A stretch of DNA of 64,000 nt from a virus: the IMG/VR virus record IMGVR_UViG_3300032282_006300, positions 1 through 64,000 of that record. One strand, 5' to 3'. Positions 1 to 64,000 of the stretch are shown in pieces. The notes below the pieces were generated by a model. That model had not been told where the DNA came from. It saw nothing but the letters and a program-made list of their open reading frames with translations, and made no database searches. Numbering within the stretch: the stretch's first letter is position 1; the number at the start of each line of letters is the position of its first letter. A program made the translations under genes and the position numbers.

Positions 1-190
1 CCGGTTAGACCAGTAGCACCGGTTTGACCGTTATTACCGGTTAGACCAGTAGCACCGGTTTGACCGTTATTACCGGTTAGACCAGTAGCACCGGTTTGAC
101 CGTTATTACCGGTTGCACCAGTAGCACCGGTTTGACCGTTATTACCGGTTGCACCAGTAGCACCGGTTTGACCGTTATTACCGGTTGCAC
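1..190. repeat. 36-bp tandem repeat encoding collagen triplets
   Basis: Five full 36-bp units start at 1, 37, 73, 109 and 145, with a degenerate sixth from 181. Units 1-3 are near-identical and units 4-5 differ at the Leu/Ala codon. The array continues past the window edge. Such near-perfect arrays can change length by slippage while keeping frame, so fibre length may vary between isolates. Confidence 0.9.
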
Positions 191-386
191 CAATTTGACC
201 CGTGACACCTGTGGCGCCGGTGGCACCAAAACCAGTGGCTCCAGTTGGGCCAGTAGGGCCGGTGGGGCGTTCCTCAAAAGCATCCGTGATATCAGCAATG
301 CCTTGCTCAATGTGGTTCATATTCTCAGAGGAAATAGGCAGGTTAGAATTTTCTAACTGCTCCCACTCTTTAGGCGTATATGGCAT
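1..386 (-). CDS. Collagen-like tail fibre protein, 3'-truncated by window edge
   Basis: ATG at 386 follows the stop of the upstream gene by 2 nt, with GGGAG upstream. The N-terminus ([19 protein letters not shown], then MNHIEQGI) is the short helical stretch that often precedes collagen-like phage fibres. From about residue 44 it becomes uninterrupted Gly-X-Y triplets: [12 protein letters not shown], then a 12-residue unit [10 protein letters not shown](L/A)T repeated to the window edge. Thr dominates the Y position. Collagen-like phage proteins form trimeric fibres that bind host surfaces. The reading frame is open at base 1, so the length is unknown. A collagen-type glycosyltransferase lies at 19333-20103, so Thr residues could be glycosylated (inference). 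Confidence 0.85.
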
Positions 387-388
387 CG

Positions 389-880
389 CTATTCTCCCGG
401 GTACAAATCTGGACTTGGAAAAATAGATGCGGCTGGGTAAATAGCCGTAATGACGTTATTCAAAATCACAGTGTAAATCCATTGACCATCAACCTCGTGA
501 AACCAAATGTAGTTATCGTCATTAGTTGAAGGATTCTCCCCATAAAATACCGGAATGCCCTCATACAATTCCAGATCAGAAAGACGAGATTGGTAGTTTG
601 CGTACATTGGGAAAGATGGACCTTGGGTGCCCTTGCCGTAAAGTACTGTAATTTCAGGGTTTTCATCAGGACCCAAGAAAAAGGGGATTTTAAAATCTTC
701 CCCGATTTGAACCAAAGAATTGCTAATGGGAAAACCGTCAGTAGTTGTAATGTCTGCCGGAATGGTGCAAGCAGAATCGGCAAAAACCGTAATGCTATGA
801 CGGTTTGGGGCTAAGACTGCGGCGCCCGGTTCGGTATAGATCAAGGCTGTTTGGTCTGCTGGAAAAAGCAAGCGAGCCAT
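389..880 (-). CDS. Hypothetical fibre-region virion protein, 163 aa
   Basis: Starts [15 protein letters not shown] and has no motif I recognise beyond a beta-rich, low-Lys composition typical of phage fibre or baseplate accessory proteins. ATG at 880 is preceded by AAGGAGGATG. It ends 2 nt before the collagen-like fibre gene, so the two are probably translated together. A CCTGTC/AAAGGGTAG element at 911-947 lies just upstream. Function unknown; virion role is inferred from position. Confidence 0.7.
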
Positions 881-910
881 TCATCCTCCTTGACCAATAA
901 GGGTATACTT

Positions 911-947
911 CTACCCTTTCAGGGGCCTAGGTAAGGGTTGCGACAGG
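911..947 (-). promoter_or_regulatory. CCTGTC-N22-AAAGGGTAG element (copy 1)
   Basis: On the minus strand CCTGTC is followed after 22 nt by AAAGGGTAG, then the SD of gene 389-880. One of nine matching elements in front of virion-type genes. ACCCTT and AAGGGT inside the element can also pair. Candidate late promoter or leader. Confidence 0.55.
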
Positions 948-948
948 A

Positions 949-1203
949 TTAAGGAGAACCCTCAAGGTCGTTACCTTCCGCATCTCGCCAAGTGGCTCCG
1001 TCAGACCAAATGGGGATAGAAAGATCTGTGTCATAGTATTGAAAACCCGGACCTACTTCTGCCGGATCAGGGCGATCAACTGTGTATCCATAAGCAAGTA
1101 CTGACGCGGCTTCAATACCGTCTTCCATATGATTTAGACGAGCGGCGACAATTGGAGTGTTTCCTGCACGCAAATCTACCCAAGTTTGTTTTTCGTAAGC
1201 CAC
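949..1203 (-). CDS. Small fibre-associated protein, 84 aa
   Basis: Contains WVDLRAGNTPIVAARLNHMEDGI, the 'NTPI-x-A-x-RLNHME-x-GI' signature common at the N-terminus of actinophage fibre and collagen-like proteins; the collagen gene at 1-386 has a related MNHIEQGI. The short acidic remainder has no repeat, so this may be a fibre-attachment piece. ATG at 1203 has AAGGAGAT upstream. Role inferred from motif and position. Confidence 0.7.
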   Translation of the reverse strand: MAYEKQTWVDLRAGNTPIVAARLNHMEDGIEAASVLAYGYTVDRPDPAEVGPGFQYYDTDLSIPIWSDGATWRDAEGNDLEGSP

Positions 1204-1212
1204 AATATCTCC

Positions 1213-2103
1213 TTAGTACCAACGGGCCCAATAGCGAGGACGAGCCGCGACAGAACCAACAATACGAGTAGGTCCATAACGACCGTAAACACCACCACTT
1301 GCCAAAACGCGAGGGCGACCCAAACCAATGTGTGCAATTTTGAACACAGACAATTGGTTCTGGAACATTTCTTCTTCGTTCTGCATAACTGACTGCCAGC
1401 GATCCATGTAGTCACGACGGTCAAGGCGAGTGATCTGTCCACCAACAAACATTGGTTGCTCAACATAAGAACGAATCAGGTGTTTCAAAGTTTCGATGTA
1501 AAGCGCAGTTTCGAGCAATGGACCCCATTGGTCTAAAGGAAAAAGTTTTCCACCCTGATCCAGCGAGTAAGTCATGTATGGCTGAGCCATTGTGTTCAAA
1601 CGACCTAACGCAATTTTAAGTAATTGCGAAAGTCGAGCGCGACCAAAATATGTTTGAAAATAGGTCATCAAATTGGGGCCAGACTCAGGTGAGTCATAGG
1701 TGTCAGCGAAACGAATCCAAACACTATCTACAACGGCCTTCATCCCGGGAACAAGCATGTCGTATTCTGGGGCTACCGCACCAACTTCAATATACGTTTC
1801 AGTGTATTGAGCAATTGAGTCAATAGCAAAAGACCATCCAACGGTGTAATAACCGGGCTGAGAAGTTTGAGAACTGTTTAGTGTGTGATTGTAAAGCCCC
1901 GTACTTTCACGAACTGCAGGTACTTCGTTTGCTACAATGTCGTCTGTAGATTCATTCCGAATGGTTACGTTTACAGAACTACCATCTGGATCAGCAAGCA
2001 CTCCTGCTTTATGGACGCCCAAAACCAAAATATCTTGAGAAAATTGGCTAACGTATTGACGGTCCCGACCCGAATACGGTGTGTCCTCTAAAGATACGGG
2101 CAT
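1213..2103 (-). CDS. Hypothetical virion structural protein, 296 aa
   Basis: N-terminal half is beta-rich (MPVSLEDTPYSGRDRQY, a segment around residues 25-105 resembling an immunoglobulin-like domain); the C-terminal half is helical and ends in an Arg/aromatic-rich tail (ARPRYWARWY). It sits among fibre genes, 8 nt downstream of 2112-2825. A base-plate or fibre connector is possible but no family is recognised with confidence. Confidence 0.65.
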   Translation of the reverse strand: MPVSLEDTPYSGRDRQYVSQFSQDILVLGVHKAGVLADPDGSSVNVTIRNESTDDIVANEVPAVRESTGLYNHTLNSSQTSQPGYYTVGWSFAIDSIAQYTETYIEVGAVAPEYDMLVPGMKAVVDSVWIRFADTYDSPESGPNLMTYFQTYFGRARLSQLLKIALGRLNTMAQPYMTYSLDQGGKLFPLDQWGPLLETALYIETLKHLIRSYVEQPMFVGGQITRLDRRDYMDRWQSVMQNEEEMFQNQLSVFKIAHIGLGRPRVLASGGVYGRYGPTRIVGSVAARPRYWARWY

Positions 2104-2111
2104 CTTTACCC

Positions 2112-2825
2112 CTACCTAATCGGAGTAACAGTGATTCGTTGAGCCGTTGTAGCGCCATCCCAATTTAGACCGCTCTTATAACCAGCACAATAAAAAGTGT
2201 GCCCCTTGGGGCTAGCCATTGTGGCTCCGGCACCAGCCAAGAATATTTCCGAACCGGAAAGCGAAACTGTTGCACCGGACGTACCGGTGTGTTCGATCTG
2301 GCTTATCTGTAACCTACCCTGAAGTGCAGAAAGAGTTCCTGTGTCAATTGTATTACCTGTTCTGTAAGCCCAACCAAAACAACCAACGTCGTCTTGTTGA
2401 CCCGCGGCGGCAGATTGCGTAACCGCTACTTGCCAACTGATAAGACAATATATTGGTCGGGTAAATGTTTTAAAAACATGTGTACCTGAATCAAGAATGG
2501 TTGGAGCGGCTGAAGTGGATGTATTTGAAATAGTTATATTTGCATCGGAATAGTCAGTTTGTGGGGTTGGCATAGCCCCATCGGCGATCAAAGAATAGTT
2601 ACTAGAGCCGATGTACTCATACAGGCGCTTGGTGTCGGTCTCAAAAATGAGACGGCCAATTTGATCGGTATCCCAATCTGGGTAGGCTGGACGAGTTGAA
2701 CTGGTGCAAACATGCACACCAGGAGCAGCATCCAATTTGCTCCAGTTTTGGTTAAACGGAGTTTCAGAAAACGGGTCGCCGCCATCGAAGGTATTCAAAT
2801 CTAGGCGCGTAGTGTTTCCAGCCAT
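2112..2825 (-). CDS. Putative tail fibre/receptor-binding protein, 237 aa
   Basis: The N-terminus (MAGNTTRLDLNTFDGGDPF, then NQNWSKLDAAPGVHVCTSSTRP) and the segment 'GRLIFETDTKRLYEYIGSSNY' are features repeatedly seen in actinophage minor tail/fibre proteins; the rest is beta-rich, Ser/Thr/Gly-rich. It is preceded by copy 2 of the CCTGTC/AAAGGGTAG element and a good SD (GGAAAGG). Likely a virion adsorption protein; target unknown. Confidence 0.7.
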   Translation of the reverse strand: MAGNTTRLDLNTFDGGDPFSETPFNQNWSKLDAAPGVHVCTSSTRPAYPDWDTDQIGRLIFETDTKRLYEYIGSSNYSLIADGAMPTPQTDYSDANITISNTSTSAAPTILDSGTHVFKTFTRPIYCLISWQVAVTQSAAAGQQDDVGCFGWAYRTGNTIDTGTLSALQGRLQISQIEHTGTSGATVSLSGSEIFLAGAGATMASPKGHTFYCAGYKSGLNWDGATTAQRITVTPIR

Positions 2826-2845
2826 GCCAATCCTTTCCTAATCCT

Positions 2846-2881
2846 CTACCCTTTCAAGGGGTTCAAGGGGTTACCGACAGG
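2846..2881 (-). promoter_or_regulatory. CCTGTC-N21-AAAGGGTAG element (copy 2)
   Basis: Between the WhiB gene and the fibre gene 2112-2825. CCTGTC lies at the end of the WhiB reading frame and AAAGGGTAG 21 nt further, about 20 nt before the next start codon. Confidence 0.55.
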
Positions 2882-3135
2882 GAGATTCCTGCGTGCCGTC
2901 TATCATCTTCGCTCATGCCGCCCCAGACGCCATACGGCTCTTTATGTTTGACCACAAAATCTAGGCAATTGCTAATTACTGAACAAGATTTACAAACTTT
3001 TTTGGCTTTTCGGTCTCGCAATTCTTTTTCAACGCCCCGTTCGCCCTCTGGGTGGAAAAATAGGTCCGCAAATTTATCATCTTTACATGCGGCTTTTTCC
3101 ATCCAGAGTTCAGAATTCACAATTTGATCTCCCAT
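2863..3135 (-). CDS. whiB: WhiB-family iron-sulfur transcription regulator
   Basis: 90 aa with the complete WhiB signature: four Cys ligands for a 4Fe-4S cluster at C17, C48, C51 and C57 (C-x30-C-x2-C-x5-C) and the GVWGG turn at 69-73. WhiB proteins are restricted to Actinobacteria and their phages and act with the principal sigma factor; phage WhiB of TM4 is known to block host WhiB2. Here it lies between fibre genes rather than in an early block, so late expression is suggested. Whether it acts on host or phage promoters cannot be seen. The basic C-terminal tail after GVWGG is short. Confidence 0.92.
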   Translation of the reverse strand: MGDQIVNSELWMEKAACKDDKFADLFFHPEGERGVEKELRDRKAKKVCKSCSVISNCLDFVVKHKEPYGVWGGMSEDDRRHAGISLSVTP

Positions 3136-3191
3136 ATTTATTCTCCAATAATTACAGGTTTATCTTAACGTGTTCTAAATCACAAACTGAA

Positions 3192-5129
3192 CTAGGGTGC
3201 AGTTGGGGTTACTGGGTCCGAAGGCTCAGATAGGGCGCCTTCACCAAGAGCATTTACCGCAGAAATCCTGAAAGTGTACGTTGTGTCATTGGTCAAACCT
3301 GTAACAAGGTACCCTGCGGAAATATCTTCCCCTAAACCGGTAATAATGGTATCAACAAGTACGTCATCTATGTACACATACAAGATGTGATCAAGAATTG
3401 TTGATCCGCCATCAAACCCAGCAGACCAACCAAGTTCAACTTGTTCATCTCCAACACCCGACAATGCAGGGTTCAAACCTTCAGAAGCCGAAGGCACAGA
3501 GTCCTCAAAAGTCACAATAAACGGGGCAGGAGTTGGGCTAAAAATGTCATAATCATGGAAGTGCCAAACGAAAAATGTGTATTCTTTACCCTCGGTCAGA
3601 CCATCAAAAGAATGGAATGTGTCTGAGCCGTAAGAGCCTTCTTCAAAAAGTGCACCATTTTCCAAAACCGTAATGTAATAATATTCAGGTGGAGAAGCAG
3701 TATATTCTGACTCATCCCAAACAAGAGTGTATTCATCAGTGTTGGTACGCGAACCTCGAATGTTTCGTACAACGCTGGGTGAACCCGTGTATTGCTTCAA
3801 CGTGCCATCAACATTCCAGATACCATCAATTTTATCGCGGAGTTCAATGCCCTGCATACCGAATCCGGTTTCATCAGAGTTGAATGGCGTTACTTCGCCA
3901 GACCAGTCGCTGGGCTCACTGAAACCATTGACATTACGGGCAACAATTCGGGCCCGAACGGGAAGACTTGATTGGCATTGGATCAAAGTACCATAGTAAT
4001 GGTTATCAAATGAACCATAGCGTCCAGCACGGTGGGTTGTGCCATCGCTCAAGTAGATTTCGTAATCCAATGTTGGTGCGCCAGAAATGTCTTCCTGGGG
4101 ATACCAATATGCAAAAACACCACGGCTGGTTGGGTAAATGTAAATATTATCGACTTCGTTTGGCACTTGAATATTTGTCAGTGTTGTAGCGCCAATGGAG
4201 TAACTATCTGCAGTCACAGATGAGTTGACCGTTTTACGCAAATCTACACCAGTGGTAAATCCACCCAGAGTGTAAGTTGAGTCAAACAGTTCAACGCCTG
4301 GACCAAATTGATCCGGCTCACGGTAATTTGGGTTTACCGAAGGAACACCCAAGGCTTGGTTTTGTTCAGAAGTGTTTTTGGTTCCCGATTCATCAATGGT
4401 CGGCAAAATTTCACCTGTGCCACCAGGAGCGCCTGCGGTGTCGCTGGTCAAAGGCTCACGGTTAAGCGAGTCAGGAACATCGCCAATGTAGGTAAAACCT
4501 TCAGCGCTTACGCCAAAGATCTCAAAGTTTTCGTTGTCAACAACATTGCTACCCGGTGCACGGTAATCAATGTCAACGCCTGGATCTTCGGTGTTGAAAA
4601 GCGGAGGAACACTGCTATCAAAAGTGGTACCGCTGGTTACAGCAACATTGACTTGAACATCGCCATCTTGACCCTGAACATAAGTTGAATCAAAAAGGGT
4701 GCCATCAATGGTGTGAGGAGCAGGAGCCGCACCCGAACCCGTGGTGTATGGGTAGCGAAGGACGTATTCGCCCGCGTCCGCATCATCGTAGCCACCGACG
4801 CGAATGTAGTAAACAGTTCCGGGAATTGGATCGTAAATAATTTTAGATGAATTGTTCGGACCGCCGTCGTCATCGCTGTCAATTTCAGTCAAATCATCAA
4901 TGGCCGTGCCAGTGTAAATCCACAAGTAGGTGTCAAAACTTGAGCCAAAAGTGTCAATGATTGCGTCGCCAACAAAATTGTCCGGAGTAATCCAGATGTG
5001 CCAAGCCGTAGCCCAACCGCCATAATTTTCAGCATCCGGTTCATCAACTTCAGTAGTGTAGCCAATGTTGTTACCAACAAAAGTCGTACCGGCCAGAACT
5101 GTTGCATTGGCAAAATTATCGTTTGACAT
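3192..5129 (-). CDS. Fn3/PPC-domain virion surface protein, 645 aa
   Basis: Residues about 1-130 match a bacterial pre-peptidase C-terminal (PPC)-like beta sandwich (SNDNFANATVLAG, then YLWIYTG and YYIRVGGYDDADAGEYVL). The middle contains VVDNENFEIFGVS and SLNREPLTSDT, shared with the neighbouring gene 5157-6737. The C-terminus holds Fn3 repeats (for example LTNDTTYTFRISAVNALGEG, ending SEPSDPVTP). Such domains decorate phage heads or tails and bind carbohydrates. It appears to be a paralogue of the upstream gene. Virion location inferred. Confidence 0.8.
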   Translation of the reverse strand: MSNDNFANATVLAGTTFVGNNIGYTTEVDEPDAENYGGWATAWHIWITPDNFVGDAIIDTFGSSFDTYLWIYTGTAIDDLTEIDSDDDGGPNNSSKIIYDPIPGTVYYIRVGGYDDADAGEYVLRYPYTTGSGAAPAPHTIDGTLFDSTYVQGQDGDVQVNVAVTSGTTFDSSVPPLFNTEDPGVDIDYRAPGSNVVDNENFEIFGVSAEGFTYIGDVPDSLNREPLTSDTAGAPGGTGEILPTIDESGTKNTSEQNQALGVPSVNPNYREPDQFGPGVELFDSTYTLGGFTTGVDLRKTVNSSVTADSYSIGATTLTNIQVPNEVDNIYIYPTSRGVFAYWYPQEDISGAPTLDYEIYLSDGTTHRAGRYGSFDNHYYGTLIQCQSSLPVRARIVARNVNGFSEPSDWSGEVTPFNSDETGFGMQGIELRDKIDGIWNVDGTLKQYTGSPSVVRNIRGSRTNTDEYTLVWDESEYTASPPEYYYITVLENGALFEEGSYGSDTFHSFDGLTEGKEYTFFVWHFHDYDIFSPTPAPFIVTFEDSVPSASEGLNPALSGVGDEQVELGWSAGFDGGSTILDHILYVYIDDVLVDTIITGLGEDISAGYLVTGLTNDTTYTFRISAVNALGEGALSEPSDPVTPTAP

Positions 5130-5156
5130 TTCGCTACTTCCTACTTGTAGTGGTTA

Positions 5157-6737
5157 TCAGTCTTGAGCAATGATCGCGGCAGATGGCTCAGATTGAGCGC
5201 TGGTGCCTTCAGCATTTACTGCGGCAACCTTGAAAGTGTAAGAAGCAGCCGCAGTCAGGCCCGTCAAAGTTAGCAATTGATCATCATTACCGGTTGACTG
5301 AGTTGCCTCAGCCGTTACACCATTAAGGTAAGGAGTTACAATGTAGTCGGTAATTGCGGATCCACCTGTTTGATCCAAGTCCCAAGTAAGGTCAACCTCA
5401 CCGACACCGCTACCCGTAGATCCAGCGACATCAATTGGCGCCTTGGGAGCAGCATCTTCAAGCAAGTAGAAAACAATCTCGTTAGAAACCGGCGAATCTA
5501 GACCATCCTCGTTGATGGCAAAAACAAGTGCGCTGTAAGTGCAGTTAATGTCAAAACCATAGTTCATGTGCTTGTAGGTACTTGAAGTGCTCCAAGTGTC
5601 CCACCAACCTTCAGTCTCATTAACTAAAAATACAACGTAGAAATCTAGAGGCGAACCGCCCGAATATGTGGGCGCAGTCCATGCTAGGTCAATTTCGCCA
5701 TTACCAAGATAGGTAGTAGCGAGGCTCGTCGGAGCCGATGGAGCACCAGTTCCAGAAAGCAGGTTTCCGTAAGGGTCAACGATACCGGCCCGCTCATTCT
5801 CATCAGTGTATCCACCGGGCTTGTTTGAATCGTTCTCGTCTGGGTTCCAACCCTGAGCGGTGCTGGACCAAGAAGAAGGCTCACTTGTACCGTTGTCGTT
5901 AATTGCATAAACGCGAACCCGAACGTCCACATTGGGGAGTGCATCTAGGAATTTGCCAAAGAAAAATTCGTTGCGGCTGGCGCGGTAAGTACCACTAACA
6001 ACACTTGGGTAGTTGCCATCAAAAACTTCAGAAAGTTCAATGATGTATCCACGGATTGGGGCATTTTCCGGATCGGGTGATGGGGTCCAGAAAGCGCGAA
6101 CTCCACGAGATGCGTAGTTAAGCCAAGCACAATCAGGTGCATCCGGAACATTATCGTTTAGAACGGGAACTGCACCGTAGCCAGTTCCGATCTGCGAAGT
6201 CTCAACAGTTTCACTGTAATTGTAAGTGGTAGGAATTGGAGCAATGCCCGAACTTGCAATCGAGTCAGAGCGAGTGGTGTCTTTGATTGTTACCGGAGCG
6301 CCAATAAAAGGTTCACGGTAAACATTGTATGTCGGCTCAACACCCAAGGGCTGATCCACATTAGTCGTGGGGATCGTTTCTGAGATGTCGGTGTTAACGG
6401 GTGTCGTTGGGAAGAAATCGTTATTCACACCAGCGCTTGTAGTATCACTGGTTACATCTGCGGTGCCCTGCTCGTCGCCATTGTAATCGGTGTAACGACC
6501 AAAAACGGGCTGTTGATCAAGAGTGGGGTGAGGATCAGTACCAGCGCCACCACCGAAGATCGTGGTATCTGCGTTGCTTACTTCTGCAGATACATCACCT
6601 TCACCGGCAGTTCCATCAATGCCGCTGGCGTTTTCGGTGTCGGTAGTTACAGGCTCCCGATTAAGCGGATAACCTTCTCCGTCAACACTTACACCAAAAA
6701 TTGGGAAATTTTCATTCTCAATAACATTGCTTGGCAT
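5157..6737 (-). CDS. Fn3-domain virion surface protein, 526 aa
   Basis: Starts MPSNVIENENFPIFGVSVDG, LNREPVTTDTENASG, closely matching internal segments of 3192-5129, and ends with Fn3 repeats (LTGLTAAASYTFKVAAVNAE, SAQSEPSAA). Lacks the PPC domain of its neighbour. Pro/Thr-rich linkers with repeated 'YREP' segments separate the domains. The pair looks like a tandem duplication with divergence; both probably decorate the virion. Confidence 0.8.
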   Translation of the reverse strand: MPSNVIENENFPIFGVSVDGEGYPLNREPVTTDTENASGIDGTAGEGDVSAEVSNADTTIFGGGAGTDPHPTLDQQPVFGRYTDYNGDEQGTADVTSDTTSAGVNNDFFPTTPVNTDISETIPTTNVDQPLGVEPTYNVYREPFIGAPVTIKDTTRSDSIASSGIAPIPTTYNYSETVETSQIGTGYGAVPVLNDNVPDAPDCAWLNYASRGVRAFWTPSPDPENAPIRGYIIELSEVFDGNYPSVVSGTYRASRNEFFFGKFLDALPNVDVRVRVYAINDNGTSEPSSWSSTAQGWNPDENDSNKPGGYTDENERAGIVDPYGNLLSGTGAPSAPTSLATTYLGNGEIDLAWTAPTYSGGSPLDFYVVFLVNETEGWWDTWSTSSTYKHMNYGFDINCTYSALVFAINEDGLDSPVSNEIVFYLLEDAAPKAPIDVAGSTGSGVGEVDLTWDLDQTGGSAITDYIVTPYLNGVTAEATQSTGNDDQLLTLTGLTAAASYTFKVAAVNAEGTSAQSEPSAAIIAQD

Positions 6738-6767
6738 GGGCCTCTACCTTTTCCTTTGGGTTGCTGG

Positions 6768-7385
6768 TTATTCGGTGACGGCTGAATCTTCAGTTACCAC
6801 GGGGGCAACCTTTTCAACAACCTTCTTCTTACGAGTTGAACGCTTCTTCGCAATGGGGGGCATTGCAGACATGTCACCTTCGCCTGCAGTTGTTGCCTCC
6901 TCCGTCGGAGCCTCGACGGCATCCACCGTAGCATCGGTAGGCACATCAGTTACCTCTTCAACTACGGTTTCTGCCACCGGGGTTTCGGCAACAACTACAG
7001 GTTCGGGAATATCAACCGAGACATCAGCAACGACTGCTTCAGCAACCGGTGCTCCACCGAAAGAACGCTTGGTAAGTGTATTTCGACTTTTATCAGCCTT
7101 CAGGTCGGCAAGGGAAATCCCGTACTGAGCCTCAAGGATGTGCAGGATGTCTCCACCTGCGAGATTGGCAGAATGACCGATAACGGCATCCTTCAACTGT
7201 TGTGCTTTATTCTCAGCGACTTGCTCTTGCAATTTAGCCTCCTCAGCCAGGATTTCTTCACGAGTTTTTGGTTTAGTTTCAAAAATTTCGTGAACAAACG
7301 CGATGTTATCTGTGGTACCCGACTGAACACCAGTGGTATCAATGGTGCCAGAAATATCTGTGAGGTTTCGCTGAGTTTTAGCCAT
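6768..7385 (-). CDS. Hypothetical virion-region protein with Ala/Val/Glu/Thr-rich tail, 205 aa
   Basis: N-terminal half is helical (TREEILAEEAKLQEQVAENK predicts a coiled coil). The C-terminal half is low complexity, rich in Val, Ala, Glu and Thr, ending in a basic patch (KKRSTRKKKVVEK). The start codon overlaps the previous stop (TAATG), so translation is coupled to 7385-7747. Function unknown; possible scaffold or adaptor. Confidence 0.7.
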   Translation of the reverse strand: MAKTQRNLTDISGTIDTTGVQSGTTDNIAFVHEIFETKPKTREEILAEEAKLQEQVAENKAQQLKDAVIGHSANLAGGDILHILEAQYGISLADLKADKSRNTLTKRSFGGAPVAEAVVADVSVDIPEPVVVAETPVAETVVEEVTDVPTDATVDAVEAPTEEATTAGEGDMSAMPPIAKKRSTRKKKVVEKVAPVVTEDSAVTE

Positions 7386-7747
7386 TACAGTACGCCCTCA
7401 CCCTTTTCGTCGGGGAAAGTAGCGGTAAAAATTGGTTCTTCAGTTTTCTCATCAATTACGGAAGTTTCTGCAGAGTTATTTGAGTCACTGCGAGCCTTCC
7501 AGGAGTCAACTTGTTTCTTCAGTGCCTCAACAATGGCAGGATCATTGGCGTCGTCTTCAACGACGAGAATTCCGCGCTGAACTGCACGCAGGAATTGCGG
7601 GGTGTTTACAATCTCATCGGGGGCTGGTTGAACATCGTTTCCCTGGGGGTCATTTGCGGCTTGCCACTCAACATAGTGAGTGCCCTTGGGGTCTGACGAT
7701 AGGACAAAAAGGCCCGGAAGTGTGTTCCTGACCATCGTTACAGGCAT
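7385..7747 (-). CDS. Hypothetical virion-region protein, 120 aa
   Basis: I chose ATG 7747 (MPVTMVRNTLPGLFVLSSDP) because AAAGGAG lies 6 nt upstream; the longer frame to 7798 runs through the promoter element at 7781-7816. The protein has PDEIVNTPQFLRAVQRGILVVEDD, a segment seen in small phage capsid-proximal proteins. Overlaps the next gene by one base. Confidence 0.72.
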   Translation of the reverse strand: MPVTMVRNTLPGLFVLSSDPKGTHYVEWQAANDPQGNDVQPAPDEIVNTPQFLRAVQRGILVVEDDANDPAIVEALKKQVDSWKARSDSNNSAETSVIDEKTEEPIFTATFPDEKGEGVL

Positions 7748-7780
7748 GATGTGCTCCTTTGCACTAGATGTAGATGCCTT

Positions 7781-7816
7781 ACACCCTTTCGTGGTCACTA
7801 GAGGGGGTCAGACAGG
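7781..7816 (-). promoter_or_regulatory. CCTGTC-N21-AAAGGGT element (copy 3)
   Basis: Upstream of 7385-7747. The downstream half reads AAAGGGTGT instead of AAAGGGTAG. Spacing is the same as in the other copies. Confidence 0.5.
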
Positions 7817-7881
7817 AAGTGAAAGGTTCACAAGAAGGCTGTAATTAAACGGTTTAAAGAACCGGGCTTACAAGCCTTCGG

Positions 7882-8160
7882 TTAGATGTTATCTTCAATA
7901 TAACTTACGCGAGAGTCTAGGTCTTGAATATAAGGCGCAGCCTCAAAAACCGAAACAACCAAGGGGTAAGCACTGCGATCTGGATCGGACTCTGCTGAAG
8001 CAGAAGTATCCAATACTCGGTCATTAAAATCGGTATCTGTAAGCGTGGCAAATTCGGCATCGGTCAAAACCACCGTGTCGCCTCCATTGTAAGTGCCACC
8101 GGCACCCACAGGAAGCCACACGTTGGTGAATCCGGGCAGAACAGTAACTGGTTGACCCAT
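7882..8160 (-). CDS. Small virion-region protein, 92 aa
   Basis: MGQPVTVLPGFTNVWLPVGAGGTYNGGDTVVL is beta-rich; TDAEFATLTD resembles short 'head or tail fibre-like' phage proteins that state a coordinate-like beta hairpin. The C-terminus is helical. ATG with AAAGGAG upstream. No firm family. Copy 4 of the late-type element lies upstream. Confidence 0.7.
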   Translation of the reverse strand: MGQPVTVLPGFTNVWLPVGAGGTYNGGDTVVLTDAEFATLTDTDFNDRVLDTSASAESDPDRSAYPLVVSVFEAAPYIQDLDSRVSYIEDNI

Positions 8161-8178
8161 GAGGTACTCCTTTAGTTT

Positions 8179-8214
8179 CTACCCCTTAGACGGGCGCACA
8201 AGGCCGCTAACAGG
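8179..8214 (-). promoter_or_regulatory. CCTGTT-N21-AAGGGGTAG element (copy 4)
   Basis: Slightly divergent copy (CCTGTT; AAGGGGTAG) immediately before gene 7882-8160. Confidence 0.45.
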
Positions 8215-8219
8215 GTATG

Positions 8220-8591
8220 TCACTTACCGATTTTAGTTTGGATGTCCTCCGTCATATTGTGGATCTGCTGGGCCAGATCGTAAATTTGTTCGTTGATATG
8301 GGTATTTTCTTCCAATTCTACCTCTTGGCGATGAAATTCATGTTCCGTTTTTTTCTGTTGTATGTTAGATAAACGGTTTTGGCCGATCATCACAAAGGTG
8401 GAAAGAAAGATAGCCTCTAGGGAGACTACAAGGGTTAAAGTGGGCCAAGGATCTTTTTCTACAAAGATCATCCAAATACCAAAAATGGCTACAGAAATGT
8501 AAACAAATTTCATGGATCCAGCAAATGCAGTAATTTTATCTGCAATAATCAACTGGGAATCAATAAACTTTTTGATATATTTTTTAGACAT
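8220..8591 (-). CDS. DUF1003-like membrane protein, 123 aa
   Basis: Two hydrophobic segments (residues about 26-44 and 50-70) separated by EKDPWPTL, followed by a helical, charged tail (NRLSNIQQKKTEHEFHRQEVE): the layout of DUF1003 inner-membrane proteins. ATG 8591 is preferred over TTG 8600; the SD (AGGGGG) lies in the 3' arm of the hairpin at 8602-8634. It follows the Dps gene. Role unknown; DUF1003 proteins have been linked to ion transport only weakly. Confidence 0.7.
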   Translation of the reverse strand: MSKKYIKKFIDSQLIIADKITAFAGSMKFVYISVAIFGIWMIFVEKDPWPTLTLVVSLEAIFLSTFVMIGQNRLSNIQQKKTEHEFHRQEVELEENTHINEQIYDLAQQIHNMTEDIQTKIGK

Positions 8592-8601
8592 ATATATCAA
8601 A

Positions 8602-8634
8602 CCCCCTATCTAATAATTACATGGAGATAGGGGG
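8602..8634 (-). promoter_or_regulatory. Perfect 10-bp hairpin covering the SD of the DUF1003 gene
   Basis: CCCCCTATCT (8602-8611) pairs exactly with AGATAGGGGG (8625-8634) across a 13-nt loop. On the minus-strand transcript the 3' arm is the AGGGGG Shine-Dalgarno of gene 8220-8591. Could be a terminator for dps or an SD-masking switch. Confidence 0.6.
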
Positions 8635-8651
8635 ACTTAGGTAGTTTCGTT

Positions 8652-9089
8652 TTAAGCGTGTAAAGATGCCCGCAATTGCCAAGACCATTTTTGGTGCATG
8701 TCAATGCGTTCTGCAATAAAGTTTGCTACGCCTTGTTCGTTTTCTTCATTAGCAACATTAAATGCTTGTTTCAGTTTAGCAATCAACATATCGTTGGACT
8801 GTAGAAGGTCCGAAGTCATAGTTTGTGCATTTGAGGTAACATCACTTTCAGGAAGTGTGCTCAACTCAAGAACGCGAGAAATCTTGTAGGGAGCATAGTC
8901 ACCAAGTTTACGAATGTTTTCTGCAAAAGGATCAATGCTTCCATCAGCATCTACGTAAATGTTCTCAAACAATGCGTGGTATTCGGAGAAATCTTTGCCT
9001 TCCACGTTCCAATGGTATCCGTGGGCTTTGAACTTAAACACAACAAGGTCGGCAACAAGAACCTTGAGGTTCTCGGTAAGTTCAGACAT
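8652..9089 (-). CDS. dps: Dps/ferritin-like DNA-protection protein
   Basis: 145 aa from ATG 9089, which has AAGGAG 4 nt upstream; the longer frame would run through the tRNAs. The Dps ferroxidase pattern is intact: H26 (HGYHWNVEG), H38, D53 and E57 with family spacing. Dps forms a 12-mer cage that oxidises Fe2+ with H2O2 and protects DNA. In a phage placed among virion genes it could protect phage DNA in the cell or be packaged. Shorter N-terminus than E. coli Dps, so no obvious DNA-binding tail. Confidence 0.88.
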   Translation of the reverse strand: MSELTENLKVLVADLVVFKFKAHGYHWNVEGKDFSEYHALFENIYVDADGSIDPFAENIRKLGDYAPYKISRVLELSTLPESDVTSNAQTMTSDLLQSNDMLIAKLKQAFNVANEENEQGVANFIAERIDMHQKWSWQLRASLHA

Positions 9090-9140
9090 TTTTCTCCTTA
9101 GTTCTTCAAACTTTCGGAGTTGATTTAAGTGATTACACAG

Positions 9141-9211
9141 TACCCCGCCACGGTAACGATCCGTGTTCCTCAGATTAAAAGTCTGATGCATCACCTTAAT
9201 GCTTGCAGGGC
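9141..9211 (-). tRNA. tRNA-Lys (anticodon TTT), unusual T-loop
   Basis: All four stems pair: acceptor GCCCTGC/GCGGGGT (two G-T wobbles), D-stem GCAT/ATGC, anticodon stem TCAGA/TCTGA with loop CTTTTAA, T-stem CACGG/CCGTG. The T-loop is ATCGTTA instead of TTCRANN. No encoded CCA. Starts 1 nt after tRNA-Asp, so probably cut from one transcript. Could be decaying. Confidence 0.7.
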
Positions 9212-9212
9212 G

Positions 9213-9286
9213 CGACCCTGATCGGACTCGAACCGACGACATCCACCGTGACAGGGTGGCACTCTAACCAACTGAGTTACAAGGCC
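9213..9286 (-). tRNA. tRNA-Asp (anticodon GTC)
   Basis: Cloverleaf with anticodon loop CTGTCAC, stem CCACC/GGTGG, canonical T-loop TTCGAGT, D-arm AGTTGGTTA, and acceptor GGCCTTG/CAGGGTC with two wobbles. Discriminator G; no encoded CCA. Resembles bacterial tRNA-Asp closely. Confidence 0.9.
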
Positions 9287-9323
9287 TAGCAAAACAAACA
9301 TACACCATAAGTTTAGAAAAACC

Positions 9324-9352
9324 AAAAAGCCCCGGTGCCAAAGCACCGGAGC
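9324..9352 (-). terminator. Rho-independent terminator after major capsid gene
   Basis: Minus-strand GCTCCGGTGC, TTTG loop, GCACCGGGGC, then TTTTTGGTTTTT. Ten base pairs, located 20 nt after the capsid stop codon and before the tRNAs. Confidence 0.88.
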
Positions 9353-9372
9353 CTTTTGTTAGACCTAAAAAA

Positions 9373-10359
9373 TTAGGACTTGGTGATCGTTGCAATACCG
9401 CGAGGGTTAAGAATAGCCATCGAAACCATCTCGTCAAATACCCAACCCTTCCAGAATGCCTCAACCTGGTGGTTCTCTTCAACGTCAAGTGAGTACAGGA
9501 CGGGGAAGACACCCAAGAAGTTAGGTTCAGGGGTGAGGAACACCTTGTTCTGAGGAACAATGATCGAACGCTGAATCTGGAACTCACCGAATGAGGTGAT
9601 CGTCTCTCCAGCAACCACGCGATCCTTGAACGCCCAACCGGTCTGGTTAATGTCCCAGCGGTAGAGGTCACGGAAGTCGTAAGGGTTGATGAGGATACGA
9701 GCCGACTGCAGTTCGTGCAGGTCGGTCTGGCTAACTGCCGAGTAAAGTGAACCCGGGGTCAGGTAACCCGATCCTTCAGTGATGTTGTGGTTCGGTGAAA
9801 CCGTGTGGTCTGGACGTGATGCATAGTCCGTCACAGCAGCCTGCAAGATCACGAGAAGACGTGAGTCTTCCTGCTTCAAGATGGCCTGCTTGGTCTCGTC
9901 CTGAGCCTGCTCAACGGCGTTGATACGCAGGTAGAACAGGTCTTCCTTACGAATCGCGGGACGCGAAGCAATACGGAAGAAGCGAACCGGAACGCGCTTG
10001 CCTTCGAACGGAGTCACTCGGACTTCGCCTTCAGTACCGGACATGATGTATGCCTGGCCCAAGTCATCCCAAACGTCATACTCAACCGGAGTACCAGGAG
10101 TTACCGGGTCCTCAACAAGCACGTTACGGGTAATACCTTGGTAACGCAGTTTCAATTGAATCGGGCCGACCATACCGACACCGAGACGCTTAATACCACT
10201 GACTTCATCCTGAAGGATGAGAGCCATCTTGCGAACCTTGGCCTCGTGGGTCAAAGTCGCACCCGCCTCACGGCGGTTCAAAATTTGAGCAACGTAATCG
10301 TCACTCTTCTTGGCAACCCGGCCCTTGAGGCCATTGCCCGTGTGTGTCAATTGCGACAT
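9373..10359 (-). CDS. Major capsid protein
   Basis: 328 aa starting at ATG 10359 (GGAAGGAAT upstream); the frame opens further to 10443 but that part overlaps the decoration gene. Mixed alpha/beta sequence with an N-terminal helical arm, a long central region (GQAYIMSGTEGEVRVTPFEG, then RVPVRFFRIASRPAIRK) and a C-terminal domain (QRSIIVPQNKVFLTPEP, then FPVLYSLDVEENHQ) as in HK97-fold capsid proteins of large actinophages. N-terminus contains KGRVAKK, resembling the recurrent K/R-x-A peptide discussed in findings. Followed by a strong terminator, as expected for a highly expressed gene. Confidence 0.85.
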   Translation of the reverse strand: MSQLTHTGNGLKGRVAKKSDDYVAQILNRREAGATLTHEAKVRKMALILQDEVSGIKRLGVGMVGPIQLKLRYQGITRNVLVEDPVTPGTPVEYDVWDDLGQAYIMSGTEGEVRVTPFEGKRVPVRFFRIASRPAIRKEDLFYLRINAVEQAQDETKQAILKQEDSRLLVILQAAVTDYASRPDHTVSPNHNITEGSGYLTPGSLYSAVSQTDLHELQSARILINPYDFRDLYRWDINQTGWAFKDRVVAGETITSFGEFQIQRSIIVPQNKVFLTPEPNFLGVFPVLYSLDVEENHQVEAFWKGWVFDEMVSMAILNPRGIATITKS

Positions 10360-10384
10360 GTTTTTTATTCCTTCCGGGCAATAT

Positions 10385-10912
10385 TTAGCGAAGTCCACCG
10401 ATGGTGATCTTCGTAGCGGAGTTGACCTTAACAAGGCGAGCAACGGGGTCGTTGCTCAAGGTTCCACGGCCGGATTGACCGGCGGGAGCCAACTTGCCCT
10501 GGTTAGCACCATCAACGATGGCGTGGACCAGAACTTCGGTTCCGTCATTGGAGTCATTCCAAGTCGAACCAGTGTCGAATGCGGGAGCAAGAATTTCGAA
10601 TTCAGCATCCGGAGCCGTGACCCACACCGAAAAGGCGTTGATCCCTGAATCAAGAACTTCATCAATTCCGTCGCCACCGACGTAAAGTGCACCAAAACCG
10701 TAAGGAACTTCGTCCTCGGGGGTTCCGTTAGTTGCACCAATCAGGCTGACGTTCTCACCAGTGGTGCGAGCGAAAACCATACCGGGGTAAATGTCAATCG
10801 AACGATCCCAGTCGGAATCGAGAAAGACTGACTTTGGTGTTGCTTGCGTAGCGGAGTACAATGGGCGAATTGTTCGCTTGATGTACGACGTAGCGATCCG
10901 CGTCCTCAGCAT
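10385..10912 (-). CDS. Probable head decoration protein
   Basis: 175 aa, beta-rich, directly before the major capsid gene: FLDSDWDRSIDIYPGMVFAR, then a Gly/Asp-rich segment (YGFGALYVGGDGIDEVL). Small beta proteins next to the capsid gene in actinophages are usually capsid-stabilising decoration or fibre proteins. ATG with GGGAAGAT upstream. Family not certain. Confidence 0.6.
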   Translation of the reverse strand: MLRTRIATSYIKRTIRPLYSATQATPKSVFLDSDWDRSIDIYPGMVFARTTGENVSLIGATNGTPEDEVPYGFGALYVGGDGIDEVLDSGINAFSVWVTAPDAEFEILAPAFDTGSTWNDSNDGTEVLVHAIVDGANQGKLAPAGQSGRGTLSNDPVARLVKVNSATKITIGGLR

Positions 10913-11013
10913 ATCTTCCCACCTTTCTGCGGGTAGTTAAACCGGCGTATCGGAACGCCGTACTTTCTAATGTTTGATTGGAGATAAACACTGTTTGACA
11001 GGCGCAACAAATG

Positions 11014-11054
11014 AAGGAACCGGCCTTTCCTTATTCAGAAAAAACCGGTTCCTT
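11014..11054 (-). terminator. Hairpin terminator after scaffold-like gene
   Basis: AAGGAACCGG (minus) pairs with CCGGTTCCTT across a 21-nt loop, followed by CATTTGTTG. The T-tract is weak. It separates the scaffold-like gene from decoration and capsid genes, so it may attenuate rather than stop. Confidence 0.6.
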
Positions 11055-11070
11055 TTGGTTTTTGAAAAAC

Positions 11071-11949
11071 TTAGTTCAAAAACAAGTCTGCATCTGCAGT
11101 TTCTTCAGCGGAAACGGCACTCGTGGCAATGATGCCTGAAGCGTTGTCGCCAGCAAAAGAAGGAGTGGTGCGCTCAGCCGAAGCCTTGCGAGGAACCAAT
11201 CCGGATGGACGCGCTTGCTTAGCCGCGGCCTTGTTAACACCAGAGAGAATATTAATCTCATGGGCAATCATTGAATCACTCAAAGAGTTGTCTGACTCAA
11301 TTGCGGCTGAAACAGTAAGGTCATCTCCCTTAGCAAGACCAGCGGCGATGCGCAGTCGGGCCAAGTTCAAAGAAGCAACAACGCGGTTACGCGAAGCGGC
11401 TGCAGCCTGTCCACCAACACCTTGCTCAGTAGCGGCAAATTCAGGGCCACCGATGAGAGGGAATGCAATCTGAGGATTGTCTGGGTCACCAACGCGAACA
11501 TCCACCTCAAGGCGGGTGAGTTCGTTGGGAACGTGGGTTTCAGTTCCAGCAACAGGCGAAGTAACATCGGTTGGGGTTCCCCAAGGCGAAGTCGGAATCG
11601 TCTGACCGGGGCGAAGTGCAGTGTCAACCTGATCTGCTGCAAGGTTGTTCACCGAACCAGGAGTTTCACCAAGTGCTTGCGCGTCATCGCGAGCCTCTGG
11701 TGTAGCAACTTCTTGGGTGGTTTGCGTCGGACCAGATGATGGGGAGTCCGGCACGGGCTGTGCTGGGTTTGCCAAGTCAGCCTGCTTGCTAATTTCATCA
11801 ATGTACTCACCGACACCAGCAATGCGGGCAATGAAATCAACCTGTGCGCTTACCGTTTCAATACGGCGAGACTGGTCGTCAATGATCTGCTGTTGCTTGG
11901 CGATGGTGGTGAGCAATGCACGGCGGTTGCCGCCATTTTGGGTACTCAT
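11071..11949 (-). CDS. Scaffold-like head assembly protein, 292 aa
   Basis: N-terminal coiled coil (LLTTIAKQQQIIDDQSRRIE, residues about 12-45) with SKQADLAN, then a Pro/Thr/Gln-rich linker, then a helical C-terminal part containing 'RNRVVASLNLARLRIAAGLA' and ending DADLFLN. Lies between the maturation protease and the capsid gene, where scaffold genes sit. No sequence family recognised; role inferred from position and composition. Confidence 0.5.
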   Translation of the reverse strand: MSTQNGGNRRALLTTIAKQQQIIDDQSRRIETVSAQVDFIARIAGVGEYIDEISKQADLANPAQPVPDSPSSGPTQTTQEVATPEARDDAQALGETPGSVNNLAADQVDTALRPGQTIPTSPWGTPTDVTSPVAGTETHVPNELTRLEVDVRVGDPDNPQIAFPLIGGPEFAATEQGVGGQAAAASRNRVVASLNLARLRIAAGLAKGDDLTVSAAIESDNSLSDSMIAHEINILSGVNKAAAKQARPSGLVPRKASAERTTPSFAGDNASGIIATSAVSAEETADADLFLN

Positions 11950-11998
11950 CTACTCATACTCCTTCGATGGACTTGCCCTACGGCGGATACCGCACGGC

Positions 11999-12034
11999 TC
12001 ACCCTTTTATTGGAAAAAGGGCCGTTGCGACAGG
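11999..12034 (-). promoter_or_regulatory. CCTGTC-N21-AAAGGGTGA element (copy 5)
   Basis: Before the scaffold-like gene. CCCTTTT and AAAAGGG inside it form a 7-bp hairpin. Confidence 0.5.
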
Positions 12035-12043
12035 AGTTGAACT

Positions 12044-12775
12044 TTATACCCAGTAAGTTTTATTACGGCGAGAAGATTGCATAGACATAATGGCGTTTTC
12101 TTGCATCAATGCGCCTTTACCACAATTGGGGCAAGGGGCACCAGCAACAAGACCTACTCCATCATTTTCAGGATCCGTTGCGTTATCTCCGGAAGTCAAT
12201 GGACCGGCAGAAGGAACGTTCAATCCACAAATTGGACAAATTAAAGAAGCACCTTGTTGATCTTGTGCGCCACGCTCAGCATCTTCCACAAAATTTCCGG
12301 GGTTTTGTTCAGCAATATTTTCAGGATCAATTGGGTTTTCTTCAACGTCTTCTTCTGCAACATTAGTGGGCACCGGCGAACCATCAGCGTCAAGAGCGCG
12401 AACGTCAACGGGAACGCGAGCATCTGTTTCATCAAGTTGGTTGGGATCCATAGGCGCTTGATCTTGTTCTTGTGCAAATTCAGCGGCTTGATCAGGATTC
12501 ATTACGGAATCATCTTGCGCGCTTTGTCCAGTATCAGTTCCACCAAAGTCGCCCTGTGATTCATCAACTTGCTTACGAAGGTCAAGGGTGCGAGCCAAAT
12601 CTACATCGGGATCGCGGAAAGGCTTGGGAGGTGCAACATAGCCACAGACTTGACACTCGTTACCGTCGTAAGAGTCTGATTCTGAGCAAATGGGGCAAGA
12701 TTCGTCGCGCAGAGTATCCACGTCTGCCGGAGCCTTGGTTTCACCATAGGCGAACTTGCGTTGTGGATTGGTCAC
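12044..12775 (-). CDS. Acidic zinc-ribbon head-region protein, 243 aa
   Basis: Two zinc ribbons bracket an acidic, Pro/Asp/Glu/Gln-rich centre: CPICSESDSYDGNECQVCGY near residue 27 and CPICGLNVP with CPNCGKG near residues 180-220. The same CxxC-acid-CxxC layout recurs in 50127-50759. Sits between protease and scaffold-like genes. Zinc ribbons may bind nucleic acid or protein; no enzymatic motif. ATG with a GGAGGATTCGTGACC stretch upstream. Confidence 0.65.
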   Translation of the reverse strand: MTNPQRKFAYGETKAPADVDTLRDESCPICSESDSYDGNECQVCGYVAPPKPFRDPDVDLARTLDLRKQVDESQGDFGGTDTGQSAQDDSVMNPDQAAEFAQEQDQAPMDPNQLDETDARVPVDVRALDADGSPVPTNVAEEDVEENPIDPENIAEQNPGNFVEDAERGAQDQQGASLICPICGLNVPSAGPLTSGDNATDPENDGVGLVAGAPCPNCGKGALMQENAIMSMQSSRRNKTYWV

Positions 12776-12836
12776 GAATCCTCCAAATAGATATCTACAT
12801 CTTACCCGGCCCTATGCCGTTTGAAACAGTATAGCC

Positions 12837-15800
12837 CTATTCAGCAGGCGGGAAGAAATTGGCAAAATGGTCAAATAATTTGCTTGTGTGCATATTTTTG
12901 CGCCATTTAAACTTTTTCAAATTTTCGTCATCAGGGTTTTTTTGTTCAAAATCTTCCATCAATTCCCTATTATCCTGTTTTGTTGTTTCGTCATCAGTTA
13001 TATTGTGAATTCGCCTAAATGCTAGCCACGTAATTCCCTGAACTTGTTCTGGATGCAATTTAAAATTTGGATCATTTTGACGTTTACGTTCACGCTTAGT
13101 AATGTCATCTGCCGCTTTGCAATACATATCAACAGCATCGCGATAAAATGACTTAGTCCCAAGGGCTTTAGTGATTGCATCAAAACTGATTTTTTTCCAA
13201 TTTTTACCAATCATAACACGTGCGGAATGCCTATCAATTGCAGCACGCCTTTCGTCAGGTTGAATATTGGGTCGTTGTCCGCCATGAGCAATTAGATCGG
13301 CAAAATGTCCGGTCTTAAGGTGTTCTGGCAACACCGTAGAATAATGTTCGCCATCCATAATTCTACCAACTTTTTTAACACTATCTCCCAATGCACCCAC
13401 AGGTTTTCCCGAAATTTTTGACCTTAAGGCTTTACTAACATTTTGACCCCAACCGGTCATGGGACTATAGGCAGAGATAATACCGGCACCTTTATGAGAA
13501 TCACCTTCGCCAATAAAATGTGCAAATTCGTTTGCGTCTGAATACCATTTAGAACCAAGTTCTTTTTCTTCATCTGTAGCCTGGTCGTACATGCTTATAA
13601 TATTTTTGTGGTGCATTCCAAATTCTTTAATTTTGGGATGTTGTCCTCGTGCATAGATGGCTTCAAAATGTGGCAAACTTGAAGTATCCGCAAATGTAGC
13701 GGTTTTAATGTTTTCTGAACGTGGAATGGCTTGGTGAGGCACCCCAGCACCATTATCGTTTTTGTGGACATAGTTGTAAACGCTTCCGTCATTTACGCTA
13801 TAAATATCTCCGTTACAAGTTACGCAAACATCTTCTTGTCGTTCTTTTGCGCCCGAACCATCTTCGTCAGGAACGGCTTGGTGGGTCACACCCGCGCCAA
13901 CTGGAATATCATGTTGCCAAGGATTTAAAGAACCATCTTCAACCTTGTAGATATCTTCACCGCAAATTTTACATTTTTTAATTTTGCGATTTTTGTTGCG
14001 AGATTTTTTTTCAACATCAGTTTCTTGTGTGCCGCGGCCACCCATAGGATTAGCAAATTTAAAATGGTTTACTAAAGATGAAAGCATTGGTCGTTTTAGA
14101 AACATATCCGTTTCAGGAATTTCACTAACGGTATCTGTAATCTTATTGCGAGTGGGTGATCCAGTAATGCCCGTAGTATCTTCAGGCGCCATGTCTAAAA
14201 ATCCCTTTTTGGTTTGGGAATAGCCATTTCTTTTTTGCCAAGGAATAATTCTGCGATCATGGTGTTCGGCGTATTGACCATATTCTTTAACCCATTTGTT
14301 TAAATTGTTTTGTAGAGATCGACGGTTCCAACCCGCAGGTTTTGTACCAGCATCAAAAAAACCACTCTCAATACCGCCGGTAGTGTGAACAAGAGCGTGC
14401 TCAACTCTGCCCGTAGCCCTATGTAAAATACGAATATTTTGTCCCCCGTAGTCACGAGCAATATAGCCAGATGGGTGTTGCACATCTACATATGGCGTAC
14501 CCGAATGCCAATCGTCGGGATCATCTTCATGGAATTTAATGTGTTCTGGTTTATAGTTAGTTAAAAGTTCTTCAACAGAACGCATGTTTCGGTCTGATTG
14601 ACGAGATTCTTTTGTTCCTCCGGGATCCAAAATATCGTCAACGCCATTCAAAAGTTTGTCAACAATGCTTTTTGCTTTTTCTTTACCCGATTGCTCTTTA
14701 TCAAAATAATCTCGTTGTTTTTCAGCGTGGGCTTGGTTGTCCCAATTGTGATGATGAAGTTGGCGATTTTGATTATCTACAACACGAAATTTTTTATCTT
14801 CAGGGTGTTGCACTACAGAATAGGGACCATGCCATTCGTCTCTAGGAGAAAAACCTTCTGGTTTTACAATTGGCGCAGGATTTTCTTCTGCTCGTTGTTG
14901 ATAAATTTTATTTTTGGGATCTTCTGTGCTATGGGCAAATGGTGGGGTCGGTTTATACCATTCTGCTTCTTTTGAAGAAATTGGGTTACTGTGCCCTTCG
15001 CTATCTGGCGCTTCATGGCCAACAATAGAGTCTGCACTGTCATGAGAAGTATGCCCAGAAGAATCTAGCATGTGGCCGTGTTCGCGGTTAATTCTAATCC
15101 AAATATTTCTTGCCATCCTCCAAGCACCACGGTCATCATCTGGATTTGAAAAAGAATCTACTAATTTGTTTTGATTATCTACTATTTGCATTTTACGAGT
15201 TTCAGGATGCCTTGTTAAATGCCAAGGACCTTGATTTTTTTGTTTTGGCTCCAATCCAAAAGAAGCGCGGACTGCATCGTAATCTGCATTGCCCGCAGGT
15301 TTTGCCCAAAAATCATGGTGTTCTGTGTTTTTTGTGGTTTTTAAATAACCTTCAGGTTGCCTTTCGTCATTGTCTTCCAATTGGGCAAAATGGCGCAACA
15401 ATTTAGACAACATGGTCGGGCCTGTTGGATTAGTGCTAAAAAAATCTTTTTCTTTCTGGGATACACCAGATGTTGCTTCGTCAACGCTGCGACCAAGATC
15501 GGCCATATCATCTTTGTGATGTGCATCAAATTCTGCTTTGGCACGATCTCCCATCCATTTTTGAAAATGGGGGCGATAATCATCTTGAGCATGGTGCAAT
15601 TTATCTTGCCAATTTAAATAATGTTCTAGGTGCTCTGATAATATCTCATCTGTTTCGGGCAAATGTGTATCTGCTGTGCCAGCAACAATTTGGGTATCAA
15701 GAGCGTTTGTTAAACGTTTATCATGTTTTTCAAATTCATTATTCGCCGATTGAACAGAATCAAGATATTTACCTCGGTGCTCGTCGTGCGCAAGATCAAT

Positions 15801-18683
15801 ATCTCGAGTTGCACGAGACATATTGTAAAAAGCCTGCATACTTTTGGCTTCTTCATCGTATTCGGGACTTTCATGTTCCCACCAATGAATTCCAGAACTG
15901 TAAGAAAAATTACTAAAAAATTGAAACAAACTAGAATAACGAGCACTTGATGGCGTTTTGCCAAATTGCGGTGCTCGGTCGCCTTTTAAAATACGAAAAA
16001 GAACACTTGCATCTTCGCCCGAAGAATACCGAAGCGGTTTATCAAAATCATGTTTTTTATGTTGTTTTGATATAAAATCTCTAAAACCTGTAGGATTTTG
16101 ATATTTTAACGGATCGGTAGAAACAATACTCTTGACACAATCGGGGCAAGCCTCGCCTACCCTAGAAAGGTGGTGCAATTTTTCTTTATATGCTTCAGCC
16201 ATATCGGAATGGTCAAAAGACCATCCACAGTCACATTCAGCACGATAACCACCCTTACGCATCTGAGTTACTTCATGCGTCTGGTGTTGTTTTTCAGGGG
16301 AATCATAAATTCCGCCTTGTTGGTAAGCATCAATTTTGCGATTAATTGCATCAGGGGTCAATGCTGGATCAACTAAAGGTTCACCAAATTTATTTTCTGG
16401 ATATTTTACTTTATCGTTAACCATCGTGCCGTTATTTGCAAAATGCTGAAACAGTCCATCTTTTTCTGAAAGACTTCCGCTTCGCTTTAAACGCCACAAT
16501 CTATTGTTCATATTAACAAGACTTATTTGTCCAGATTGGTAAAGATGAACAATATTGCTTTGAATTGCCTCTTTTTGACTACTGCTATCGGCAAACCAAC
16601 CGCAACTGCATTCTGCGCGATACCCACCATTGCGCATTTTGGTTACGGTATTTTCGTGAACTTTTGTATTTTGTTTATGTTCTGGAGTGTCATAAGAATC
16701 AATAAGATCGTTGACACCAGCAGGGGTTACCCTGCGGTCTAATGGGTATTGTTCTGCAATTTTTTGATTATTTGCAAAATATTGCAATACAGAATATTTA
16801 CTTGGACCGTTGGGCATAATATCAAGAGTGGAGAGATCTTCTTTAATATTTGAACGTTGACCTATTTCATCCACGTTTTTTTTAGCAGAATCATAATTTT
16901 GATTTTCGCGCTCTAATTTTTCTAACATTTGGCGGATATTTTCTTCTCCGCCAGTTATTTGGTCTATCGTCTCATCATCGGGTTCTTCAAGTTTATAACG
17001 CATTTTACGAATTTTTTCGTGAACATTTTCCCCTTGACCCAATAAAATTTCTCCGCTCATCTTAGGCCCCCTATAGCGAGCCAACCATTCATCGGTTGAT
17101 TTAACTGGAGGGTAAAGGCTCACGTGATAAGGATGCAAGTATGTTTTATAGTGCTCGGGCCGTTTTCCCGAAACAGACGCGGGGACGTGCGTAACTTTAA
17201 AATCATCTTCAGGATGTTGTGGTTCGAGCATCTCCCCCGCTTGGGCTATTTTAAAAGAAGAGTATTTGCTGGGACCATGCGGCATGATGTCAAGAGTGGA
17301 AATATCTTCTTGAATATCCGGGCGTTTGCTTAATTCATCTACGCCATTTTTTGCAGAAGCAAAATCTTCGTGTTCAGGGTCTTGGTGCGATGGATCAATG
17401 TGCTCGGCTTCAGTGTGAAAAGGCTCGTTGTTTTGAACACACCAAGGGGCCGTGCATGGTTTTTCATTTTCAAAAGGAAAAGCACCGCAAGAAGGACATT
17501 GATCATGTGCCGTCAATGGCATGTCAGTGTGGGGACAAGTTGCTTGATCACGCGCTCCGGTCTTGCGGGCGGTGTGAAAATGTACACCATGAAGGGTGGT
17601 AGCGTTGGGCCAATCTTCGGGATATTCACCGTGTTCGTGGTCGTGAACTTTTTGCATTTCCGCGTGAGTAAGGTCGCGATCCATATCCTCATCACTCTCA
17701 CCAAGGGCATCGGTGTTGATGGGATTTTTGCGAGCAAAGTCATGGTCTTCTGGGTAGCGATCATGTGCCTCAATCATGTGCTGCATTAGATCAATGTGGT
17801 CTTTAGTGTTTACGACACGCTTCTCGGCTTGTTCACTCAATTCCAAATCTTGATTCCGCTGTTGAATCATCTGTCGGTAGAATTCGCGATCTTCATCGCT
17901 CAAACGAATATGAGAATGGTTGGTTGGTTCTTCACCCGGTTTACTTGGGCCCATTTGGAAATCTTCGTGATCAAGATGCGCAGTTTTACTGGCAGCCTTA
18001 GTCACACCACTTGTATCAACGCCAAGAAAAAAAGCAGTCGGGTCAGCGGGTTCTTCAACTAGCAAAGAGTTTTCAAAGAAAGACAAACCGTAACAAATCT
18101 CGCGGATCAAAATTCCTTCTTTGACACCAGTCTTAGGATCGGCCTTGTAAAGACGCTGTCCCTTTTGGCGAGGAATGTGGGCGCAATATTCGGCAGGACT
18201 AGAGGCTTTGTTTCCGCAAGCCGAACAAATTGAGTACGCAACATCTGTGCCCATTGAGGTGCGGTCAATGTGACCTTTTTGGATAGCGTCAGCCAACTTG
18301 GGAAAGTTGATCGCGTCTACTTCCATCAAGACCTCAGCCCAAGTATCAGGCGAGCCATCTGGATTGAAGTCTTCGTGAAGAACAGCATCAATAATGACAC
18401 CACGCGCACGACGGTGGTTGTCATTGTGGTGGTTAACAAACACCGGCTTACCAATAAAAGTTTTGTAGCCTTGCTTGATTTCCTCGGCGGGGAACTCATC
18501 AAAGTTGTCGTTACAACGGCTTGAAATGGCCCGTGAACGGACATAGAGGAAACCCGGGCGTACTTCATAATCAAAGGTTGCTCGGTGAGCCTGCTTGACC
18601 ATAGCCAGTCCCTGAGCCGCCGTAACGTTGCTGGGGACTAGAACACTGCTGGTAACGCCAAACGAAGCGAACTTGGTGAACAC
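12837..18683 (-). CDS. Giant multidomain protein with N-terminal head maturation protease, 1948 aa
   Basis: GTG start with AGGAGG upstream. Residues about 1-225 look like a phage prohead protease: FVNHHNDNHRRARGV around H85-H90, TSMG with S143, and CSACGNKA with YCAHI (C153, C156, C166, H169), then GLSFFENSLLVEEPADPTAFF. After that come about 1400 residues of repeated modules: Cys/His units (ECSCGWFADS and ECDCGWSFDH; CKICGEDIY and CVTCNGDIY), paired 'TLDIMPxGPSKYS' and 'VDNQN' units, each spaced by short L-x-x-FA peptides (LFQHFANN, LLRHFAQ). The last 300 residues form an alpha-rich domain (SAYSPMTGWGQN, AIDRHSARVMIG) seen in actinophage multidomain proteins. Normal proteases are about 200-300 aa, so the tail is the oddity. 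Confidence 0.75.
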   Translation of the reverse strand: MFTKFASFGVTSSVLVPSNVTAAQGLAMVKQAHRATFDYEVRPGFLYVRSRAISSRCNDNFDEFPAEEIKQGYKTFIGKPVFVNHHNDNHRRARGVIIDAVLHEDFNPDGSPDTWAEVLMEVDAINFPKLADAIQKGHIDRTSMGTDVAYSICSACGNKASSPAEYCAHIPRQKGQRLYKADPKTGVKEGILIREICYGLSFFENSLLVEEPADPTAFFLGVDTSGVTKAASKTAHLDHEDFQMGPSKPGEEPTNHSHIRLSDEDREFYRQMIQQRNQDLELSEQAEKRVVNTKDHIDLMQHMIEAHDRYPEDHDFARKNPINTDALGESDEDMDRDLTHAEMQKVHDHEHGEYPEDWPNATTLHGVHFHTARKTGARDQATCPHTDMPLTAHDQCPSCGAFPFENEKPCTAPWCVQNNEPFHTEAEHIDPSHQDPEHEDFASAKNGVDELSKRPDIQEDISTLDIMPHGPSKYSSFKIAQAGEMLEPQHPEDDFKVTHVPASVSGKRPEHYKTYLHPYHVSLYPPVKSTDEWLARYRGPKMSGEILLGQGENVHEKIRKMRYKLEEPDDETIDQITGGEENIRQMLEKLERENQNYDSAKKNVDEIGQRSNIKEDLSTLDIMPNGPSKYSVLQYFANNQKIAEQYPLDRRVTPAGVNDLIDSYDTPEHKQNTKVHENTVTKMRNGGYRAECSCGWFADSSSQKEAIQSNIVHLYQSGQISLVNMNNRLWRLKRSGSLSEKDGLFQHFANNGTMVNDKVKYPENKFGEPLVDPALTPDAINRKIDAYQQGGIYDSPEKQHQTHEVTQMRKGGYRAECDCGWSFDHSDMAEAYKEKLHHLSRVGEACPDCVKSIVSTDPLKYQNPTGFRDFISKQHKKHDFDKPLRYSSGEDASVLFRILKGDRAPQFGKTPSSARYSSLFQFFSNFSYSSGIHWWEHESPEYDEEAKSMQAFYNMSRATRDIDLAHDEHRGKYLDSVQSANNEFEKHDKRLTNALDTQIVAGTADTHLPETDEILSEHLEHYLNWQDKLHHAQDDYRPHFQKWMGDRAKAEFDAHHKDDMADLGRSVDEATSGVSQKEKDFFSTNPTGPTMLSKLLRHFAQLEDNDERQPEGYLKTTKNTEHHDFWAKPAGNADYDAVRASFGLEPKQKNQGPWHLTRHPETRKMQIVDNQNKLVDSFSNPDDDRGAWRMARNIWIRINREHGHMLDSSGHTSHDSADSIVGHEAPDSEGHSNPISSKEAEWYKPTPPFAHSTEDPKNKIYQQRAEENPAPIVKPEGFSPRDEWHGPYSVVQHPEDKKFRVVDNQNRQLHHHNWDNQAHAEKQRDYFDKEQSGKEKAKSIVDKLLNGVDDILDPGGTKESRQSDRNMRSVEELLTNYKPEHIKFHEDDPDDWHSGTPYVDVQHPSGYIARDYGGQNIRILHRATGRVEHALVHTTGGIESGFFDAGTKPAGWNRRSLQNNLNKWVKEYGQYAEHHDRRIIPWQKRNGYSQTKKGFLDMAPEDTTGITGSPTRNKITDTVSEIPETDMFLKRPMLSSLVNHFKFANPMGGRGTQETDVEKKSRNKNRKIKKCKICGEDIYKVEDGSLNPWQHDIPVGAGVTHQAVPDEDGSGAKERQEDVCVTCNGDIYSVNDGSVYNYVHKNDNGAGVPHQAIPRSENIKTATFADTSSLPHFEAIYARGQHPKIKEFGMHHKNIISMYDQATDEEKELGSKWYSDANEFAHFIGEGDSHKGAGIISAYSPMTGWGQNVSKALRSKISGKPVGALGDSVKKVGRIMDGEHYSTVLPEHLKTGHFADLIAHGGQRPNIQPDERRAAIDRHSARVMIGKNWKKISFDAITKALGTKSFYRDAVDMYCKAADDITKRERKRQNDPNFKLHPEQVQGITWLAFRRIHNITDDETTKQDNRELMEDFEQKNPDDENLKKFKWRKNMHTSKLFDHFANFFPPAE

Positions 18684-18693
18684 AGGCGACCTC

Positions 18694-18730
18694 CTACCCT
18701 TTTAGGTGGTTCAAACGGTTCATGGACAGG
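18694..18730 (-). promoter_or_regulatory. CCTGTC-N22-AAAGGGTAG element (copy 6)
   Basis: Directly upstream of the giant protease gene; AAAGGGTAG runs into the AGGAGG SD. Confidence 0.55.
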
Positions 18731-18738
18731 CGAGAAAC

Positions 18739-18942
18739 TTAACCTCTGCCAGCCTTAATTTTCCAAGCAACAATGTATCCATCTTTTTCTGTTCGTTGAA
18801 AAATGTCGCCAGATTTCCTCTTGCCTCTAACGTGCTTTTCAGCCTCAGCCTCGCTGACGGATACCAAAATACGCCGACCGTTGCGGTCTAAATCGTAATA
18901 CTGGCCCCCAACTGGGGTCAGCATCCACTTAACTTTAGACAA
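18739..18942 (-). CDS. Hypothetical protein, 67 aa
   Basis: Basic, with a compact beta-rich look (GGQYYDLDRNGRRILVSVSE, then DGYIVAWKIKAG). The frame opens at TTG 18942 overlapping the upstream gene; ATG 18924 is an alternative. No family recognised. Last small gene before the virion block. Confidence 0.55.
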   Translation of the reverse strand: MSKVKWMLTPVGGQYYDLDRNGRRILVSVSEAEAEKHVRGKRKSGDIFQRTEKDGYIVAWKIKAGRG

Positions 18943-19147
18943 CCTTACGATCTTTCCAGTTTGAAAACGAAGGCTTGACGCTTTGTGAACGGATTTCTTC
19001 TAACAGGGCTAGGGTTGCATAAGCCTGAGCCTGTACAGCAGCCAACAATCGAAAATCTGATGTCGTGGTGACATGGATATGAGATTCGGATAGCAACTGT
19101 TCAGCCAGTTCCTTGGGACCCAATTCTTCTAGCATTTTGTTGTTCAT
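18935..19147 (-). CDS. Hypothetical helical protein, 70 aa
   Basis: ATG 19147 overlaps the stop of the 50-aa zinc gene (ATGA), which favours this start over the longer frame to 19213. Helical: MLEELGPKELAEQLLSES, then LLAAVQAQAYATLALLEEIR. Function unknown. Confidence 0.6.
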   Translation of the reverse strand: MNNKMLEELGPKELAEQLLSESHIHVTTTSDFRLLAAVQAQAYATLALLEEIRSQSVKPSFSNWKDRKVV

Positions 19148-19296
19148 GCGTTTTGACCTTCTTTCTTTTTTGTTGTAAATAAATCCATGTTTTCTGGTTC
19201 GCAAGTCAGACAAAATGGGAGTTCTTCACCATTAAGACTTTCAATCCAAATAACTGCTTGCTTGCGCAGGCAGGAAACGCAAATATCAAAACTCAT
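19144..19296 (-). CDS. Small zinc-ribbon protein, 50 aa
   Basis: MSFDICVSCLRKQAVIW, then LPFCLTCEPENMDLF: two CxxC pairs 21 residues apart make a minimal zinc ribbon. AAAAGGTC precedes ATG 19296, and the stop overlaps the next start (ATGA). Function unknown. Confidence 0.65.
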   Translation of the reverse strand: MSFDICVSCLRKQAVIWIESLNGEELPFCLTCEPENMDLFTTKKKEGQNA

Positions 19297-19332
19297 CGTT
19301 TGACCTTTTCTCTAGCGGGTGGAAAAAGTGTA

Positions 19333-20103
19333 TCACATTCCCATGCGTTGTCTACAAGCATCAGCATTTTCTTGCAGGGTTAAATATCCATATATTTCTC
19401 TATTGTCCAAATATTGCTGAATTTGATTGCTACGAAGTATGCGGGAAAAAATTACATATTCGTAATCTTCTGTTCCATCAAAATAATCACATTTGTCTAA
19501 AATGCTCTTGTGCAGAAGATATGTGCAATGCATCACAGCGACTGCTATAAGGCCCGTAACTTTTTGTTCAACAATAGCAAAATATGCGGGATTGTCAATG
19601 TAATACCCATACTCGTTTACTTCGTTGTGAAAATTTGAATAAGCGCGAGGACCTTCATCTGGTCCATTTGCGTAATGCAACATCGGGGCAACAGCACTCA
19701 CTCCGGTTTCAATCAACGCAGAAAGAGTGTGGGGAAAAAGATAGTTGTCAACATCTGAAACAAAGTAGTAGTCAGCGTTCATCTGCCGAGCCATTTGAAT
19801 GGACTTACGGCGAATACTTGCCAACACCGAAAATCGCAAAGAAGTCCATTCATGTACGCCAAGTGATTCTAGGTCGTGGGGCACATCCGTGTAGTCCATC
19901 AGCACCGACATGTATTGCGAACCATATTGACGAACCCATTCGTTAAGGATGTCTTCAGTTTCGTCAGTGTTGTTGTTAGTCCTGATGTAAATGTGCATTC
20001 GGTCTTTGGGGTAATCCCAATTATTCAAGGTTTCCAAATAAAAGGGTAGAGTCGCGGCTTTTTCTTTTGCCAAAATTGCAACAAAAACCGTGGGCTTTTC
20101 CAT
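19333..20103 (-). CDS. Procollagen galactosyltransferase-like glycosyltransferase
   Basis: 256 aa matching the N-terminal glycosyltransferase domain of animal COLGALT/GLT25D proteins over its length by motif order: PTVFVAILAKEKAATLPFYL, WDYPKDRMHIYI, ARQMNADYYFVSDVDNYL (DxD-type D117-D119), SAVAPML, AYSNF, EYGYY, AVMHCTYLL, IQQYLDNREIYGYL. Those enzymes move galactose from UDP-Gal onto collagen. Here a collagen-like fibre is encoded in the same genome, so the fibre is the natural candidate substrate (inference). The stop/start junction with 20103-20888 is overlapping; an upstream membrane protein may supply or anchor the reaction. Sugar donor and acceptor residue are not shown by the sequence. 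Confidence 0.85.
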   Translation of the reverse strand: MEKPTVFVAILAKEKAATLPFYLETLNNWDYPKDRMHIYIRTNNNTDETEDILNEWVRQYGSQYMSVLMDYTDVPHDLESLGVHEWTSLRFSVLASIRRKSIQMARQMNADYYFVSDVDNYLFPHTLSALIETGVSAVAPMLHYANGPDEGPRAYSNFHNEVNEYGYYIDNPAYFAIVEQKVTGLIAVAVMHCTYLLHKSILDKCDYFDGTEDYEYVIFSRILRSNQIQQYLDNREIYGYLTLQENADACRQRMGM

Positions 20104-20888
20104 TAAATGCCATCACCTTTCCAGGGATTAAAAACAATGCTCACTGCAACAAAAGGTATGGCCCATACAGGCAATAAATTACAGGTGGCCAATGCAAGCA
20201 CCGGGGTAGCCCATTGGTATAGGCGGACAGAATCAGTGGCAATAAGTAATTGCGAATAAGCCAGAAGTAAGGCTAAAAATAATTGTGGGGTCATTGCGCC
20301 AAGACCTAATATCAATCCGGCCCAAGGGGTTAGCATCAACTGAGGGCTCATCCATTTGCCAGCATGAAATTCTTTAGAAGCCTTAAAAGGATGTTTTACA
20401 ATCCACAAACCTTTTTCATCAAGAACATCGGGACCTTCTTTTTGCAACCAGCGAATTGCAACCGGAATCATTCCGACTAAAAGGATTGGGTTCCATGCAT
20501 AAACGGCAGACCAGATTGGTGCAGTTTCTCTTACGCAACCGGCAAGTAAAGCAACTGCAACCGCGGCTGGCCAATAGATCGGTAAAAGGACGCACGCTAG
20601 TAGCGCGAGGAACATTCCAAAAGCATCAACGAGGACTGGGCACTTCCAACTAAAAACAATTCCCGGCAAGAGTGCTACCGAAACCATCCACGGATTTTGG
20701 CAATAAACTGCGGTAAGGATTGCAAAACCAACAATAGATAATCTTGTGACCCAAGCCCATGCTTGCAGATTATCTTTTAAAACAAAGGGCAAAAACCATC
20801 GCAAATGAAATGGTTTAATTACACGTTTTTCAGATACCGCAAAATAACGATATCCGTCCGGCGTAAGCCAAACATTGATAGGTTTCAT
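20103..20888 (-). CDS. Polytopic membrane protein, 261 aa, coupled to glycosyltransferase
   Basis: A soluble N-terminus (MKPINVWLTPDGYRYFAV) is followed by roughly seven to eight hydrophobic segments. The loop CVRETAPIWSAVYAWNP and the basic loop around residues 160-180 (DVLDEKGLWIVKHPFKASKE) resemble GT-C-like or polyprenyl-sugar membrane enzymes, but no catalytic motif is clear. It shares a one-base junction with the collagen-type glycosyltransferase downstream, which points to a joint role in sugar transfer. Could equally be an unrelated transporter-like protein. Confidence 0.65.
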   Translation of the reverse strand: MKPINVWLTPDGYRYFAVSEKRVIKPFHLRWFLPFVLKDNLQAWAWVTRLSIVGFAILTAVYCQNPWMVSVALLPGIVFSWKCPVLVDAFGMFLALLACVLLPIYWPAAVAVALLAGCVRETAPIWSAVYAWNPILLVGMIPVAIRWLQKEGPDVLDEKGLWIVKHPFKASKEFHAGKWMSPQLMLTPWAGLILGLGAMTPQLFLALLLAYSQLLIATDSVRLYQWATPVLALATCNLLPVWAIPFVAVSIVFNPWKGDGI

Positions 20889-21161
20889 TTACTTGACATC
20901 GCCAATGTAAACACCATTGCGTGGAGGATCTGTTTGCCAATTCGGAAAATCCATACCCAAAACGTAAGGGTCAACGTGCAAATATCCTTTGCAACCAATG
21001 GCTACTTTTCCATCGGCAACAAGTACATGGTCTTGTTCAGAAGGTTGATCTGAATTACATTGGCAACACTGAGAAGTTAGCCAACTTTGAACACTCGGTT
21101 CATCAAAACCTGTGCGTTCAAGTCGTTTGAGATATTCTCTCTCAATGTGTCCAAGCATCAT
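20889..21161 (-). CDS. Hypothetical protein with CxxC, 90 aa
   Basis: CCQCNSDQPSEQDHVLV lies near residue 32, with a later single Cys (IGCKGYLHVDPYVLG). AGAAGG sits 8 nt before ATG 21161, and the stop lies directly before the membrane-protein start. No known family. Confidence 0.6.
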   Translation of the reverse strand: MMLGHIEREYLKRLERTGFDEPSVQSWLTSQCCQCNSDQPSEQDHVLVADGKVAIGCKGYLHVDPYVLGMDFPNWQTDPPRNGVYIGDVK

Positions 21162-21214
21162 TACAAAACCTTCTTACGATTAGGGGTGTATAAGTGTATT
21201 GCTAAATATCTTTT

Positions 21215-21430
21215 TTACAAAACTGACTTATGGGCCTTGTAAAGATTGACGCAATACACTCCGCCATAAAACAGACACAAGATTGCTAAAGCGGGTTGGT
21301 GAATGGCAAAAGCATAGATGACCCAAGGGATTTCCATAGCCAAACACCAACCCCAGCCAATCTTGGGATTGCGTGCAACGATCCAAAGACCTGCAATACT
21401 ACCCGCGGCCAGAACAAATGAAAACCACAC
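21215..21430 (-). CDS. Small membrane protein, 71 aa
   Basis: GTG start at 21430 overlaps the TAG of the preceding gene. Three short hydrophobic segments (WFSFVLAAGSIAGLWIVA, WCLAMEIPWVIYAFAI, ALAILCLFYGGVYCVNLY). No family. Confidence 0.6.
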   Translation of the reverse strand: MWFSFVLAAGSIAGLWIVARNPKIGWGWCLAMEIPWVIYAFAIHQPALAILCLFYGGVYCVNLYKAHKSVL

Positions 21431-21621
21431 TACTCAGCGCTTTTTCCGTGGTGCTCAGACCAATTCTCAAGCCAGGAATCAAATGCCTTCTCTGGGGTGT
21501 TCAATCCATCAGCCTTATACTTGGCTTGCTCGTCTGAACTGAGATTGCTCCACCATTGCTGGATTTCTTCCTGCAATTCTTTTTCAATCTTGTCTTTAAT
21601 GTTATTGTGTTCCTCGGGCAT
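21430..21621 (-). CDS. Hypothetical acidic helical protein, 63 aa
   Basis: ATG 21621 lies one base after the previous stop; the longer frame would overlap that gene entirely. MPEEHNNIKDKIEKELQEEI and WLENWSEHHGKSAE are strongly helical. Function unknown. Confidence 0.55.
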   Translation of the reverse strand: MPEEHNNIKDKIEKELQEEIQQWWSNLSSDEQAKYKADGLNTPEKAFDSWLENWSEHHGKSAE

Positions 21622-21622
21622 A

Positions 21623-21844
21623 TTACTTAACCTCTTCCTTTTGTGTATGTTCTGAAACGGCCAATGATCCAAATTCCAAAATTCCAAGAATATGATCAAA
21701 AACTTCATTGGTGTCTTTGCAACAATCTTTTTCTTGAATTTCATTAATGAGATTGATGATACGACCGCGTTCTTCAATAACACCTAGAGAATAGGCGCCC
21801 TGTATCGGAGTATCAGTTACTTCAATCTTGTTTTGTTCTGTCAT
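21623..21844 (-). CDS. Hypothetical protein, 73 aa
   Basis: Helical centre GVIEERGRIINLINEIQEKD with CC in the middle, acidic C-terminus. Part of the run of small coupled genes 21.2-22.3 kb. No family recognised. Confidence 0.55.
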   Translation of the reverse strand: MTEQNKIEVTDTPIQGAYSLGVIEERGRIINLINEIQEKDCCKDTNEVFDHILGILEFGSLAVSEHTQKEEVK

Positions 21845-21866
21845 TGTTTTAATCCTTAGTTAGAAA

Positions 21867-22325
21867 TTAAAAATCTGTATCAAGCAATGCAATTAGAGTT
21901 TCTGCAACCAGTTGGGTTGACATTGACTGTTCAAAAGCATAGTCAAGCAACATTGCGAACTTGTAATAGGGGTCTTGAGCCAAAGAAAGATTGACCCACC
22001 GACGTGCCAAAAAGGTTTCATCTTTGATGCAATAAATTGCAGACAACATAGACGCGATTGGGGCAGTTCCGCTATCTTTTACTTGATACAAGTTTAATAA
22101 CAAGTTTTCAATAGCATCAATGTTTTCTTCTTTTGTGTGGCAAAGAGCAACCAACAGGGCATCACGCATAACTGAAGATTCTGTTAGCAAAACCAGACTA
22201 TCAATTTGATGATCTTTAAGTTCATCAAAAGAAAGTTTGCTCGCGGAAATAAAAAACTTTACAGCCTTTTTATGGTTTCCATAATGTTGCAAGTATCTTG
22301 GATCGTCAAAGATTTCCTCAGACAT
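21867..22325 (-). CDS. DUF4192-like protein, 152 aa
   Basis: The C-terminal two-thirds matches the pattern of actinobacterial DUF4192 (SSVMRDALLVALCHTKEENI; IASMLSAIYCIKDETFLARR; LAQDPYYKFAMLLDYAF): a small all-alpha repeat with 'A-x-ARR-x-LxxxPxY-xLAxLL'. The family's function is unknown. DUF4192 supports an actinobacterial host. Confidence 0.6.
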   Translation of the reverse strand: MSEEIFDDPRYLQHYGNHKKAVKFFISASKLSFDELKDHQIDSLVLLTESSVMRDALLVALCHTKEENIDAIENLLLNLYQVKDSGTAPIASMLSAIYCIKDETFLARRWVNLSLAQDPYYKFAMLLDYAFEQSMSTQLVAETLIALLDTDF

Positions 22326-22393
22326 TGGTCTCTTTCAGGTAGGCGGTATTAGATACCTAAACCTACCACAAGAATGCCTAATTGGCCACAACC

Positions 22394-25069
22394 CTAGGAA
22401 TGGGCCCCGCAAAAATGGCTACCTTCTTGGGCATCGTTTTCGCACCCTTCCCAGTAACTAGAGCCCATCGGCCCGCTCATGCCATCATTTGCTAGGCCTT
22501 CACACATGCCATCATATTTGCAACCTTCTCCGTCATTCCAACAATCATCCGCGTAGTGGTTTTCGTTGTCTACAAAACCTTCACATTCATGATCATCATC
22601 TTTTTGTGATTTAGCGCACTCGTCATATACACCAGTGTGGTCATGGTCGGTTTCGTGATCGCTCTTAGGGCATCCACAAAGGCAGGTGGCCCCTGGAGAC
22701 TCTTTGCTTGCCAATGCCTGACTTAGGGGTAGGTGTAGTTCACAAAGGGTCTGTCCGCCAACCACAGCGGTCTTAGCCACGTTGCCACAATAATCGCATT
22801 TAACGGCCTGAGCGGTCTTGTAGAAAGAGAACTCAGTCTTGCGGGAACCAGTACTTGACTTGGGTACAAATTTTTCAACGTGGTTGTCTTCAGTGTTGGC
22901 CCCGTTACCTCCACCATGACCCTTTCCAAAACCCAGTCCTCGTGTTACGTTTTTCATCAATCCTCCTGCGCCACCTGCGGCTCCTGATCCGGCTCCGGCT
23001 GCTCCGGCTCCGGCCCCTGCTACTTCAGCACCGGCTGCTCCTGCGCCTGCTACTTCAGCCCCTGCTGCTCCGGCTGCTCCTGCACCTTCAAGCAATGCGG
23101 CTCCTTCAAGCAACACTGGCAAGAAAGCGGTTTTATTTGAAGCGGTGCTTCCGCCAAGAAGATTATTGGCAGTGTTCTTAGCGTAAGTGCTGTCGGCCTC
23201 TAGGTGGGCTTTATGCCAATCAGATTGAGAACGGCGAAGTTGGTCTTTAATAATTTCGAAAGCAACTGCTCGTTCCATTGATTTAGGAGCAAATCGATAA
23301 ACAGCAAAAGCCTTGGACTTTTCATGGTCTTCTTGGGCGACTTTCAACCTAATGTCGGCGTTACGTTTTTTGCGGTCACGAATTTCTTCATGGCTTAGAC
23401 CCGAATTGTTAAGTTCTTCAAAAGCATCTTCAATGCTTGGCGCAGGACGAGTGTTCTTAGGCAATTTAAAACTGCGTCCACGTTCAGGAGAAGGACCGGT
23501 TTGAGGAGCGGGGGCTTGAGAAGGTTGTGGTTTTTCGTTAGGAGATTGGAAAACAATCGGGTTAACCGCACCAGTTACCTTGTTCCAAGGTTGCTTGGGA
23601 TTTTTGACGTGAGAACTAGAGCGCTTGCACTTGCATTTGCTAACCATGCAACCGCCGGAAACAGGTGCTCCACTTTCCTTATCTTTGCTACGGAACTCAA
23701 CGTCGTGACTGTTGGCTGAGTGTCCACAAGTAGAACAATTGTCTGCGCTGGTTTCCCTATTCCAATCGTCGTCGTCGTCGTCGTCGTCGGAATCGCTTTC
23801 GTTATACTCATCGCCAAAATCAAAATCGTCATCGTCATCTAGGTTAGACTCGCTACCACAAGGACATTGGCAATCTCCACCAACACAGTTTTGGTGATTG
23901 CCTTCAAAACATTCTTGACAAATGTCAGCCTTAGCCAACTTACTCAAATCATCCCAGACTTGCTCAGACAAGGACGCTGTGGCTTGTTTTTCCATTCCCG
24001 AATCTTTGCAACGACGGCAAATGTCTTGACCTGCCAAGTTCGCAAGGAAGTCGTCCCCGCCACAGAGTTTGCAAGCCCAACCATCTTTTGCCAATTCAAA
24101 ATCAACAGCAAACTTCTTAAGGGCGGTCACACTCAAATGCGCTAATGCGCCAGAGGTCTTAGCGGTAGTGCTCTTGCCGTCGCCTGAACACACTTCGGGG
24201 TGACTGTACCAATCCTGTGGTGCATCATCTAGGTCAAACCAACGCTGACACTTAGGACAAGTCACACCATTGCGACCAGCGTTCTTGTGAACAGCATGGG
24301 AGTGAATGTTGCCCTCCGTCTTAGCATCGGGCCATTCGCCTTCCATTGCTTCGTGTTGTTCATCGTGCTCTGCTTGCAAATGTTCATGGTCCCAGTGGTC
24401 TACGCTAAATCCCACAGGTGGATGTAATTGAACAATGTGTTGCAAAAGTTCAGTGCGGTCTTGAGTGTTTACGGGATTCTTTTCTGCATGTTCTTTCATT
24501 TGAGAATCCCTAAATGCATCTTCTTCTCGTTGTTTAACGAATTCCCTCATAATCTCAAAACGACCTTTATCGCAGATGAGCCCTGTGTGTGTTTTTCCAT
24601 CTTCGGTTGGAATTGTAATTGGAACCGTTTCACCTTCGCAATCGGAAGGATAAAGGTGAGAAATACAACGTCCGTCAAGGTTAGCAATCTTGCTACCTTG
24701 TGACGACTTCAGGGCTTCTTCGTAGGCATCAAAGTGGCGGTCGTAGTAGGAGTCAGGGTAGGAATTGTGACGCTTAGCGTGAGCCATTTCATCATCGTTG
24801 GGCTTAGGCTTTAGCGAGTTGAACAGTTTGACATCAAAACCTTCAGCCAATTCTGCATCGCCCTGAGAAGCAATCTTGTTCAACTCATTCCAAACCTGTT
24901 CGGAAAGGGACGAGGACTTGTCAAGGGGGAGTTCTTCTTGCTCACCGAAACCGTTCTTTACTTCTCTTGTTCCACCATCGCAAGGGCAGTCGCAACGACC
25001 TTCGCCACCATTGGAAGGAACATCACAGTTGTGGTGATTACCAATCTTGCAATGACGACAAGAATCCAT
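22394..25069 (-). CDS. Large zinc-ribbon modular protein, 891 aa
   Basis: N-terminus CRHCKIGNHHNCDVP and a later CQECFEGNHQNCVGG are duplicated Cys/His modules. SLSEQVWNELNKIAS (about residue 54) and SLSEQVWDDLSKLAK (about 370) repeat exactly the 'V-W-x-x-L-x-K-[IL]-A' peptide. A His-rich module (NTQDRTELLQHIVQLH, EWPDAKTEGNIHSH) also occurs in the 1948-aa protein. A poly-Asp run, a Gly/Ala-rich tract (about residues 650-710) and C-terminal Cys clusters follow. No enzyme motif. Belongs to the virion-type zinc proteins although it lies among small genes. Likely packaged or structural (inference). Confidence 0.65.
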   Translation of the reverse strand: MDSCRHCKIGNHHNCDVPSNGGEGRCDCPCDGGTREVKNGFGEQEELPLDKSSSLSEQVWNELNKIASQGDAELAEGFDVKLFNSLKPKPNDDEMAHAKRHNSYPDSYYDRHFDAYEEALKSSQGSKIANLDGRCISHLYPSDCEGETVPITIPTEDGKTHTGLICDKGRFEIMREFVKQREEDAFRDSQMKEHAEKNPVNTQDRTELLQHIVQLHPPVGFSVDHWDHEHLQAEHDEQHEAMEGEWPDAKTEGNIHSHAVHKNAGRNGVTCPKCQRWFDLDDAPQDWYSHPEVCSGDGKSTTAKTSGALAHLSVTALKKFAVDFELAKDGWACKLCGGDDFLANLAGQDICRRCKDSGMEKQATASLSEQVWDDLSKLAKADICQECFEGNHQNCVGGDCQCPCGSESNLDDDDDFDFGDEYNESDSDDDDDDDDWNRETSADNCSTCGHSANSHDVEFRSKDKESGAPVSGGCMVSKCKCKRSSSHVKNPKQPWNKVTGAVNPIVFQSPNEKPQPSQAPAPQTGPSPERGRSFKLPKNTRPAPSIEDAFEELNNSGLSHEEIRDRKKRNADIRLKVAQEDHEKSKAFAVYRFAPKSMERAVAFEIIKDQLRRSQSDWHKAHLEADSTYAKNTANNLLGGSTASNKTAFLPVLLEGAALLEGAGAAGAAGAEVAGAGAAGAEVAGAGAGAAGAGSGAAGGAGGLMKNVTRGLGFGKGHGGGNGANTEDNHVEKFVPKSSTGSRKTEFSFYKTAQAVKCDYCGNVAKTAVVGGQTLCELHLPLSQALASKESPGATCLCGCPKSDHETDHDHTGVYDECAKSQKDDDHECEGFVDNENHYADDCWNDGEGCKYDGMCEGLANDGMSGPMGSSYWEGCENDAQEGSHFCGAHS

Positions 25070-25107
25070 GACTTAAACCTTTTCGTAGAAGAAGCAACTC
25101 CTACGGA

Positions 25108-25353
25108 TTACTCCGCTTCTTTGGTCACTTCAACAGTATTGGACGTTTCAATCCATACTCTTGCGCCACACGAAAGCGGGTCTTGTGCTTGATAAACAAC
25201 TCTGGCGGCCTCCAGACCGTCCTGCCCATAGATGATGGCAGTGTGAGCGTACCTGTTCTCCTTGTAAGTCTTTACCGTCAGCACAGGCTCGTTAGTGTTG
25301 TTCTTGGCATTGGCTTTAATCTTGTGCTGGTTTACATGAATGATGGTTTTCAT
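25108..25353 (-). CDS. Hypothetical protein, 81 aa
   Basis: MKTIIHVNQHKIKANAKN..., a small basic beta-type protein; start overlaps the previous stop (ATGA at 25353-25350). It resembles short phage proteins of unknown function that pair with a preceding small gene. No family. Confidence 0.6.
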   Translation of the reverse strand: MKTIIHVNQHKIKANAKNNTNEPVLTVKTYKENRYAHTAIIYGQDGLEAARVVYQAQDPLSCGARVWIETSNTVEVTKEAE

Positions 25354-25490
25354 TTGACAAACACTTCGTTGGAAGCAATCTCACCCAATGTCACATCGGG
25401 GTGTTGTTCTAGGTATGCGTCAATGAAGTCTAGGTATTCTCCAAACTCTTGCTTGCTTCCCCTGAAGGACAAGACCAATGTCTTACTCAC
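25350..25490 (-). CDS. Hypothetical small protein, 46 aa
   Basis: GTG start at 25490 overlaps the end of the upstream gene by 8 nt; the stop overlaps the next ATG. Sequence MSKTLVLSFRGSKQEFGEYL then IASNEVFVK. Overlaps on both sides favour a real gene. Confidence 0.55.
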   Translation of the reverse strand: MSKTLVLSFRGSKQEFGEYLDFIDAYLEQHPDVTLGEIASNEVFVK

Positions 25491-25677
25491 CTAGCAACTC
25501 CTTAATGCTTCTGTCGTTATCTGCGTGGCAAGACTGACACATTATTTTGCCTTTAATCTTCTCGCTGTTAGCCCAAAGTGCTTCATTGTCTTCGGTCAAG
25601 TAGATGTGAAAGTCGCCATAGTCAGCGAACTTGCGACCGCACACCAAACACTTTCCTACTTGTGAAAGTCTTGCCAT
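25483..25677 (-). CDS. Small zinc-ribbon protein, 64 aa
   Basis: CLVCGRKFADYGDFHIY and MCQSCHADND supply two CxxC pairs about 35 residues apart. Helical C-terminus SIKELLGE. Likely a treble-clef or ribbon; function unknown. Confidence 0.65.
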   Translation of the reverse strand: MARLSQVGKCLVCGRKFADYGDFHIYLTEDNEALWANSEKIKGKIMCQSCHADNDRSIKELLGE

Positions 25678-25728
25678 AACAACTCCTATCGTTGGTTGCT
25701 TCCAACCTTACACCTTGCTGTCAAGCCT

Positions 25729-25923
25729 TTAGTCAGGCTCGTAAGGTTCAGAGTTGTTCACGACCTCGTGGAGTTCGCAGAACTTGTCTGAGGTTTCCGT
25801 GTCAATGTCGTCCTCGCAGAACTCAACATCGGGCACTTCTGTCCAATCAGGGTGAGCAACGGAGTAGTGATACATCACTGCCCAATTACACTTGCCCTTG
25901 ATTGGATTTACATCTTCACCCAT
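25729..25923 (-). CDS. Hypothetical Cys-containing protein, 64 aa
   Basis: ATG 25923 overlaps the upstream stop; the frame could extend to 25971 but that part lies inside the neighbour. KCNWAVMYHYSVAHPDW, VEFCEDD and KFCELHEVV give spaced Cys/His residues. Function unknown. Confidence 0.55.
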   Translation of the reverse strand: MGEDVNPIKGKCNWAVMYHYSVAHPDWTEVPDVEFCEDDIDTETSDKFCELHEVVNNSEPYEPD

Positions 25924-26020
25924 TGCGCTTTTCCTCCAGCAGTTTGGTGATACAAGGCACGCAGTAGTCAAAGCCGTTGGTGGCTTTGCTCTGGCAACCT
26001 TTGGTCTGGCAACGCTTCAC
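25916..26020 (-). CDS. Tiny zinc-finger protein, 34 aa
   Basis: GTG at 26020 overlaps the upstream stop as GTGA. The sequence MKRCQTKGCQSKATNGFDYC then PCITKLLEEKRNG has CxxxxC and CxxC, a minimal zinc finger. The longer frame upstream (to 26131) overlaps a better gene, so I prefer this start. Confidence 0.5.
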   Translation of the reverse strand: MKRCQTKGCQSKATNGFDYCVPCITKLLEEKRNG

Positions 26021-26328
26021 GGTTTGCTCACTTGCTTCTGTTGCTTCCTTACCTGAGATAGCCAAGTCGGAACTGCGTCCTTCCAGACGGCTCTGAGGTC
26101 GTCGTCGTTGTTGATGAGGTCTGCTACCCACTCGCGCGCGAGCACCACCTCCAGCAGTCGCTCCGCTTCCTCAAGTGATGTCTGCTCGTCTATCTCCAAC
26201 TGACAGACCGAGCAGAAGGCTTTGGCTTCATTGCCGGTGGAGTTGGGACAAGCAATCCAAGTCAATGAGCCATCATCTGCGTGTTCCCCGAAGGCAAAGC
26301 CTGAGCAGGGATAGTGTGTATTGTTCAT
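26017..26328 (-). CDS. Hypothetical protein with Cys pairs, 103 aa
   Basis: CSGFAFGEH, IACPNSTGNEAKAFCSVCQ: Cys residues that could form one zinc site, followed by helical EEAERLLEVVLAREWVADL. Start overlaps the previous stop (ATGA). Part of the operon from the promoter at 26815-26862. Confidence 0.6.
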   Translation of the reverse strand: MNNTHYPCSGFAFGEHADDGSLTWIACPNSTGNEAKAFCSVCQLEIDEQTSLEEAERLLEVVLAREWVADLINNDDDLRAVWKDAVPTWLSQVRKQQKQVSKP

Positions 26329-26786
26329 GCGCTCACCTTAGCACCTAGAGCCTCTGCTGGGTACACCATCTGCCCAGCCTCAATGTCCTCCCTGATGTGG
26401 ACTTCACTCCACTCAGGCTCAACGGTCAAGAAGCCAGAGCCGGAGAAGGGGAAGCAGGTAAGCACCAGACCGTCTACAAGCCACTCACAGCCATCATCGC
26501 CCCACTCCCATAGTCCTTTGACCAAAGGGAACTGCGCGGTCGTGTCAAACTGTCTGGCGGTCGTGTCAATGACAATCTCCTCGGCTTCCACCCAAACTGC
26601 CCAATGCTCACGACCTTGATACTCAACGCCGGTCATTCGTATCAGGCTTGCGTCAATGCCTCGGTCTTGGAGGAACTGCGCCAAGCCCTGAGAGGCAATG
26701 ACACAATGTCCCCAAGCCTTGTGAGGTACTGACAAGTCCTGCTGGCTTTCGCACCACTGCTGGACTAGCCCTAGCGTGTGGTTCAT
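26325..26786 (-). CDS. Papain/transglutaminase-like fold protein, 153 aa
   Basis: ATG 26786 with AAGGAGCAAG upstream. A Cys-His-Asp triad is plausible: C28 in GHCVIASQGLAQFL, H61 in REHWAVWVEA, D74 in VIDTTARQF, the order and local context of papain-like/transglutaminase-like phage proteins. First gene of an operon (overlaps next by ATGA). Substrate unknown; could be a peptidase, amidase or a non-catalytic fold. Confidence 0.55.
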   Translation of the reverse strand: MNHTLGLVQQWCESQQDLSVPHKAWGHCVIASQGLAQFLQDRGIDASLIRMTGVEYQGREHWAVWVEAEEIVIDTTARQFDTTAQFPLVKGLWEWGDDGCEWLVDGLVLTCFPFSGSGFLTVEPEWSEVHIREDIEAGQMVYPAEALGAKVSA

Positions 26787-26814
26787 CTTGCTCCTTCCGT
26801 TGTTGTTGTGCCCC

Positions 26815-26862
26815 ACCTTAGCGACTAACGCCGGAGAGTCAAGCACCCTCACCGGCGTGTCG
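26815..26862 (-). promoter_or_regulatory. CGACACGCCG promoter for 26325-26786
   Basis: CGACACGCCG, 32 nt, TAAGGT (-10). TTGACT sits 16 nt before the -10 as a -35. Confidence 0.7.
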
Positions 26863-26876
26863 CCAGATTGTTTGAG

Positions 26877-27161
26877 TCAGCAATACTCGCAGATTTCGCA
26901 GTGCTCCACGGCGCAACGCACTATTGGCTGGCGGAGCAACTCCAGCAGGTAGCCGAGGAACTCAGGTCGGGTGATGTCCCATGCTTCTTCTTCAATGTGT
27001 CCGTAGTGCAATGGATTGCTCTCGTCCTCCATGAGCACGAAGCCTGCGGAGCAAGACCAATCCGCTCCGTAAGTGTTCACATCTCCGCGCTCGGTGTAGA
27101 CCTCAATCTCAATGCCGACTTGCTCAGCCAGCGTGAGCACTTGCTTGAGTGTTGCCTTCAT
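26877..27161 (-). CDS. Hypothetical protein, 94 aa
   Basis: MKATLKQVLTLAEQVGIEIE helix, an aromatic acid region (WDITRPEFLGYLLELLRQP), and a C-terminal Cys cluster (CAVEHCEICEYC). Own promoter and SD (GGGGGCAAGAC). Function unknown. Confidence 0.65.
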   Translation of the reverse strand: MKATLKQVLTLAEQVGIEIEVYTERGDVNTYGADWSCSAGFVLMEDESNPLHYGHIEEEAWDITRPEFLGYLLELLRQPIVRCAVEHCEICEYC

Positions 27162-27190
27162 GTCTTGCCCCCTTCGTTGTCGTTGGTACT

Positions 27191-27238
27191 AACTTACACG
27201 CAACGCCGGAGGAGTCAAGCATTTCCACCGGCGTGTCG
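27191..27238 (-). promoter_or_regulatory. CGACACGCCG promoter for 26877-27161
   Basis: CGACACGCCG, 32 nt, TAAGTT. TTGACT lies 16 nt upstream of the -10. CTCCGGCGTTGCG next to the -10 is an imperfect inverted half-site. Confidence 0.75.
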
Positions 27239-27248
27239 CAAGATTGTG

Positions 27249-27521
27249 TCAGCGCGTTGCGTTGATGGGGAACATCTCATCAAAGATTTCCCACAGTCGG
27301 GCTTCCACAAGACCGGCTTGGTCAAAGGTGTCCGATACGATAAAGGACTCGTTTGGCTTGGTCGTCCAAATCTGCCCATCGTCAAGGACAAGACGGAAGC
27401 CTGTGCCGTCTGGTGTGACCCTTTGGACAACTCGGCTCATTACCCAAGCACCTGTGCGGGGATTGCCGTGGAGGGTGATGATGTCCTGCGTCTTGATTTC
27501 GTTAGCCGGTGTCTGGTTCAT
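27249..27521 (-). CDS. Hypothetical protein, 90 aa
   Basis: ATG 27521 follows GGGAGCAACACA; residues include ITLHGNPRTGAWVMSRVVQR, a small beta-barrel-like segment, and an acidic C-terminus. The longer frame to 27557 enters the promoter leader. Function unknown. Confidence 0.65.
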   Translation of the reverse strand: MNQTPANEIKTQDIITLHGNPRTGAWVMSRVVQRVTPDGTGFRLVLDDGQIWTTKPNESFIVSDTFDQAGLVEARLWEIFDEMFPINATR

Positions 27522-27552
27522 TGTGTTGCTCCCTTTCGTTGTCGTTAGTACT

Positions 27553-27601
27553 AACATACACGCCGGTGGTCACTTTCGCGGTATTGACCACCGGCGTGTC
27601 G
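27553..27601 (-). promoter_or_regulatory. CGACACGCCG promoter with 12-bp dyad for 27249-27521
   Basis: CGACACGCCG, 33 nt, TATGTT. CGCCGGTGGTCA and TGACCACCGGCG pair perfectly, so the motif has an inverted copy just before the -10; no TTGACA-like -35. Confidence 0.72.
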
Positions 27602-27610
27602 CAAGTTATT

Positions 27611-27982
27611 TCAGCCGTAGATTTCCTCACCAAAGATTGCCAACTGAAGCACCGTGGTGGCAACGCAAACATCCCACGACCAGAAGTCGGTGGAGATGGC
27701 ATTGCCACAGCAGGAGTCGCGCAGAGAGCGCGTCAGGGCAATCTGGAAGCCCCTCTCAATGTCAGCAATACCCAAGATGATTTCGCTTGGCTTGCCATCG
27801 TAGAAGTCGTCCTGCTTGTAATAGGTGAACTTGATTTCACCAATGGTTTCCCAATCGGCTTCGCCGAGGTACTCGGCTGAAACGCAGAAGGACTTCATCA
27901 CAGGGTCGCAATCCCAGCCTGAGCCGAAAGTGGCTTCCCATAGAGCCTTGCTGTCCACCTCTACTGCGATTGTCTGGTTCAT
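27611..27982 (-). CDS. Hypothetical protein, 123 aa
   Basis: ATG 27982 with GAGGAGCAAGACA. Sequence has LRDSCCGNAISTDFWSWDVC and an acidic centre; compact alpha/beta. Function unknown. Confidence 0.65.
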   Translation of the reverse strand: MNQTIAVEVDSKALWEATFGSGWDCDPVMKSFCVSAEYLGEADWETIGEIKFTYYKQDDFYDGKPSEIILGIADIERGFQIALTRSLRDSCCGNAISTDFWSWDVCVATTVLQLAIFGEEIYG

Positions 27983-28015
27983 TGTCTTGCTCCTCTCGTT
28001 GTTGTCGTTGGTACT

Positions 28016-28063
28016 AACATACACGAAACGCCGGTGGAAACAAGCATTTCCACCGGCGTGTCG
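28016..28063 (-). promoter_or_regulatory. CGACACGCCG promoter for 27611-27982
   Basis: CGACACGCCG, 32 nt, TATGTT. GCCGGTGGAAA and TTTCCACCGGC form an 11-bp hairpin that may also terminate the upstream gene. Leader ACCAACGACAACGAG is shared with neighbours. Confidence 0.72.
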
Positions 28064-28067
28064 CGGA

Positions 28068-28364
28068 TTATTTCACGCAGTCGGGACAGCCCAACTCGCA
28101 AGGCTCAACTCGTGAGCAAAGGTCTACGACACTCTCCCAGATGTCGCCCCAAAGTTCACCGTCCGTCCTGCTGTAATAGTAATCACGGTAGTGGCTGTCA
28201 CCATAGAAGGTGTAGCCGGTCGGAGGGTCAAGGCTGACATGACCACCGGAGATAACGAGGGTGCAACCTGCTCGCTTCGCGGAGGCGATTGCTTGCGCCT
28301 TCGTTGCCTTGCGGGCGGGCTTGACGGCAAAGAGTTGGTTCAGTCGTTGTTCTAGTTCTAACAT
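28068..28364 (-). CDS. Hypothetical protein, 98 aa
   Basis: ATG 28364 after AAAGGAGCAAGACC. N-terminal helix LELEQRLNQLFAVKPARKAT, SAKRAGCTLVISGGHVS, then Tyr-rich YGDSHYRDYYYSRTDG and CELGCPDC at the end. Function unknown. Confidence 0.62.
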   Translation of the reverse strand: MLELEQRLNQLFAVKPARKATKAQAIASAKRAGCTLVISGGHVSLDPPTGYTFYGDSHYRDYYYSRTDGELWGDIWESVVDLCSRVEPCELGCPDCVK

Positions 28365-28395
28365 GGTCTTGCTCCTTTCGGTTGTCGTTGGTACT

Positions 28396-28443
28396 AACAT
28401 ACACGAGTTTGCCCGAAACCTCGGTATTTCCACCGGCGTGTCG
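28396..28443 (-). promoter_or_regulatory. CGACACGCCG promoter for 28068-28364
   Basis: CGACACGCCG, 32 nt, TATGTT; the spacer shares GAGGTTTCGGGCAAA with the promoter at 28937-28984, suggesting duplication. Confidence 0.72.
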
Positions 28444-28464
28444 CAAACTATTTATTTCACCAAA

Positions 28465-28498
28465 GACCCCTGCCAGACGGGGGATGCTGGCAGGGGTC
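28465..28498 (-). terminator. Hairpin terminator after 28520-28891
   Basis: GACCCCTGCCAG and CTGGCAGGGGTC pair over 12 bp, followed on the minus strand by TTTGGTGAAATAAA. Confidence 0.75.
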
Positions 28499-28519
28499 GG
28501 TCTGGTGTCAGGTCAGGCT

Positions 28520-28891
28520 CTAACCCTCCCTGCTCGTGTCGTTCACATCGTGGCTGTGAAACTCGCCCTCGCTCTGGATTTCAGAAGCCAGCGCGTCCTC
28601 ATCATCAAGGCAGTAGTCGTTGGACTCCACCTCGTACTCAGCCTCGCTCCAATCCAGCCAACGCTCAAGGTTGTCACCGTCACCCTCGCTATCAACGAGG
28701 GTGGTGGCTTCCTGCTCATCAGTAGCCAAGACCAGCAAGGAGAAGGGCACTGTGGCTGTGACCTCCACCGTGAGCGTAATGCCAAACTCGGCAAACTCAA
28801 GTTGAGCGCGGTACTCAGCAGTGCCGGTCACGCGGAACTTGTGGAGTTCTTGCGTGAAAGCAATCTCGTCATTGCTGTCAAAGTAGTTCAT
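28520..28891 (-). CDS. Hypothetical acidic protein, 123 aa
   Basis: Strongly acidic; beta-rich N-terminal half (EFGITLTVEVTATVPFSLLV) then DSEGDGDNLERWLDWSEAEY. ATG with AAGGGGACGACA. Has its own promoter and terminator. Function unknown; an anti-host DNA-mimic role would fit acidity but is speculative. Confidence 0.65.
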   Translation of the reverse strand: MNYFDSNDEIAFTQELHKFRVTGTAEYRAQLEFAEFGITLTVEVTATVPFSLLVLATDEQEATTLVDSEGDGDNLERWLDWSEAEYEVESNDYCLDDEDALASEIQSEGEFHSHDVNDTSREG

Positions 28892-28936
28892 TGTCGTCCC
28901 CTTCTGTCGGTGTAAGCGGTCTTGCTTACAAGGAAT

Positions 28937-28984
28937 ACATTACACACCTTTGCCCGAAACCTCGGCATTTACATCGGCGTGTCG
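28937..28984 (-). promoter_or_regulatory. CGACACGCCG promoter for 28520-28891
   Basis: CGACACGCCG, 32 nt, TAATGT. Confidence 0.68.
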
Positions 28985-29443
28985 CAAGATTTATTTCAGG
29001 GGAGGTAAGAATACCCCTCCCTCCCTACCCTATTTATGGTATCGGCAATCTCGCGCGAAGTCACGCACATCTACCGGCGTGTCGTGAAAAAGTTTATGGA
29101 TTTATCGGCGTGTCGCTACATAACCTGTGCTCAACTCCCCAGATTGCTCTGTATCGCACGAACGCAGGGGGGCTGGTGTGATTGGATAGGGGCAGGGCTA
29201 AGGCTCTCACAGGGGCACACAGGGCTTCTGGTGGGGGTATGCCCCTTGTCAAGCATTGACTCCGGCGTGTCGTGAACTTTCGCCTGAAACGACCAAACCC
29301 CCCTCACGACAATGGGGGGGTCTGGGAGTCGCTGGGGAGGAAAGGAATACTCCTATGCGACTGCCACGCGCTGACAAGGCGCGTGGGGGTGAGCCTAGCC
29401 GGTGAGTCACGGGGGATGGACTCACCGGCTAGGGGCGTGGGGG
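28985..29443. other. Gene-free stretch with promoter-box doublet and non-coding unit A
   Basis: Holds a CGACACGCCG doublet (29075-29084 and 29106-29115, 31 bp apart, AT-rich spacer), a third box at 29263-29272, and between them a 150-bp unit related to 30302-30459 and 36128-36243. No reading frame with an SD. The left box could drive a TACCAT -10 at 29036-29041. Confidence 0.6.
29364..29433 (-). terminator. Strong terminator after 29444-29818
   Basis: CCTAGCCGGTGAGTC (29394-29408) pairs perfectly over 15 bp with 29419-29433; an 8-bp CCACGCGC hairpin (29364-29386) follows on the transcript, and a C6/G6 hairpin near 29303-29328 comes next. Confidence 0.8.
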
Positions 29444-29818
29444 CTACATAGGCTTCACCACGATGTAGTCGGTGGCGGTAGCCAGCATTTCGGCAATCGC
29501 AGGGTACTCAGCCTTCAGGCGAGTGGTGTCAATGCCGGTGCGAGTCCGAGAGCAAGCCATAACCTGAACATAGCCTCCGACTGAACCAGCCTCGTGACCA
29601 TCAAGAAGGGTCAGGATTTGAGCGCGAACCGCCTTTTCCTGAGCCTCAAACAACTTGCTCGCGGTGCGAGCCTCGTTGAGAGCGTTCACCAACTCCAACA
29701 GGTTGGTGTTGTCAAGAGCGATAACATCATCACTCACAGCGGTCGTCTGCTTCACAGCAGGAGCAATACCGACAAGTCGCGCGATTGCGGACTTGGTGAT
29801 TTCGGTCAAAGTAGCCAT
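29444..29818 (-). CDS. Hypothetical helical phage protein, 124 aa
   Basis: Sequence LLELVNALNEARTASKLFEA, AVRAQILTLL, then TGIDTTRLKAEYPAIAEM. This 'long helix plus D-T-x-x-L-K-x-x-x-P-x-I' pattern is common next to YqaJ/RecB-type nuclease genes in actinophages, but no nuclease is near. ATG after AAAGGAACGACA. Function unknown. Confidence 0.65.
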   Translation of the reverse strand: MATLTEITKSAIARLVGIAPAVKQTTAVSDDVIALDNTNLLELVNALNEARTASKLFEAQEKAVRAQILTLLDGHEAGSVGGYVQVMACSRTRTGIDTTRLKAEYPAIAEMLATATDYIVVKPM

Positions 29819-29865
29819 TGTCGTTCCTTTCCTTGTCGTTGTAAGCGGTCTTGCTTACAGGGACT

Positions 29866-29913
29866 AACTTACCGGACACACCGGAGGAGTCAAGCATTTC
29901 CTCCGGCGTGTCG
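29866..29913 (-). promoter_or_regulatory. CGACACGCCG promoter for 29444-29818
   Basis: CGACACGCCG, 32 nt, TAAGTT, with TTGACT 16 nt before the -10 and GGAGGAAA/TGACTCCTCC symmetry. Confidence 0.75.
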
Positions 29914-29918
29914 CGGAT

Positions 29919-30185
29919 TTATTTCGTGTTCAGCGCGTCAAACTGTGCGTGCCACTCAGGGCTTGTCGCCTTGCCACACGAGATAGCAACTTCCAGCACC
30001 GCAATCGCGGTGTCAATAGACATCACCACTTCTTGTGGTGCGTCTGGAGCAGACCACTCGTATAAGTGCCTGTCCTCTCGCGCGATGTGCCAAGACTCGT
30101 ACCGAGCCTGAGCAAGTTCGCCCAGAGCCGAGTCAAGCAGGTTCAGCACGCGAAGCGTGGTTTCCCTTTGCCTTTGGACTGTCAA
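29919..30185 (-). CDS. Hypothetical helical protein, 88 aa
   Basis: Starts with TTG at 30185 (AGGAAAGG upstream; no ATG nearby). Sequence RVLNLLDSALGELAQARYES and VVMSIDTAIAVLEVAISCGK is all-alpha. Function unknown. Confidence 0.6.
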   Translation of the reverse strand: MTVQRQRETTLRVLNLLDSALGELAQARYESWHIAREDRHLYEWSAPDAPQEVVMSIDTAIAVLEVAISCGKATSPEWHAQFDALNTK

Positions 30186-30217
30186 TGTCCTTTCCTTCCT
30201 GTTGAGTTGTTGGTAAT

Positions 30218-30265
30218 AACCTACACGAAACCTCCGACAATGCTGGGATTTCGCTCGGCGTGTCG
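30218..30265 (-). promoter_or_regulatory. CGACACGCCG promoter for 29919-30185
   Basis: CGACACGCCG, 32 nt, TAGGTT. A second box lies upstream at 30302-30311 across an AATAAATAAATAAATC tract. Confidence 0.7.
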
Positions 30266-30301
30266 CAAACTTTATGAGATTTATTTATTTATTGGAGTCA
30301 C

Positions 30302-30459
30302 CGGCGTGTCGCTACACGACCTGTGAGTAAATCCTCCCTAACGGACTTTCAGGCAGGGGGTGGGGTGATTGCCCCTAAACAGGGGGTAAATGGCTTAGAA
30401 CGGCGCACAGGGCTTCTCCGGCGATTTGGCTAAAGTCAAGCATTTGGCTCGGCGTGTCG
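30302..30459 (-). repeat. Non-coding homologous unit B
   Basis: Bounded by CGACACGCCG boxes at both ends. On the minus strand it starts AGAAGCCCTGTGCGCC, contains TTACCCCC and CAATCACCCC, and ends GTGTAGCGACACGCCG, as units A (29106-29272) and C (36128-36243) do. No gene. Confidence 0.6.
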
Positions 30460-30621
30460 GGAACTTTCGTGACAATAGCAACCGCACGACTTGACCTGCC
30501 CTTCGCGCTCGTATGACTCACGACACGCCGAGTGCTGATGTGTCAAGCACCAGCCGAAACTTGTGGTACGGTCGGAGGTGGACTTTGGCTTCGGCTTCGG
30601 CTTCGGCTTTGCCCTAGTCAT
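30436..30621 (-). CDS. Small Cys/His-rich basic protein, 61 aa
   Basis: ATG 30621 has AGGGGGGC upstream. (KP)5 run at the N-terminus, then CLTHQHSAC and CGCYCHESSRH, enough ligands for one zinc site. A copy of the CGACACGCCG core in the opposite sense (30521-30530) lies inside this coding region. The longer upstream frame is made of the AGTCCG repeats and is rejected. Confidence 0.55.
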   Translation of the reverse strand: MTRAKPKPKPKPKSTSDRTTSFGWCLTHQHSACRESYEREGQVKSCGCYCHESSRHAEPNA

Positions 30622-30720
30622 TGGCTTGCCCCCCTGAGCAGGGGCAGAGGTCGCTGGGCGAGTTCGGGAGTCAGCCCCCTGCCGGTGACATAACGGACAT
30701 TTCGGGCATAGCCCGATTTG

Positions 30721-30935
30721 AGTCCGAACTGAAAGTCCGGCGGCGAACTTGCTGGCTGACCCTGAGAGTCCACACAAGGTGTCCCAGCCTGTGATTGTGA
30801 CAAAGACCGGCGACAGTCCGAAGCCCCCTGGAATAGTCCGAACTCAGTCCGGTCATAGTCCCCTAATAGGGTGGTACGCATTAGTCCGAAGTCAGTCCGA
30901 GCATAGTCCCCTATGCTCAGTCCGACCTCAGTCCG
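30721..30935. repeat. AGTCCG iteron-like cluster 1 (9 copies)
   Basis: AGTCCG starts at 30721, 30734, 30815, 30835, 30846, 30883, 30894, 30919 and 30930. Three pairs are exactly 11 bp apart. Same motif as cluster 2 beside the DnaA boxes. Region otherwise gene-free. Confidence 0.7.
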
Positions 30936-30946
30936 GTAGTTCGGCA

Positions 30947-31417
30947 TTACCAACTCGCCCGATACTGAAACTCCCAGCCTTGAGGAGTGTCCTTCAGCAC
31001 ACGCTCTAGTTGCTCAATGGAGTCGTCAATGTCTGACCAATAGGACTCGTCAATCTCGGTTGAGCCGAAGAAGAAGCCAGCGCAAGGAGGCAACAGTTCC
31101 TCAGCGACCTCCTTGCCTCCAGCCTTGACATTGAGGCAGATGGTCAGCAGTTCGCTCAGTTGCTCACGACCGACATACATCTCCTGACATTCGTCAATGC
31201 CTCGCCCACAGTTGTCTACGAACCAGCGATGGATTTGATTTGCCTTGCGCCAATAGCCAACGGACAGGTCAATCTTTGCTGAAGGCACGAAGCCCCCTAC
31301 AAAGTCTTGACCTTTGACGGCCTCCAAGACCGCGCTGAAGGTGTCCTGATTGGCTTGGGACTGATAGATAGACTCGCTGACATACTTAGTCGCGGTCAGG
31401 TATTGGTCTAGACCCAT
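30947..31417 (-). CDS. Conserved phage protein of GLDxYL type, 156 aa
   Basis: ATG 31417 lies 1 nt after the previous stop with GGAGGG upstream. MGLDQYLTATKYV, VGYWRKANQIHRWFVDN, ELLPPCAGFFFGSTEID and YWSDIDDSIEQLERVL define a widespread phage family of unknown function found in many actinophages and enterophages. I know of no assigned activity. Confidence 0.72.
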   Translation of the reverse strand: MGLDQYLTATKYVSESIYQSQANQDTFSAVLEAVKGQDFVGGFVPSAKIDLSVGYWRKANQIHRWFVDNCGRGIDECQEMYVGREQLSELLTICLNVKAGGKEVAEELLPPCAGFFFGSTEIDESYWSDIDDSIEQLERVLKDTPQGWEFQYRASW

Positions 31418-31418
31418 C

Positions 31419-31691
31419 TCAATCACCCTCCTCATCAAGCCACGGTTCTAGGTGGTGTCCATCAACGATTGCCCACGCTGGCGCGCTCATCTCACCGCGA
31501 TACAGAATACCTTCGGGGAGGTCAATGTCTGCCTCGCTGTTGCCCTCGTTCACAGCCTCAATGGCCAGCACGCAAGGCTCAATCATTGTGGCGGGCACAG
31601 GTGGGTAGTGATTGTTGGTGAGGTGGATAGATAGTGCTTGACGCAAGCCAAACATACTCGTGGCTAGGTCTTGTGCGAAGTTGCTTCCCAT
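31419..31691 (-). CDS. Hypothetical protein, 90 aa
   Basis: ATG 31691 after AAGGAACGACA. DLATSMFGLRQALSIHLTNN, then PVPATMIEPCVLAIEAVNEG: alpha-rich with acidic C-terminus WLDEEGD. Co-transcribed with 30947-31417. Function unknown. Confidence 0.62.
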   Translation of the reverse strand: MGSNFAQDLATSMFGLRQALSIHLTNNHYPPVPATMIEPCVLAIEAVNEGNSEADIDLPEGILYRGEMSAPAWAIVDGHHLEPWLDEEGD

Positions 31692-31721
31692 TGTCGTTCC
31701 TTCCTTGTTGTTGGTAGTTCC

Positions 31722-31771
31722 ATTGTGGCACACACCGGAGGTCATTTGGGGGATTGACCTCCGGTGTGTCG
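31722..31771 (-). promoter_or_regulatory. Variant CGACACACCG promoter for 31419-31691
   Basis: CGACACACCG (one change from consensus) then 33-34 nt to CACAAT. CACACCGGAGGTCA pairs with TGACCTCCGGTGTG over 14 bp. Confidence 0.5.
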
Positions 31772-31775
31772 GGAC

Positions 31776-32195
31776 TTATTCCGCAACAGCCAGCAGGATA
31801 AGTCGTTTCACATCACTGCCATAACCGCGCTCCAACATCTGAGCAAACAGTTGCGCGAGCCGGTTGTCCTCATTGTCGCCCTGACTCATCTCAAAGAAGT
31901 GCTGAGATACTTCGGGCAAGCCCCAGCAATGAGCGAGGATACTCGCCACAATCGCAGGGTGGTCGCGCTCACCATCAGGTGCGATGGTTGCGTACTCGTA
32001 GATGAAAGTTCGCAGTTCATACGCACCATCATCACTGCTCAGGGCAAGCCCCAGAACATTGTCGCGCACATACAGGTTGCTGAACGCGCTGGCCAGCATG
32101 GCAAACACTTCAGGCGTGTAGGTGCGTTCATTGTTGTCAATGGCAACAGCGAAGTCCACGACTGCCTGAACCTCTGAGTCGCTGTGGCTAATCAC
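31776..32195 (-). CDS. Hypothetical helical protein, 139 aa
   Basis: GTG start at 32195 overlaps the previous TGA (GTGA). Central part DHPAIVASILAHCWGLPEVS, LAQLFAQMLERGYGSDVKRL is repeat-like alpha, faintly reminiscent of DUF4192 but not enough to call it. Function unknown. Confidence 0.6.
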   Translation of the reverse strand: MISHSDSEVQAVVDFAVAIDNNERTYTPEVFAMLASAFSNLYVRDNVLGLALSSDDGAYELRTFIYEYATIAPDGERDHPAIVASILAHCWGLPEVSQHFFEMSQGDNEDNRLAQLFAQMLERGYGSDVKRLILLAVAE

Positions 32196-32362
32196 ATTGA
32201 CTCCTTAGCAAGTTGGATAGCGCGAACCATACCGCTTGCCCAGCCATCGTTGTATTGGATTTCCTCGTCCTCCAACTCGCCTTCCTCAGCCTCAGCCTTG
32301 TCTAGCGCGGTCGTCTGGTCGTGTTCTGCCTGAAGGACTTTGATGAGTTCCTCAATGGTCAT
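32192..32362 (-). CDS. Small acidic protein, 56 aa
   Basis: MTIEELIKVLQAEHDQTTAL, an acidic run (AEAEEGELEDEEIQ), then GWASGMVRAIQLAKES. Stop overlaps the next start. First gene of a two-gene operon. Function unknown. Confidence 0.6.
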   Translation of the reverse strand: MTIEELIKVLQAEHDQTTALDKAEAEEGELEDEEIQYNDGWASGMVRAIQLAKESM

Positions 32363-32404
32363 TGTCTTGCTTCCTTCCTTGTTGTTGTTGTTGTTGTTGG
32401 TCTT

Positions 32405-32453
32405 ACTATTTCACACACTCTGGTCATTTCGGTGTATTGACCTCGGCGTGTCG
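32405..32453 (-). promoter_or_regulatory. CGACACGCCG promoter for 32192-32362
   Basis: CGACACGCCG, about 33 nt, AATAGT; the -10 is weaker than in sister promoters. Confidence 0.55.
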
Positions 32454-32473
32454 TGGACTTATTTCGGAAGGTG

Positions 32474-32507
32474 TTGCCCCTGCCCAATGGCGGTCAGGCA
32501 GGGGCAA
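32474..32507 (-). terminator. Hairpin terminator after rIIB
   Basis: TTGCCCCTGCC and GGCAGGGGCAA form an 11-bp stem starting 5 nt after the rIIB stop codon. Confidence 0.75.
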
Positions 32508-32511
32508 GTAC

Positions 32512-33348
32512 CTATCCCTCCTCGTAGAAGTCAAACGAGTTCCAAGCCTCGTCCTCGTCCCAATCGTTGTCCCAAGCAGAGCCGTCAGACCCAAGCAAGG
32601 GCACATAGTCAGGGTTGGCAATCTCAGCCAACACTTCATAGCGACAGGTACGCAACTTCTGGAAGTCGCAGTCGCGCGGAACGGATACAACATCGCGAGG
32701 GTTGATTTTCACCTTGACCACGCGAGGTGCGAAGGTGGAGGCGTAGTCCCAAGTGCCAGCGTGGAGTCCGGTAGAACAGCCCTCAAAGGCGTTTGCGTTC
32801 ACGCGATTGCGAGGCATTTCCACGATTGACCCAACAGAGTTCGGGACATTACCGTAGACGGTCTGACCATCTACGATTGCTTCCCCAGAGTGAACCGAGG
32901 TGAGGTCGTCCCTCAGACCCTTGTAGGCGATAAAGTCACCGTCCTCAGTAATGGTGAAGTTCCGGTCGTTGAGCCAAGTGTAAAGTTGCTCACGACTGTT
33001 GCCATTACGGTTCTGGAGTACCTTCTCGTAGAAGTTCACGAGAGGCACGAAATCGTAGATACCCTGCTTCTGAAAGCGCGAGATTTGCGCCGACAAAGAG
33101 TTGTCCACGAGTTCACCATCAACATACACACGACCATCGCTGATTGAGATACGGTCGCTGACCTTCTCAAAGGCTTGTCGTGCTTGCTCGGCTAGGTCAA
33201 ACAAGCCAAACACTTGAGGGTCGTCCTTGATAACTCCCTCAATAATCTGCGCGAACGCAGGGTGATTGTTGGTGGCTGTGTAGACCTTGCCACCTTGTAG
33301 CACCGTAATGGCTGAGCCATTACCTGTGCTGATGAGTTCGTAAAGCAT
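32512..33348 (-). CDS. rIIB: RIIB-like protein
   Basis: 278 aa (T4 RIIB about 310). Motifs of the family: FVPLVNFYEKVLQNRNGNSR, LYTWLNDRNFTITEDGDFIA, YKGLRDD, NAFEGCSTGLHAG, WDYAS, VVKVKINPRDVVSVPRDCDF, KLRTCRYEVLAEI. In T4, RIIA and RIIB together overcome RexAB exclusion and affect lysis timing; their biochemistry is unclear. Directly downstream of rIIA with its own CGACACGCCG promoter and terminator. The acidic C-terminal tail (DNDWDEDEAWNSFDFYEEG) is an addition. Confidence 0.88.
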   Translation of the reverse strand: MLYELISTGNGSAITVLQGGKVYTATNNHPAFAQIIEGVIKDDPQVFGLFDLAEQARQAFEKVSDRISISDGRVYVDGELVDNSLSAQISRFQKQGIYDFVPLVNFYEKVLQNRNGNSREQLYTWLNDRNFTITEDGDFIAYKGLRDDLTSVHSGEAIVDGQTVYGNVPNSVGSIVEMPRNRVNANAFEGCSTGLHAGTWDYASTFAPRVVKVKINPRDVVSVPRDCDFQKLRTCRYEVLAEIANPDYVPLLGSDGSAWDNDWDEDEAWNSFDFYEEG

Positions 33349-33378
33349 TTCGTTTCCTTCCTTGTAGTTGTTAGTTCT

Positions 33379-33427
33379 AACTTACCATCTGGGACTGACA
33401 AACCGTGTATTGACGACCGGCGTGTCG
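33379..33427 (-). promoter_or_regulatory. CGACACGCCG promoter for rIIB
   Basis: CGACACGCCG, 33 nt, TAAGTT. Confidence 0.72.
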
Positions 33428-33442
33428 TGAGAAGTTTCGGCA

Positions 33443-33475
33443 GGGCAGGTCAGGCAGGGAAGCCCTGACCTGCCC
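33443..33475 (-). terminator. Hairpin terminator after rIIA
   Basis: GGGCAGGTCAGG and CCTGACCTGCCC pair over 12 bp, 8 nt past the rIIA stop codon, just before the rIIB promoter. Confidence 0.78.
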
Positions 33476-33482
33476 CTGACCG

Positions 33483-35519
33483 TCACTCGCTGGACTGCTG
33501 ACGCAGGGCATAGGAAGCGTTGAGGTAGATAACAAACTCAGCCCTGACGAGTTCACTATCGGTCACACGACCCAGCCAGATTTCGTTGAGCAGGGGATAA
33601 CTGTGAAGGCTGGTCTTGTAGTCGCTGACCAAAGACTCACCGATAGAGAACGAAAGCGTTCGTGCCAACTTGCGGAACTTGCTCACGACCTCACCGACCT
33701 TCTCATAGCAATCTTTCAGGTCGCGCAGTTCGTCAATGAACTGCTGGTCGTCTACCAATCCCTCTAGCGCGTCAGCGAGTTTGGCTGGCTGACCGAACGA
33801 GTTGTTATTGGAGTTGTAGAGAACAACCTCGCGCGATGTGAACGCTGTCAATGCTTCAGCATAGTCGCGCTTGATTGCTTGTTGGACTGTCAGAGCCAGA
33901 GGGTTCTCTCGCAAGAACTTGTCCTGACGGTTCTTGGCAACTTCCACGACCGCGTAGTTGTCCTCCACAAAATGCTCCACAATACGATTGCGCGAATAGC
34001 CACGGTACTCGTCATTGCTCAGTTCCGTTGGCGAGAAGTAGAGAACCTGCTTGCCAGCAAAGTCAATGCTGTCGGCTGGCATAAGCCCTCCGTTGTTGGT
34101 GACAAGTTCCCAATCCTTAGTGCGTGTTGGGGAGTTCGCGGTGGTCGTTCCAACAGATTGCTTGTGAACTTTGATTGCCTTGATTGTTGAGTAATCAACG
34201 GCAAGAACATTGACCCACTCGCCGACAAAGTTGGTGTCTGCGAATAAGTATTCCGTTGGAGCAGTTTCCAAAGCGAGCGTGTCCACATAAGCGTTCACTC
34301 TCTCAATGGTCGTGGCAGAAGGGTACGACTCACTGCTGTATCCGGTGACAAGAAGTACCTTGCCCAAGTCGCTCGCAATAATAGAACTTTGACGAGAGTT
34401 CTTACGACTACCGTAAGAAGGACTGAGTTGGTGGAGCAGGTAAGAATAACGGAACTGATTGGGCACAGTTTCGCCCCTGAACTCAAACCGCTTGTTGCTG
34501 TCCTCAATGTTGCGCGCAATCGCTCGCCATTGGGTCGCTTCCTCAAAGGCTTCTGCCTTGTTGTTAGCCCTTCCGACATCGGCATAGGCTTTATTGCGTG
34601 CGTTCTTGCGTGCGATGTTCACGAGTTCGGCAAGTCGCTTCTCGGTTCGGTCTGTCAAGTGTAGTTCCTCACGGCTTGGCACGAAGTTGAGTTCGCCCAT
34701 TGGAACTGTGAATACGACAAGGCAATCAAACCAACGGTTGAGTTCGTCTGCGATGTTGCGTGGAGCAGGGTAAGGCACTCCACCCATTACGAAGGTGTGC
34801 GCGCTAATCCTGTCGTCTACCGATTGCGCGCGCCAAGAACTCCAAGCAGGCAGGTTGGTAGCAACAATGGACACATCGTCAGTTCCGACTTCCTTGCCCT
34901 CCACCTTGACATTAGGTTCACCGTCAATCAAGACAGAACCGGACTCCCAGACAGAGAACAGTATCTTAGCCTTGCTTGCGAACTTGTTGTCCGGCTTGGC
35001 TGGGACAGTAATCTTGACTCCGTTGCGTTCGGTCGTGGAGGCGGTGTCCATCACCGACATAGTGCCAGCACCGTCAGTCTTGACTGAGATAAGTACCTCA
35101 GACTTCACACCGTCCTTCACAGCCGTCATAATGAACTGTGAGGCATAGGTCAGGGCAGACTTTGAGCCAAGACCGAGCATACCTGTTTGCTCATTGGACT
35201 CGCGCTTAGTGCTTGCTCCATAGCGTGAGTAGATAGCAGTAATGTCGTCAAGCGACAGCCCTAAGCCAAAGTCCTGAATAGTCAGGAACGGAGAGAGCGT
35301 GTTGGGGAGATTGACCTCAATGGGGGCAGGGTTGCCAGAGGCGATGTGAGAGTCGCGCGCGTTGCTGGAATACTCACGCAAGACTGCCATTTCGGGGTCG
35401 GAGTAGAGGTTGGTCAGAACGCTCATAATGTGAGCGAGCGAGTTCTGGTCAATGCTCATCTCAATGGACTCGCCCTCAAAGGTTGAGGACTTACGAATAC
35501 CTGTCTTTGCTGGTATCAC
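33483..35519 (-). CDS. rIIA: RIIA-like GHKL ATPase
   Basis: GTG 35519 (GAAGGGAA upstream) is chosen because ATG 35576 coincides with the -10 of the CGACACGCCG promoter. The 678-aa protein has the GHKL ATP-binding motifs: REYSSNARDSH (N box, about residues 48-58), DFGLGLS (G1, about 84-90) and GMLGLGSKSALTYA (G2, about 113). T4 RIIA, a membrane-associated partner of RIIB, has this fold at its N-terminus. The pair is a classical phage anti-exclusion module; here the defence system is unknown. Confidence 0.88.
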   Translation of the reverse strand: MIPAKTGIRKSSTFEGESIEMSIDQNSLAHIMSVLTNLYSDPEMAVLREYSSNARDSHIASGNPAPIEVNLPNTLSPFLTIQDFGLGLSLDDITAIYSRYGASTKRESNEQTGMLGLGSKSALTYASQFIMTAVKDGVKSEVLISVKTDGAGTMSVMDTASTTERNGVKITVPAKPDNKFASKAKILFSVWESGSVLIDGEPNVKVEGKEVGTDDVSIVATNLPAWSSWRAQSVDDRISAHTFVMGGVPYPAPRNIADELNRWFDCLVVFTVPMGELNFVPSREELHLTDRTEKRLAELVNIARKNARNKAYADVGRANNKAEAFEEATQWRAIARNIEDSNKRFEFRGETVPNQFRYSYLLHQLSPSYGSRKNSRQSSIIASDLGKVLLVTGYSSESYPSATTIERVNAYVDTLALETAPTEYLFADTNFVGEWVNVLAVDYSTIKAIKVHKQSVGTTTANSPTRTKDWELVTNNGGLMPADSIDFAGKQVLYFSPTELSNDEYRGYSRNRIVEHFVEDNYAVVEVAKNRQDKFLRENPLALTVQQAIKRDYAEALTAFTSREVVLYNSNNNSFGQPAKLADALEGLVDDQQFIDELRDLKDCYEKVGEVVSKFRKLARTLSFSIGESLVSDYKTSLHSYPLLNEIWLGRVTDSELVRAEFVIYLNASYALRQQSSE

Positions 35520-35572
35520 TTTGGAACTTCCCTTCGGTTGTTGTTGGTGACGGTCATCACCTTGTGCCCTAA

Positions 35573-35621
35573 TCATTACACGACAAACGCCGATACTCGT
35601 GGATTGAGTACCGGCGTGTCG
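35573..35621 (-). promoter_or_regulatory. CGACACGCCG promoter for rIIA
   Basis: CGACACGCCG, 33 nt, TAATGA. An inverted half-site CGGCGTTTGTCG lies next to the -10. The leader ACCGTCACCAACAACAACC precedes the GAAGGGAA SD. Confidence 0.72.
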
Positions 35622-35630
35622 CGGATTATT

Positions 35631-35993
35631 TCAGAACGAGTAGGTATTGACCTTCTCAACCGATTTCATACGAGCCTTCAGCACCTTCTCGTACTCCGAA
35701 CGCTCGTGATACACATAGCCACAGGAGTTGCCTGTGCCAACGAAGTAGAAGATTGTGGTGAAGCAGTTGTAAGGGTCACAGGCGTTGTCCATCTTCCACC
35801 TCAGACCCCCCATGTCGTCTACCCAAACATCGTCAATCGGGATACCGCAGGAGAAGTGATACACCTTCGCCAGATAGTCCTTCTTGACCCACCCTTTCGG
35901 GTTGAGCAGTCGCGCAGTCTTGGAGGCTTCCGTCAGGCTGGTGTTCTTTCCCCAGCGACCGTTTCCACCAATGACGACATAGAAATCAGACAT
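35631..35993 (-). CDS. Hypothetical Cys-containing protein, 120 aa
   Basis: MSDFYVVIGGNGRWGKNTSL, YHFSCGIPIDDVWVDDMGGL, FYFVGTGNSCGYVYHERSEY: beta-rich with aromatic residues. First gene after the origin region. Function unknown. Confidence 0.65.
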   Translation of the reverse strand: MSDFYVVIGGNGRWGKNTSLTEASKTARLLNPKGWVKKDYLAKVYHFSCGIPIDDVWVDDMGGLRWKMDNACDPYNCFTTIFYFVGTGNSCGYVYHERSEYEKVLKARMKSVEKVNTYSF

Positions 35994-36041
35994 ACAATCA
36001 TCTCCCCTGTTGAGTTATGCCAGCACTTGCTGACAAGAACT

Positions 36042-36093
36042 AACTTAGCACCTCAGACCCCCGAAACCGTGTATTGACCGCTTCGGCGTGTCG
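36042..36093 (-). promoter_or_regulatory. CGACACGCCG promoter for 35631-35993
   Basis: CGACACGCCG, 36 nt, TAAGTT; a second box lies upstream at 36128-36137. Confidence 0.6.
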
Positions 36094-36127
36094 CCGGAAT
36101 AGAGATTTCCAACTATTTCCAAACTCT

Positions 36128-36243
36128 CGGCGTGTCGCTACAAGGGCTGTATGTAAATGCTCTGTAATCGCCTGAAACGATGTGGTTGGTATGGTTGGGT
36201 GGATACGGGGGGTAAGTGGCTCAAATCGCCTCCTACGGCTTCT
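36128..36243 (-). repeat. Non-coding homologous unit C
   Basis: Minus strand starts AGAAGCCGTAGG, has TTACCCCCCGT and ends TTGTAGCGACACGCCG; related to units A and B. No gene. Confidence 0.55.
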
Positions 36244-36318
36244 AAAGACCATTGTCCCACATTGTTCCACTATGTCCGATTTGCTCTGCTCTGTTGAGTT
36301 ATGGCTTTCGCTACCTCA

Positions 36319-36398
36319 AGCATAGCATCACTTGACCCAAAATCTTGGTATTGACTCTCGGCGTGTCGTGAAAAGATTTATTTATTTTCGGCGTGTCG
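36319..36398 (-). promoter_or_regulatory. Orphan CGACACGCCG doublet and -10 upstream of unit C
   Basis: Boxes at 36389-36398 and 36359-36368 (30 bp apart, AT-rich spacer), then 34 nt to TATGCT at 36319-36324. No gene follows, so a transcript would cover unit C. Confidence 0.5.
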
Positions 36399-36721
36399 GT
36401 ACTTGATTTCGCGCCTCAAAAGAGTAAAGTTGAGTTTGGTGCCCAAAAACATTTATTCGTACAGGTGTTCTAATCCAACGACACTCTGTTGCCTCGGTTC
36501 CCTAACTCACCAGCCTAATGCCAAATGGGGCACTTGTCAAAGACCGACACGCGGTTTGGTAGGTGTTTATCATCACACTCAAATCGGCGTGTCTTGCCAA
36601 GATTTCAGGTATGGTTCGGCTATGGTGGTCGTGCCCACGAGCATAACCTACCTTACTTGACATAATGTGTATTATCGGCGTGAGCCACTACGAGTAGGAG
36701 GTCTAGGCACAAATGCCCTTC

Positions 36722-36790
36722 AGAAGCCCTGTAAGGCTCGCTGAGGGACTTACCCTCCTTCTGTAGGCAATCACCCTAGCCCTTACCTGT
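36722..36790 (+). repeat. Inverted related copy D of the non-coding unit
   Basis: Plus strand AGAAGCCCTGTAAGGC, then CTTACCCTCC and GGCAATCACCCTAGCCC repeat the order of units A-C in the opposite direction, 35 bp before the first DnaA box. Confidence 0.5.
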
Positions 36791-36824
36791 TAGGCGCTCA
36801 TGAAGCCATACAGAGCCTCCAAAT

Positions 36825-36951
36825 CTATCCACAGACCTCACGCCTGTATCCACAGGTTATCCACAGGTCGCAAGTTATCCACAGGTTATCCACAAGGTTG
36901 TCCACATTGTGGATAAAATCTGTGGATAACTTGTCCACAGCCTGTGGATAG
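36825..36951. other. Candidate replication origin: DnaA-box cluster
   Basis: Within 127 bp: exact TTATCCACA at 36857, 36875 and 36886; exact inverse TGTGGATAA at 36908 and 36921; one-mismatch boxes at 36825 (CTATCCACA), 36846 (GTATCCACA), 36898 and 36931 (TTGTCCACA) and inverse TGTGGATAG at 36943. This density is that of chromosomal or plasmid oriC. Flanked by AGTCCG iterons at 37057-37275. No dnaA gene is seen, so host DnaA would be used. Confidence 0.8.
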
Positions 36952-37424
36952 TGCCTGTCCGTTATGTCCGATTTGCCAGACACGGGGGGTCTCAGCGCCA
37001 GCCAGACCCGCGGGGAGCCATACCATACCCCTACCCCCGCCGCGCGCGTGGACCATAGTCCGGTCCAGTCCGGTCCGTGAGCATGAGCATGACCGGTGTC
37101 AGTGAGCATGACCGAGTCCGGTGTCAGGGCTATAGTCCGATTTCAGTCCGGCGGTTCCCAAAAATAGTCCGAACTTAGTCCGAAGATCAGTCCGAAGCAT
37201 TTTTAAATAGTCCGGACCCATACATGTAAAAAGTCCTCGGCACATCTAGTCCGAAAATAGTCCGGCCATAGTCCGACACAAGTACGCTCGCGTGACGCTC
37301 GCAACTTAATTCAACTTGTTCTCGCCGCCGACTCTTCTTGCACAGCGAACGTGTCCGTAGGCACAAAAAGATGGTAGAAAGTGGTAGAAAGTGGTGCATG
37401 GTGGGGCTTTGTGGGACTTTGCTA
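36952..37424. other. Gene-free GC-rich tract and iteron field next to the DnaA boxes
   Basis: A GC-rich part (CCCCGCCGCGCGCGTGG near 37040) is followed by AGTCCG repeats, then repeats GGTAGAAAGTGGTAGAAAGTGG-like around 37372-37394. No supported gene. Confidence 0.55.
37057..37275. repeat. AGTCCG iteron-like cluster 2 (12 copies)
   Basis: AGTCCG starts at 37057, 37067, 37115, 37134, 37145, 37166, 37177, 37189, 37209, 37248, 37259 and 37270. Most spacings are 10-12 or about 20 bp, one or two helical turns, so one DNA face is presented. Located next to the DnaA boxes. Confidence 0.72.
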
Positions 37425-37586
37425 TTAGATATCTGTTAGTGAACTATTGTCCCTATTCGCACGCTTGATTGTAAACGGTACGGGTAATCTTCCAAACACT
37501 ATCGTCCACATGAACGCTACTATGATGTCCATGAGGATATGATCAGGGTCAGATATGTTTTCTAGGAATTGTTCTTTACTGATCAT
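37425..37586 (-). CDS. Possible small membrane protein, 53 aa
   Basis: ATG 37586 overlaps the end of 37576-38235 by 11 nt; no clear SD, so it would rely on coupling. One hydrophobic segment (ILMDIIVAFMWTIVF). Last frame before the origin region; may be fortuitous. Confidence 0.4.
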   Translation of the reverse strand: MISKEQFLENISDPDHILMDIIVAFMWTIVFGRLPVPFTIKRANRDNSSLTDI

Positions 37587-38235
37587 AGGACTGATCGTAG
37601 GTGGGATCGTCTTTGATCTCCCGATAGATTCTTTGGTAATCCATCTTTTCTTTGTAATGTTTTTCACACTGGGGTTGTGTTTGACCACTTGTTGTTACAT
37701 AGTCTGCGAATCTTTTCTCAGGACATTGTGAGCATTTTGTTTGGCTCAATAGTTCACTGGCGACTTTTACGGCGATCCGCGGGGTCTTCCCCTGATATTT
37801 CCCTTCAAGGATCCCGTGTTCGCGCACATGCTCGCGGGCGCGGTTGATCGTATCCTCGTTGGGGTCTTCATGTTCTTCGGGGTCTTGATCAGTCCGTGAC
37901 CAGTCCGCGTGATTAGTCTTGTCCGGGTCGATGCCCTTGTAGGGCAAGGGGTGCTTTCCAGCAGAGTCATAAGCATGCGTGTCGTCGTGCGCGAAGTAGT
38001 GCGATGGGACCTCCATCTTGTCGCCATCGCTGTCTGTCAAGACCCACCCCATCGCCCCGAAACGAAGAGAAGGCTTCTCGCGGATCAGTGCGTGAGCGTA
38101 TTCAAGGCAATTGCCGTGCTGCCAGTCGCGCCAGCCGTGGAGGTTGTATCCTCGCTCTTGGTAGTCCTTCTCCCATTCCGCAGTTTCTAGGCTGTCTTCA
38201 TTGTTTTCAGCGACTTTGTACCATAGGTTAGCCAT
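37576..38235 (-). CDS. WYKVA-tagged papain-fold-like protein, 219 aa
   Basis: Starts MANLWYKVAENN, the tag shared by four more proteins upstream. The body has a plausible Cys-His-Asp set: C43 (HGNCLEYAHALIREKP), H79 (VPSHYFAHDD), D90 (HAYDSAGKHPL), as in papain-like phage effector proteins where the last motif is 'Y/L-D-x-x-G'. A C-terminal zinc site follows (KCSQCPEKRF, QCEKHY), preceded by RIAVKVASELL, a second tag-like peptide. GGAGAAC upstream of ATG. Substrate unknown; the tag suggests delivery or packaging (inference). Confidence 0.65.
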   Translation of the reverse strand: MANLWYKVAENNEDSLETAEWEKDYQERGYNLHGWRDWQHGNCLEYAHALIREKPSLRFGAMGWVLTDSDGDKMEVPSHYFAHDDTHAYDSAGKHPLPYKGIDPDKTNHADWSRTDQDPEEHEDPNEDTINRAREHVREHGILEGKYQGKTPRIAVKVASELLSQTKCSQCPEKRFADYVTTSGQTQPQCEKHYKEKMDYQRIYREIKDDPTYDQSYDQ

Positions 38236-38277
38236 TATTGTTCTCCGTTATATTGAAAATACACAAGTAAAATTGCT

Positions 38278-39000
38278 TTAAAATTTCCATCCGACGTCTT
38301 GTCCAACGTAAGGGCTTGGACTTAAATGATGATTAATCCGGTTTTTAATACAACTAGAGGCATCTGGATCTAAACAACCATTTTTTTCTGCAAGCGTTCC
38401 ATCAAAAAGACCATTGTAAAGATTTCCACAACGAAGGCATTCATGTTCCCAACCATAATGTGTTTGTACGGGAATATGAAGCGAACTTTTCCAACCCTGT
38501 GATATTGTGCTTTTTAATTCAAAATGCGATCCTGTTTCGGGATCCTTTTCGGATCCGTTGGACCTTAAAGGAGATTGTTGCGCTTCTGCTCCATGTAACC
38601 ATGAACCTAAACCTTGTGTATGTAGATACATGGCTGGTCCAGAATTGTCGTGTTTTAAAATTCCACAATTTATGCCAACTAGGCCACCGTCACCATAAAT
38701 ACCATGTTTTCCGTATATAATCCTATTGTCGTTATGATTATATACGGAACCTTCTTTAAGAATATCTGATACATGTTTTTCGCAATGGTGACAATAATCT
38801 GTTCTGTCATCCATCAATGTGCTTAAATTTTCGCCTTTTAATGTTTCGAAACCTTTATGTATATGGCTCAAATATAAAGAAGGGTTATAAATATGGCGCA
38901 AAGCGGGCGCATTGTGAAACCTACCAATTGCTGGGTTATTATTAAGTTCAGAAACCCAACTTGGTGTATCTGAAGCGACTTTGTACCATAAATTACTCAT
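38278..39000 (-). CDS. WYKVA-tagged zinc protein, 240 aa
   Basis: Start taken at ATG 39000 (MSNLWYKVASD), which overlaps the upstream stop as TAATG; the longer frame to 39048 lies inside the neighbour. Cys/His pairs: YCHHCEKHVSDIL near residue 67 and HECLRCGNLY near 193, then CLDPDASSC. Body unlike its paralogues apart from the tag. Function unknown. Confidence 0.65.
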   Translation of the reverse strand: MSNLWYKVASDTPSWVSELNNNPAIGRFHNAPALRHIYNPSLYLSHIHKGFETLKGENLSTLMDDRTDYCHHCEKHVSDILKEGSVYNHNDNRIIYGKHGIYGDGGLVGINCGILKHDNSGPAMYLHTQGLGSWLHGAEAQQSPLRSNGSEKDPETGSHFELKSTISQGWKSSLHIPVQTHYGWEHECLRCGNLYNGLFDGTLAEKNGCLDPDASSCIKNRINHHLSPSPYVGQDVGWKF

Positions 39001-39692
39001 TATTGCTCCTCGCCTTTGAAAAGATATAAACCATTCTTTTGGCGCCATTCTGCTTCTGATCCTAGAAGGGTCTCTAGATCTCCTGCGGTACCATAGGCTT
39101 TTGCTTGTTCGTCAGAAATGTGACCCCCGGGCCAAAGGTCTTTATGGTGAACATAATCTCGGGTTTCCTCTAAAGTATCTTTAAAAGCATGTGGGGTGAA
39201 TATGTCATGTGCAATACAAGAATCAGGATGCCCCGTCGCTTTTACCATTTTTAATTTGTGTTCTTGGCATTCTTTTTGTGAATGTGGTCTGGCGGGCAAT
39301 ATGCTTCCCATAACACAAGTAGGACATTCAACGCCATTTATGTTATTTTTTCTTAATTCTTGAAAAGAAATGGGTTTTTCAATTGATCCACCACGTGAAT
39401 GTTTTAGAAATTTTTCTTTACATTCGTCTCTATTGCAAATAAAAAATTCATGACCAGACCCATTTTTTGCTACGTGGGCAATTTTATCTTGAGGGCTTCT
39501 CAAATGTGAAATATTTTCCCAATATTTATTTGCATATATTGTACGTTGTTTAGTATTTAATTCTCCAGCAACATCAAAAAATTTAAATTTACCTTCAATA
39601 GGAGCAGGTTCATTATCTTCGGGCACCCTTAACCAGTCTGGTTCTCTCATATGGTCACCATAATCAGCAACTTTGTACCATAGGTTACTCAT
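39000..39692 (-). CDS. WYKVA-tagged array paralogue, 230 aa
   Basis: Starts MSNLWYKVADYGD. Contains the shared core: ISFQELR, then CPTC, then ILPARPHSQKEC, and C-terminal HISDEQAKAYGTAGDLETLL. Additional Cys sites (CNRDECKEKF). Start overlaps the previous gene's end by ATGA order at the 39689 junction. The conserved PxRPHSxxEC motif is probably part of a zinc site. Function unknown; no known family recognised. Confidence 0.68.
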   Translation of the reverse strand: MSNLWYKVADYGDHMREPDWLRVPEDNEPAPIEGKFKFFDVAGELNTKQRTIYANKYWENISHLRSPQDKIAHVAKNGSGHEFFICNRDECKEKFLKHSRGGSIEKPISFQELRKNNINGVECPTCVMGSILPARPHSQKECQEHKLKMVKATGHPDSCIAHDIFTPHAFKDTLEETRDYVHHKDLWPGGHISDEQAKAYGTAGDLETLLGSEAEWRQKNGLYLFKGEEQ

Positions 39693-40414
39693 GATTTATT
39701 TCTCCCACCTAAATTGATGGGCAGATTGTTTTTTACACGGTATTCTGCTTCTGATCCTAGAAGTACTTCTAGGTCTCCTGAAGTACCATAGGCTTTTACC
39801 TGTTCATCTGTAATGTGACCTTGTGGAAAAGCATGTTTGGGGTCAAAACCTCCGTGGTTAATGCATGATCCCTCATACGAACCATGTTGGCATTTATGGA
39901 AATAAATTCCTTCTGGTCTAAGTTGACAAGTGGCCAAACAGTTTCCTTTTTTTTGTGGCCTACCATTAGGTTTACATTCTTTTTCCGAATGTGGTCTTGA
40001 AGGTAAAATTGTGGTTGCGCAATTAAGACACTGAGGAAAAATATTATCCGCTCCTGCTTTATAAATTGGGCTGTAGTCGTTGTTTTGTTCTTGTCTTAAT
40101 TCTTGAAAAGAAACAGGTTTTAAATTGCTATATTTTAAACCACTTACCTTGTCTCTAAAATCATTTTTTTCTACTTCTGGCAAACATGTTCTGTGAATCA
40201 ACGCTTTATAAGGAAAATGACTATCTTTAATATCGGCCGAATATGCAACTGTATTATCTCGACCCATTGATGATAGATTTTTCCAATAGTTTTCATGATG
40301 TTTTTCAGCATCAGTACGGTTGTATTTTAATAAAACCCAAAGATTGGGGTCTAATTGTTGATGCCTACCGCTTAAATTAGAATATTCAGCGACTTTGTAC
40401 CAGAGGTTAGCCAT
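39689..40414 (-). CDS. WYKVA-tagged array paralogue, 241 aa
   Basis: Starts MANLWYKVAEYSN. Same core: VSFQELR, CLNC, ILPSRPHSEKEC, and HITDEQVKAYGTSGDLEVLL, with an extra Cys-rich insert (CLATCQLRPEGIYFHKCQHG). Nearest relative is 39000-39692. TAATG overlap with the gene upstream. Function unknown. Confidence 0.68.
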   Translation of the reverse strand: MANLWYKVAEYSNLSGRHQQLDPNLWVLLKYNRTDAEKHHENYWKNLSSMGRDNTVAYSADIKDSHFPYKALIHRTCLPEVEKNDFRDKVSGLKYSNLKPVSFQELRQEQNNDYSPIYKAGADNIFPQCLNCATTILPSRPHSEKECKPNGRPQKKGNCLATCQLRPEGIYFHKCQHGSYEGSCINHGGFDPKHAFPQGHITDEQVKAYGTSGDLEVLLGSEAEYRVKNNLPINLGGRNKS

Positions 40415-40986
40415 TAGAAAACCCTGCCCTTGGGTTCAATATTTTCACGGGCCTGTATTTCATGTTCTTTTGCTAGGTATACTTCGGCGTCTCCGGATAC
40501 CCCTAAATGATCGGTAATATCTGGTGAATTTTCAGGCAAATGGTTTTTGCATTGAGTTGTCCATCCATCTGGATGCGATTCAAGTTCGCATTCTGATTTT
40601 TTATGTGGTCGGCCTTTAAGAATTGGCTGATAACATTCTGAGCACTGAGTTGTATGGGGTGTACTTTTTCTTACATCAGCAAAAGATAAGGATTTTTTTT
40701 CATCTTCATAAAGCCAATTAGATGTGTCACACTGAGGGTGAAAAAAATTACCACGAAATGTTTTAGCAAAAGGTTGTTTCGGATTTTGTACCCAACTATC
40801 TAAATTTGAATAATAATTGTCCATACCTTCGGCATTGAGAGGGGCAATACGACCTTTTTCCCCTTTCCAAAGAGCGGGAAATTCTTCATCATGACTATCT
40901 CCCTGAACGTGGGGGTGCGGTGACCAATATTGAAACCCGTCAAGAAACGGGCTGATTTCACTGGTTTTGTACCATAAATTACTCAT
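40414..40986 (-). CDS. WYKT-tagged array paralogue, 190 aa
   Basis: Starts MSNLWYKTSEIS, a variant tag. Core: LSFADVR, CSECYQPILKGRPHKKSEC, then DITDHLGVSGDAEVYL. Overlaps its upstream neighbour by ATGA. Function unknown. Confidence 0.66.
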   Translation of the reverse strand: MSNLWYKTSEISPFLDGFQYWSPHPHVQGDSHDEEFPALWKGEKGRIAPLNAEGMDNYYSNLDSWVQNPKQPFAKTFRGNFFHPQCDTSNWLYEDEKKSLSFADVRKSTPHTTQCSECYQPILKGRPHKKSECELESHPDGWTTQCKNHLPENSPDITDHLGVSGDAEVYLAKEHEIQARENIEPKGRVF

Positions 40987-41441
40987 GGGTTCTTATTCAT
41001 TCTGCTAACTTCAGGGATTGTTTCTTTTGCATCTTCGTATCCCCCCCAATATCCATATGCTCTGGGATCATCTTCAGAAATATGGGGTTCTTCACAATAA
41101 CTCTCATCTTGTTCACACTCTGAGTCAAGATGGGGACGTTCGGGTACAATCATTTTTCCACATTTATCGCAGTCATAACCGTGAGGCAATTTGACACGCA
41201 ATTCTTTAAATGAGATTCCTGTTGTGTCTTTGTATTTAGGTCCACATTTTTTACAAAAAACACCGTCTCCCACAAAAGCGTAAGGACCTTCTTCATTTTT
41301 TACTTGGTCTGGAAATGAATGTTGTAAAGAATGGTGTTCAACAGAACCGCATTCGGTGCAAGGATGAAATTGAAATATTCCGGAAGCAGATTTAAAATTA
41401 AAATTTAAACTGTGCAAGGAGAGCCAATAGTCATTGTTCAT
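40983..41441 (-). CDS. Untagged array paralogue, 152 aa
   Basis: Lacks the NLWYK start (MNNDYWLSLHSLNFNFKSAS) but has the core ISFKELR, CDKCGKMIVPERPHLDSEC, PHISEDDPRAYGY, plus two further CxxC pairs (CTECGS, CKKCGP). First gene of the array; the NFKSA peptide could be a diverged tag. Function unknown. Confidence 0.66.
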   Translation of the reverse strand: MNNDYWLSLHSLNFNFKSASGIFQFHPCTECGSVEHHSLQHSFPDQVKNEEGPYAFVGDGVFCKKCGPKYKDTTGISFKELRVKLPHGYDCDKCGKMIVPERPHLDSECEQDESYCEEPHISEDDPRAYGYWGGYEDAKETIPEVSRMNKNP

Positions 41442-41493
41442 TAAAAATCCCCTCGGATAACGGTCTATACCATTTAAACCGCTGTTTTAGAGG

Positions 41494-41721
41494 CTAGAAC
41501 AGGCCGGTGGCTTTTTCTTTTGCTGGGGCATCAAAGACCCGAATTACCAATTCACAGGGGTCTCCCCCATCTTCCCACTCTTTGGCCTCTTCCTCGGTGA
41601 AATACTCATATCCACCATCGTGGGTATTGCAATAAGGCTCGGAAATCCAATTATTCTCAATTCCGATGCGTATCCAGTCAATAAAATCGGGTTCGTTATT
41701 GTTCTTGGCATGCTTAGCCAT
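41494..41721 (-). CDS. Hypothetical acidic protein, 75 aa
   Basis: ATG 41721 (MAKHAKNNNEPDFIDWIRIG) with AGGCCC upstream; YFTEEEAKEWEDGGDPCELV. Upstream extension to 41808 would cover the tiny membrane genes. Function unknown. Confidence 0.58.
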   Translation of the reverse strand: MAKHAKNNNEPDFIDWIRIGIENNWISEPYCNTHDGGYEYFTEEEAKEWEDGGDPCELVIRVFDAPAKEKATGLF

Positions 41722-41759
41722 AATGGGCCTTTCTGAAGCGGAAGATTGTGTGCTGATTT

Positions 41760-41837
41760 TTAATGCTGGTCCAGCCAATAAAAAAATGCCATCATCAATA
41801 CTGAACATAGTCCAATTACAATACCTGAAATATTCAT
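41760..41837 (-). CDS. Tiny single-span membrane peptide, 25 aa
   Basis: MNISGIVIGLCSVLMMAFFY then WLDQH, overlapping the stop of the preceding tiny gene (TAATG). One predicted membrane span. Too short for family assignment. Confidence 0.45.
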   Translation of the reverse strand: MNISGIVIGLCSVLMMAFFYWLDQH

Positions 41838-41920
41838 TACACGTCCTTACCGATCTTGTATGCCATGTAGCAGGTTACAACAACAATAATGGCAATAAAA
41901 ACAACAACAATTGAGTTCAT
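41837..41920 (-). CDS. Tiny single-span membrane peptide, 27 aa
   Basis: MNSIVVVFIAIIVVVTCYMA then YKIGKDV: a single span with a positive C-terminus (N-out type). Starts after AAGGAATC and is coupled to the next tiny gene. Confidence 0.5.
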   Translation of the reverse strand: MNSIVVVFIAIIVVVTCYMAYKIGKDV

Positions 41921-41939
41921 GATTCCTTCAAATCTAAGA

Positions 41940-41988
41940 CTAGGACAACCCCACCACAACAAGAAGGAAAAAGATGGGGTCGCCCTAG
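41940..41988 (-). terminator. 14-bp hairpin between lipoprotein and membrane-peptide genes
   Basis: 41940-41953 pairs with 41975-41988 (two G-T pairs), loop rich in pyrimidines. The T-tract is weak; may be a terminator or RNA-processing site. Confidence 0.5.
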
Positions 41989-41993
41989 TGGTC

Positions 41994-42392
41994 TTAAGTC
42001 AGACTTGCAATGTCTGATTCATATTCTGGGCAAAATGCCGCGACTGATGCTCCCACAAGGGTTCCTGCTTCTGAAGCAGAAAAACCATTGTCAATGATTA
42101 TATTGCCGACCTGGATCAATCCTGCACCAGAGTCAAGCGCTGAACATACTGCTTTTCCGAGACGGAGAGCGGTAGCATCATCAACACTGCCAAACTCGCT
42201 TTGGATAAGAGTCAAAAAAGCCTGTTCGTTGATATCATTGTTGCTGACAACAGGGGGGTCATATGGCACAGGTGCAGGTGCTTGTGCTTGTGGTGCTGGC
42301 TGTGGTGCAGGTGTGGGCGCTGGCGTTGAAGAACATCCCGCGATCAAAAATGCTACAGCGACAATGGCTGAGCCTAATGCAATTTTCTTCAC
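41994..42392 (-). CDS. DUF732-like lipoprotein, 132 aa
   Basis: Signal peptide with lipobox LIAGC (Cys 20) then a Pro/Ala linker (APTPAPQPAPQAQAPAPVPY) and a domain with two Cys (KAVCSALDSGAGLIQ; VAAFCPEYESDI) matching DUF732, common in mycobacterial lipoproteins. Expected to be anchored on the outer face of the membrane. A phage lipoprotein could block superinfection (inference). Coupled to the glycosylase gene by ATGA. Confidence 0.75.
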   Translation of the reverse strand: MKKIALGSAIVAVAFLIAGCSSTPAPTPAPQPAPQAQAPAPVPYDPPVVSNNDINEQAFLTLIQSEFGSVDDATALRLGKAVCSALDSGAGLIQVGNIIIDNGFSASEAGTLVGASVAAFCPEYESDIASLT

Positions 42393-42856
42393 GAACTTAC
42401 CTTATTTTCTATGTGGGTTGGCCAGTAATACGAACACCGATCACAACAAACATGCTCCGTGTAAATCTCTGACTCATATTGATATTGAGGATAGTGCTCA
42501 GGGAACTTGATAAACAAGCGACCCCTATGGGTGATTTTGACGCTATCGTTATTCAGCCATTGTGGGGCTGAAGTTTTGGTAAAATGTGTATCATACACAT
42601 CTTCAATTTTTTCAAGCAAATCTGTTTTATACCCACGGTTGGAGATTTCACGGTAGATTGCTTTGGTGTAATCAAGCAAACTGGATTCGTGACCTTTCCA
42701 CATAAGGCATGCTGGATGGTTGCGCCAGCCTTTGGTAAGACCAGCATTGACCCGAAGAATTTGGTAAGACTCAAGTCCTTGCTTGTTTAATCGCTTAACA
42801 TCAAGCACTTTTGCTGATTCATCAAAATCAATGCCACCCGGCATAAAAGTTTGCAT
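42389..42856 (-). CDS. Pyrimidine-dimer DNA glycosylase-like protein
   Basis: 155 aa with MQTFMPGGIDFDESAKVLDV, KRLNKQGLESYQILRV, WRNHPACLMWKGHE and YREISNRGYK: the order of motifs of the actinobacterial/T4 DenV-type family (Pyr_excise, PF03013). These enzymes cut UV-induced cyclobutane dimers. Helps phage DNA repair. The C-terminal Cys pair (VCCDRCSYYW) is unusual. Overlaps both neighbours. Confidence 0.8.
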   Translation of the reverse strand: MQTFMPGGIDFDESAKVLDVKRLNKQGLESYQILRVNAGLTKGWRNHPACLMWKGHESSLLDYTKAIYREISNRGYKTDLLEKIEDVYDTHFTKTSAPQWLNNDSVKITHRGRLFIKFPEHYPQYQYESEIYTEHVCCDRCSYYWPTHIENKVSS

Positions 42857-43029
42857 TAATTAACTCCATAAATGTATCGGCTGATTACTGTACCAAGAAA
42901 GGCGCAGATGATTAATCCTATCGGAAAACCAATAATTAATGGCAAGTTGGCCCATACTAATGCCGCGATACATCCCGCCAACAAGACTAATGTCAAACTT
43001 GCAATAAATTTTCCAATTTCAAGAAACAT
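42856..43029 (-). CDS. Small two-span membrane protein, 57 aa
   Basis: Two hydrophobic spans (FIASLTLVLLAGCIAALVWA; LIIGFPIGLIICAFLGTVIS). Overlaps both neighbouring genes as TAATG, which supports it. Function unknown. Confidence 0.58.
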   Translation of the reverse strand: MFLEIGKFIASLTLVLLAGCIAALVWANLPLIIGFPIGLIICAFLGTVISRYIYGVN

Positions 43030-43361
43030 TAGACATCCTTGCGGGAAAGGTGGGAAATTTCACCGGAATGCCAATTGATGTTTTCGGCAAGTTTTTTCAA
43101 TTGTTCTGACATTAGGGATTCTGGGTTATTCTTAATTTTGTAGAAAGAATGAAGAAACTGGTCAACAAACTCGTAGGGGACAGTGATTGCATTTTCATTG
43201 ACCTCAATACGAATTGAATAAATATCATTGTTGAAAATTTCGCCATCAACATCCAAAACGATGTTGCGAAGTGCAAAAATTTTCATGGAGTGGTTAGAAT
43301 TTTCTGAAAAAACAAGTTCTTGTTCAAACATCAAAGAGTTACCATCAAAATTCTTAATCAT
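43029..43361 (-). CDS. Hypothetical protein, 110 aa
   Basis: MIKNFDGNSLMFEQELVFSE, beta-rich first half then helical FVDQFLHSFYKIKNN. Stop overlaps the next start. Function unknown. Confidence 0.6.
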   Translation of the reverse strand: MIKNFDGNSLMFEQELVFSENSNHSMKIFALRNIVLDVDGEIFNNDIYSIRIEVNENAITVPYEFVDQFLHSFYKIKNNPESLMSEQLKKLAENINWHSGEISHLSRKDV

Positions 43362-43369
43362 TGTTTTCC

Positions 43370-43546
43370 TTAGCGGTTGAATTTGTTTATTACTGGTGAC
43401 TCACCGTAATGACAACACTCATTGTTGGTGTGAGTGACGCCACAAGTGACCTTAGTGATTCCAGAAGGAAGAATATAGTATACTTTAAAACACTTGGGGC
43501 AAACCCAAGACGGCCAATCTGATTCATCCTTCTGTAAACTACTCAT
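43370..43546 (-). CDS. Small zinc-ribbon protein, 58 aa
   Basis: WVCPKCFKVYYIL, TCGVTHTNNECCHYGE: CxxC plus CxxxxxxxxxCC. Start overlaps the previous stop (ATGA). Function unknown. Confidence 0.6.
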   Translation of the reverse strand: MSSLQKDESDWPSWVCPKCFKVYYILPSGITKVTCGVTHTNNECCHYGESPVINKFNR

Positions 43547-43716
43547 TGTTCTTGGCGATCCTTAGAATGCTGAATTAAATGCCAAGACCAAGCGTAAGGA
43601 CCAAACTGCCCGAAACCATCTCCTTGGGTTTCAATCATAGATTTGGTCCATCCATGATTATTAACGAGATGATCGTTTAATTCTTTTTGTCGAATCAATG
43701 TGTGTTCGTTTTTCAT
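43543..43716 (-). CDS. Hypothetical protein, 57 aa
   Basis: MKNEHTLIRQKELNDHLVNN, then GQFGPYAWSWHLIQHSKDRQ: short, aromatic. Between the DUF6011-like gene and the zinc-ribbon gene, coupled to the latter. Confidence 0.55.
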   Translation of the reverse strand: MKNEHTLIRQKELNDHLVNNHGWTKSMIETQGDGFGQFGPYAWSWHLIQHSKDRQEQ

Positions 43717-44292
43717 TTATACCTTCTTTGCACATTCTGGACCAAGTCCTGAATGCAAACTAGATGGGACGGTTAATTGGCGGTTACAAAGAGAACAGCG
43801 ACCTGAAATCTTTGCATATTTTTCTCTGGCGGGGTTTGGATCTTTTATCACAGATTGGATGTCTGCGAGCAATAGCGTATCATCTTTAAAACGTTTCCAT
43901 ACCCTTATTTCGACATTGTTTTGAGTTTTTTGTAAATGTCCGAAATTGGTGTATTTGTCCTTTTCTCCCGTATTGTCTAGATATCCAACAATTTGGGTAT
44001 CTGGCATAAAATCGTCGTCTTTATCTTGTGTGCGTATGCGAAAAGTGGTCTTAGAGCCATCCAGACGTACTACAGTGTAAAAACCCTCTGAGAAGCCGTA
44101 GGATGCGTTCTGAGACGTTTTCTGGCAATCTGCGTGCTCAACCCTCCATTCGCCTACTTCTCCAAAGAGAAAGCCTTCTCCGGCTTTTACGGGGGCATTA
44201 CACTTAGCGCAACGAGAATCAAAACGGTTGCGCCTAGATGCTTCTTTGGGGCGGGTGGCAAAAGGGCTACTAAATGCTGGTTTGGCGGTCAT
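43717..44292 (-). CDS. DUF6011-like zinc-binding protein, 191 aa
   Basis: ATG 44292 is used because the longer frame (44340) enters a terminator hairpin; no SD, so translation may be leaderless. N-terminal site CAKCNAPVKAGEGFLF then HADC; C-terminal GRCSLCNRQLTVPSSLHSGL, GPECAKK is the DUF6011 signature. Between them an alkaline beta region (TVVRLDGSKTTFRIRTQDK) that resembles helicase-linked 'SHL' domains. Function unknown. Confidence 0.65.
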   Translation of the reverse strand: MTAKPAFSSPFATRPKEASRRNRFDSRCAKCNAPVKAGEGFLFGEVGEWRVEHADCQKTSQNASYGFSEGFYTVVRLDGSKTTFRIRTQDKDDDFMPDTQIVGYLDNTGEKDKYTNFGHLQKTQNNVEIRVWKRFKDDTLLLADIQSVIKDPNPAREKYAKISGRCSLCNRQLTVPSSLHSGLGPECAKKV

Positions 44293-44317
44293 GGCACAAT
44301 GATTGCACAAATTTGAG

Positions 44318-44356
44318 CAAAAAGCAAAGATGCTGGCCAATTTTATCAGCCAGCAC
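44318..44356 (-). terminator. Hairpin terminator upstream of the DUF6011-like gene
   Basis: TGCTGGC and GCCAGCA (7 bp, 11-nt loop) followed by CTTTGCTTTTTGC. Closes the operon of the two membrane proteins. Confidence 0.6.
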
Positions 44357-44372
44357 CTTTTTAGATATTCTA

Positions 44373-44603
44373 CTATTTTTTAATGTTGTTCAATTCATCG
44401 TGACTTGGGTGTTCAGATACCTTACCTATTTCTGGGTTTTTGGGGTCAAAATAAGCAACCAACGTTCGCAAAAAGGCAATACACACAGCCACTGCGATTA
44501 CTTTAACCCAAGGTACATCTTCTACAACAAAAAATGATACTGGCAAAAGTGTCAGCAATGTTGAAAAAAAGGTTGTAAGTGATGATCGAATTAGCATCGT
44601 CAT
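44373..44603 (-). CDS. Two-span membrane protein, 76 aa (holin-like candidate)
   Basis: Spans at about 8-26 and 32-50 (SLTTFFSTLLTLLPVSFFVV; VKVIAVAVCIAFLRTLVAYF) with a charged tail, as in class II holins; starts as TAATG. No endolysin is in the window, so the holin label is tentative. Confidence 0.55.
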   Translation of the reverse strand: MTMLIRSSLTTFFSTLLTLLPVSFFVVEDVPWVKVIAVAVCIAFLRTLVAYFDPKNPEIGKVSEHPSHDELNNIKK

Positions 44604-44917
44604 TACCTACCTGAATTATCTAGTCGCTCCATAATCCAAAGTTGACGTTCTTCTATACGTTGCATTCTTTCGCATAAATCTTCCATCATTTGGTCACGGT
44701 TCATGGTTAATTCAATTTGTCTTTTCCAACGAGCATAAAGACGGCCAACTCCTGCACCAATGGTTGCAAGACTGACTACAATTGCTGTGATTAAATATGC
44801 ACTACTTACAAAATCATCGTTACTGATTGCTACCCCTACGGCTAACGGAGCGCCACTAGCAATGGCCCCCGTAATACTTAATAAAATTGTGGCTTCGCCT
44901 GAGTCAGTGCCACGCAT
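44603..44917 (-). CDS. Two-span membrane protein with coiled coil, 104 aa
   Basis: Spans about 9-30 and 38-58 (ILLSITGAIASGAPLAVGVA; AYLITAIVVSLATIGAGVG), then WKRQIELTMNRDQMMEDLCE and RMQRIEERQLWIMERLD, a helical coil. Coupled to the next membrane gene. Possible holin or antiholin pair; unproven. Confidence 0.55.
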   Translation of the reverse strand: MRGTDSGEATILLSITGAIASGAPLAVGVAISNDDFVSSAYLITAIVVSLATIGAGVGRLYARWKRQIELTMNRDQMMEDLCERMQRIEERQLWIMERLDNSGR

Positions 44918-44918
44918 T

Positions 44919-44963
44919 TTAACAGTCCGTAAGGTGCAGGGGGGAGTTTTTGTTTTTCAACAT
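44919..44963 (-). CDS. 14-codon leader peptide upstream of membrane genes
   Basis: MLKNKNSPLHLTDC with an excellent SD (GGGGAGG) ends 1 nt before ATG 44917, whose own SD is lacking. It would let ribosomes restart at the membrane gene. Confidence 0.4.
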   Translation of the reverse strand: MLKNKNSPLHLTDC

Positions 44964-45025
44964 ATTATCCTCCCCGAAATGGTATTTACAATCATTAGTG
45001 GTATTTAGTCCCGCCTACACAGGCG

Positions 45026-47650
45026 TTAGAACCAAAGGGTGTCGCTTTCTTCATTTTCTAGAAAAGAAGCCTCAACTTGTGCATAATGGGTGCCTTCAAG
45101 ATTTAAACGGTCAAAGTTGGCGGCCCGAACATCCCCTTGCTCACCTTCTCGAATAATTTGGTCTGCTTCCCCGGAAGTAAAACTCTTCATAGAAATTTTT
45201 TCTAGATATTGTTTTGCGGCTTTGGCAATATCTGAATCTCCAACGGCTGGGCCAACGTTTTCACCATCAAGATGAGAGGCTGTAGCCTGGAACTGAGCAA
45301 CAATGTCATTCACAGAACCTGTGGTTACCAGACTTTCGTTGCTAGGACTGATGTTGCTAAACTTTCCATCTTCTTCTTCTGTAGTGTTGCTACCAGCCAT
45401 CAAACGGCCAACGTCTTTGCCGTCAGTGTTTTTTTGTGGCAAAACCGGCAATTCTGGTTTAGTGCTATGAGTTACATAATTGCCGTCTGTACTTGGCAAA
45501 GCAGGTTCTGGTTCGTCGTTCAAAATTCCTTCTGAACCATCGGTGCGAGGTAGGGCGGCTTCTGGTTCTTCGCGCAGGGTAGCCTCTGAATCAAGATCGG
45601 CTTCAAACAAGAATTCATCATCCAAAGATCCGTAAACGCTACCGACACCCTCAGCGTCACGAGTTTTAACGCTTTGGTCTCCCCAACCACCTGGGTCAGG
45701 AGCAGAGGCGAAACCGGCAGAGGCAGGGTTTTCGCTTTTATCCGGAAGTTTAGTTCCACCGGGTTGGGACATATTAACGTCAACAATTACTTCACCAAAT
45801 GGTGTATTGACACTACCTTCAAAAGCGTGCAATGTGTAATAAGCATCTTCATCACCAAGTGATGCAATATGTTCTGAAACGGAATGTTCAAAAACATTCA
45901 AACTTGAACGTGCGCGAATGTTTTGACCGCTATTGATATCGTGTTTTACAACTACACGACGTGGAACCCAACGGGCCTGCTCGCTTTCACGAATATCTTT
46001 ACCAAACATACCTTGAGACTGTGATTCAAATTGCAAAGCGAGCGCGTGTGAACACATGCGTCCAGCAAATTTGCTATTGTCGTCTGATGCACCCCAATGG
46101 TAGGAGCCCCACTTGCATCCACAAGACCATGAAGAAACTCCCGACTTGCCAGGAAGTTTTTGCAAACCTGTTTCGTATACATTATGGTCGCCCCGCACAT
46201 TTCCGAAAATGTAACCGTCGCGGGCAAGTTTAATATTTACTCCGCCTTCTTGACGAATGCGCTTGGCTTTTGCTCTTACATCAGACCAACCAGCGGTTAC
46301 GTGAAAGGCAAAATCTGGATCCGTTGATGCTTGAGCGATAATGCGATCAATATCTTTAGATATTAAAGATCCAATAGAAGAATCTCCTCCACTACCGCTC
46401 GAGTCGCCAGAATCTCCCGAATCAGAATCGTTTGAGTCTGCGCCAAAACTATCATCAAAATTTAAATCATCTCTACTATCGTCATTTTGATCTTTATCTG
46501 CATCTTCAAAATCGTTAGGGTCATGCACTTGGTTGGCCACGTTGTTGTGCAAATCATTACTAGAAATCATAGGCGTTCCGCAAAGAGGGCAAGCCATTCC
46601 TGGATACGCTTTTGCGTTCCAGTATTTACAATCTGGACAAACAGAACCAGAATGTGGGCGTCGTTTAGATGGATCTGCTTGTTCGGGATCGTTAGAAATC
46701 ATTTCATGGCGATCAACGGATGTTTTATTAAAAGAAGATTTTTTCTTATTATTATTTAAATGGTGACCGCAAGAAGGGCATTGATCAATTGTAATATTTT
46801 TTGGATCTCCGTGATCATCCATTGGATCACCGCAACCACAATTTAAACATGCAATTTTACGAGATGATTCAGTTTTTACATCAGGGCGATTTTCTTTAAT
46901 CCAATTAACAAGATCTTTTTGCAAACCTTCATGAGTCAAAGGTCGTTTTTCTGTGCTAAAAATATTGTCAATTACTTCGTATTTAAGATTTCCATTTTTG
47001 TCGTATCTAGGGTTTGAATCAGCAATATCTAAAAAATCGTAAGGAAGTTCTGGTTTATGGTAAGCACGAACGGTATAGCCCGAAGGGTGAAAAACTTCGT
47101 AATAATGTTCTCCACCTAAATCAACACCATATTTACCTTTGGGATTTTCTCCAAAAGTTTTTTTCAAACCAGCAAGGCCACCATTTTTGCTCGAACAAGG
47201 ATTACAAAGAGGTGCATCCTCTTCATCAGGAACCACCATATTGGTTCCGCAATCTGCGCAATTGCTTCGTTTACCGACAATCCTAGAACCCATTTTAGTA
47301 TTAATGGCAATGTCGGGTCTTTCAATTAAAATATTGCCAAGTTCTGGGTAATCATCGGCGGCCGTAACCACATTGCTAATAACCTGTGCTTGAACAGATT
47401 TGTTGGCTACCACAGATTTAATTTGGTTGGGGCTGTATTCCCCAGCGCCGAGGTTGTTGTCTAAGACAATGTGGTAAATCTCAGTTCCGCTTACAGGGCC
47501 ATCCTTGATGTCGGAAATCAAACCAGCAATTCCGTCAACAGTCATTACGTGCTGACCTACTTGATAGTCAGTATCTGAACCCTGATCAAAAGCATTTTTG
47601 CGCACAGAATCAGTGTCGTGAAACCTAGCGTTACGCCGACCAAGACTCAT
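45026..47650 (-). CDS. SWIM-finger multidomain zinc protein, 874 aa
   Basis: N-terminal part carries a KOW-like/ribbon segment (GQHVMTVDGIAGLISDIKDG), then zinc modules (CADCGTNMVVPDE with CNPC; CLNCGCGDPMDD with CPSCG; CPDCKYWNAK with CPLCG) separated by SRKIA and FNKTS peptides. Around residues 515-560 a SWIM finger (SWSCGCKWGSYHWG, then RMCSHALALQFE). A Ser/Asp-rich linker and acidic C-terminus follow. SWIM fingers bind DNA or protein. Located directly downstream of the portal gene. CINCGTNM/CADCGTNM modules are shared with 58138-59643. Function unknown; possible packaged DNA-associated protein. Confidence 0.65.
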   Translation of the reverse strand: MSLGRRNARFHDTDSVRKNAFDQGSDTDYQVGQHVMTVDGIAGLISDIKDGPVSGTEIYHIVLDNNLGAGEYSPNQIKSVVANKSVQAQVISNVVTAADDYPELGNILIERPDIAINTKMGSRIVGKRSNCADCGTNMVVPDEEDAPLCNPCSSKNGGLAGLKKTFGENPKGKYGVDLGGEHYYEVFHPSGYTVRAYHKPELPYDFLDIADSNPRYDKNGNLKYEVIDNIFSTEKRPLTHEGLQKDLVNWIKENRPDVKTESSRKIACLNCGCGDPMDDHGDPKNITIDQCPSCGHHLNNNKKKSSFNKTSVDRHEMISNDPEQADPSKRRPHSGSVCPDCKYWNAKAYPGMACPLCGTPMISSNDLHNNVANQVHDPNDFEDADKDQNDDSRDDLNFDDSFGADSNDSDSGDSGDSSGSGGDSSIGSLISKDIDRIIAQASTDPDFAFHVTAGWSDVRAKAKRIRQEGGVNIKLARDGYIFGNVRGDHNVYETGLQKLPGKSGVSSWSCGCKWGSYHWGASDDNSKFAGRMCSHALALQFESQSQGMFGKDIRESEQARWVPRRVVVKHDINSGQNIRARSSLNVFEHSVSEHIASLGDEDAYYTLHAFEGSVNTPFGEVIVDVNMSQPGGTKLPDKSENPASAGFASAPDPGGWGDQSVKTRDAEGVGSVYGSLDDEFLFEADLDSEATLREEPEAALPRTDGSEGILNDEPEPALPSTDGNYVTHSTKPELPVLPQKNTDGKDVGRLMAGSNTTEEEDGKFSNISPSNESLVTTGSVNDIVAQFQATASHLDGENVGPAVGDSDIAKAAKQYLEKISMKSFTSGEADQIIREGEQGDVRAANFDRLNLEGTHYAQVEASFLENEESDTLWF

Positions 47651-47671
47651 AACCCGCCCTCTCAGATACCT

Positions 47672-47708
47672 CTACCCTTTCGGGGGCATATATGCCAAAT
47701 GAAACAGG
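47672..47708 (-). promoter_or_regulatory. CCTGTT-N22-AAAGGGTAG element (copy 7)
   Basis: After the portal stop codon and before gene 45026-47650; first half CCTGTT. Confidence 0.5.
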
Positions 47709-47713
47709 CTAAA

Positions 47714-49807
47714 TTAAGCCTGATCTTCGTCTAGGTCAATATCTTCTCGGGTCAAGTGACGGCGCATACCTACCACCTTGGGGTCTCCGAACTTGCCTCT
47801 TGGCAAGGGATCGGAAGGTAACAATAAGCCAGATTCGTTGTAAATGGCGTCATTATTTTCTTCTAAAGGTGCTGGAATTTTGTAATGTTCCCTTGCAATC
47901 CCTCGCATACGGCCAGCCTGCTTGTACAAAACGGCCTGACTTGGCATACCAGCCCTCATCTCGTCTGACTCTTCTGGTCGCTGAGCAGGGGCATCATCTT
48001 GTTCTGCCTGCACTTCATCTTCAAGATTTGATGGAATAGTGTTCATCAAATCATCCTCAGTGGGAGCCAAGTTTGGCTGTATAGCATTGGGGTCCGTACC
48101 CAAAGTAGTAACCCTCGTGTTTTGCATTGCATCCGCAGATGGTCCAGCAGTGGGCTCAAAATCGGCTCGCAAGTCCATTGGAATAGGAAGACCGCGGTCG
48201 CGCAATGCCTGATACATAGCCTTGCGGGTTTCTTGTTCTGCAATAGCCAATTGCACTTGCTCTTCTTGGGTGCGCTCAACTTCTTCATCAAGATCAAAAG
48301 GAATATTGAGGAGGCGAGTTTTGATAGAGATAGGAACTCCAGCGGCCCGCAATTGCTCGTAAAAATCACGTTGGTTTTGTTCGTCGGACAGATTCATTGT
48401 CTTGAAACGAAGTTCGGGAATCAACAGTTTGGGTTGTTCAACGATACGCTCTTCGCCTGTTTCTTCGTCAATTTCAAGAACTTCTTCCATTTTGACGTAA
48501 CGCTTACCGTTGCGAACTTCATAATCAAAATGTTCTTGTGCCTCGGCAACAATCAGTGCACGACTACGGTAATGGTTTGCGATCATCTGCTGGTAAGAAG
48601 TAAGCAACTGGCTTACGAGGTCTCGGTTCAAAGCATCCGCCGCATATGTTTCACCAGCGGATGCACCAGAAAGCATGGTCTGGCTCAAACCAAACGACTG
48701 AAGAATACGTCCTTCTAGCCGGTCAAAATCTGCACTCATGTCGGGCATATTTTCGCGACCGAAAACAGATTCCATTTGGATACCAAAATGGTGAACCAAA
48801 ACGCGGAAGTCCGCGGCCAATGCTTGGTCAAGGGCTTCTTCAAAGTTACCCAAGTCGTCATCTGTTGGAATCCAAGGAACTGTTGTCCCCAAGTCTCCGG
48901 CACTTGCGCCCAATTTTGCAAGAATAAGCGGAGTGTAGAGTCGGTCGGCGATAGCATCTTGCGCGGCGTTAAGCATTTCTTCTTGCATAACCGCTCGCAT
49001 GGCACGCATCAAGATCGGCACGCCACGCTTGTTAAACGTATCTGCTTCAAATTTCATTTGTTTCAGCAACACATTGCTGACAGGCATCAATGCTCCATCA
49101 GAAGCATACTGAAGCAATTCTGGGTAATTCTGGATCAAACGTTCATATTCGTATGAAGGTGAGCGCTTTTGGATAATTTCACGAAGTGATTGAGGCAATT
49201 TGATGTATAGATGTGGATCTCGAGAAAAAGGACTGCGTTCAACTTCTACATCGTCAGGGTTGAGAAGTTCTTCATCTTCCCAGACACCAAGAGCCTCATT
49301 GAAAGAACCCAATGACATGGCTTCACCAACGGTCCAATATTGCTTTCCAATGTCAATCAGAAACTTATCGTAATTTAATCCATCTGGACTAAAAAAAAGA
49401 TCGGTATAAAATTCGGTGAGTTGCTCATCTTTACAAACCAACTCGGAACCGAGCAAAGGATATTTGGAGTAAATGTCCACGCAAGATGCAACAATTGGGT
49501 GAGTCAAGTAAAGCAGACGACAGAAGGCCCGGACCTTTTTAAGTTCTTCGTGCTTTTCCACCTCGTAAGGTAGGTTGTTTTGTTTCCAGTAAAACAGTGG
49601 GTCACGAGGACGACCTGTGGCAAAGGACAATTGTGATCCACCACGACCAGCACCCGATGTAGCAGAAGCAGTACGACGGTTTACTGCGCGGTTCTTTCGC
49701 ATCTCTGCAACTTCAGGATTGTCATCTGTAGTGCTTGTTCGACGAAAACTACCTAACGTTTTCATTACAGATTCATCATATGAAGACGGTTTGCTTTCGT
49801 CAGCCAT
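47714..49807 (-). CDS. Portal protein
   Basis: 697 aa from ATG 49807, which overlaps the previous stop (TAATG). Typical portal features: long clip/stem region, KKVRAFCRLLYLTHPIVASC near the N-terminus, QYWTVGEAMSLGSFNEAL, 'WIPTDDDLGNFEEALDQALA', MLSGASAGETYAADALNRDL, and a long acidic C-terminal extension. The motif NRRTASATSG near residue 43 matches the SRKTA-type peptide. Dodecameric portals drive DNA packaging and head-tail joining. Separated from the protease/capsid genes by about 29 kb, which is unusual. Confidence 0.82.
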   Translation of the reverse strand: MADESKPSSYDESVMKTLGSFRRTSTTDDNPEVAEMRKNRAVNRRTASATSGAGRGGSQLSFATGRPRDPLFYWKQNNLPYEVEKHEELKKVRAFCRLLYLTHPIVASCVDIYSKYPLLGSELVCKDEQLTEFYTDLFFSPDGLNYDKFLIDIGKQYWTVGEAMSLGSFNEALGVWEDEELLNPDDVEVERSPFSRDPHLYIKLPQSLREIIQKRSPSYEYERLIQNYPELLQYASDGALMPVSNVLLKQMKFEADTFNKRGVPILMRAMRAVMQEEMLNAAQDAIADRLYTPLILAKLGASAGDLGTTVPWIPTDDDLGNFEEALDQALAADFRVLVHHFGIQMESVFGRENMPDMSADFDRLEGRILQSFGLSQTMLSGASAGETYAADALNRDLVSQLLTSYQQMIANHYRSRALIVAEAQEHFDYEVRNGKRYVKMEEVLEIDEETGEERIVEQPKLLIPELRFKTMNLSDEQNQRDFYEQLRAAGVPISIKTRLLNIPFDLDEEVERTQEEQVQLAIAEQETRKAMYQALRDRGLPIPMDLRADFEPTAGPSADAMQNTRVTTLGTDPNAIQPNLAPTEDDLMNTIPSNLEDEVQAEQDDAPAQRPEESDEMRAGMPSQAVLYKQAGRMRGIAREHYKIPAPLEENNDAIYNESGLLLPSDPLPRGKFGDPKVVGMRRHLTREDIDLDEDQA

Positions 49808-50112
49808 TAAGACTCCAGACCAGAGGTATACATGTCCCAAGCCTTATGGCCCAGACTACGGATAACATTACCAAAGACACGACGATCTTCCCAATCAGGC
49901 CTACCGTCGTTTTGATACATCATTTTGACGTATTCAGTTAAATTGTCAGAACAAATGCCACACAACTGAATGTAGAAACCCGGCCCTCTTACAATGGCTT
50001 CCGCCGCGATTCCGTAAATGGAGGTTGCTACCGCAGAATCTAGGCGATATGGGTGCAAAACCATAGGCGTAGGCGAATGGAACTTAGATCCTTCGCATAG
50101 TTCGGAGGACAT
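49807..50112 (-). CDS. Hypothetical protein upstream of portal, 101 aa
   Basis: LHPYRLDSAVATSIYGIAAE, FYIQLCGICSDNLTEYVKMM, then WEDRRVFGNVIRSLGHK. Coupled to the portal gene by TAATG. No family recognised; may be portal-associated. Confidence 0.6.
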   Translation of the reverse strand: MSSELCEGSKFHSPTPMVLHPYRLDSAVATSIYGIAAEAIVRGPGFYIQLCGICSDNLTEYVKMMYQNDGRPDWEDRRVFGNVIRSLGHKAWDMYTSGLES

Positions 50113-50126
50113 TTCAATTTCCTGAC

Positions 50127-50759
50127 TTAGTTTTGACCCATGCGAGATGCTTTAACGGCCCTTAGCACCTCGGGTGAACGACCGCTAAATTCAATAGCAA
50201 GGTGTCGCAAATAATCTTCCTCACTCACCAAAACACCACTGGCGGTTTTGTAAGATTTTTTAGCAAGTTCTTCATCTTGTGGTTGAATATCGGGATTTTC
50301 TTCTTCCGCTTCTTCCTCGGATACATCTTCGGGATTAATAGGATCTTCTTGGCCCAAAGAGTCTTGTCCGTCCATTGCGGTGCCTTGGGTTGGTTCTGCG
50401 TTTGGCATACCGGGAATTTCTACGGGCACTCCATCAACTGTCTGCGGGAAAGCAGGATAAGAAGGTTGAAGGCGAACCATAAAGTTGATACCACAAAAAC
50501 CACATTCAACTGCCCCATCAGAACGGGCAGTTACCTGACCACTACCGCACATGGGGCAGTGAAAAATACGAAATTGGTCACCGCTATCGTGAGCCTGCAC
50601 CCTAATAGATGACATTGTTTTCCTTCCAGAACTCTTTGATGCCGAAACCATTCCGCCACGGGGACGCTCTAAACAAGCCGGACAAAGCATCTGATCGCCC
50701 GAACGACTGCGGGGTACGTACGGATCCATCTTGACTCCGCAATCATCACACAGCCTCAT
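50127..50759 (-). CDS. Zinc-ribbon acidic protein, 210 aa
   Basis: CDDCGVKMDPYVPRSR with CPACLERPRG, SGRKTMSSIRVQA, CPMCGSGQVT with CGFCGINF, then an acidic centre and KSYKTASGVLVSEEDYLRHL. Layout parallels 12044-12775. Next to the portal gene. Function unknown; a head-assembly factor is likely. Confidence 0.62.
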   Translation of the reverse strand: MRLCDDCGVKMDPYVPRSRSGDQMLCPACLERPRGGMVSASKSSGRKTMSSIRVQAHDSGDQFRIFHCPMCGSGQVTARSDGAVECGFCGINFMVRLQPSYPAFPQTVDGVPVEIPGMPNAEPTQGTAMDGQDSLGQEDPINPEDVSEEEAEEENPDIQPQDEELAKKSYKTASGVLVSEEDYLRHLAIEFSGRSPEVLRAVKASRMGQN

Positions 50760-50771
50760 ATAGAGCCTCCT

Positions 50772-50807
50772 CTACCTTTTTGGAGCCGTTTAAGGTGATG
50801 CGACAGG
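50772..50807 (-). promoter_or_regulatory. CCTGTC-N21-AAAAGGTAG element (copy 8)
   Basis: CCTGTC overlaps the 3' end of the glycosyltransferase gene; AAAAGGTAG then precedes the zinc-ribbon gene. Confidence 0.5.
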
Positions 50808-51866
50808 GGTTTTGGGCTCGTTCAGGGCTTTCATGTACCAAGACATGTTTTCTTGCAATCTGGGGTCTTCAGGAAACAAGTCTAATGCTTTTTGACCATA
50901 GGATAGGGCCAGATCATGCGCACCGCAATTATGGGCGCATAAAGCCGCAATATCATAGATGTAGAAATTCCAGGCTTTATCTTCTGTGATGTATGCGGGG
51001 TGTTTAAAATCCATAGAAACTGCTCTATTGGCCATGCCAAGACCACATTGCCAACGACCTTCGTTGTAATACAATTCTGCCAATTCTACAAAAGGTTCTC
51101 TGCGGTCAGAAGTTTCTGCACAAGCCTTTAGTAACCAAGTTTCAGCATTGTTGGGTTCGCATTTGGCGAGCATAATCATTGATTCAGAACGTTCGTATGA
51201 CCAACCACCAAGGGTTAGATAACGTTTAAGTTCTTCGGCACATTCTTCAAAACGTTGAACATAAAATAATTCTCTGCCGTAATAAAAAGACATACGGGAA
51301 TCATCCGGCAAATCTTTTACTGCTTGTTCAAGCATAGGTAGGTAATTGCGGGGTTTGGTGCGATCTGGCATATGTTCGCTAATTACCTTACTGCTGGCCC
51401 TAATGCACGGTGTAACTTCAAGCATTTCGTGAATAGGCCAAACCCAACGTGAGCCGTGGCGAGCATGGATGTTTACACGTTCCCAACTTTGCAATGGCGT
51501 TCCATCGGGCAATTTGCTATTGATAAATAAATAACCAAATTGTGTGGCTTCTGGATTTTCTTCAATAGTTTTTTCTAATTCTTCTCGCCATCCTTCATGC
51601 AAAATTTCATCCATATCGACACTGAAACAAAAATCAACATCGTCGGGGATAAGGTTGAGCGCATCATTGCGTGCCTGATCAAATTTAAAAGTTTTATATT
51701 TTTTCTTATGAACCGTTACGCCAGAGGCTTTGGCAATTTTGACGGTATCGTCTTCTGAGCCTGTATCAAGAATTAAACGAACGTCTGCATCTTTTGCTGA
51801 TTCAGCCCAACGGGCAACATGCTTGGCTTCGTTTTTGGCTATTGAATATACAGCGATCTTTGGCAT
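50790..51866 (-). CDS. Family-2 glycosyltransferase fused to TPR-like repeats
   Basis: 358 aa. N-terminal GT2 fold: AVYSIAKNEAKHVARWAESA, LILDTGSEDDTVKIA, DQARNDALNLIPDDVDFCFS, DxD at SVDMDEI (D84, D86). After about residue 190, helical pairs (ERSESMIMLAKC, LLKACAETSDRREPFVELAE, YYNEGRWQ, LALSYGQKALDLFPEDP) look like TPR units. Such two-part proteins glycosylate proteins or cell wall. Located in the head block, so a virion protein may be its substrate. Second glycosyltransferase of the window. Confidence 0.78.
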   Translation of the reverse strand: MPKIAVYSIAKNEAKHVARWAESAKDADVRLILDTGSEDDTVKIAKASGVTVHKKKYKTFKFDQARNDALNLIPDDVDFCFSVDMDEILHEGWREELEKTIEENPEATQFGYLFINSKLPDGTPLQSWERVNIHARHGSRWVWPIHEMLEVTPCIRASSKVISEHMPDRTKPRNYLPMLEQAVKDLPDDSRMSFYYGRELFYVQRFEECAEELKRYLTLGGWSYERSESMIMLAKCEPNNAETWLLKACAETSDRREPFVELAELYYNEGRWQCGLGMANRAVSMDFKHPAYITEDKAWNFYIYDIAALCAHNCGAHDLALSYGQKALDLFPEDPRLQENMSWYMKALNEPKTPVASP

Positions 51867-51900
51867 AACAACAGATCATAGTACCTTTATGGGATAAGGT

Positions 51901-52380
51901 CTAGTCTTCGTAGAAAGCGTCTCTAATAAGCACAGAAGCCGCGGTACGGACAACAGAATCGGCCTCTTCTTCATCCAATTGGCTCAATACTTCAATAAAA
52001 GATGGGTCTCTACGAATAAGACTTGCCACCAGAATCAAGGCATCTTCAGCGATATCTTGAAAAGCGGCTAGGTGGCCAGATTCGTGCATGGCATTTAAAA
52101 TTGCCGTTTCCCCACCCATGTCGTACACATCGCGAACAGCAAAAGCCGTCAAACCAGAAGTTTCCAGAGAGTCGTTCAAATCTGTGTCAATTGAACTGGT
52201 TGATTGCAAAGGCGAAAGATCGTGTAAAGCCACAGGAACAATCTGTCCTGCAGAAATACCATTTTCAAAAGAAATATGTGCTGTATTCGAAGACATCAAA
52301 AGGATGCGACCCTCATCACCAAGATTGAGTTCGCTGGTTGCATAACCTGTGTATGCTACCTTTTGTCCTTCGCGCAACAT
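51901..52380 (-). CDS. Hypothetical protein, 159 aa
   Basis: N-terminal SH3-like/KOW segment (REGQKVAYTGYATSELNLGD then GRILLMSSNTAHISFENG), then helical acidic half with 'ILVASLIRRDPSFIEVLS'. Coupled with the neighbour by a short gap. Function unknown. Confidence 0.6.
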   Translation of the reverse strand: MLREGQKVAYTGYATSELNLGDEGRILLMSSNTAHISFENGISAGQIVPVALHDLSPLQSTSSIDTDLNDSLETSGLTAFAVRDVYDMGGETAILNAMHESGHLAAFQDIAEDALILVASLIRRDPSFIEVLSQLDEEEADSVVRTAASVLIRDAFYED

Positions 52381-52388
52381 ATTAATCC

Positions 52389-53717
52389 TTATGGTTGTTG
52401 TTGTTGTTGTTGTTGGTTGTTTTGTTTTTGAGGAGGATTAAAACTTTTTGGAATTTTATTCAAAAGTGGTCCAGCACCAGGAAGCAAAACATTTACTCCA
52501 GTTTCGACCACTTTAGGAATTGCTCTTTTTACGGCTTGTTCAATTGGTCCATCAGGAGGAGAAGATGGCGGTTGAAAATTTAAAGAGTTGGCAAAACCTC
52601 CACCCAAGAAAGACATAGGGTATTCTGCCATCGCGGAAATAGCGATAACCCGTGCTTCTTTATCGCTTAAATGCGGATTGTCTTGAAGTACCTTTGCGGT
52701 AAAAAGCAACAAAGAAATTTTAGGCGACGAAGTGTCTGGTGAATTAGCACCACTAGAAGCAGGATTAAACATACCGGGCTGTCCCCCGCTCAGCCCGGGA
52801 TTTCTCATTTGGCGGTTAATTAATTCTGGATCACTTGATTCTAGCCCCATTGCGGGTGAGGTTCCGTTTCCGTAATTAGAAGAAGGACCTGCACTGCTTG
52901 GCAACATGCCATTATTGTATTGAATACTGGCTGGGGTGCTATTGGCACTAGACCTTTTATCAATAGTGCCCTGCTCTTCTAAGTCTCCAGAACCGCACAA
53001 AGGACATTTGCGAGGACCTTGTGGATTTTTTAAATCGTTAAAAGCGTCGTCTTCATCTTTATGATTACAATTTTTACATTTAAGTTCTACAACCATATCT
53101 GCTTTTTTTAAGATACCAACAGAGAATTTTGATGACAGGTATTCCCAACGACCGTTAGGTACATACACGCCATCTTCATCTTGTTCTGTGAGATGCACTT
53201 TTATCCTCGGGGCTTGTTCTGAAGGCTTTTGTTTTTTTGAAGGTGAAGGAGCCGGTTCAGATGTTTGTTGTGGTTGTTGTGGTGGTTGTGGTTTTTGTGG
53301 ACGTTGCACGTTTGTTTCTTTTTTTTTAGGTTTTCCCATCAATTCGTCAAATTTTTCAAAACCTTTTAGCAGTTTTTGATCTAAACCTTGAAAACCTTGC
53401 CAATGGTTTTCATTAAGTTCACCTTTGTGGTTTAAACGATTTTGTACCGTATTGATAATATTTTTTATATCTGCTGTGGTACCAGAAGCAGTTACACCAT
53501 CATTGTTTTCATTTAGTGGGCGAGTGCTTTCATCGTGGCAAGGACCACAAAAAACCATTTTGCCATTATCAATGGAGACACCACAACATTCTCCTGCATT
53601 CAAACCACAATTATCGCATTTTGGCGTAGGGTGTCCCGGCTCAACAAAATCTTGTTCGGCAGGTGAATGTCCGCACCGAGATTTGTTGGCTGTTTGAGAA
53701 CCATACTTATCGGCCAT
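52389..53717 (-). CDS. Zinc-ribbon protein with Pro/Gln-rich regions, 442 aa
   Basis: CDNCGLNAGECCGVSIDNGK with CGPCHDES near the N-terminus, CKNCNHKDEDD with CPLCGSGDLEEQG in the middle, a Pro/Gln linker, a helical segment (ISLLLFTAKVLQDNPHLSDK) and a poly-Gln end. GTT/TTG slippage-prone repeats encode the Gln run. Function unknown; part of the run of zinc proteins next to the portal. Confidence 0.62.
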   Translation of the reverse strand: MADKYGSQTANKSRCGHSPAEQDFVEPGHPTPKCDNCGLNAGECCGVSIDNGKMVFCGPCHDESTRPLNENNDGVTASGTTADIKNIINTVQNRLNHKGELNENHWQGFQGLDQKLLKGFEKFDELMGKPKKKETNVQRPQKPQPPQQPQQTSEPAPSPSKKQKPSEQAPRIKVHLTEQDEDGVYVPNGRWEYLSSKFSVGILKKADMVVELKCKNCNHKDEDDAFNDLKNPQGPRKCPLCGSGDLEEQGTIDKRSSANSTPASIQYNNGMLPSSAGPSSNYGNGTSPAMGLESSDPELINRQMRNPGLSGGQPGMFNPASSGANSPDTSSPKISLLLFTAKVLQDNPHLSDKEARVIAISAMAEYPMSFLGGGFANSLNFQPPSSPPDGPIEQAVKRAIPKVVETGVNVLLPGAGPLLNKIPKSFNPPQKQNNQQQQQQQP

Positions 53718-53719
53718 TA

Positions 53720-55462
53720 TTAACCCATATCGTTTTCAATTTGTGGATCGAAAGAACTAAGACGATGGGTACGTTGCCATCCCCATACAGGGTTGTAATA
53801 ACCATTTGGAGTATTTTTATGCACATGGTTCATAATATGTGTATGCGCGTGAACACCAAAAAAATCAGTAAGTTCTCGATGATCAGACGGTGATACGTTG
53901 TATTTCTTGTACATAGCAAGTTGGGGTTCGGTTGGTTCGTCGTTATAAGTTTCACTGATCGCGTGATCTTCAGAACAATCGTCCGCACCGGCCGTTTTAT
54001 TAAAATTTAGGCGACTGCTAGATTGGCTAGAAACTTTGAGCGACTTATAATCGCTGTGCAAGCGCTTGCTTGCGGCAACAGCCTCGTCACGGGTTTGGTG
54101 TGAGGAAAGAACATTGCCTGATTTCTTGTCAATGATTACCCACATGCCATTGCGCTTACGCACATTGCCAGCCGCGGTACGGCGTGAGGCAGTCTTGCGG
54201 GAGGCAGTGGTGCCCATTGGGTAAGAACGATCCGGGTGCGTGTGATCAGCATGGCCATCGTTGTGCATCTGATCGTGCAAATTTGCAATAGTCTCTTCGT
54301 GAGCACTGCCACGGTCTTCATCATCCTTAATAGACAAATCAGGCCCAGGAAGAAATTCAGTCCAAAGATTATGATCGTTCTCAATGTGCTGAACCATAGG
54401 GTGGCTTTCCACGTCGTCAGGATCAACCCCCCAGCCAAGGATGTTTGCGAGATACGGGCCTTCCTTGGGGGCATCATCCGAACCTGCAACCAGGAGAGGG
54501 TTGTCTTCTTCATCGCCTGGGTGCCAGTGGTCAATACTGCCATCGGCGTGCTCATTGTCATGTTTTTCTTTAAGCAATTGCCCGACATCAGTGCGTCCAC
54601 CATTACGCGCTTTGTATGCTGCGTCGTCATGAACTTGGCTCAAAATATCACCGGCACCATTGCCGTGATCTTCAACAAGGTGATCCATAGCCTCGTTAAT
54701 GTGGTGATCTTCAGCAGCGGTCTTGCGGGAGGACTGTGCACGCTTGTGATCACTCATACCACGTCCATCGCAACCTGGACAAGTGTTATCACCATGATTA
54801 ATCTCGCCATCTGTGGTACCTGTGCCATTACAAGAAATACAAGTCATATGGCCAGTCTTGCGAGCGGCAGTGGTGCTGTTGTCTTCTGATTGGCATTGAG
54901 GACAAACAAGATGTAGTTTTCCATCAAACGTGGTGTAATCTGACCAATTTTCTTTTTTGCCAGAGAACCCGCACTTATTACACTTAGCAGAAGACCCGTC
55001 ATCACCAGCGGTACGGCGTGAGGAAGTGGTGTTGCCTCTCTGCCTTTTGTCATATTCAGCAAAGGGGTCGGTGTCTTTGTATTCAGGCAAATTATTTTTA
55101 TTTGCGTGTTCTCCGAAAAACTCACAAGCCAAACATACATTTGGGTCTTCAGCATCGCATCCACAAGGGCAACTGCAAATACCGTTGTTTGCCAACTTGA
55201 CGTTACCGGCCTCAACCAGCATTTCCCAACGGTTACGCAAAGAAGCAGTAACTTCATCAAGAGGAACACCTGTGCTATCTGACAACTCCTGAATGCTCGC
55301 GGTGGCCAGCATTAGGCGACCTTCGAACTCATCGTTGGTCTGCGCCAGAGCAAGGTATTGCATGACACCAGTTGATGCCACACGGAGGTTAGCCTGAGCA
55401 ACTAGACGCGCTTCTGAATCGTAATCGCGTGAAGCCTCATCCCAAACGGAGTAGCCATCCAT
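53720..55462 (-). CDS. SRKTA-punctuated zinc protein, 580 aa
   Basis: N-terminal helices (about 1-90), then Cys modules CSCPCGCDAEDPNVC and CNKCGFSGKKENW with CPQCQ, a DnaJ-like CISCNGTGTTDGEINHGD with CPGCDGRG, a His-rich repeat (HHINEAMDHLVEDHGNGAGD), and basic RKRNGMWVIIDKKSGNVLSS. Between modules occur SSRRTAG, AARKTGH, SSRKTAAED, SRKTASRRTAAGN and FNKTAGADD. No enzymatic motif. Upstream of the portal; a packaged or scaffold-type role is inferred. Confidence 0.62.
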   Translation of the reverse strand: MDGYSVWDEASRDYDSEARLVAQANLRVASTGVMQYLALAQTNDEFEGRLMLATASIQELSDSTGVPLDEVTASLRNRWEMLVEAGNVKLANNGICSCPCGCDAEDPNVCLACEFFGEHANKNNLPEYKDTDPFAEYDKRQRGNTTSSRRTAGDDGSSAKCNKCGFSGKKENWSDYTTFDGKLHLVCPQCQSEDNSTTAARKTGHMTCISCNGTGTTDGEINHGDNTCPGCDGRGMSDHKRAQSSRKTAAEDHHINEAMDHLVEDHGNGAGDILSQVHDDAAYKARNGGRTDVGQLLKEKHDNEHADGSIDHWHPGDEEDNPLLVAGSDDAPKEGPYLANILGWGVDPDDVESHPMVQHIENDHNLWTEFLPGPDLSIKDDEDRGSAHEETIANLHDQMHNDGHADHTHPDRSYPMGTTASRKTASRRTAAGNVRKRNGMWVIIDKKSGNVLSSHQTRDEAVAASKRLHSDYKSLKVSSQSSSRLNFNKTAGADDCSEDHAISETYNDEPTEPQLAMYKKYNVSPSDHRELTDFFGVHAHTHIMNHVHKNTPNGYYNPVWGWQRTHRLSSFDPQIENDMG

Positions 55463-55480
55463 AGTTATATTTCCTCTTCC

Positions 55481-58141
55481 TTAGTTTTCTTTGGTTACAA
55501 GAGAGATATTATCTTCAATTGCTTGACGGAAGTTGGCCAGACGGCGAGCACTCGTCAATTGTTGTGTTGCTGGCATTGAGACGTTGATCTCGGCATTAAT
55601 CACACCTTGACCAAAGGGCTCAACACCATTGTAGGGTGCAGGACCACCGGGACGAGCGGGATCAGTTCCTCCAGCGTTAGGACCATCGCGGCCCGGACCG
55701 TTAATGGGGGTTTCACCAACGGGGGAAGGTGTAGCGTCTGGAGCCATAGTGTCAAGGTCAGTTGACGTGGCACTCTCAACGCGAAGGTAAGCACCCTTCA
55801 TAATTCCACCTTGATCAGAAATGACCTTCAAGGAGAAATCTTTATGAAGTGCAATGCGCTGGCTAAACTCTGGATACTTGTTGGCTTGCTTGCGATGCTT
55901 GGCAACCCAAGCCTCTTGAGAACCAATGTTGTCAGAGATACCTGCGTACAGGCCAGCCTCAAACTCGGCAGAACCGGTGCGAACCAATGGCTTGCTTGCG
56001 TCCCATTTGCTTGCAAACTTGTAAGCCTTACGGAATTCAGGGTCCTGATTTGCATCTTCTGGAGTGAAAAGGCTAGAGGTGCGTTGCGCTTGTGCTTCGT
56101 CCAATTGCCTTTCTAGATCCTTGTTGTTTTCTGGTGCGTGTTTGGGAGATGGTGAATTTCCTCGCCAAATCTGGTCACTTTCATACCTTTGACTGTAAGG
56201 CAAAGTTTCATCATCAATATATTTGCCCGGACGATTAAGGTGCAATTTACTTACGTCGGTTGGAAGATCCGCGGCTGGACCTTTACGACGAAATGGGTTG
56301 CGACCAGCGGTACCACTCAAAAATGCCTGACCATTATCGCCACCGGCTGAGTAAGGCATGTCCTTGGGGTTACGCTCATCGCGTGCTTCGCCAATACCCT
56401 TTTGGTAACCTGCAACATAACCGGAGGAGAAAGCAAGACCACTTGATGCATCAGAGTAGGTAGGTGCATCACCATTGGCGCCATCAGCCATACCGGCCGC
56501 AAAACCAGCGGTGTACGAGCCACCCTGCTGAGGTTGTGGGGTAGTAGCAGGGGAATTTGCTACATCAGGTTGTGCAACTGCGTGAGGTGCATCGGAGTTA
56601 CCGTACATGTCAGCAGTTTTGCGAGAAGCCGTTGGCGGTGCTATGCCGTCGAGAAACGGTCCCCTGCAATCATCGCAACTCCACCTAGTTTGATTAGGAT
56701 TCCCATAAGAGATATAGACAGACGGTTTTGCCCCAGCGGCTCCACAATTGTCGCAAGTTGCTTCAGCAGCAGTCTTGCGGGAGGCGTTCTTGGGCGCGTT
56801 GACTTCAGCGGGAACCATACCCATGCCACCGCAATTACCGCAGGAGTTCTTGCCATCTTTAGTCTTTCCAGTGGCATCACAAGAACGGCAAGAAAAATCA
56901 GCGGGAGCAGCAATACGGCGAGAGCCGGTAAAACCAAATTCGTGTTGTCTACCCGGCAAATATCCGCGAAGGTGTTCGTTTATGTGGGCTTTGGCGTCCG
57001 CAACGCTTTCATGGTCGTGCTGATTTTGATCGTCGTGGGTATTTTCATTTCCCATAATTGTGAAAATACGATTGGGATCATCTCCACTTTGATAAATGTG
57101 ACCGAATGCAAAATTGCCATCTCTGTCTTTAGTCTCTGCGCTGTGTAAAAGTGGATCATCTCCACCATTTGGATCAATTCCACCCTCGTCATACCACTGA
57201 ATTTTAGCAGCAGTCTTGGTTGCGGCAACAGCCTTATCAATTGCTGCTGGTGCCGCCTGAGTAAAATCCTGATCATCAGCCTCTGGGTCCACAACCGGAC
57301 CGCCAAGCATCCAAGGGTAAGCAACTTCACCCGGAAGTGGGGTGGGCTTGGGCATGTTGTTGGGGTCAATGGTTTGAGCAATCTGATCCAAGGTGCTTGC
57401 GGCTTCACGCTGACGAAACTCATCCAAGTTGTAGGAGTGAGAAATGGCAACTGAAGTTACATTAGCAAAGTTAGCGGTTCCGCCACCGGGAACTGGGGGC
57501 CATTCTCCTTGGCCTTGTCCTCCACCAAGTTGCTCAATTTCAGCAAGCAATGGGTTGTTGTAAGTTCCCTCTTGCGCGACAGCCTGATCATTAATCGGGT
57601 GAACTGGGTCTTCAAAAGTGGGGAAGGTAGCCGCAGGGTATTCAGTAGCCTTGGGCATGTTATTGGGATCAATGAGTTGGTCAACCTGATCCAAGCCGGA
57701 TGCGGCTTCGCGGTTCAAGAATGCAACGTATTGCAAGAACGACTGCTCGGCGTCAGGTGCATAAACACCGTAAGTGCTGGCGGTACGACGAGCAATACCA
57801 CGGGCCTGCTCAACAAACTCTGGAACGTCATTTTTGACTTCGTCAGAGATGCGGTTGAACCACAATGATGCTTCAGCCATCACTGCTTGGTGATAGTTAT
57901 TGTCCTGAGTGTCGTCATCCATGCTCAACCAGTCGGTGGAGGCAGTGTGAAACTCGTGCACTCGCACGGGCGACAATGTCTGCTCTACAATCGCGCTGGT
58001 GAAGTCTAGACTTCGGTCTTCAGCGATGTTGCTGGCCTGACGAGCGTCAAGTGCTTCAAGTTCTGAAACCAAAGCGATCTGCTCAGCAAGAGATGATGCT
58101 TTTTGCAAGGATGCCATGATTTCGGCACGAGAGTTGTTCAC
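55481..58141 (-). CDS. SRKTA-punctuated zinc protein, 886 aa
   Basis: Helical N-terminal 150 residues with ARRTASTY, followed by duplicated REAASGLDQVDQLIDPNNMP and REAASTLDQIAQTIDPNNMP, then CRSCDATGKTKDGKNSC and CGNCGGMG (DnaJ-like), CDNCGAAGAKPSVYIS with CDDCRG, each separated by SRRIA or SRKTA. A central Gly/Ala-rich helix (TAGFAAGMADGANG) and a C-terminal beta/alpha domain end in ANFRQAIEDNISLV. Coupled to the next gene by a 4-nt overlap. Function unknown. Confidence 0.62.
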   Translation of the reverse strand: MNNSRAEIMASLQKASSLAEQIALVSELEALDARQASNIAEDRSLDFTSAIVEQTLSPVRVHEFHTASTDWLSMDDDTQDNNYHQAVMAEASLWFNRISDEVKNDVPEFVEQARGIARRTASTYGVYAPDAEQSFLQYVAFLNREAASGLDQVDQLIDPNNMPKATEYPAATFPTFEDPVHPINDQAVAQEGTYNNPLLAEIEQLGGGQGQGEWPPVPGGGTANFANVTSVAISHSYNLDEFRQREAASTLDQIAQTIDPNNMPKPTPLPGEVAYPWMLGGPVVDPEADDQDFTQAAPAAIDKAVAATKTAAKIQWYDEGGIDPNGGDDPLLHSAETKDRDGNFAFGHIYQSGDDPNRIFTIMGNENTHDDQNQHDHESVADAKAHINEHLRGYLPGRQHEFGFTGSRRIAAPADFSCRSCDATGKTKDGKNSCGNCGGMGMVPAEVNAPKNASRKTAAEATCDNCGAAGAKPSVYISYGNPNQTRWSCDDCRGPFLDGIAPPTASRKTADMYGNSDAPHAVAQPDVANSPATTPQPQQGGSYTAGFAAGMADGANGDAPTYSDASSGLAFSSGYVAGYQKGIGEARDERNPKDMPYSAGGDNGQAFLSGTAGRNPFRRKGPAADLPTDVSKLHLNRPGKYIDDETLPYSQRYESDQIWRGNSPSPKHAPENNKDLERQLDEAQAQRTSSLFTPEDANQDPEFRKAYKFASKWDASKPLVRTGSAEFEAGLYAGISDNIGSQEAWVAKHRKQANKYPEFSQRIALHKDFSLKVISDQGGIMKGAYLRVESATSTDLDTMAPDATPSPVGETPINGPGRDGPNAGGTDPARPGGPAPYNGVEPFGQGVINAEINVSMPATQQLTSARRLANFRQAIEDNISLVTKEN

Positions 58142-59643
58142 TGGTTCTCCTCTAGATCAAGCACTTGACGTGCTCTTTGGGCGATGGCTGAAGCCGTACG
58201 CCGATTGTTTTTGATTGCTGCTTTGTTAACTGATGGTGCGTCTGAAAATTTCAAACCACCCGCACCAGGAACTTTTTCTACGAAACCGCAAGTAGAACAT
58301 TTATAATCGTTTGCGCCTTTTTGCAATGTCATCATTGTACCATCACGAGGGCATTTTAACTCTTCGGCAGAAGGTTTGTTGGCGAGTGGATCATGTTGAC
58401 GGCCAAAAGGAATTACATTGCTGTTTCCACCCGGAATGCCTGTGCTAGGTAATTCAATTTGACTCATGTTGTAAGGATTACGTACAACTGTTCGATTTCG
58501 TTTTACGGGAGAAGAAGTTCCTGAATCTGTGTCCACGTAGGCTTCACCGCTTTGAGTTTCAAAAGAACGTGTACGGCGAATTTTTTCATTACCTTGGGTA
58601 ATTGGGTGGAGAATGTAATCTTGTGGTGTTAAATTTTGAACTTGAGTGGGGATCAAAGTCGCATTCTTGTTTGAGGAAGTGGCTTTGTTATTCGGAGTTT
58701 TACGAGCGCCGCGAAAATTGCGCATCATTGTATGATAGACATCGTCCGCAGCGTATCTTTTTTGCGAAGTCTCGTGCTCTTGGAACGGGCTTACGCGATG
58801 GTACTGTGTGCCTTTTGGACCTTCAACGGTAAAAACACCAGCCTTGTAACCGTAGGCTTTATTTCCAAAATCATTATCTGGAACGTGTTCGTGATAACTG
58901 ATATTGTGTTCAACGCCATCGGGACCAATAAATTGCATGGATTCCCCGTGTTGAAGCCCATGAATCTGTGTCCACGTAGGCAGTTTTGCCCACCAGGGAT
59001 TTTCATTTTCAGCAGTTTTGCGAGAAGCCTCGGTGTGCTCACCGCTTTGAACGTGGAGGTCTGGATCGTACCAATCGTCGTGACCATAGTGTTCGAAATA
59101 ATCTTTTCTGTTTGCTGAATACCACGGGGCGATAACTTCTTTTCCGCACGCAGAGCAACGTTCTCCCATTGGACCGGTAGAATCCCAAGATGCAATGGAA
59201 CCACATGATCCTTCGCATTCTTTAGTCTCTGGGCCGTGGCAATCGGTACAATAGATTTCTCCATCATGGGCGTAGCCTTTTAAGAATTTGTCAGACGCAG
59301 TTTTGCGAGAGCCGGTAAAACCCGGATCTTTTTCGCGGTCGTAGGGGCGGTCGGGAGTGCCTACTGCCGGGTCGTTTTTCGTGCAATTGTCGCACTTAGG
59401 AAAAGAACTATCTTCAGGCACGAGCATATTAGTCCCACAGTTAATACAACTACCGCGGACAGCAATTTTAGAATTAGCGAAAAAAATGTCATAAGCCGAC
59501 TTCTTTGCCATTTGCCGTCTAACCTTCTTCTGGTCGGTGGATGGATTACGCCTTACTTGGCTGTCAGAACCCCTCATAGGTTCTTGCTTCGGAGCGTCCT
59601 CATTACGAGAAACACCCTTTGGCTTTGCAGCCTCATACTGCAT
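58138..59643 (-). CDS. SRKTA-punctuated zinc protein, 501 aa
   Basis: ATG 59643 has GGAGG 8 nt upstream. Modules: CINCGTNMLVPEDSSFPKCD, CTDCHGPETKECEGSC with CSACGKEVIAP, and C-terminal CPRDGTMMTLQKGANDYKCS with CGFV. Separators: ANSKIAVRG, GSRKTASDK, ASRKTAENE, GARKTPNNK, NRRTASAI. The CINCGTNM module has a sister in 45026-47650. Function unknown. Confidence 0.62.
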   Translation of the reverse strand: MQYEAAKPKGVSRNEDAPKQEPMRGSDSQVRRNPSTDQKKVRRQMAKKSAYDIFFANSKIAVRGSCINCGTNMLVPEDSSFPKCDNCTKNDPAVGTPDRPYDREKDPGFTGSRKTASDKFLKGYAHDGEIYCTDCHGPETKECEGSCGSIASWDSTGPMGERCSACGKEVIAPWYSANRKDYFEHYGHDDWYDPDLHVQSGEHTEASRKTAENENPWWAKLPTWTQIHGLQHGESMQFIGPDGVEHNISYHEHVPDNDFGNKAYGYKAGVFTVEGPKGTQYHRVSPFQEHETSQKRYAADDVYHTMMRNFRGARKTPNNKATSSNKNATLIPTQVQNLTPQDYILHPITQGNEKIRRTRSFETQSGEAYVDTDSGTSSPVKRNRTVVRNPYNMSQIELPSTGIPGGNSNVIPFGRQHDPLANKPSAEELKCPRDGTMMTLQKGANDYKCSTCGFVEKVPGAGGLKFSDAPSVNKAAIKNNRRTASAIAQRARQVLDLEENQ

Positions 59644-59666
59644 ATTAGGCCTCCACAATCAATCTC

Positions 59667-59703
59667 CTACCCTTTCAGGGGGTTTGTGCTAGATAGTGAC
59701 AGG
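59667..59703 (-). promoter_or_regulatory. CCTGTC-N22-AAAGGGTAG element (copy 9)
   Basis: Upstream of 58138-59643, the most upstream copy; starts the block of large zinc proteins. Confidence 0.55.
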
Positions 59704-59723
59704 GGCGACAACAAAGAGTTTTT

Positions 59724-60218
59724 TTATTGCACAGGACGACTTGAAGTTGCGACCCATACTATTGCCTGATTTCCATACCGAGTTAGCCTTCTTAAACCCG
59801 AATCTTGTATCCAGCCGTCTTTAACCAGCGTATTGCGTGCCCCGCTCGTACTTTGATGAGAACGGCTAATGGCGATCTCTATTTCATCATCCGTGGCCCC
59901 TTTGGAACCAGCATCTTGGATAGTATGAAAAACTTTTGCTCTAATGGTGCCCGATTTTCCAGAAAATAATGCCAAGGTCATTTGGGAAGTATCTGGATGA
60001 TTGGCAGATATCCAAGTTGCATCGTCTTGGGGCATCCTTGCGGATTTAACTATGGCTTGCATCAATTGCTTGTTTTGTGCACTGCCGTTCTTTGACGGAA
60101 TAGGTAAACCTTCCCAATAAGTCCCTGATGGGTCGTGGGCATGCATGCCAAAAGGATGGGCTGGCTTTGTACAAGCCATCCCATCCTGATCGGGGTTTGC
60201 CTCAGAACAGAGAATCAT
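59724..60218 (-). CDS. Winged-helix-like phage protein, 164 aa
   Basis: N-terminal CSEANPDQDGMACTKPAHPF module, then a helix-turn-helix/winged helix (KVFHTIQDAGSKGATDDEIE, HQSTSGARNTLVKDGWIQDS, GLRRLTRYGNQAIVWVA). The same pattern occurs in actinophage 'helix-turn-helix DNA-binding' proteins next to head genes. Start overlaps the upstream gene's end. Could regulate late genes; target unknown. Confidence 0.65.
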   Translation of the reverse strand: MILCSEANPDQDGMACTKPAHPFGMHAHDPSGTYWEGLPIPSKNGSAQNKQLMQAIVKSARMPQDDATWISANHPDTSQMTLALFSGKSGTIRAKVFHTIQDAGSKGATDDEIEIAISRSHQSTSGARNTLVKDGWIQDSGLRRLTRYGNQAIVWVATSSRPVQ

Positions 60219-60516
60219 CTTCCTCCATTGCTCGTTTCAGCAAATTTTGTAATTCGGGATCGTTGTCGTATTCATCCTGAGCGTGAACATAACCATGTTC
60301 TACATCAATGTCACGGTGGATGTCACGACGGAGCCGGGGCAAAATGTAACCCTTGAAAAAAATCTTGTAGCCAAGCCAAAGGAGCACAAAGTCAAAGACA
60401 ATGGTAAAAGTTAATTCGGCCAAAATGTGTGCAGGGTCAAAAGAAACACTGACATAGTCTTGCCAAATTGACATGTTGCTTTCGGTTTCTTGTACTAGCA
60501 TCGCTGTATTAATCAT
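60202..60516 (-). CDS. Single-span membrane protein, 104 aa
   Basis: Hydrophobic span AELTFTIVFDFVLLWLGYKI, basic LRRDIHRDIDVEHG, acidic C-terminus EEDDSLF. Start at 60516 or internal ATG 60474 cannot be decided. Overlaps the next gene by 17 nt. Confidence 0.55.
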   Translation of the reverse strand: MINTAMLVQETESNMSIWQDYVSVSFDPAHILAELTFTIVFDFVLLWLGYKIFFKGYILPRLRRDIHRDIDVEHGYVHAQDEYDNDPELQNLLKRAMEEDDSLF

Positions 60517-60553
60517 GTTTAAAACTTAATGCAAAATTTCTACAAAGTCAAGC

Positions 60554-60985
60554 CTATAGCCATTGAATATCGTTTAAATTGTCTACGCCATCTAGGGCCT
60601 GACGTGCAATATCTTCAGCCACCCAATCAGGGTCCATCAAAGCCGCAATTTCTTGCGAAATCAAGATAGCCATACCCGTGTCTAATTCGGTATCATATTT
60701 TAACGTAGCCAAACGGTTGGTTGCCAACCATGTTTGGAAATTGCAGATTTTATCTTCTAAATTATTTGAAATATTAAAATATTTAGGAATTTGTCCCAAA
60801 ATACCACTTGTTGGAATGATGGCATTTGATTCAGACAATACGATTGTTGGTTCACCAAGAATATCTAGAAAACGGTGGTAAATTTTATCAATCGTATTTA
60901 CACCAAACGGCAATTTAAAAGCAACGACCGACCATTCTGTACCATGCTCTTCACAAAAGTTTTTGCACAAACGATAGTCAATCAT
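60554..60985 (-). CDS. Hypothetical protein, 143 aa
   Basis: MIDYRLCKNFCEEHGTEWSV, RFLDILGEPTIVLSESNAII, MAILISQEIAALMDPDWVAE. Alpha/beta, no motif. AAAGAGG precedes the ATG. Function unknown. Confidence 0.6.
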   Translation of the reverse strand: MIDYRLCKNFCEEHGTEWSVVAFKLPFGVNTIDKIYHRFLDILGEPTIVLSESNAIIPTSGILGQIPKYFNISNNLEDKICNFQTWLATNRLATLKYDTELDTGMAILISQEIAALMDPDWVAEDIARQALDGVDNLNDIQWL

Positions 60986-60994
60986 AATTCCTCT

Positions 60995-61198
60995 TTACAA
61001 AATAATATCTGCCGAAGTCATTTTTTCACGCCATTCAGGGTTCGCCTGTTCATAAACATCGCGGGCTTTTACACTGATTGCTGAAGAAAATGATGCACAA
61101 GGTCCAGGGTGGTTTAAAGGAAGTTCACACCAATAGTTGTTGTGTTCTCCTGCGACACCTTCACGACAAGTTTTTTCTGGGTATTCGGCGGGCTTCAT
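60995..61198 (-). CDS. Hypothetical Cys-containing protein, 67 aa
   Basis: MKPAEYPEKTCREGVAGEHN, YWCELPLNHPGPCASF: Cys/His spacing that could bind one metal, like the N-terminal module of 59724-60218 (CTKPAHPFG). One-base junction with the upstream gene. Function unknown. Confidence 0.58.
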   Translation of the reverse strand: MKPAEYPEKTCREGVAGEHNNYWCELPLNHPGPCASFSSAISVKARDVYEQANPEWREKMTSADIIL

Positions 61199-61488
61199 TA
61201 ACTCTCCTCAATTTGCGATATTTGAGACAGTGGGTCCAACGGTTTTGAAACTATAACACCATCGTATTTGTATACTACACCCTGGATCTGAGTGATCAAA
61301 TTGGCAGGCAAATACTGTATTTGTGGGCTTAATTCTTCTGGCATCTCAATAATAACGAGAACGGGCCTATTTTGTTGTGGAATAACGTATTGGGGCCCAA
61401 AACAATCAAAAACATTTTCCAGAGCATAAATAGCCCTATTTGCGTCATTAAAGTTGTTGAAATATGCTTTAAAAATTCTGTTATTCAT
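61198..61488 (-). CDS. Hypothetical protein, 96 aa
   Basis: ATG 61488 has AGAGG 6 nt upstream. MNNRIFKAYFNNFNDANRAI, IQYLPANLITQIQGVVYKYD. Overlaps 61481-61711. Function unknown. Confidence 0.58.
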   Translation of the reverse strand: MNNRIFKAYFNNFNDANRAIYALENVFDCFGPQYVIPQQNRPVLVIIEMPEELSPQIQYLPANLITQIQGVVYKYDGVIVSKPLDPLSQISQIEES

Positions 61489-61711
61489 CAATACCTCTCA
61501 GCAATTCAATTTCATCATCGGGAGAAAATGATTGTTTTTCGGTAACATCATTTGTTACAAAAGTAACGATAATCATGGATACGTGCCCTAAACTAGAATT
61601 GGCATTGTTAATATTGGTAACATAACTTCTACCAAAATCTGTTTTAATAACTTGACCTTTTTTAATATCGCCAGCAAGAATTATCAAAGGGGTTTGGCGT
61701 TCTTCAGACAT
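61481..61711 (-). CDS. Hypothetical protein, 76 aa
   Basis: MSEERQTPLIILAGDIKKGQ, a small beta-type protein (VSMIIVTFVTNDVTEKQSFS). A GTG codon immediately precedes the ATG; the upstream stop overlaps it. Function unknown. Confidence 0.58.
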   Translation of the reverse strand: MSEERQTPLIILAGDIKKGQVIKTDFGRSYVTNINNANSSLGHVSMIIVTFVTNDVTEKQSFSPDDEIELLRGIDE

Positions 61712-64000
61712 CACTGCGCCCCCTCTTTTTTATCAATACCAAAACGGGCATTTACAAGAGGTTGCCATAAACCTTTTTGATCTAAATATTTTTCGGCGGC
61801 ATTGCGGTAGTCAAAAACCCCGCGACCAGAAGGTTTGAATGCGCCCTTGCGAGATTCGTGGATAAATTCCCACAGTTGTCGGGCACGGCGGTTGCGGGAA
61901 GGTTCTGGCAACTTGAGAATGTTCTCAATTTCTACAGCCAATCCTTCAAAATAATACCATTCGCTTTGATTAAACTGGTGACCTTCTGGTGCCTCAATCG
62001 GTCGCACTGCCCATTCATCGTCAGTTAAATTATAAGCCGCGTAAGGTTTTAACACACTAATATCGTAAGAATGGGGATTGACGTAAAAAGTAGCAGACCA
62101 AGGGCCAACCTTAATTTTTCCACCAAATGGTTCACCGTTCCATTCCCATTCTGGAATGCCAATAAAAGGCACATTAAAATATGCTTCTTCAATGTTGCAG
62201 TGTTCGCGTAATTCTGCATTCATATGTGCAGAAATTTTTTCAGGAGACATTGTTGCAAATTGTGGATTGCTTTCAATCAAACCACCGTATTCAATTCCAA
62301 TCAAGGTATCAAGATCATCATTAAGATGGTATCCTTGAGATGCGCCGATTTCAGGATTTTTTACTGCGCTAGGATCTGCCCACCATTGGCTTACAGAAGA
62401 ACCGGCAATATAAACTTTACTCCAGTTTTTCCATTCTTTGTATTGGCTGTCCCATAATTCAGCAATACGGTTTATAATGGATTCACGAATTTCTGGGCGA
62501 ATCTTGTCATCTTCAAAAAGACGTGGATCTAGGCTACCAATAGTTGGCGCAAACAAGCGCTGGTTAGGTCGCCAAGAATCAAGGACTGCATTGCGTTCAT
62601 TTGCATTCTTAGAAGCATGTGGGTGAAGTGTTTTTACAAGGTGGTCATGCCACGCCCTGCCTTCACTTGTTTTACGATTTGAATGAATAGGTTTGGTGTC
62701 GGCTAAACCTAACATGTGTGCTTCGTGCGCTTTTGTAAGCATTGTAGTAGCGATACCGTGATATTGATATCCTGGATCTACTTCAATCCAATCAATCTCA
62801 CCTGGAGATAATTTAGAAAGATCGTCTCCATGTCGATCTGTCCATGATAATACTCCAATTTGTTCGTTATTATGATGGACAGTTATTCTATGAGAACCTC
62901 CCTTTTCCGGCGATTCTTTAAAGCGATATTCAATATTTTGTGGGTGAGGGGCATTACTCATATTTTGTGTATAAGTTTTATTTGCCTCATCTAAATTTTT
63001 TTGAAAATCTAAAAATGCATCTTCAGATTTACTTTTATAATACTCGTTTTCATGTTTATTTATTGCATTTTGAAGACGGGCATCTTCCTGTTTTTTAATA
63101 GTCAGGAAAGGATCTTCATCACTAGCAAAATGCTGGAGTAGGCTTAGGCTTGGAGGTAATGAAGACACCCACGCTTCACCGTCATCACTCAGGATATCTG
63201 AGTGCTGGGGTTTAGTAATTGCTCTACCAGAATAATGGGCATCGCGAGCCTTTTCCATCATTTTTGTAGCAATACCATGACGTTGATATTCATCATCCAC
63301 GTCAATGTTGCTGATTTCACCAGAAAAATAGCCAGAACTATATTTATCGTGGGTATCAGTCGCCCAACGAAGGTTGCCAACTTGTTTGCCATCATGGTTC
63401 GCAGTTACTTCATGCATGCTGCCAACCGTGCCAACAGCGCGATAAAACTTGTATTCTACGTTCATTGGGTGTGGTGCTTTTCGCATATTTTGTATATAAA
63501 TTTTGTATGCATTTGAAAATTCTTCATTAGAACCACGCTTTGCCGCATTAAGTTTAGCCTTTTCCTGCTTTTTAATCGTCAGAAAAGGATCTTCATCACT
63601 AGCAAAATGCTGGAGTAAGGAAGCCAAGGTGGGATTTTTTTCAACCATGCGGTCATACCATGCTTGACCTTGAGTGGTTTTGTGATCGGAATGTTCAATA
63701 CGTGTACTGGCATCACCAAATTCGTAAAATTCCCGAGCCTTTTTAATAAGATTAGTAGCAATGCCATGACGTTGGTATTCCGGGGTTACTTGGATGTGGC
63801 CAATTTCCCCAGGAAAAAGACTATGACGTGTTTTTTTTTCATCATTAGCCCAGCGAACATGACCAACTTCTTCGCCATTATGGTAAGCAGTTACTTGATG
63901 CATTTGGTTTCCACCATGTTCAGAACGTTTATTAAATTCGTATTCTACGTTCATTGGGTGTGGGGCTTTTCGCATATTTTGTATATAAATTTTGTATGCA
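61711..64000 (-). CDS. Tandem GNAT acetyltransferase plus nucleotidyltransferase-like protein, 5'-truncated
   Basis: Open at the window's right edge: the codons before the apparent ATG spell AYKIYIQN, the same linker that precedes the next repeat, so the true start lies outside. At least three GNAT domains follow each other, each with the acetyl-CoA motif (PEYQRHGIATNLIKKA; DEYQRHGIATKMMEKA; PGYQYHGIATTMLTKA) and separated by LLQHFASDEDPFLTIKKQE. The C-terminal 280 residues contain YIAGSSVSQWW then LNDDLDTLIGIE, the G-S...D-x-D pattern of nucleotidyltransferases. Multi-enzyme phage proteins of this kind are known as polyvalent proteins and are thought to be delivered with DNA. Here the third copy's Q-Y-H replaces Q-R-H. 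Confidence 0.72.
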   Translation of the reverse strand, partial: AYKIYIQNMRKAPHPMNVEYEFNKRSEHGGNQMHQVTAYHNGEEVGHVRWANDEKKTRHSLFPGEIGHIQVTPEYQRHGIATNLIKKAREFYEFGDASTRIEHSDHKTTQGQAWYDRMVEKNPTLASLLQHFASDEDPFLTIKKQEKAKLNAAKRGSNEEFSNAYKIYIQNMRKAPHPMNVEYKFYRAVGTVGSMHEVTANHDGKQVGNLRWATDTHDKYSSGYFSGEISNIDVDDEYQRHGIATKMMEKARDAHYSGRAITKPQHSDILSDDGEAWVSSLPPSLSLLQHFASDEDPFLTIKKQEDARLQNAINKHENEYYKSKSEDAFLDFQKNLDEANKTYTQNMSNAPHPQNIEYRFKESPEKGGSHRITVHHNNEQIGVLSWTDRHGDDLSKLSPGEIDWIEVDPGYQYHGIATTMLTKAHEAHMLGLADTKPIHSNRKTSEGRAWHDHLVKTLHPHASKNANERNAVLDSWRPNQRLFAPTIGSLDPRLFEDDKIRPEIRESIINRIAELWDSQYKEWKNWSKVYIAGSSVSQWWADPSAVKNPEIGASQGYHLNDDLDTLIGIEYGGLIESNPQFATMSPEKISAHMNAELREHCNIEEAYFNVPFIGIPEWEWNGEPFGGKIKVGPWSATFYVNPHSYDISVLKPYAAYNLTDDEWAVRPIEAPEGHQFNQSEWYYFEGLAVEIENILKLPEPSRNRRARQLWEFIHESRKGAFKPSGRGVFDYRNAAEKYLDQKGLWQPLVNARFGIDKKEGAQ

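What the first reader, a model, noticed from the sequence alone, without database searches (positions are those of the whole stretch)
36825..36951. oriC-like DnaA-box cluster in a phage genome
Ten boxes in 127 bp, five of them perfect TTATCCACA/TGTGGATAA in both orientations. Phages rarely carry such a cluster. It lies in the largest gene-free region of the window and is bordered by iterons. It suggests host-DnaA-dependent replication, possibly plasmid-like maintenance, or titration of DnaA to shut down host replication.
Basis: partly seen in the sequence, partly recalled or inferred. Interest (0 to 1): 0.78.

Follow-up and report, generated by a model that had tools for sequence, protein, structure and literature searches.

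The report
Host DnaA-binding array in a phage
A large virulent-type phage of (probably) actinobacteria carries ten tightly packed copies of the site that the bacterial replication starter DnaA binds; similar arrays turn up in many unrelated phages, some inside their genome ends, which suggests that phages repeatedly capture or soak up the host's DnaA.

Summary
In detail: ten DnaA boxes (TTATCCACA, at most one mismatch; five perfect, two more TTGTCCACA) lie in 127 bp at 36825-36951. Shuffled sequence gives 2-3 per 200 bp at most. Boxes sit mostly one helical turn apart, and the box-2-box-3-box core has exactly the spacing found in Nocardiopsis chromosomal oriC. The 123.8-kb phage encodes a DnaE-type polymerase, DnaB-like helicase, primase and SSB; I saw no DnaA among the genes annotated. 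"Phages rarely carry such a cluster" is wrong as a general statement: box pairs or triples occur in at least 119 viral contigs per scan (reversed control 0), in T7-like phages INSIDE the direct terminal repeats (phiEap-1, VB_Ship_A7, Kp7), and in Streptomyces Stanwilliamsviridae, where boxes are conserved better than flanks. I found no paper describing this. Host-DnaA binding is very likely (about 0.85, inferred). What it does is open: the array lacks an AT-rich unwinding element, has no GC-skew extremum, and is absent from the nearest sequenced relatives (portal 60-63% identical, 67% GC). I favour recruitment of host DnaA for phage replication (0.42), with a DnaA decoy as close rival (0.30).

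The parts
36825..36951 (.). DnaA-box array: ten 9-mers TTATCCACA with at most one mismatch, + + + + + + - - + -
36857..36865 (+). perfect DnaA box
36875..36883 (+). perfect DnaA box
36886..36894 (+). perfect DnaA box; with 36875 and 36898 forms the box-2-box-3-box core also found in Nocardiopsis oriC
36898..36906 (+). DnaA box TTGTCCACA (actinobacterial form)
   Evidence: actinobacterial preference is from general knowledge
36908..36916 (-). perfect DnaA box
36921..36929 (-). perfect DnaA box
36931..36939 (+). DnaA box TTGTCCACA
36857..36950 (.). long imperfect inverted repeat centred near 36901, built from opposed boxes and matching spacers
35994..37575 (.). gene-poor stretch between flanking leftward genes 35631-35993 and 37576-38235; holds the largest ORF-free gap (36271-36824)
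36952..37080 (.). GC-rich right flank (about 62-72% GC), the opposite of a DNA unwinding element
37057..37275 (+).
36084..36593 (+). five copies of CGGCGTGTC, part of a family of 22 confined to 26.8-36.6 kb, mostly between genes

Best explanation
The array is a landing platform for the host initiator DnaA. Host DnaA binds the consensus boxes cooperatively (one helical turn apart, both orientations) and forms an orisome-like complex on phage DNA. Most likely this helps to start phage replication: the phage brings its own DnaB-like helicase, primase, SSB and DnaE-type polymerase, no phage initiator was recognised, so host DnaA would mark the start site and help load a helicase (host or phage) at this non-coding spot upstream of the leftward block of small genes. 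Shown: boxes, density, spacing, inverted repeat, recurrence in other phages, sequence constraint in Streptomyces phages. Inferred: DnaA binding itself, helicase loading, origin activity, and the host.
For: Ten boxes, far above chance. Helical spacing, a general trait of phage arrays: 260 of 374 neighbour spacings between perfect boxes fall at 10-13 or 21-24 bp, 70% against 38% if even (spacings inside the search pattern are included, but its gap was free from 0 to 20). The core spacing TTATCCACA-2-TTATCCACA-3-TTGTCCACA occurs in 16 bacterial contigs, two of them Nocardiopsis with a DnaA gene beside it, one verified with dnaA and dnaN on either side, i.e. oriC. The phage encodes polymerase, SSB, primase and DnaB-like helicase. 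Cultured Streptomyces phages conserve a box module: across Peebs, Tribute, LilMartin and Mildred21, 22 of 27 box columns are invariant against 178 of 424 others, Fisher p = 8e-5. Environmental Stanwilliamsviridae-like phages with a related polymerase (35-38%) carry 3-9 boxes in gene-poor, AT-rich gaps.
Against: No AT-rich unwinding element within 250 bp (maximum 68% AT in 40 bp, reached by 73% of comparable stretches; right flank 69% GC). No skew extremum at 36.8 kb. The nearest relatives, which carry a related polymerase (49-59% identical), lack the array, so such a replisome works without it. In T7-like phages arrays sit in the terminal repeats although T7 replication is not known to need DnaA (general knowledge), so an array need not be an origin. 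No binding or replication data.
Confidence: 0.42

Rival explanations
1. DnaA decoy: the array soaks up host DnaA, so that the host chromosome stops initiating (and DnaA-controlled host genes change) while the phage uses its own replisome. The effect grows with phage copy number: 100 copies would offer about 1000 boxes.
For: Most boxes are consensus, so they should bind DnaA tightly without the weak graded sites typical of regulated origins; no unwinding element; the phage has its own replisome; arrays lie inside the direct terminal repeats of T7-like phages: 5 boxes in 195 bp (phiEap-1), 8 in 177 bp (VB_Ship_A7), 7 in 238 bp (Kp7), each present at both ends, where an origin role is unlikely.
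Against: A decoy would not need tight phasing or a fixed place, yet spacing is constrained and a box module is conserved at one place in Streptomyces phages, often with only three boxes, few for a sink.
Confidence: 0.3
2. Regulatory site: DnaA bound here controls promoters at the head of the leftward small-gene block (RIIA/RIIB and others, 26-36 kb), tying early expression to host DnaA level.
For: The array lies about 0.8 kb upstream of the first leftward gene of a block with its own composition (about 50-59% GC) and repeated CGGCGTGTC elements; DnaA is a known transcription factor (general knowledge).
Against: Promoter-like hits here are weak and not clearly above shuffles (6 found, 3.1 +/- 1.4 expected); ten boxes are more than known DnaA-regulated promoters use (general knowledge).
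Confidence: 0.12
3. Terminus element: the array marks or serves a genome end (concatemer junction or packaging site), for example by giving a DnaA-started synthesis that duplicates the terminal repeat.
For: Arrays inside the terminal repeats of three T7-like phage groups; in Streptomyces phage Peebs the three boxes lie 50 bp outside the start of the right terminal repeat (121976); Arthrobacter phages Faja and Seahorse have boxes 49-101 bp from the record end; in a group of contigs the array lies about 1-1.5 kb 5' of the terminase large subunit.
Against: Genome ends of this phage are unknown, and its terminase gene is 29 kb away. In BillNye and Forrest the boxes are about 7 kb from the record end with no terminal repeat found next to them.
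Confidence: 0.08
4. The 9-mers are sites for a phage protein and resemble DnaA boxes by accident.
For: The phage has other unexplained repeat arrays (AGTCCG, CGGCGTGTC).
Against: The exact consensus, including the actinobacterial TTGTCCACA variant, recurs in phages of Escherichia, Klebsiella, Vibrio, Arthrobacter and Streptomyces, with a core spacing shared with a true oriC.
Confidence: 0.05

Closest known systems
Bacterial chromosomal oriC (for example Nocardiopsis, loci L280 and L276)
   Same: Dense DnaA boxes in both orientations; identical box-2-box-3-box core spacing
   Different: No dnaA or dnaN next to it, no AT-rich unwinding element, shorter and with a higher share of consensus boxes
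DnaA-titrating or DnaA-controlling loci (E. coli datA, DARS; general knowledge)
   Same: Cluster of strong boxes outside the origin
   Different: On a phage; IHF/Fis context not testable; datA is far less dense
DnaA boxes in plasmid and plasmid-phage origins (P1 oriR, F, pSC101, R6K; general knowledge)
   Same: Host DnaA sites beside short repeats on a mobile replicon
   Different: No Rep gene recognised next to it; boxes outnumber those of such origins
DnaA-box groups in Streptomyces Stanwilliamsviridae (Peebs, Samisti12, BillNye, Forrest; this work)
   Same: Phage-borne perfect boxes in ++- arrangement, spacing about 12 and 23; gene-poor region of a 127-135-kb actinophage
   Different: Usually three boxes; no statement about them found in the papers searched
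DnaA-box arrays in direct terminal repeats of Autographiviridae (phiEap-1, VB_Ship_A7, Kp7; this work)
   Same: Five to eight boxes, mostly about one or two helical turns apart
   Different: All boxes in one orientation, inside the terminal repeat, in phages with a T7-type replisome

Membership tests
Bacterial-type oriC | Cluster of DnaA boxes above chance | tested here: met
Bacterial-type oriC | Adjacent AT-rich DNA unwinding element | tested here: not met
Bacterial-type oriC | GC-skew extremum at the site | tested here: not met
   weak test, since nearly all genes lie on one strand
Bacterial-type oriC | Autonomous replication or marker-frequency peak | not testable with these tools
   needs reads or experiment
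Iteron plasmid origin | Rep initiator gene next to iterons | tested here: inconclusive
   neighbours 35631-35993 and 37576-38235 match no Pfam, PHROGs or NCBIfam family
Iteron plasmid origin | Iterons specific to the origin | tested here: not met
   AGTCCG array occurs again at 30721-30935
DnaA titration locus (datA-like) | High-affinity DnaA-box cluster away from a functional origin | tested here: inconclusive
   cluster met; whether it is an origin is unknown
DnaA titration locus (datA-like) | Lowers free DnaA or host initiation | not testable with these tools
   experiment
Stanwilliamsviridae-type DnaA-box module | Two direct boxes about 12-13 bp apart and a third inverted about 23-24 bp on | tested here: met
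   36886/36898/36921: spacing 12 and 23, same ++- orientation, with one TTGTCCACA box
Stanwilliamsviridae-type DnaA-box module | Conserved position in the lineage | tested here: inconclusive
   shared flanking genes in G006, G003, G087, but one of them is common in phages without arrays

The most novel reading that the evidence does not exclude
Capturing host DnaA through phased box arrays is a widespread, repeatedly evolved phage strategy, with arrays placed at functionally special spots (terminal repeats, terminal-repeat borders, early-block boundaries), so that incoming or replicating phage DNA takes over the host's master initiator.
Probability: 0.3. Interest if true: 0.8.

Novelty: new variant of a known kind. 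Interest (0 to 1): 0.62.

Why it matters
DnaA is the master switch of bacterial replication. Phage proteins aimed at host replication are known, but DNA-borne arrays that would hijack or soak up DnaA in virulent phages do not appear in the papers I could search. Several carriers are cultured, tractable phages (phiEap-1, Kp7, Streptomyces Peebs, Arthrobacter Seahorse), so the question is directly testable.

Tried and rejected
Chance cluster: rejected. Host oriC fragments misbinned as virus: none of 40 array-bearing records, mostly longer contigs, encodes a DnaA C-terminal domain while the control rang in 10 of 14 genomes; 20 of the 50 array-bearing records tested besides this one match a terminase profile. 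Plasmid kinship: the 141-bp array region finds no good plasmid match. Looking for near relatives by RIIA failed. Portal relatives (13 loci) lack boxes. Gene 31419-31745 as a marker of a conserved array locus: weakened, because 80 relatives chosen by this gene alone showed only 1 locus with 3 or more perfect boxes in 200 bp and 11 with 2 or more (shuffles 0 and 0); those with 2 or more include 7 of the 8 contigs of at least 60 kb. T7 RNA polymerase profile among the records: uninformative, control silent. AT-rich flank test on 26 other phage arrays: mixed, median p 0.145. Terminal-repeat border rule for all Streptomyces phages: fails for BillNye and Forrest. T7 itself has no boxes in its first 1500 bp. 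Thirteen Glycomyces hits of the genome scan carry boxes but no DnaA-like gene was seen nearby with a simple motif search. Literature: searches gave nothing on phage DnaA-box arrays beyond a software-predicted origin with DnaA boxes in Pseudomonas phage PseuGes_254 (PMC11512268) and a single site in a PM2-like prophage (PMC1950889).

Full report
Observation. Ten DnaA boxes lie at 36825-36951, five perfect. The window is bases 1-64000 of a 123,830-bp virus record; the remaining 59.8 kb were read as L002-L004. Outside the array only two perfect boxes exist. Shuffles give at most 2-3 boxes per 200 bp. Distances between boxes are 21, 11, 18, 11, 12, 10, 13, 10, 12 bp, so most lie one helical turn apart. 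The array is also an imperfect inverted repeat whose spacers match beyond the boxes.

The phage. Nearly all larger genes run leftward. It encodes RIIA and RIIB just left of the array, a portal, a terminase, a DnaE-type polymerase, SSB, primase, DnaB-like helicase and ribonucleotide reductase. Nearest named relatives by protein are actinobacteriophages: polymerase about 30-33% identical to Mycobacterium, Rhodococcus and Gordonia phages, portal 44% to Rhodococcus phage E3 and about 41% to cluster-C-like mycobacteriophages. An actinobacterial host is therefore likely but not shown; at 46% GC the phage differs from those relatives. IMG/VR relatives with 60-63% portal identity are 66-71% GC and contain no TTATCCACA and at most two isolated TTGTCCACA. 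At that GC the absence of single boxes is unremarkable; the absence of a cluster is informative.

Is it oriC-like? Density and spacing are. The core TTATCCACA-2-TTATCCACA-3-TTGTCCACA was found in 16 bacterial contigs; in Nocardiopsis L280 it lies between dnaN and dnaA, and in Nocardiopsis L276 a DnaA-like gene lies beside it. An unwinding element is missing: the right flank is 69% GC over 100 bp and the best 40-bp stretch within 250 bp is 68% AT, which most comparable stretches reach. Detrended GC skew peaks near 64 kb and bottoms near 93 kb, not at 36.8 kb, although skew is a poor test with one-sided gene orientation.

Is it rare in phages? No. Forty array-bearing records were searched and none encodes a DnaA C-terminal domain. 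Among annotated phages, arrays occur in Berlinvirus P483 and VB_Ship_A7 (8 boxes each), nasanit (6), phiEap-1 (5), Kp7 (7), Klebsiella S16a (6), Vibrio BD5 (6), Arthrobacter Seahorse (4) and Streptomyces Stanwilliamsviridae (3). In phiEap-1, VB_Ship_A7 and Kp7 the array lies inside the direct terminal repeat (195, 177 and 238 bp) and so occurs at both ends. In Streptomyces phage Peebs the boxes end 50 bp before the right terminal repeat, which equals the left end of the record. In Faja and Seahorse boxes lie within about 100 bp of the record end. The rule is not general: in BillNye and Forrest no terminal-repeat border was found near the boxes.

Constraint. In four Samistivirus relatives (Peebs, Tribute, LilMartin, Mildred21) box columns are invariant in 22 of 27 cases against 178 of 424 elsewhere (p = 8e-5). 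This rests on one small alignment, two rows of which are close relatives. Spacings in viral arrays cluster at 10-13 and 21-24 bp (70% against 38% if even). Both point to a protein that binds as an oligomer on one DNA face; DnaA is the obvious candidate.

Kin of the locus. Environmental phages G006, G003 and G087 (95-112 kb, terminase of G006 62% identical to Streptomyces phages, polymerases 35-38% identical to ours) carry 9, 3 and 3 boxes in gene-poor gaps at the border between a rightward and a leftward gene block. Genes shared with our phage flank the array there too, on the same two sides, and the block on one side contains a gene that lies in the terminal repeat of Peebs. By analogy the 26-37 kb block of our phage, which has distinct GC content and its own CGGCGTGTC elements, could be a terminal repeat or early block with the array at its edge. 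This is conjecture: one flanking gene proved common in phages without arrays.

Verdict. DnaA binding is very likely (about 0.85) from the exact consensus, spacing, recurrence and constraint. The use is unsettled: origin-type recruitment (0.42), decoy (0.30), transcriptional control (0.12), terminus role (0.08), a phage protein's sites (0.05). The finding matters less as one oddity than as the entry to a recurrent and, in the papers searched, undescribed class of phage DNA element.

Noticed in passing
window 37576-40986 (minus strand): Five consecutive genes start with nearly the same peptide M(A/S)NLWYK(V/T)(A/S) although the rest of each protein differs: possibly a shared N-terminal targeting tag.
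   Followed up: partly
window 26853-36593: 22 copies of CGGCGTGTC, nearly all on the + strand and mostly between genes, confined to this block of about 50-59% GC; looks like a repeated upstream control element.
   Followed up: partly
window 30721-30935 and 37057-37275: Two arrays of AGTCCG (9 and 12 copies), often 10-12 bp apart: likely sites of an unknown phage protein.
   Followed up: no
record ends (window 1-100 and L004 end): Both ends of the record consist of the same tandem repeat (CCGGTTAGACCAGTAGCACCGGTTTGACCGTTATTA), so the contig probably breaks inside a repeat of a repetitive (collagen-like?) gene and may be circular.
   Followed up: no
L275 6735-6810 and 12 other Glycomyces loci: Glycomyces genomes carry a cluster of about six DnaA boxes with no DnaA-like gene seen nearby, a possible chromosomal DnaA-titration locus.
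   Followed up: no
L034, L011, L087, L090, L103, L109 and others: Viral contigs with 7-12 boxes placed about 1-1.5 kb 5' of the terminase large subunit, mostly pointing against it.
   Followed up: partly
L256 and L266 (Streptomyces phages BillNye, Forrest): A lone perfect box lies exactly 255 bp from the three-box module in both phages.
   Followed up: no
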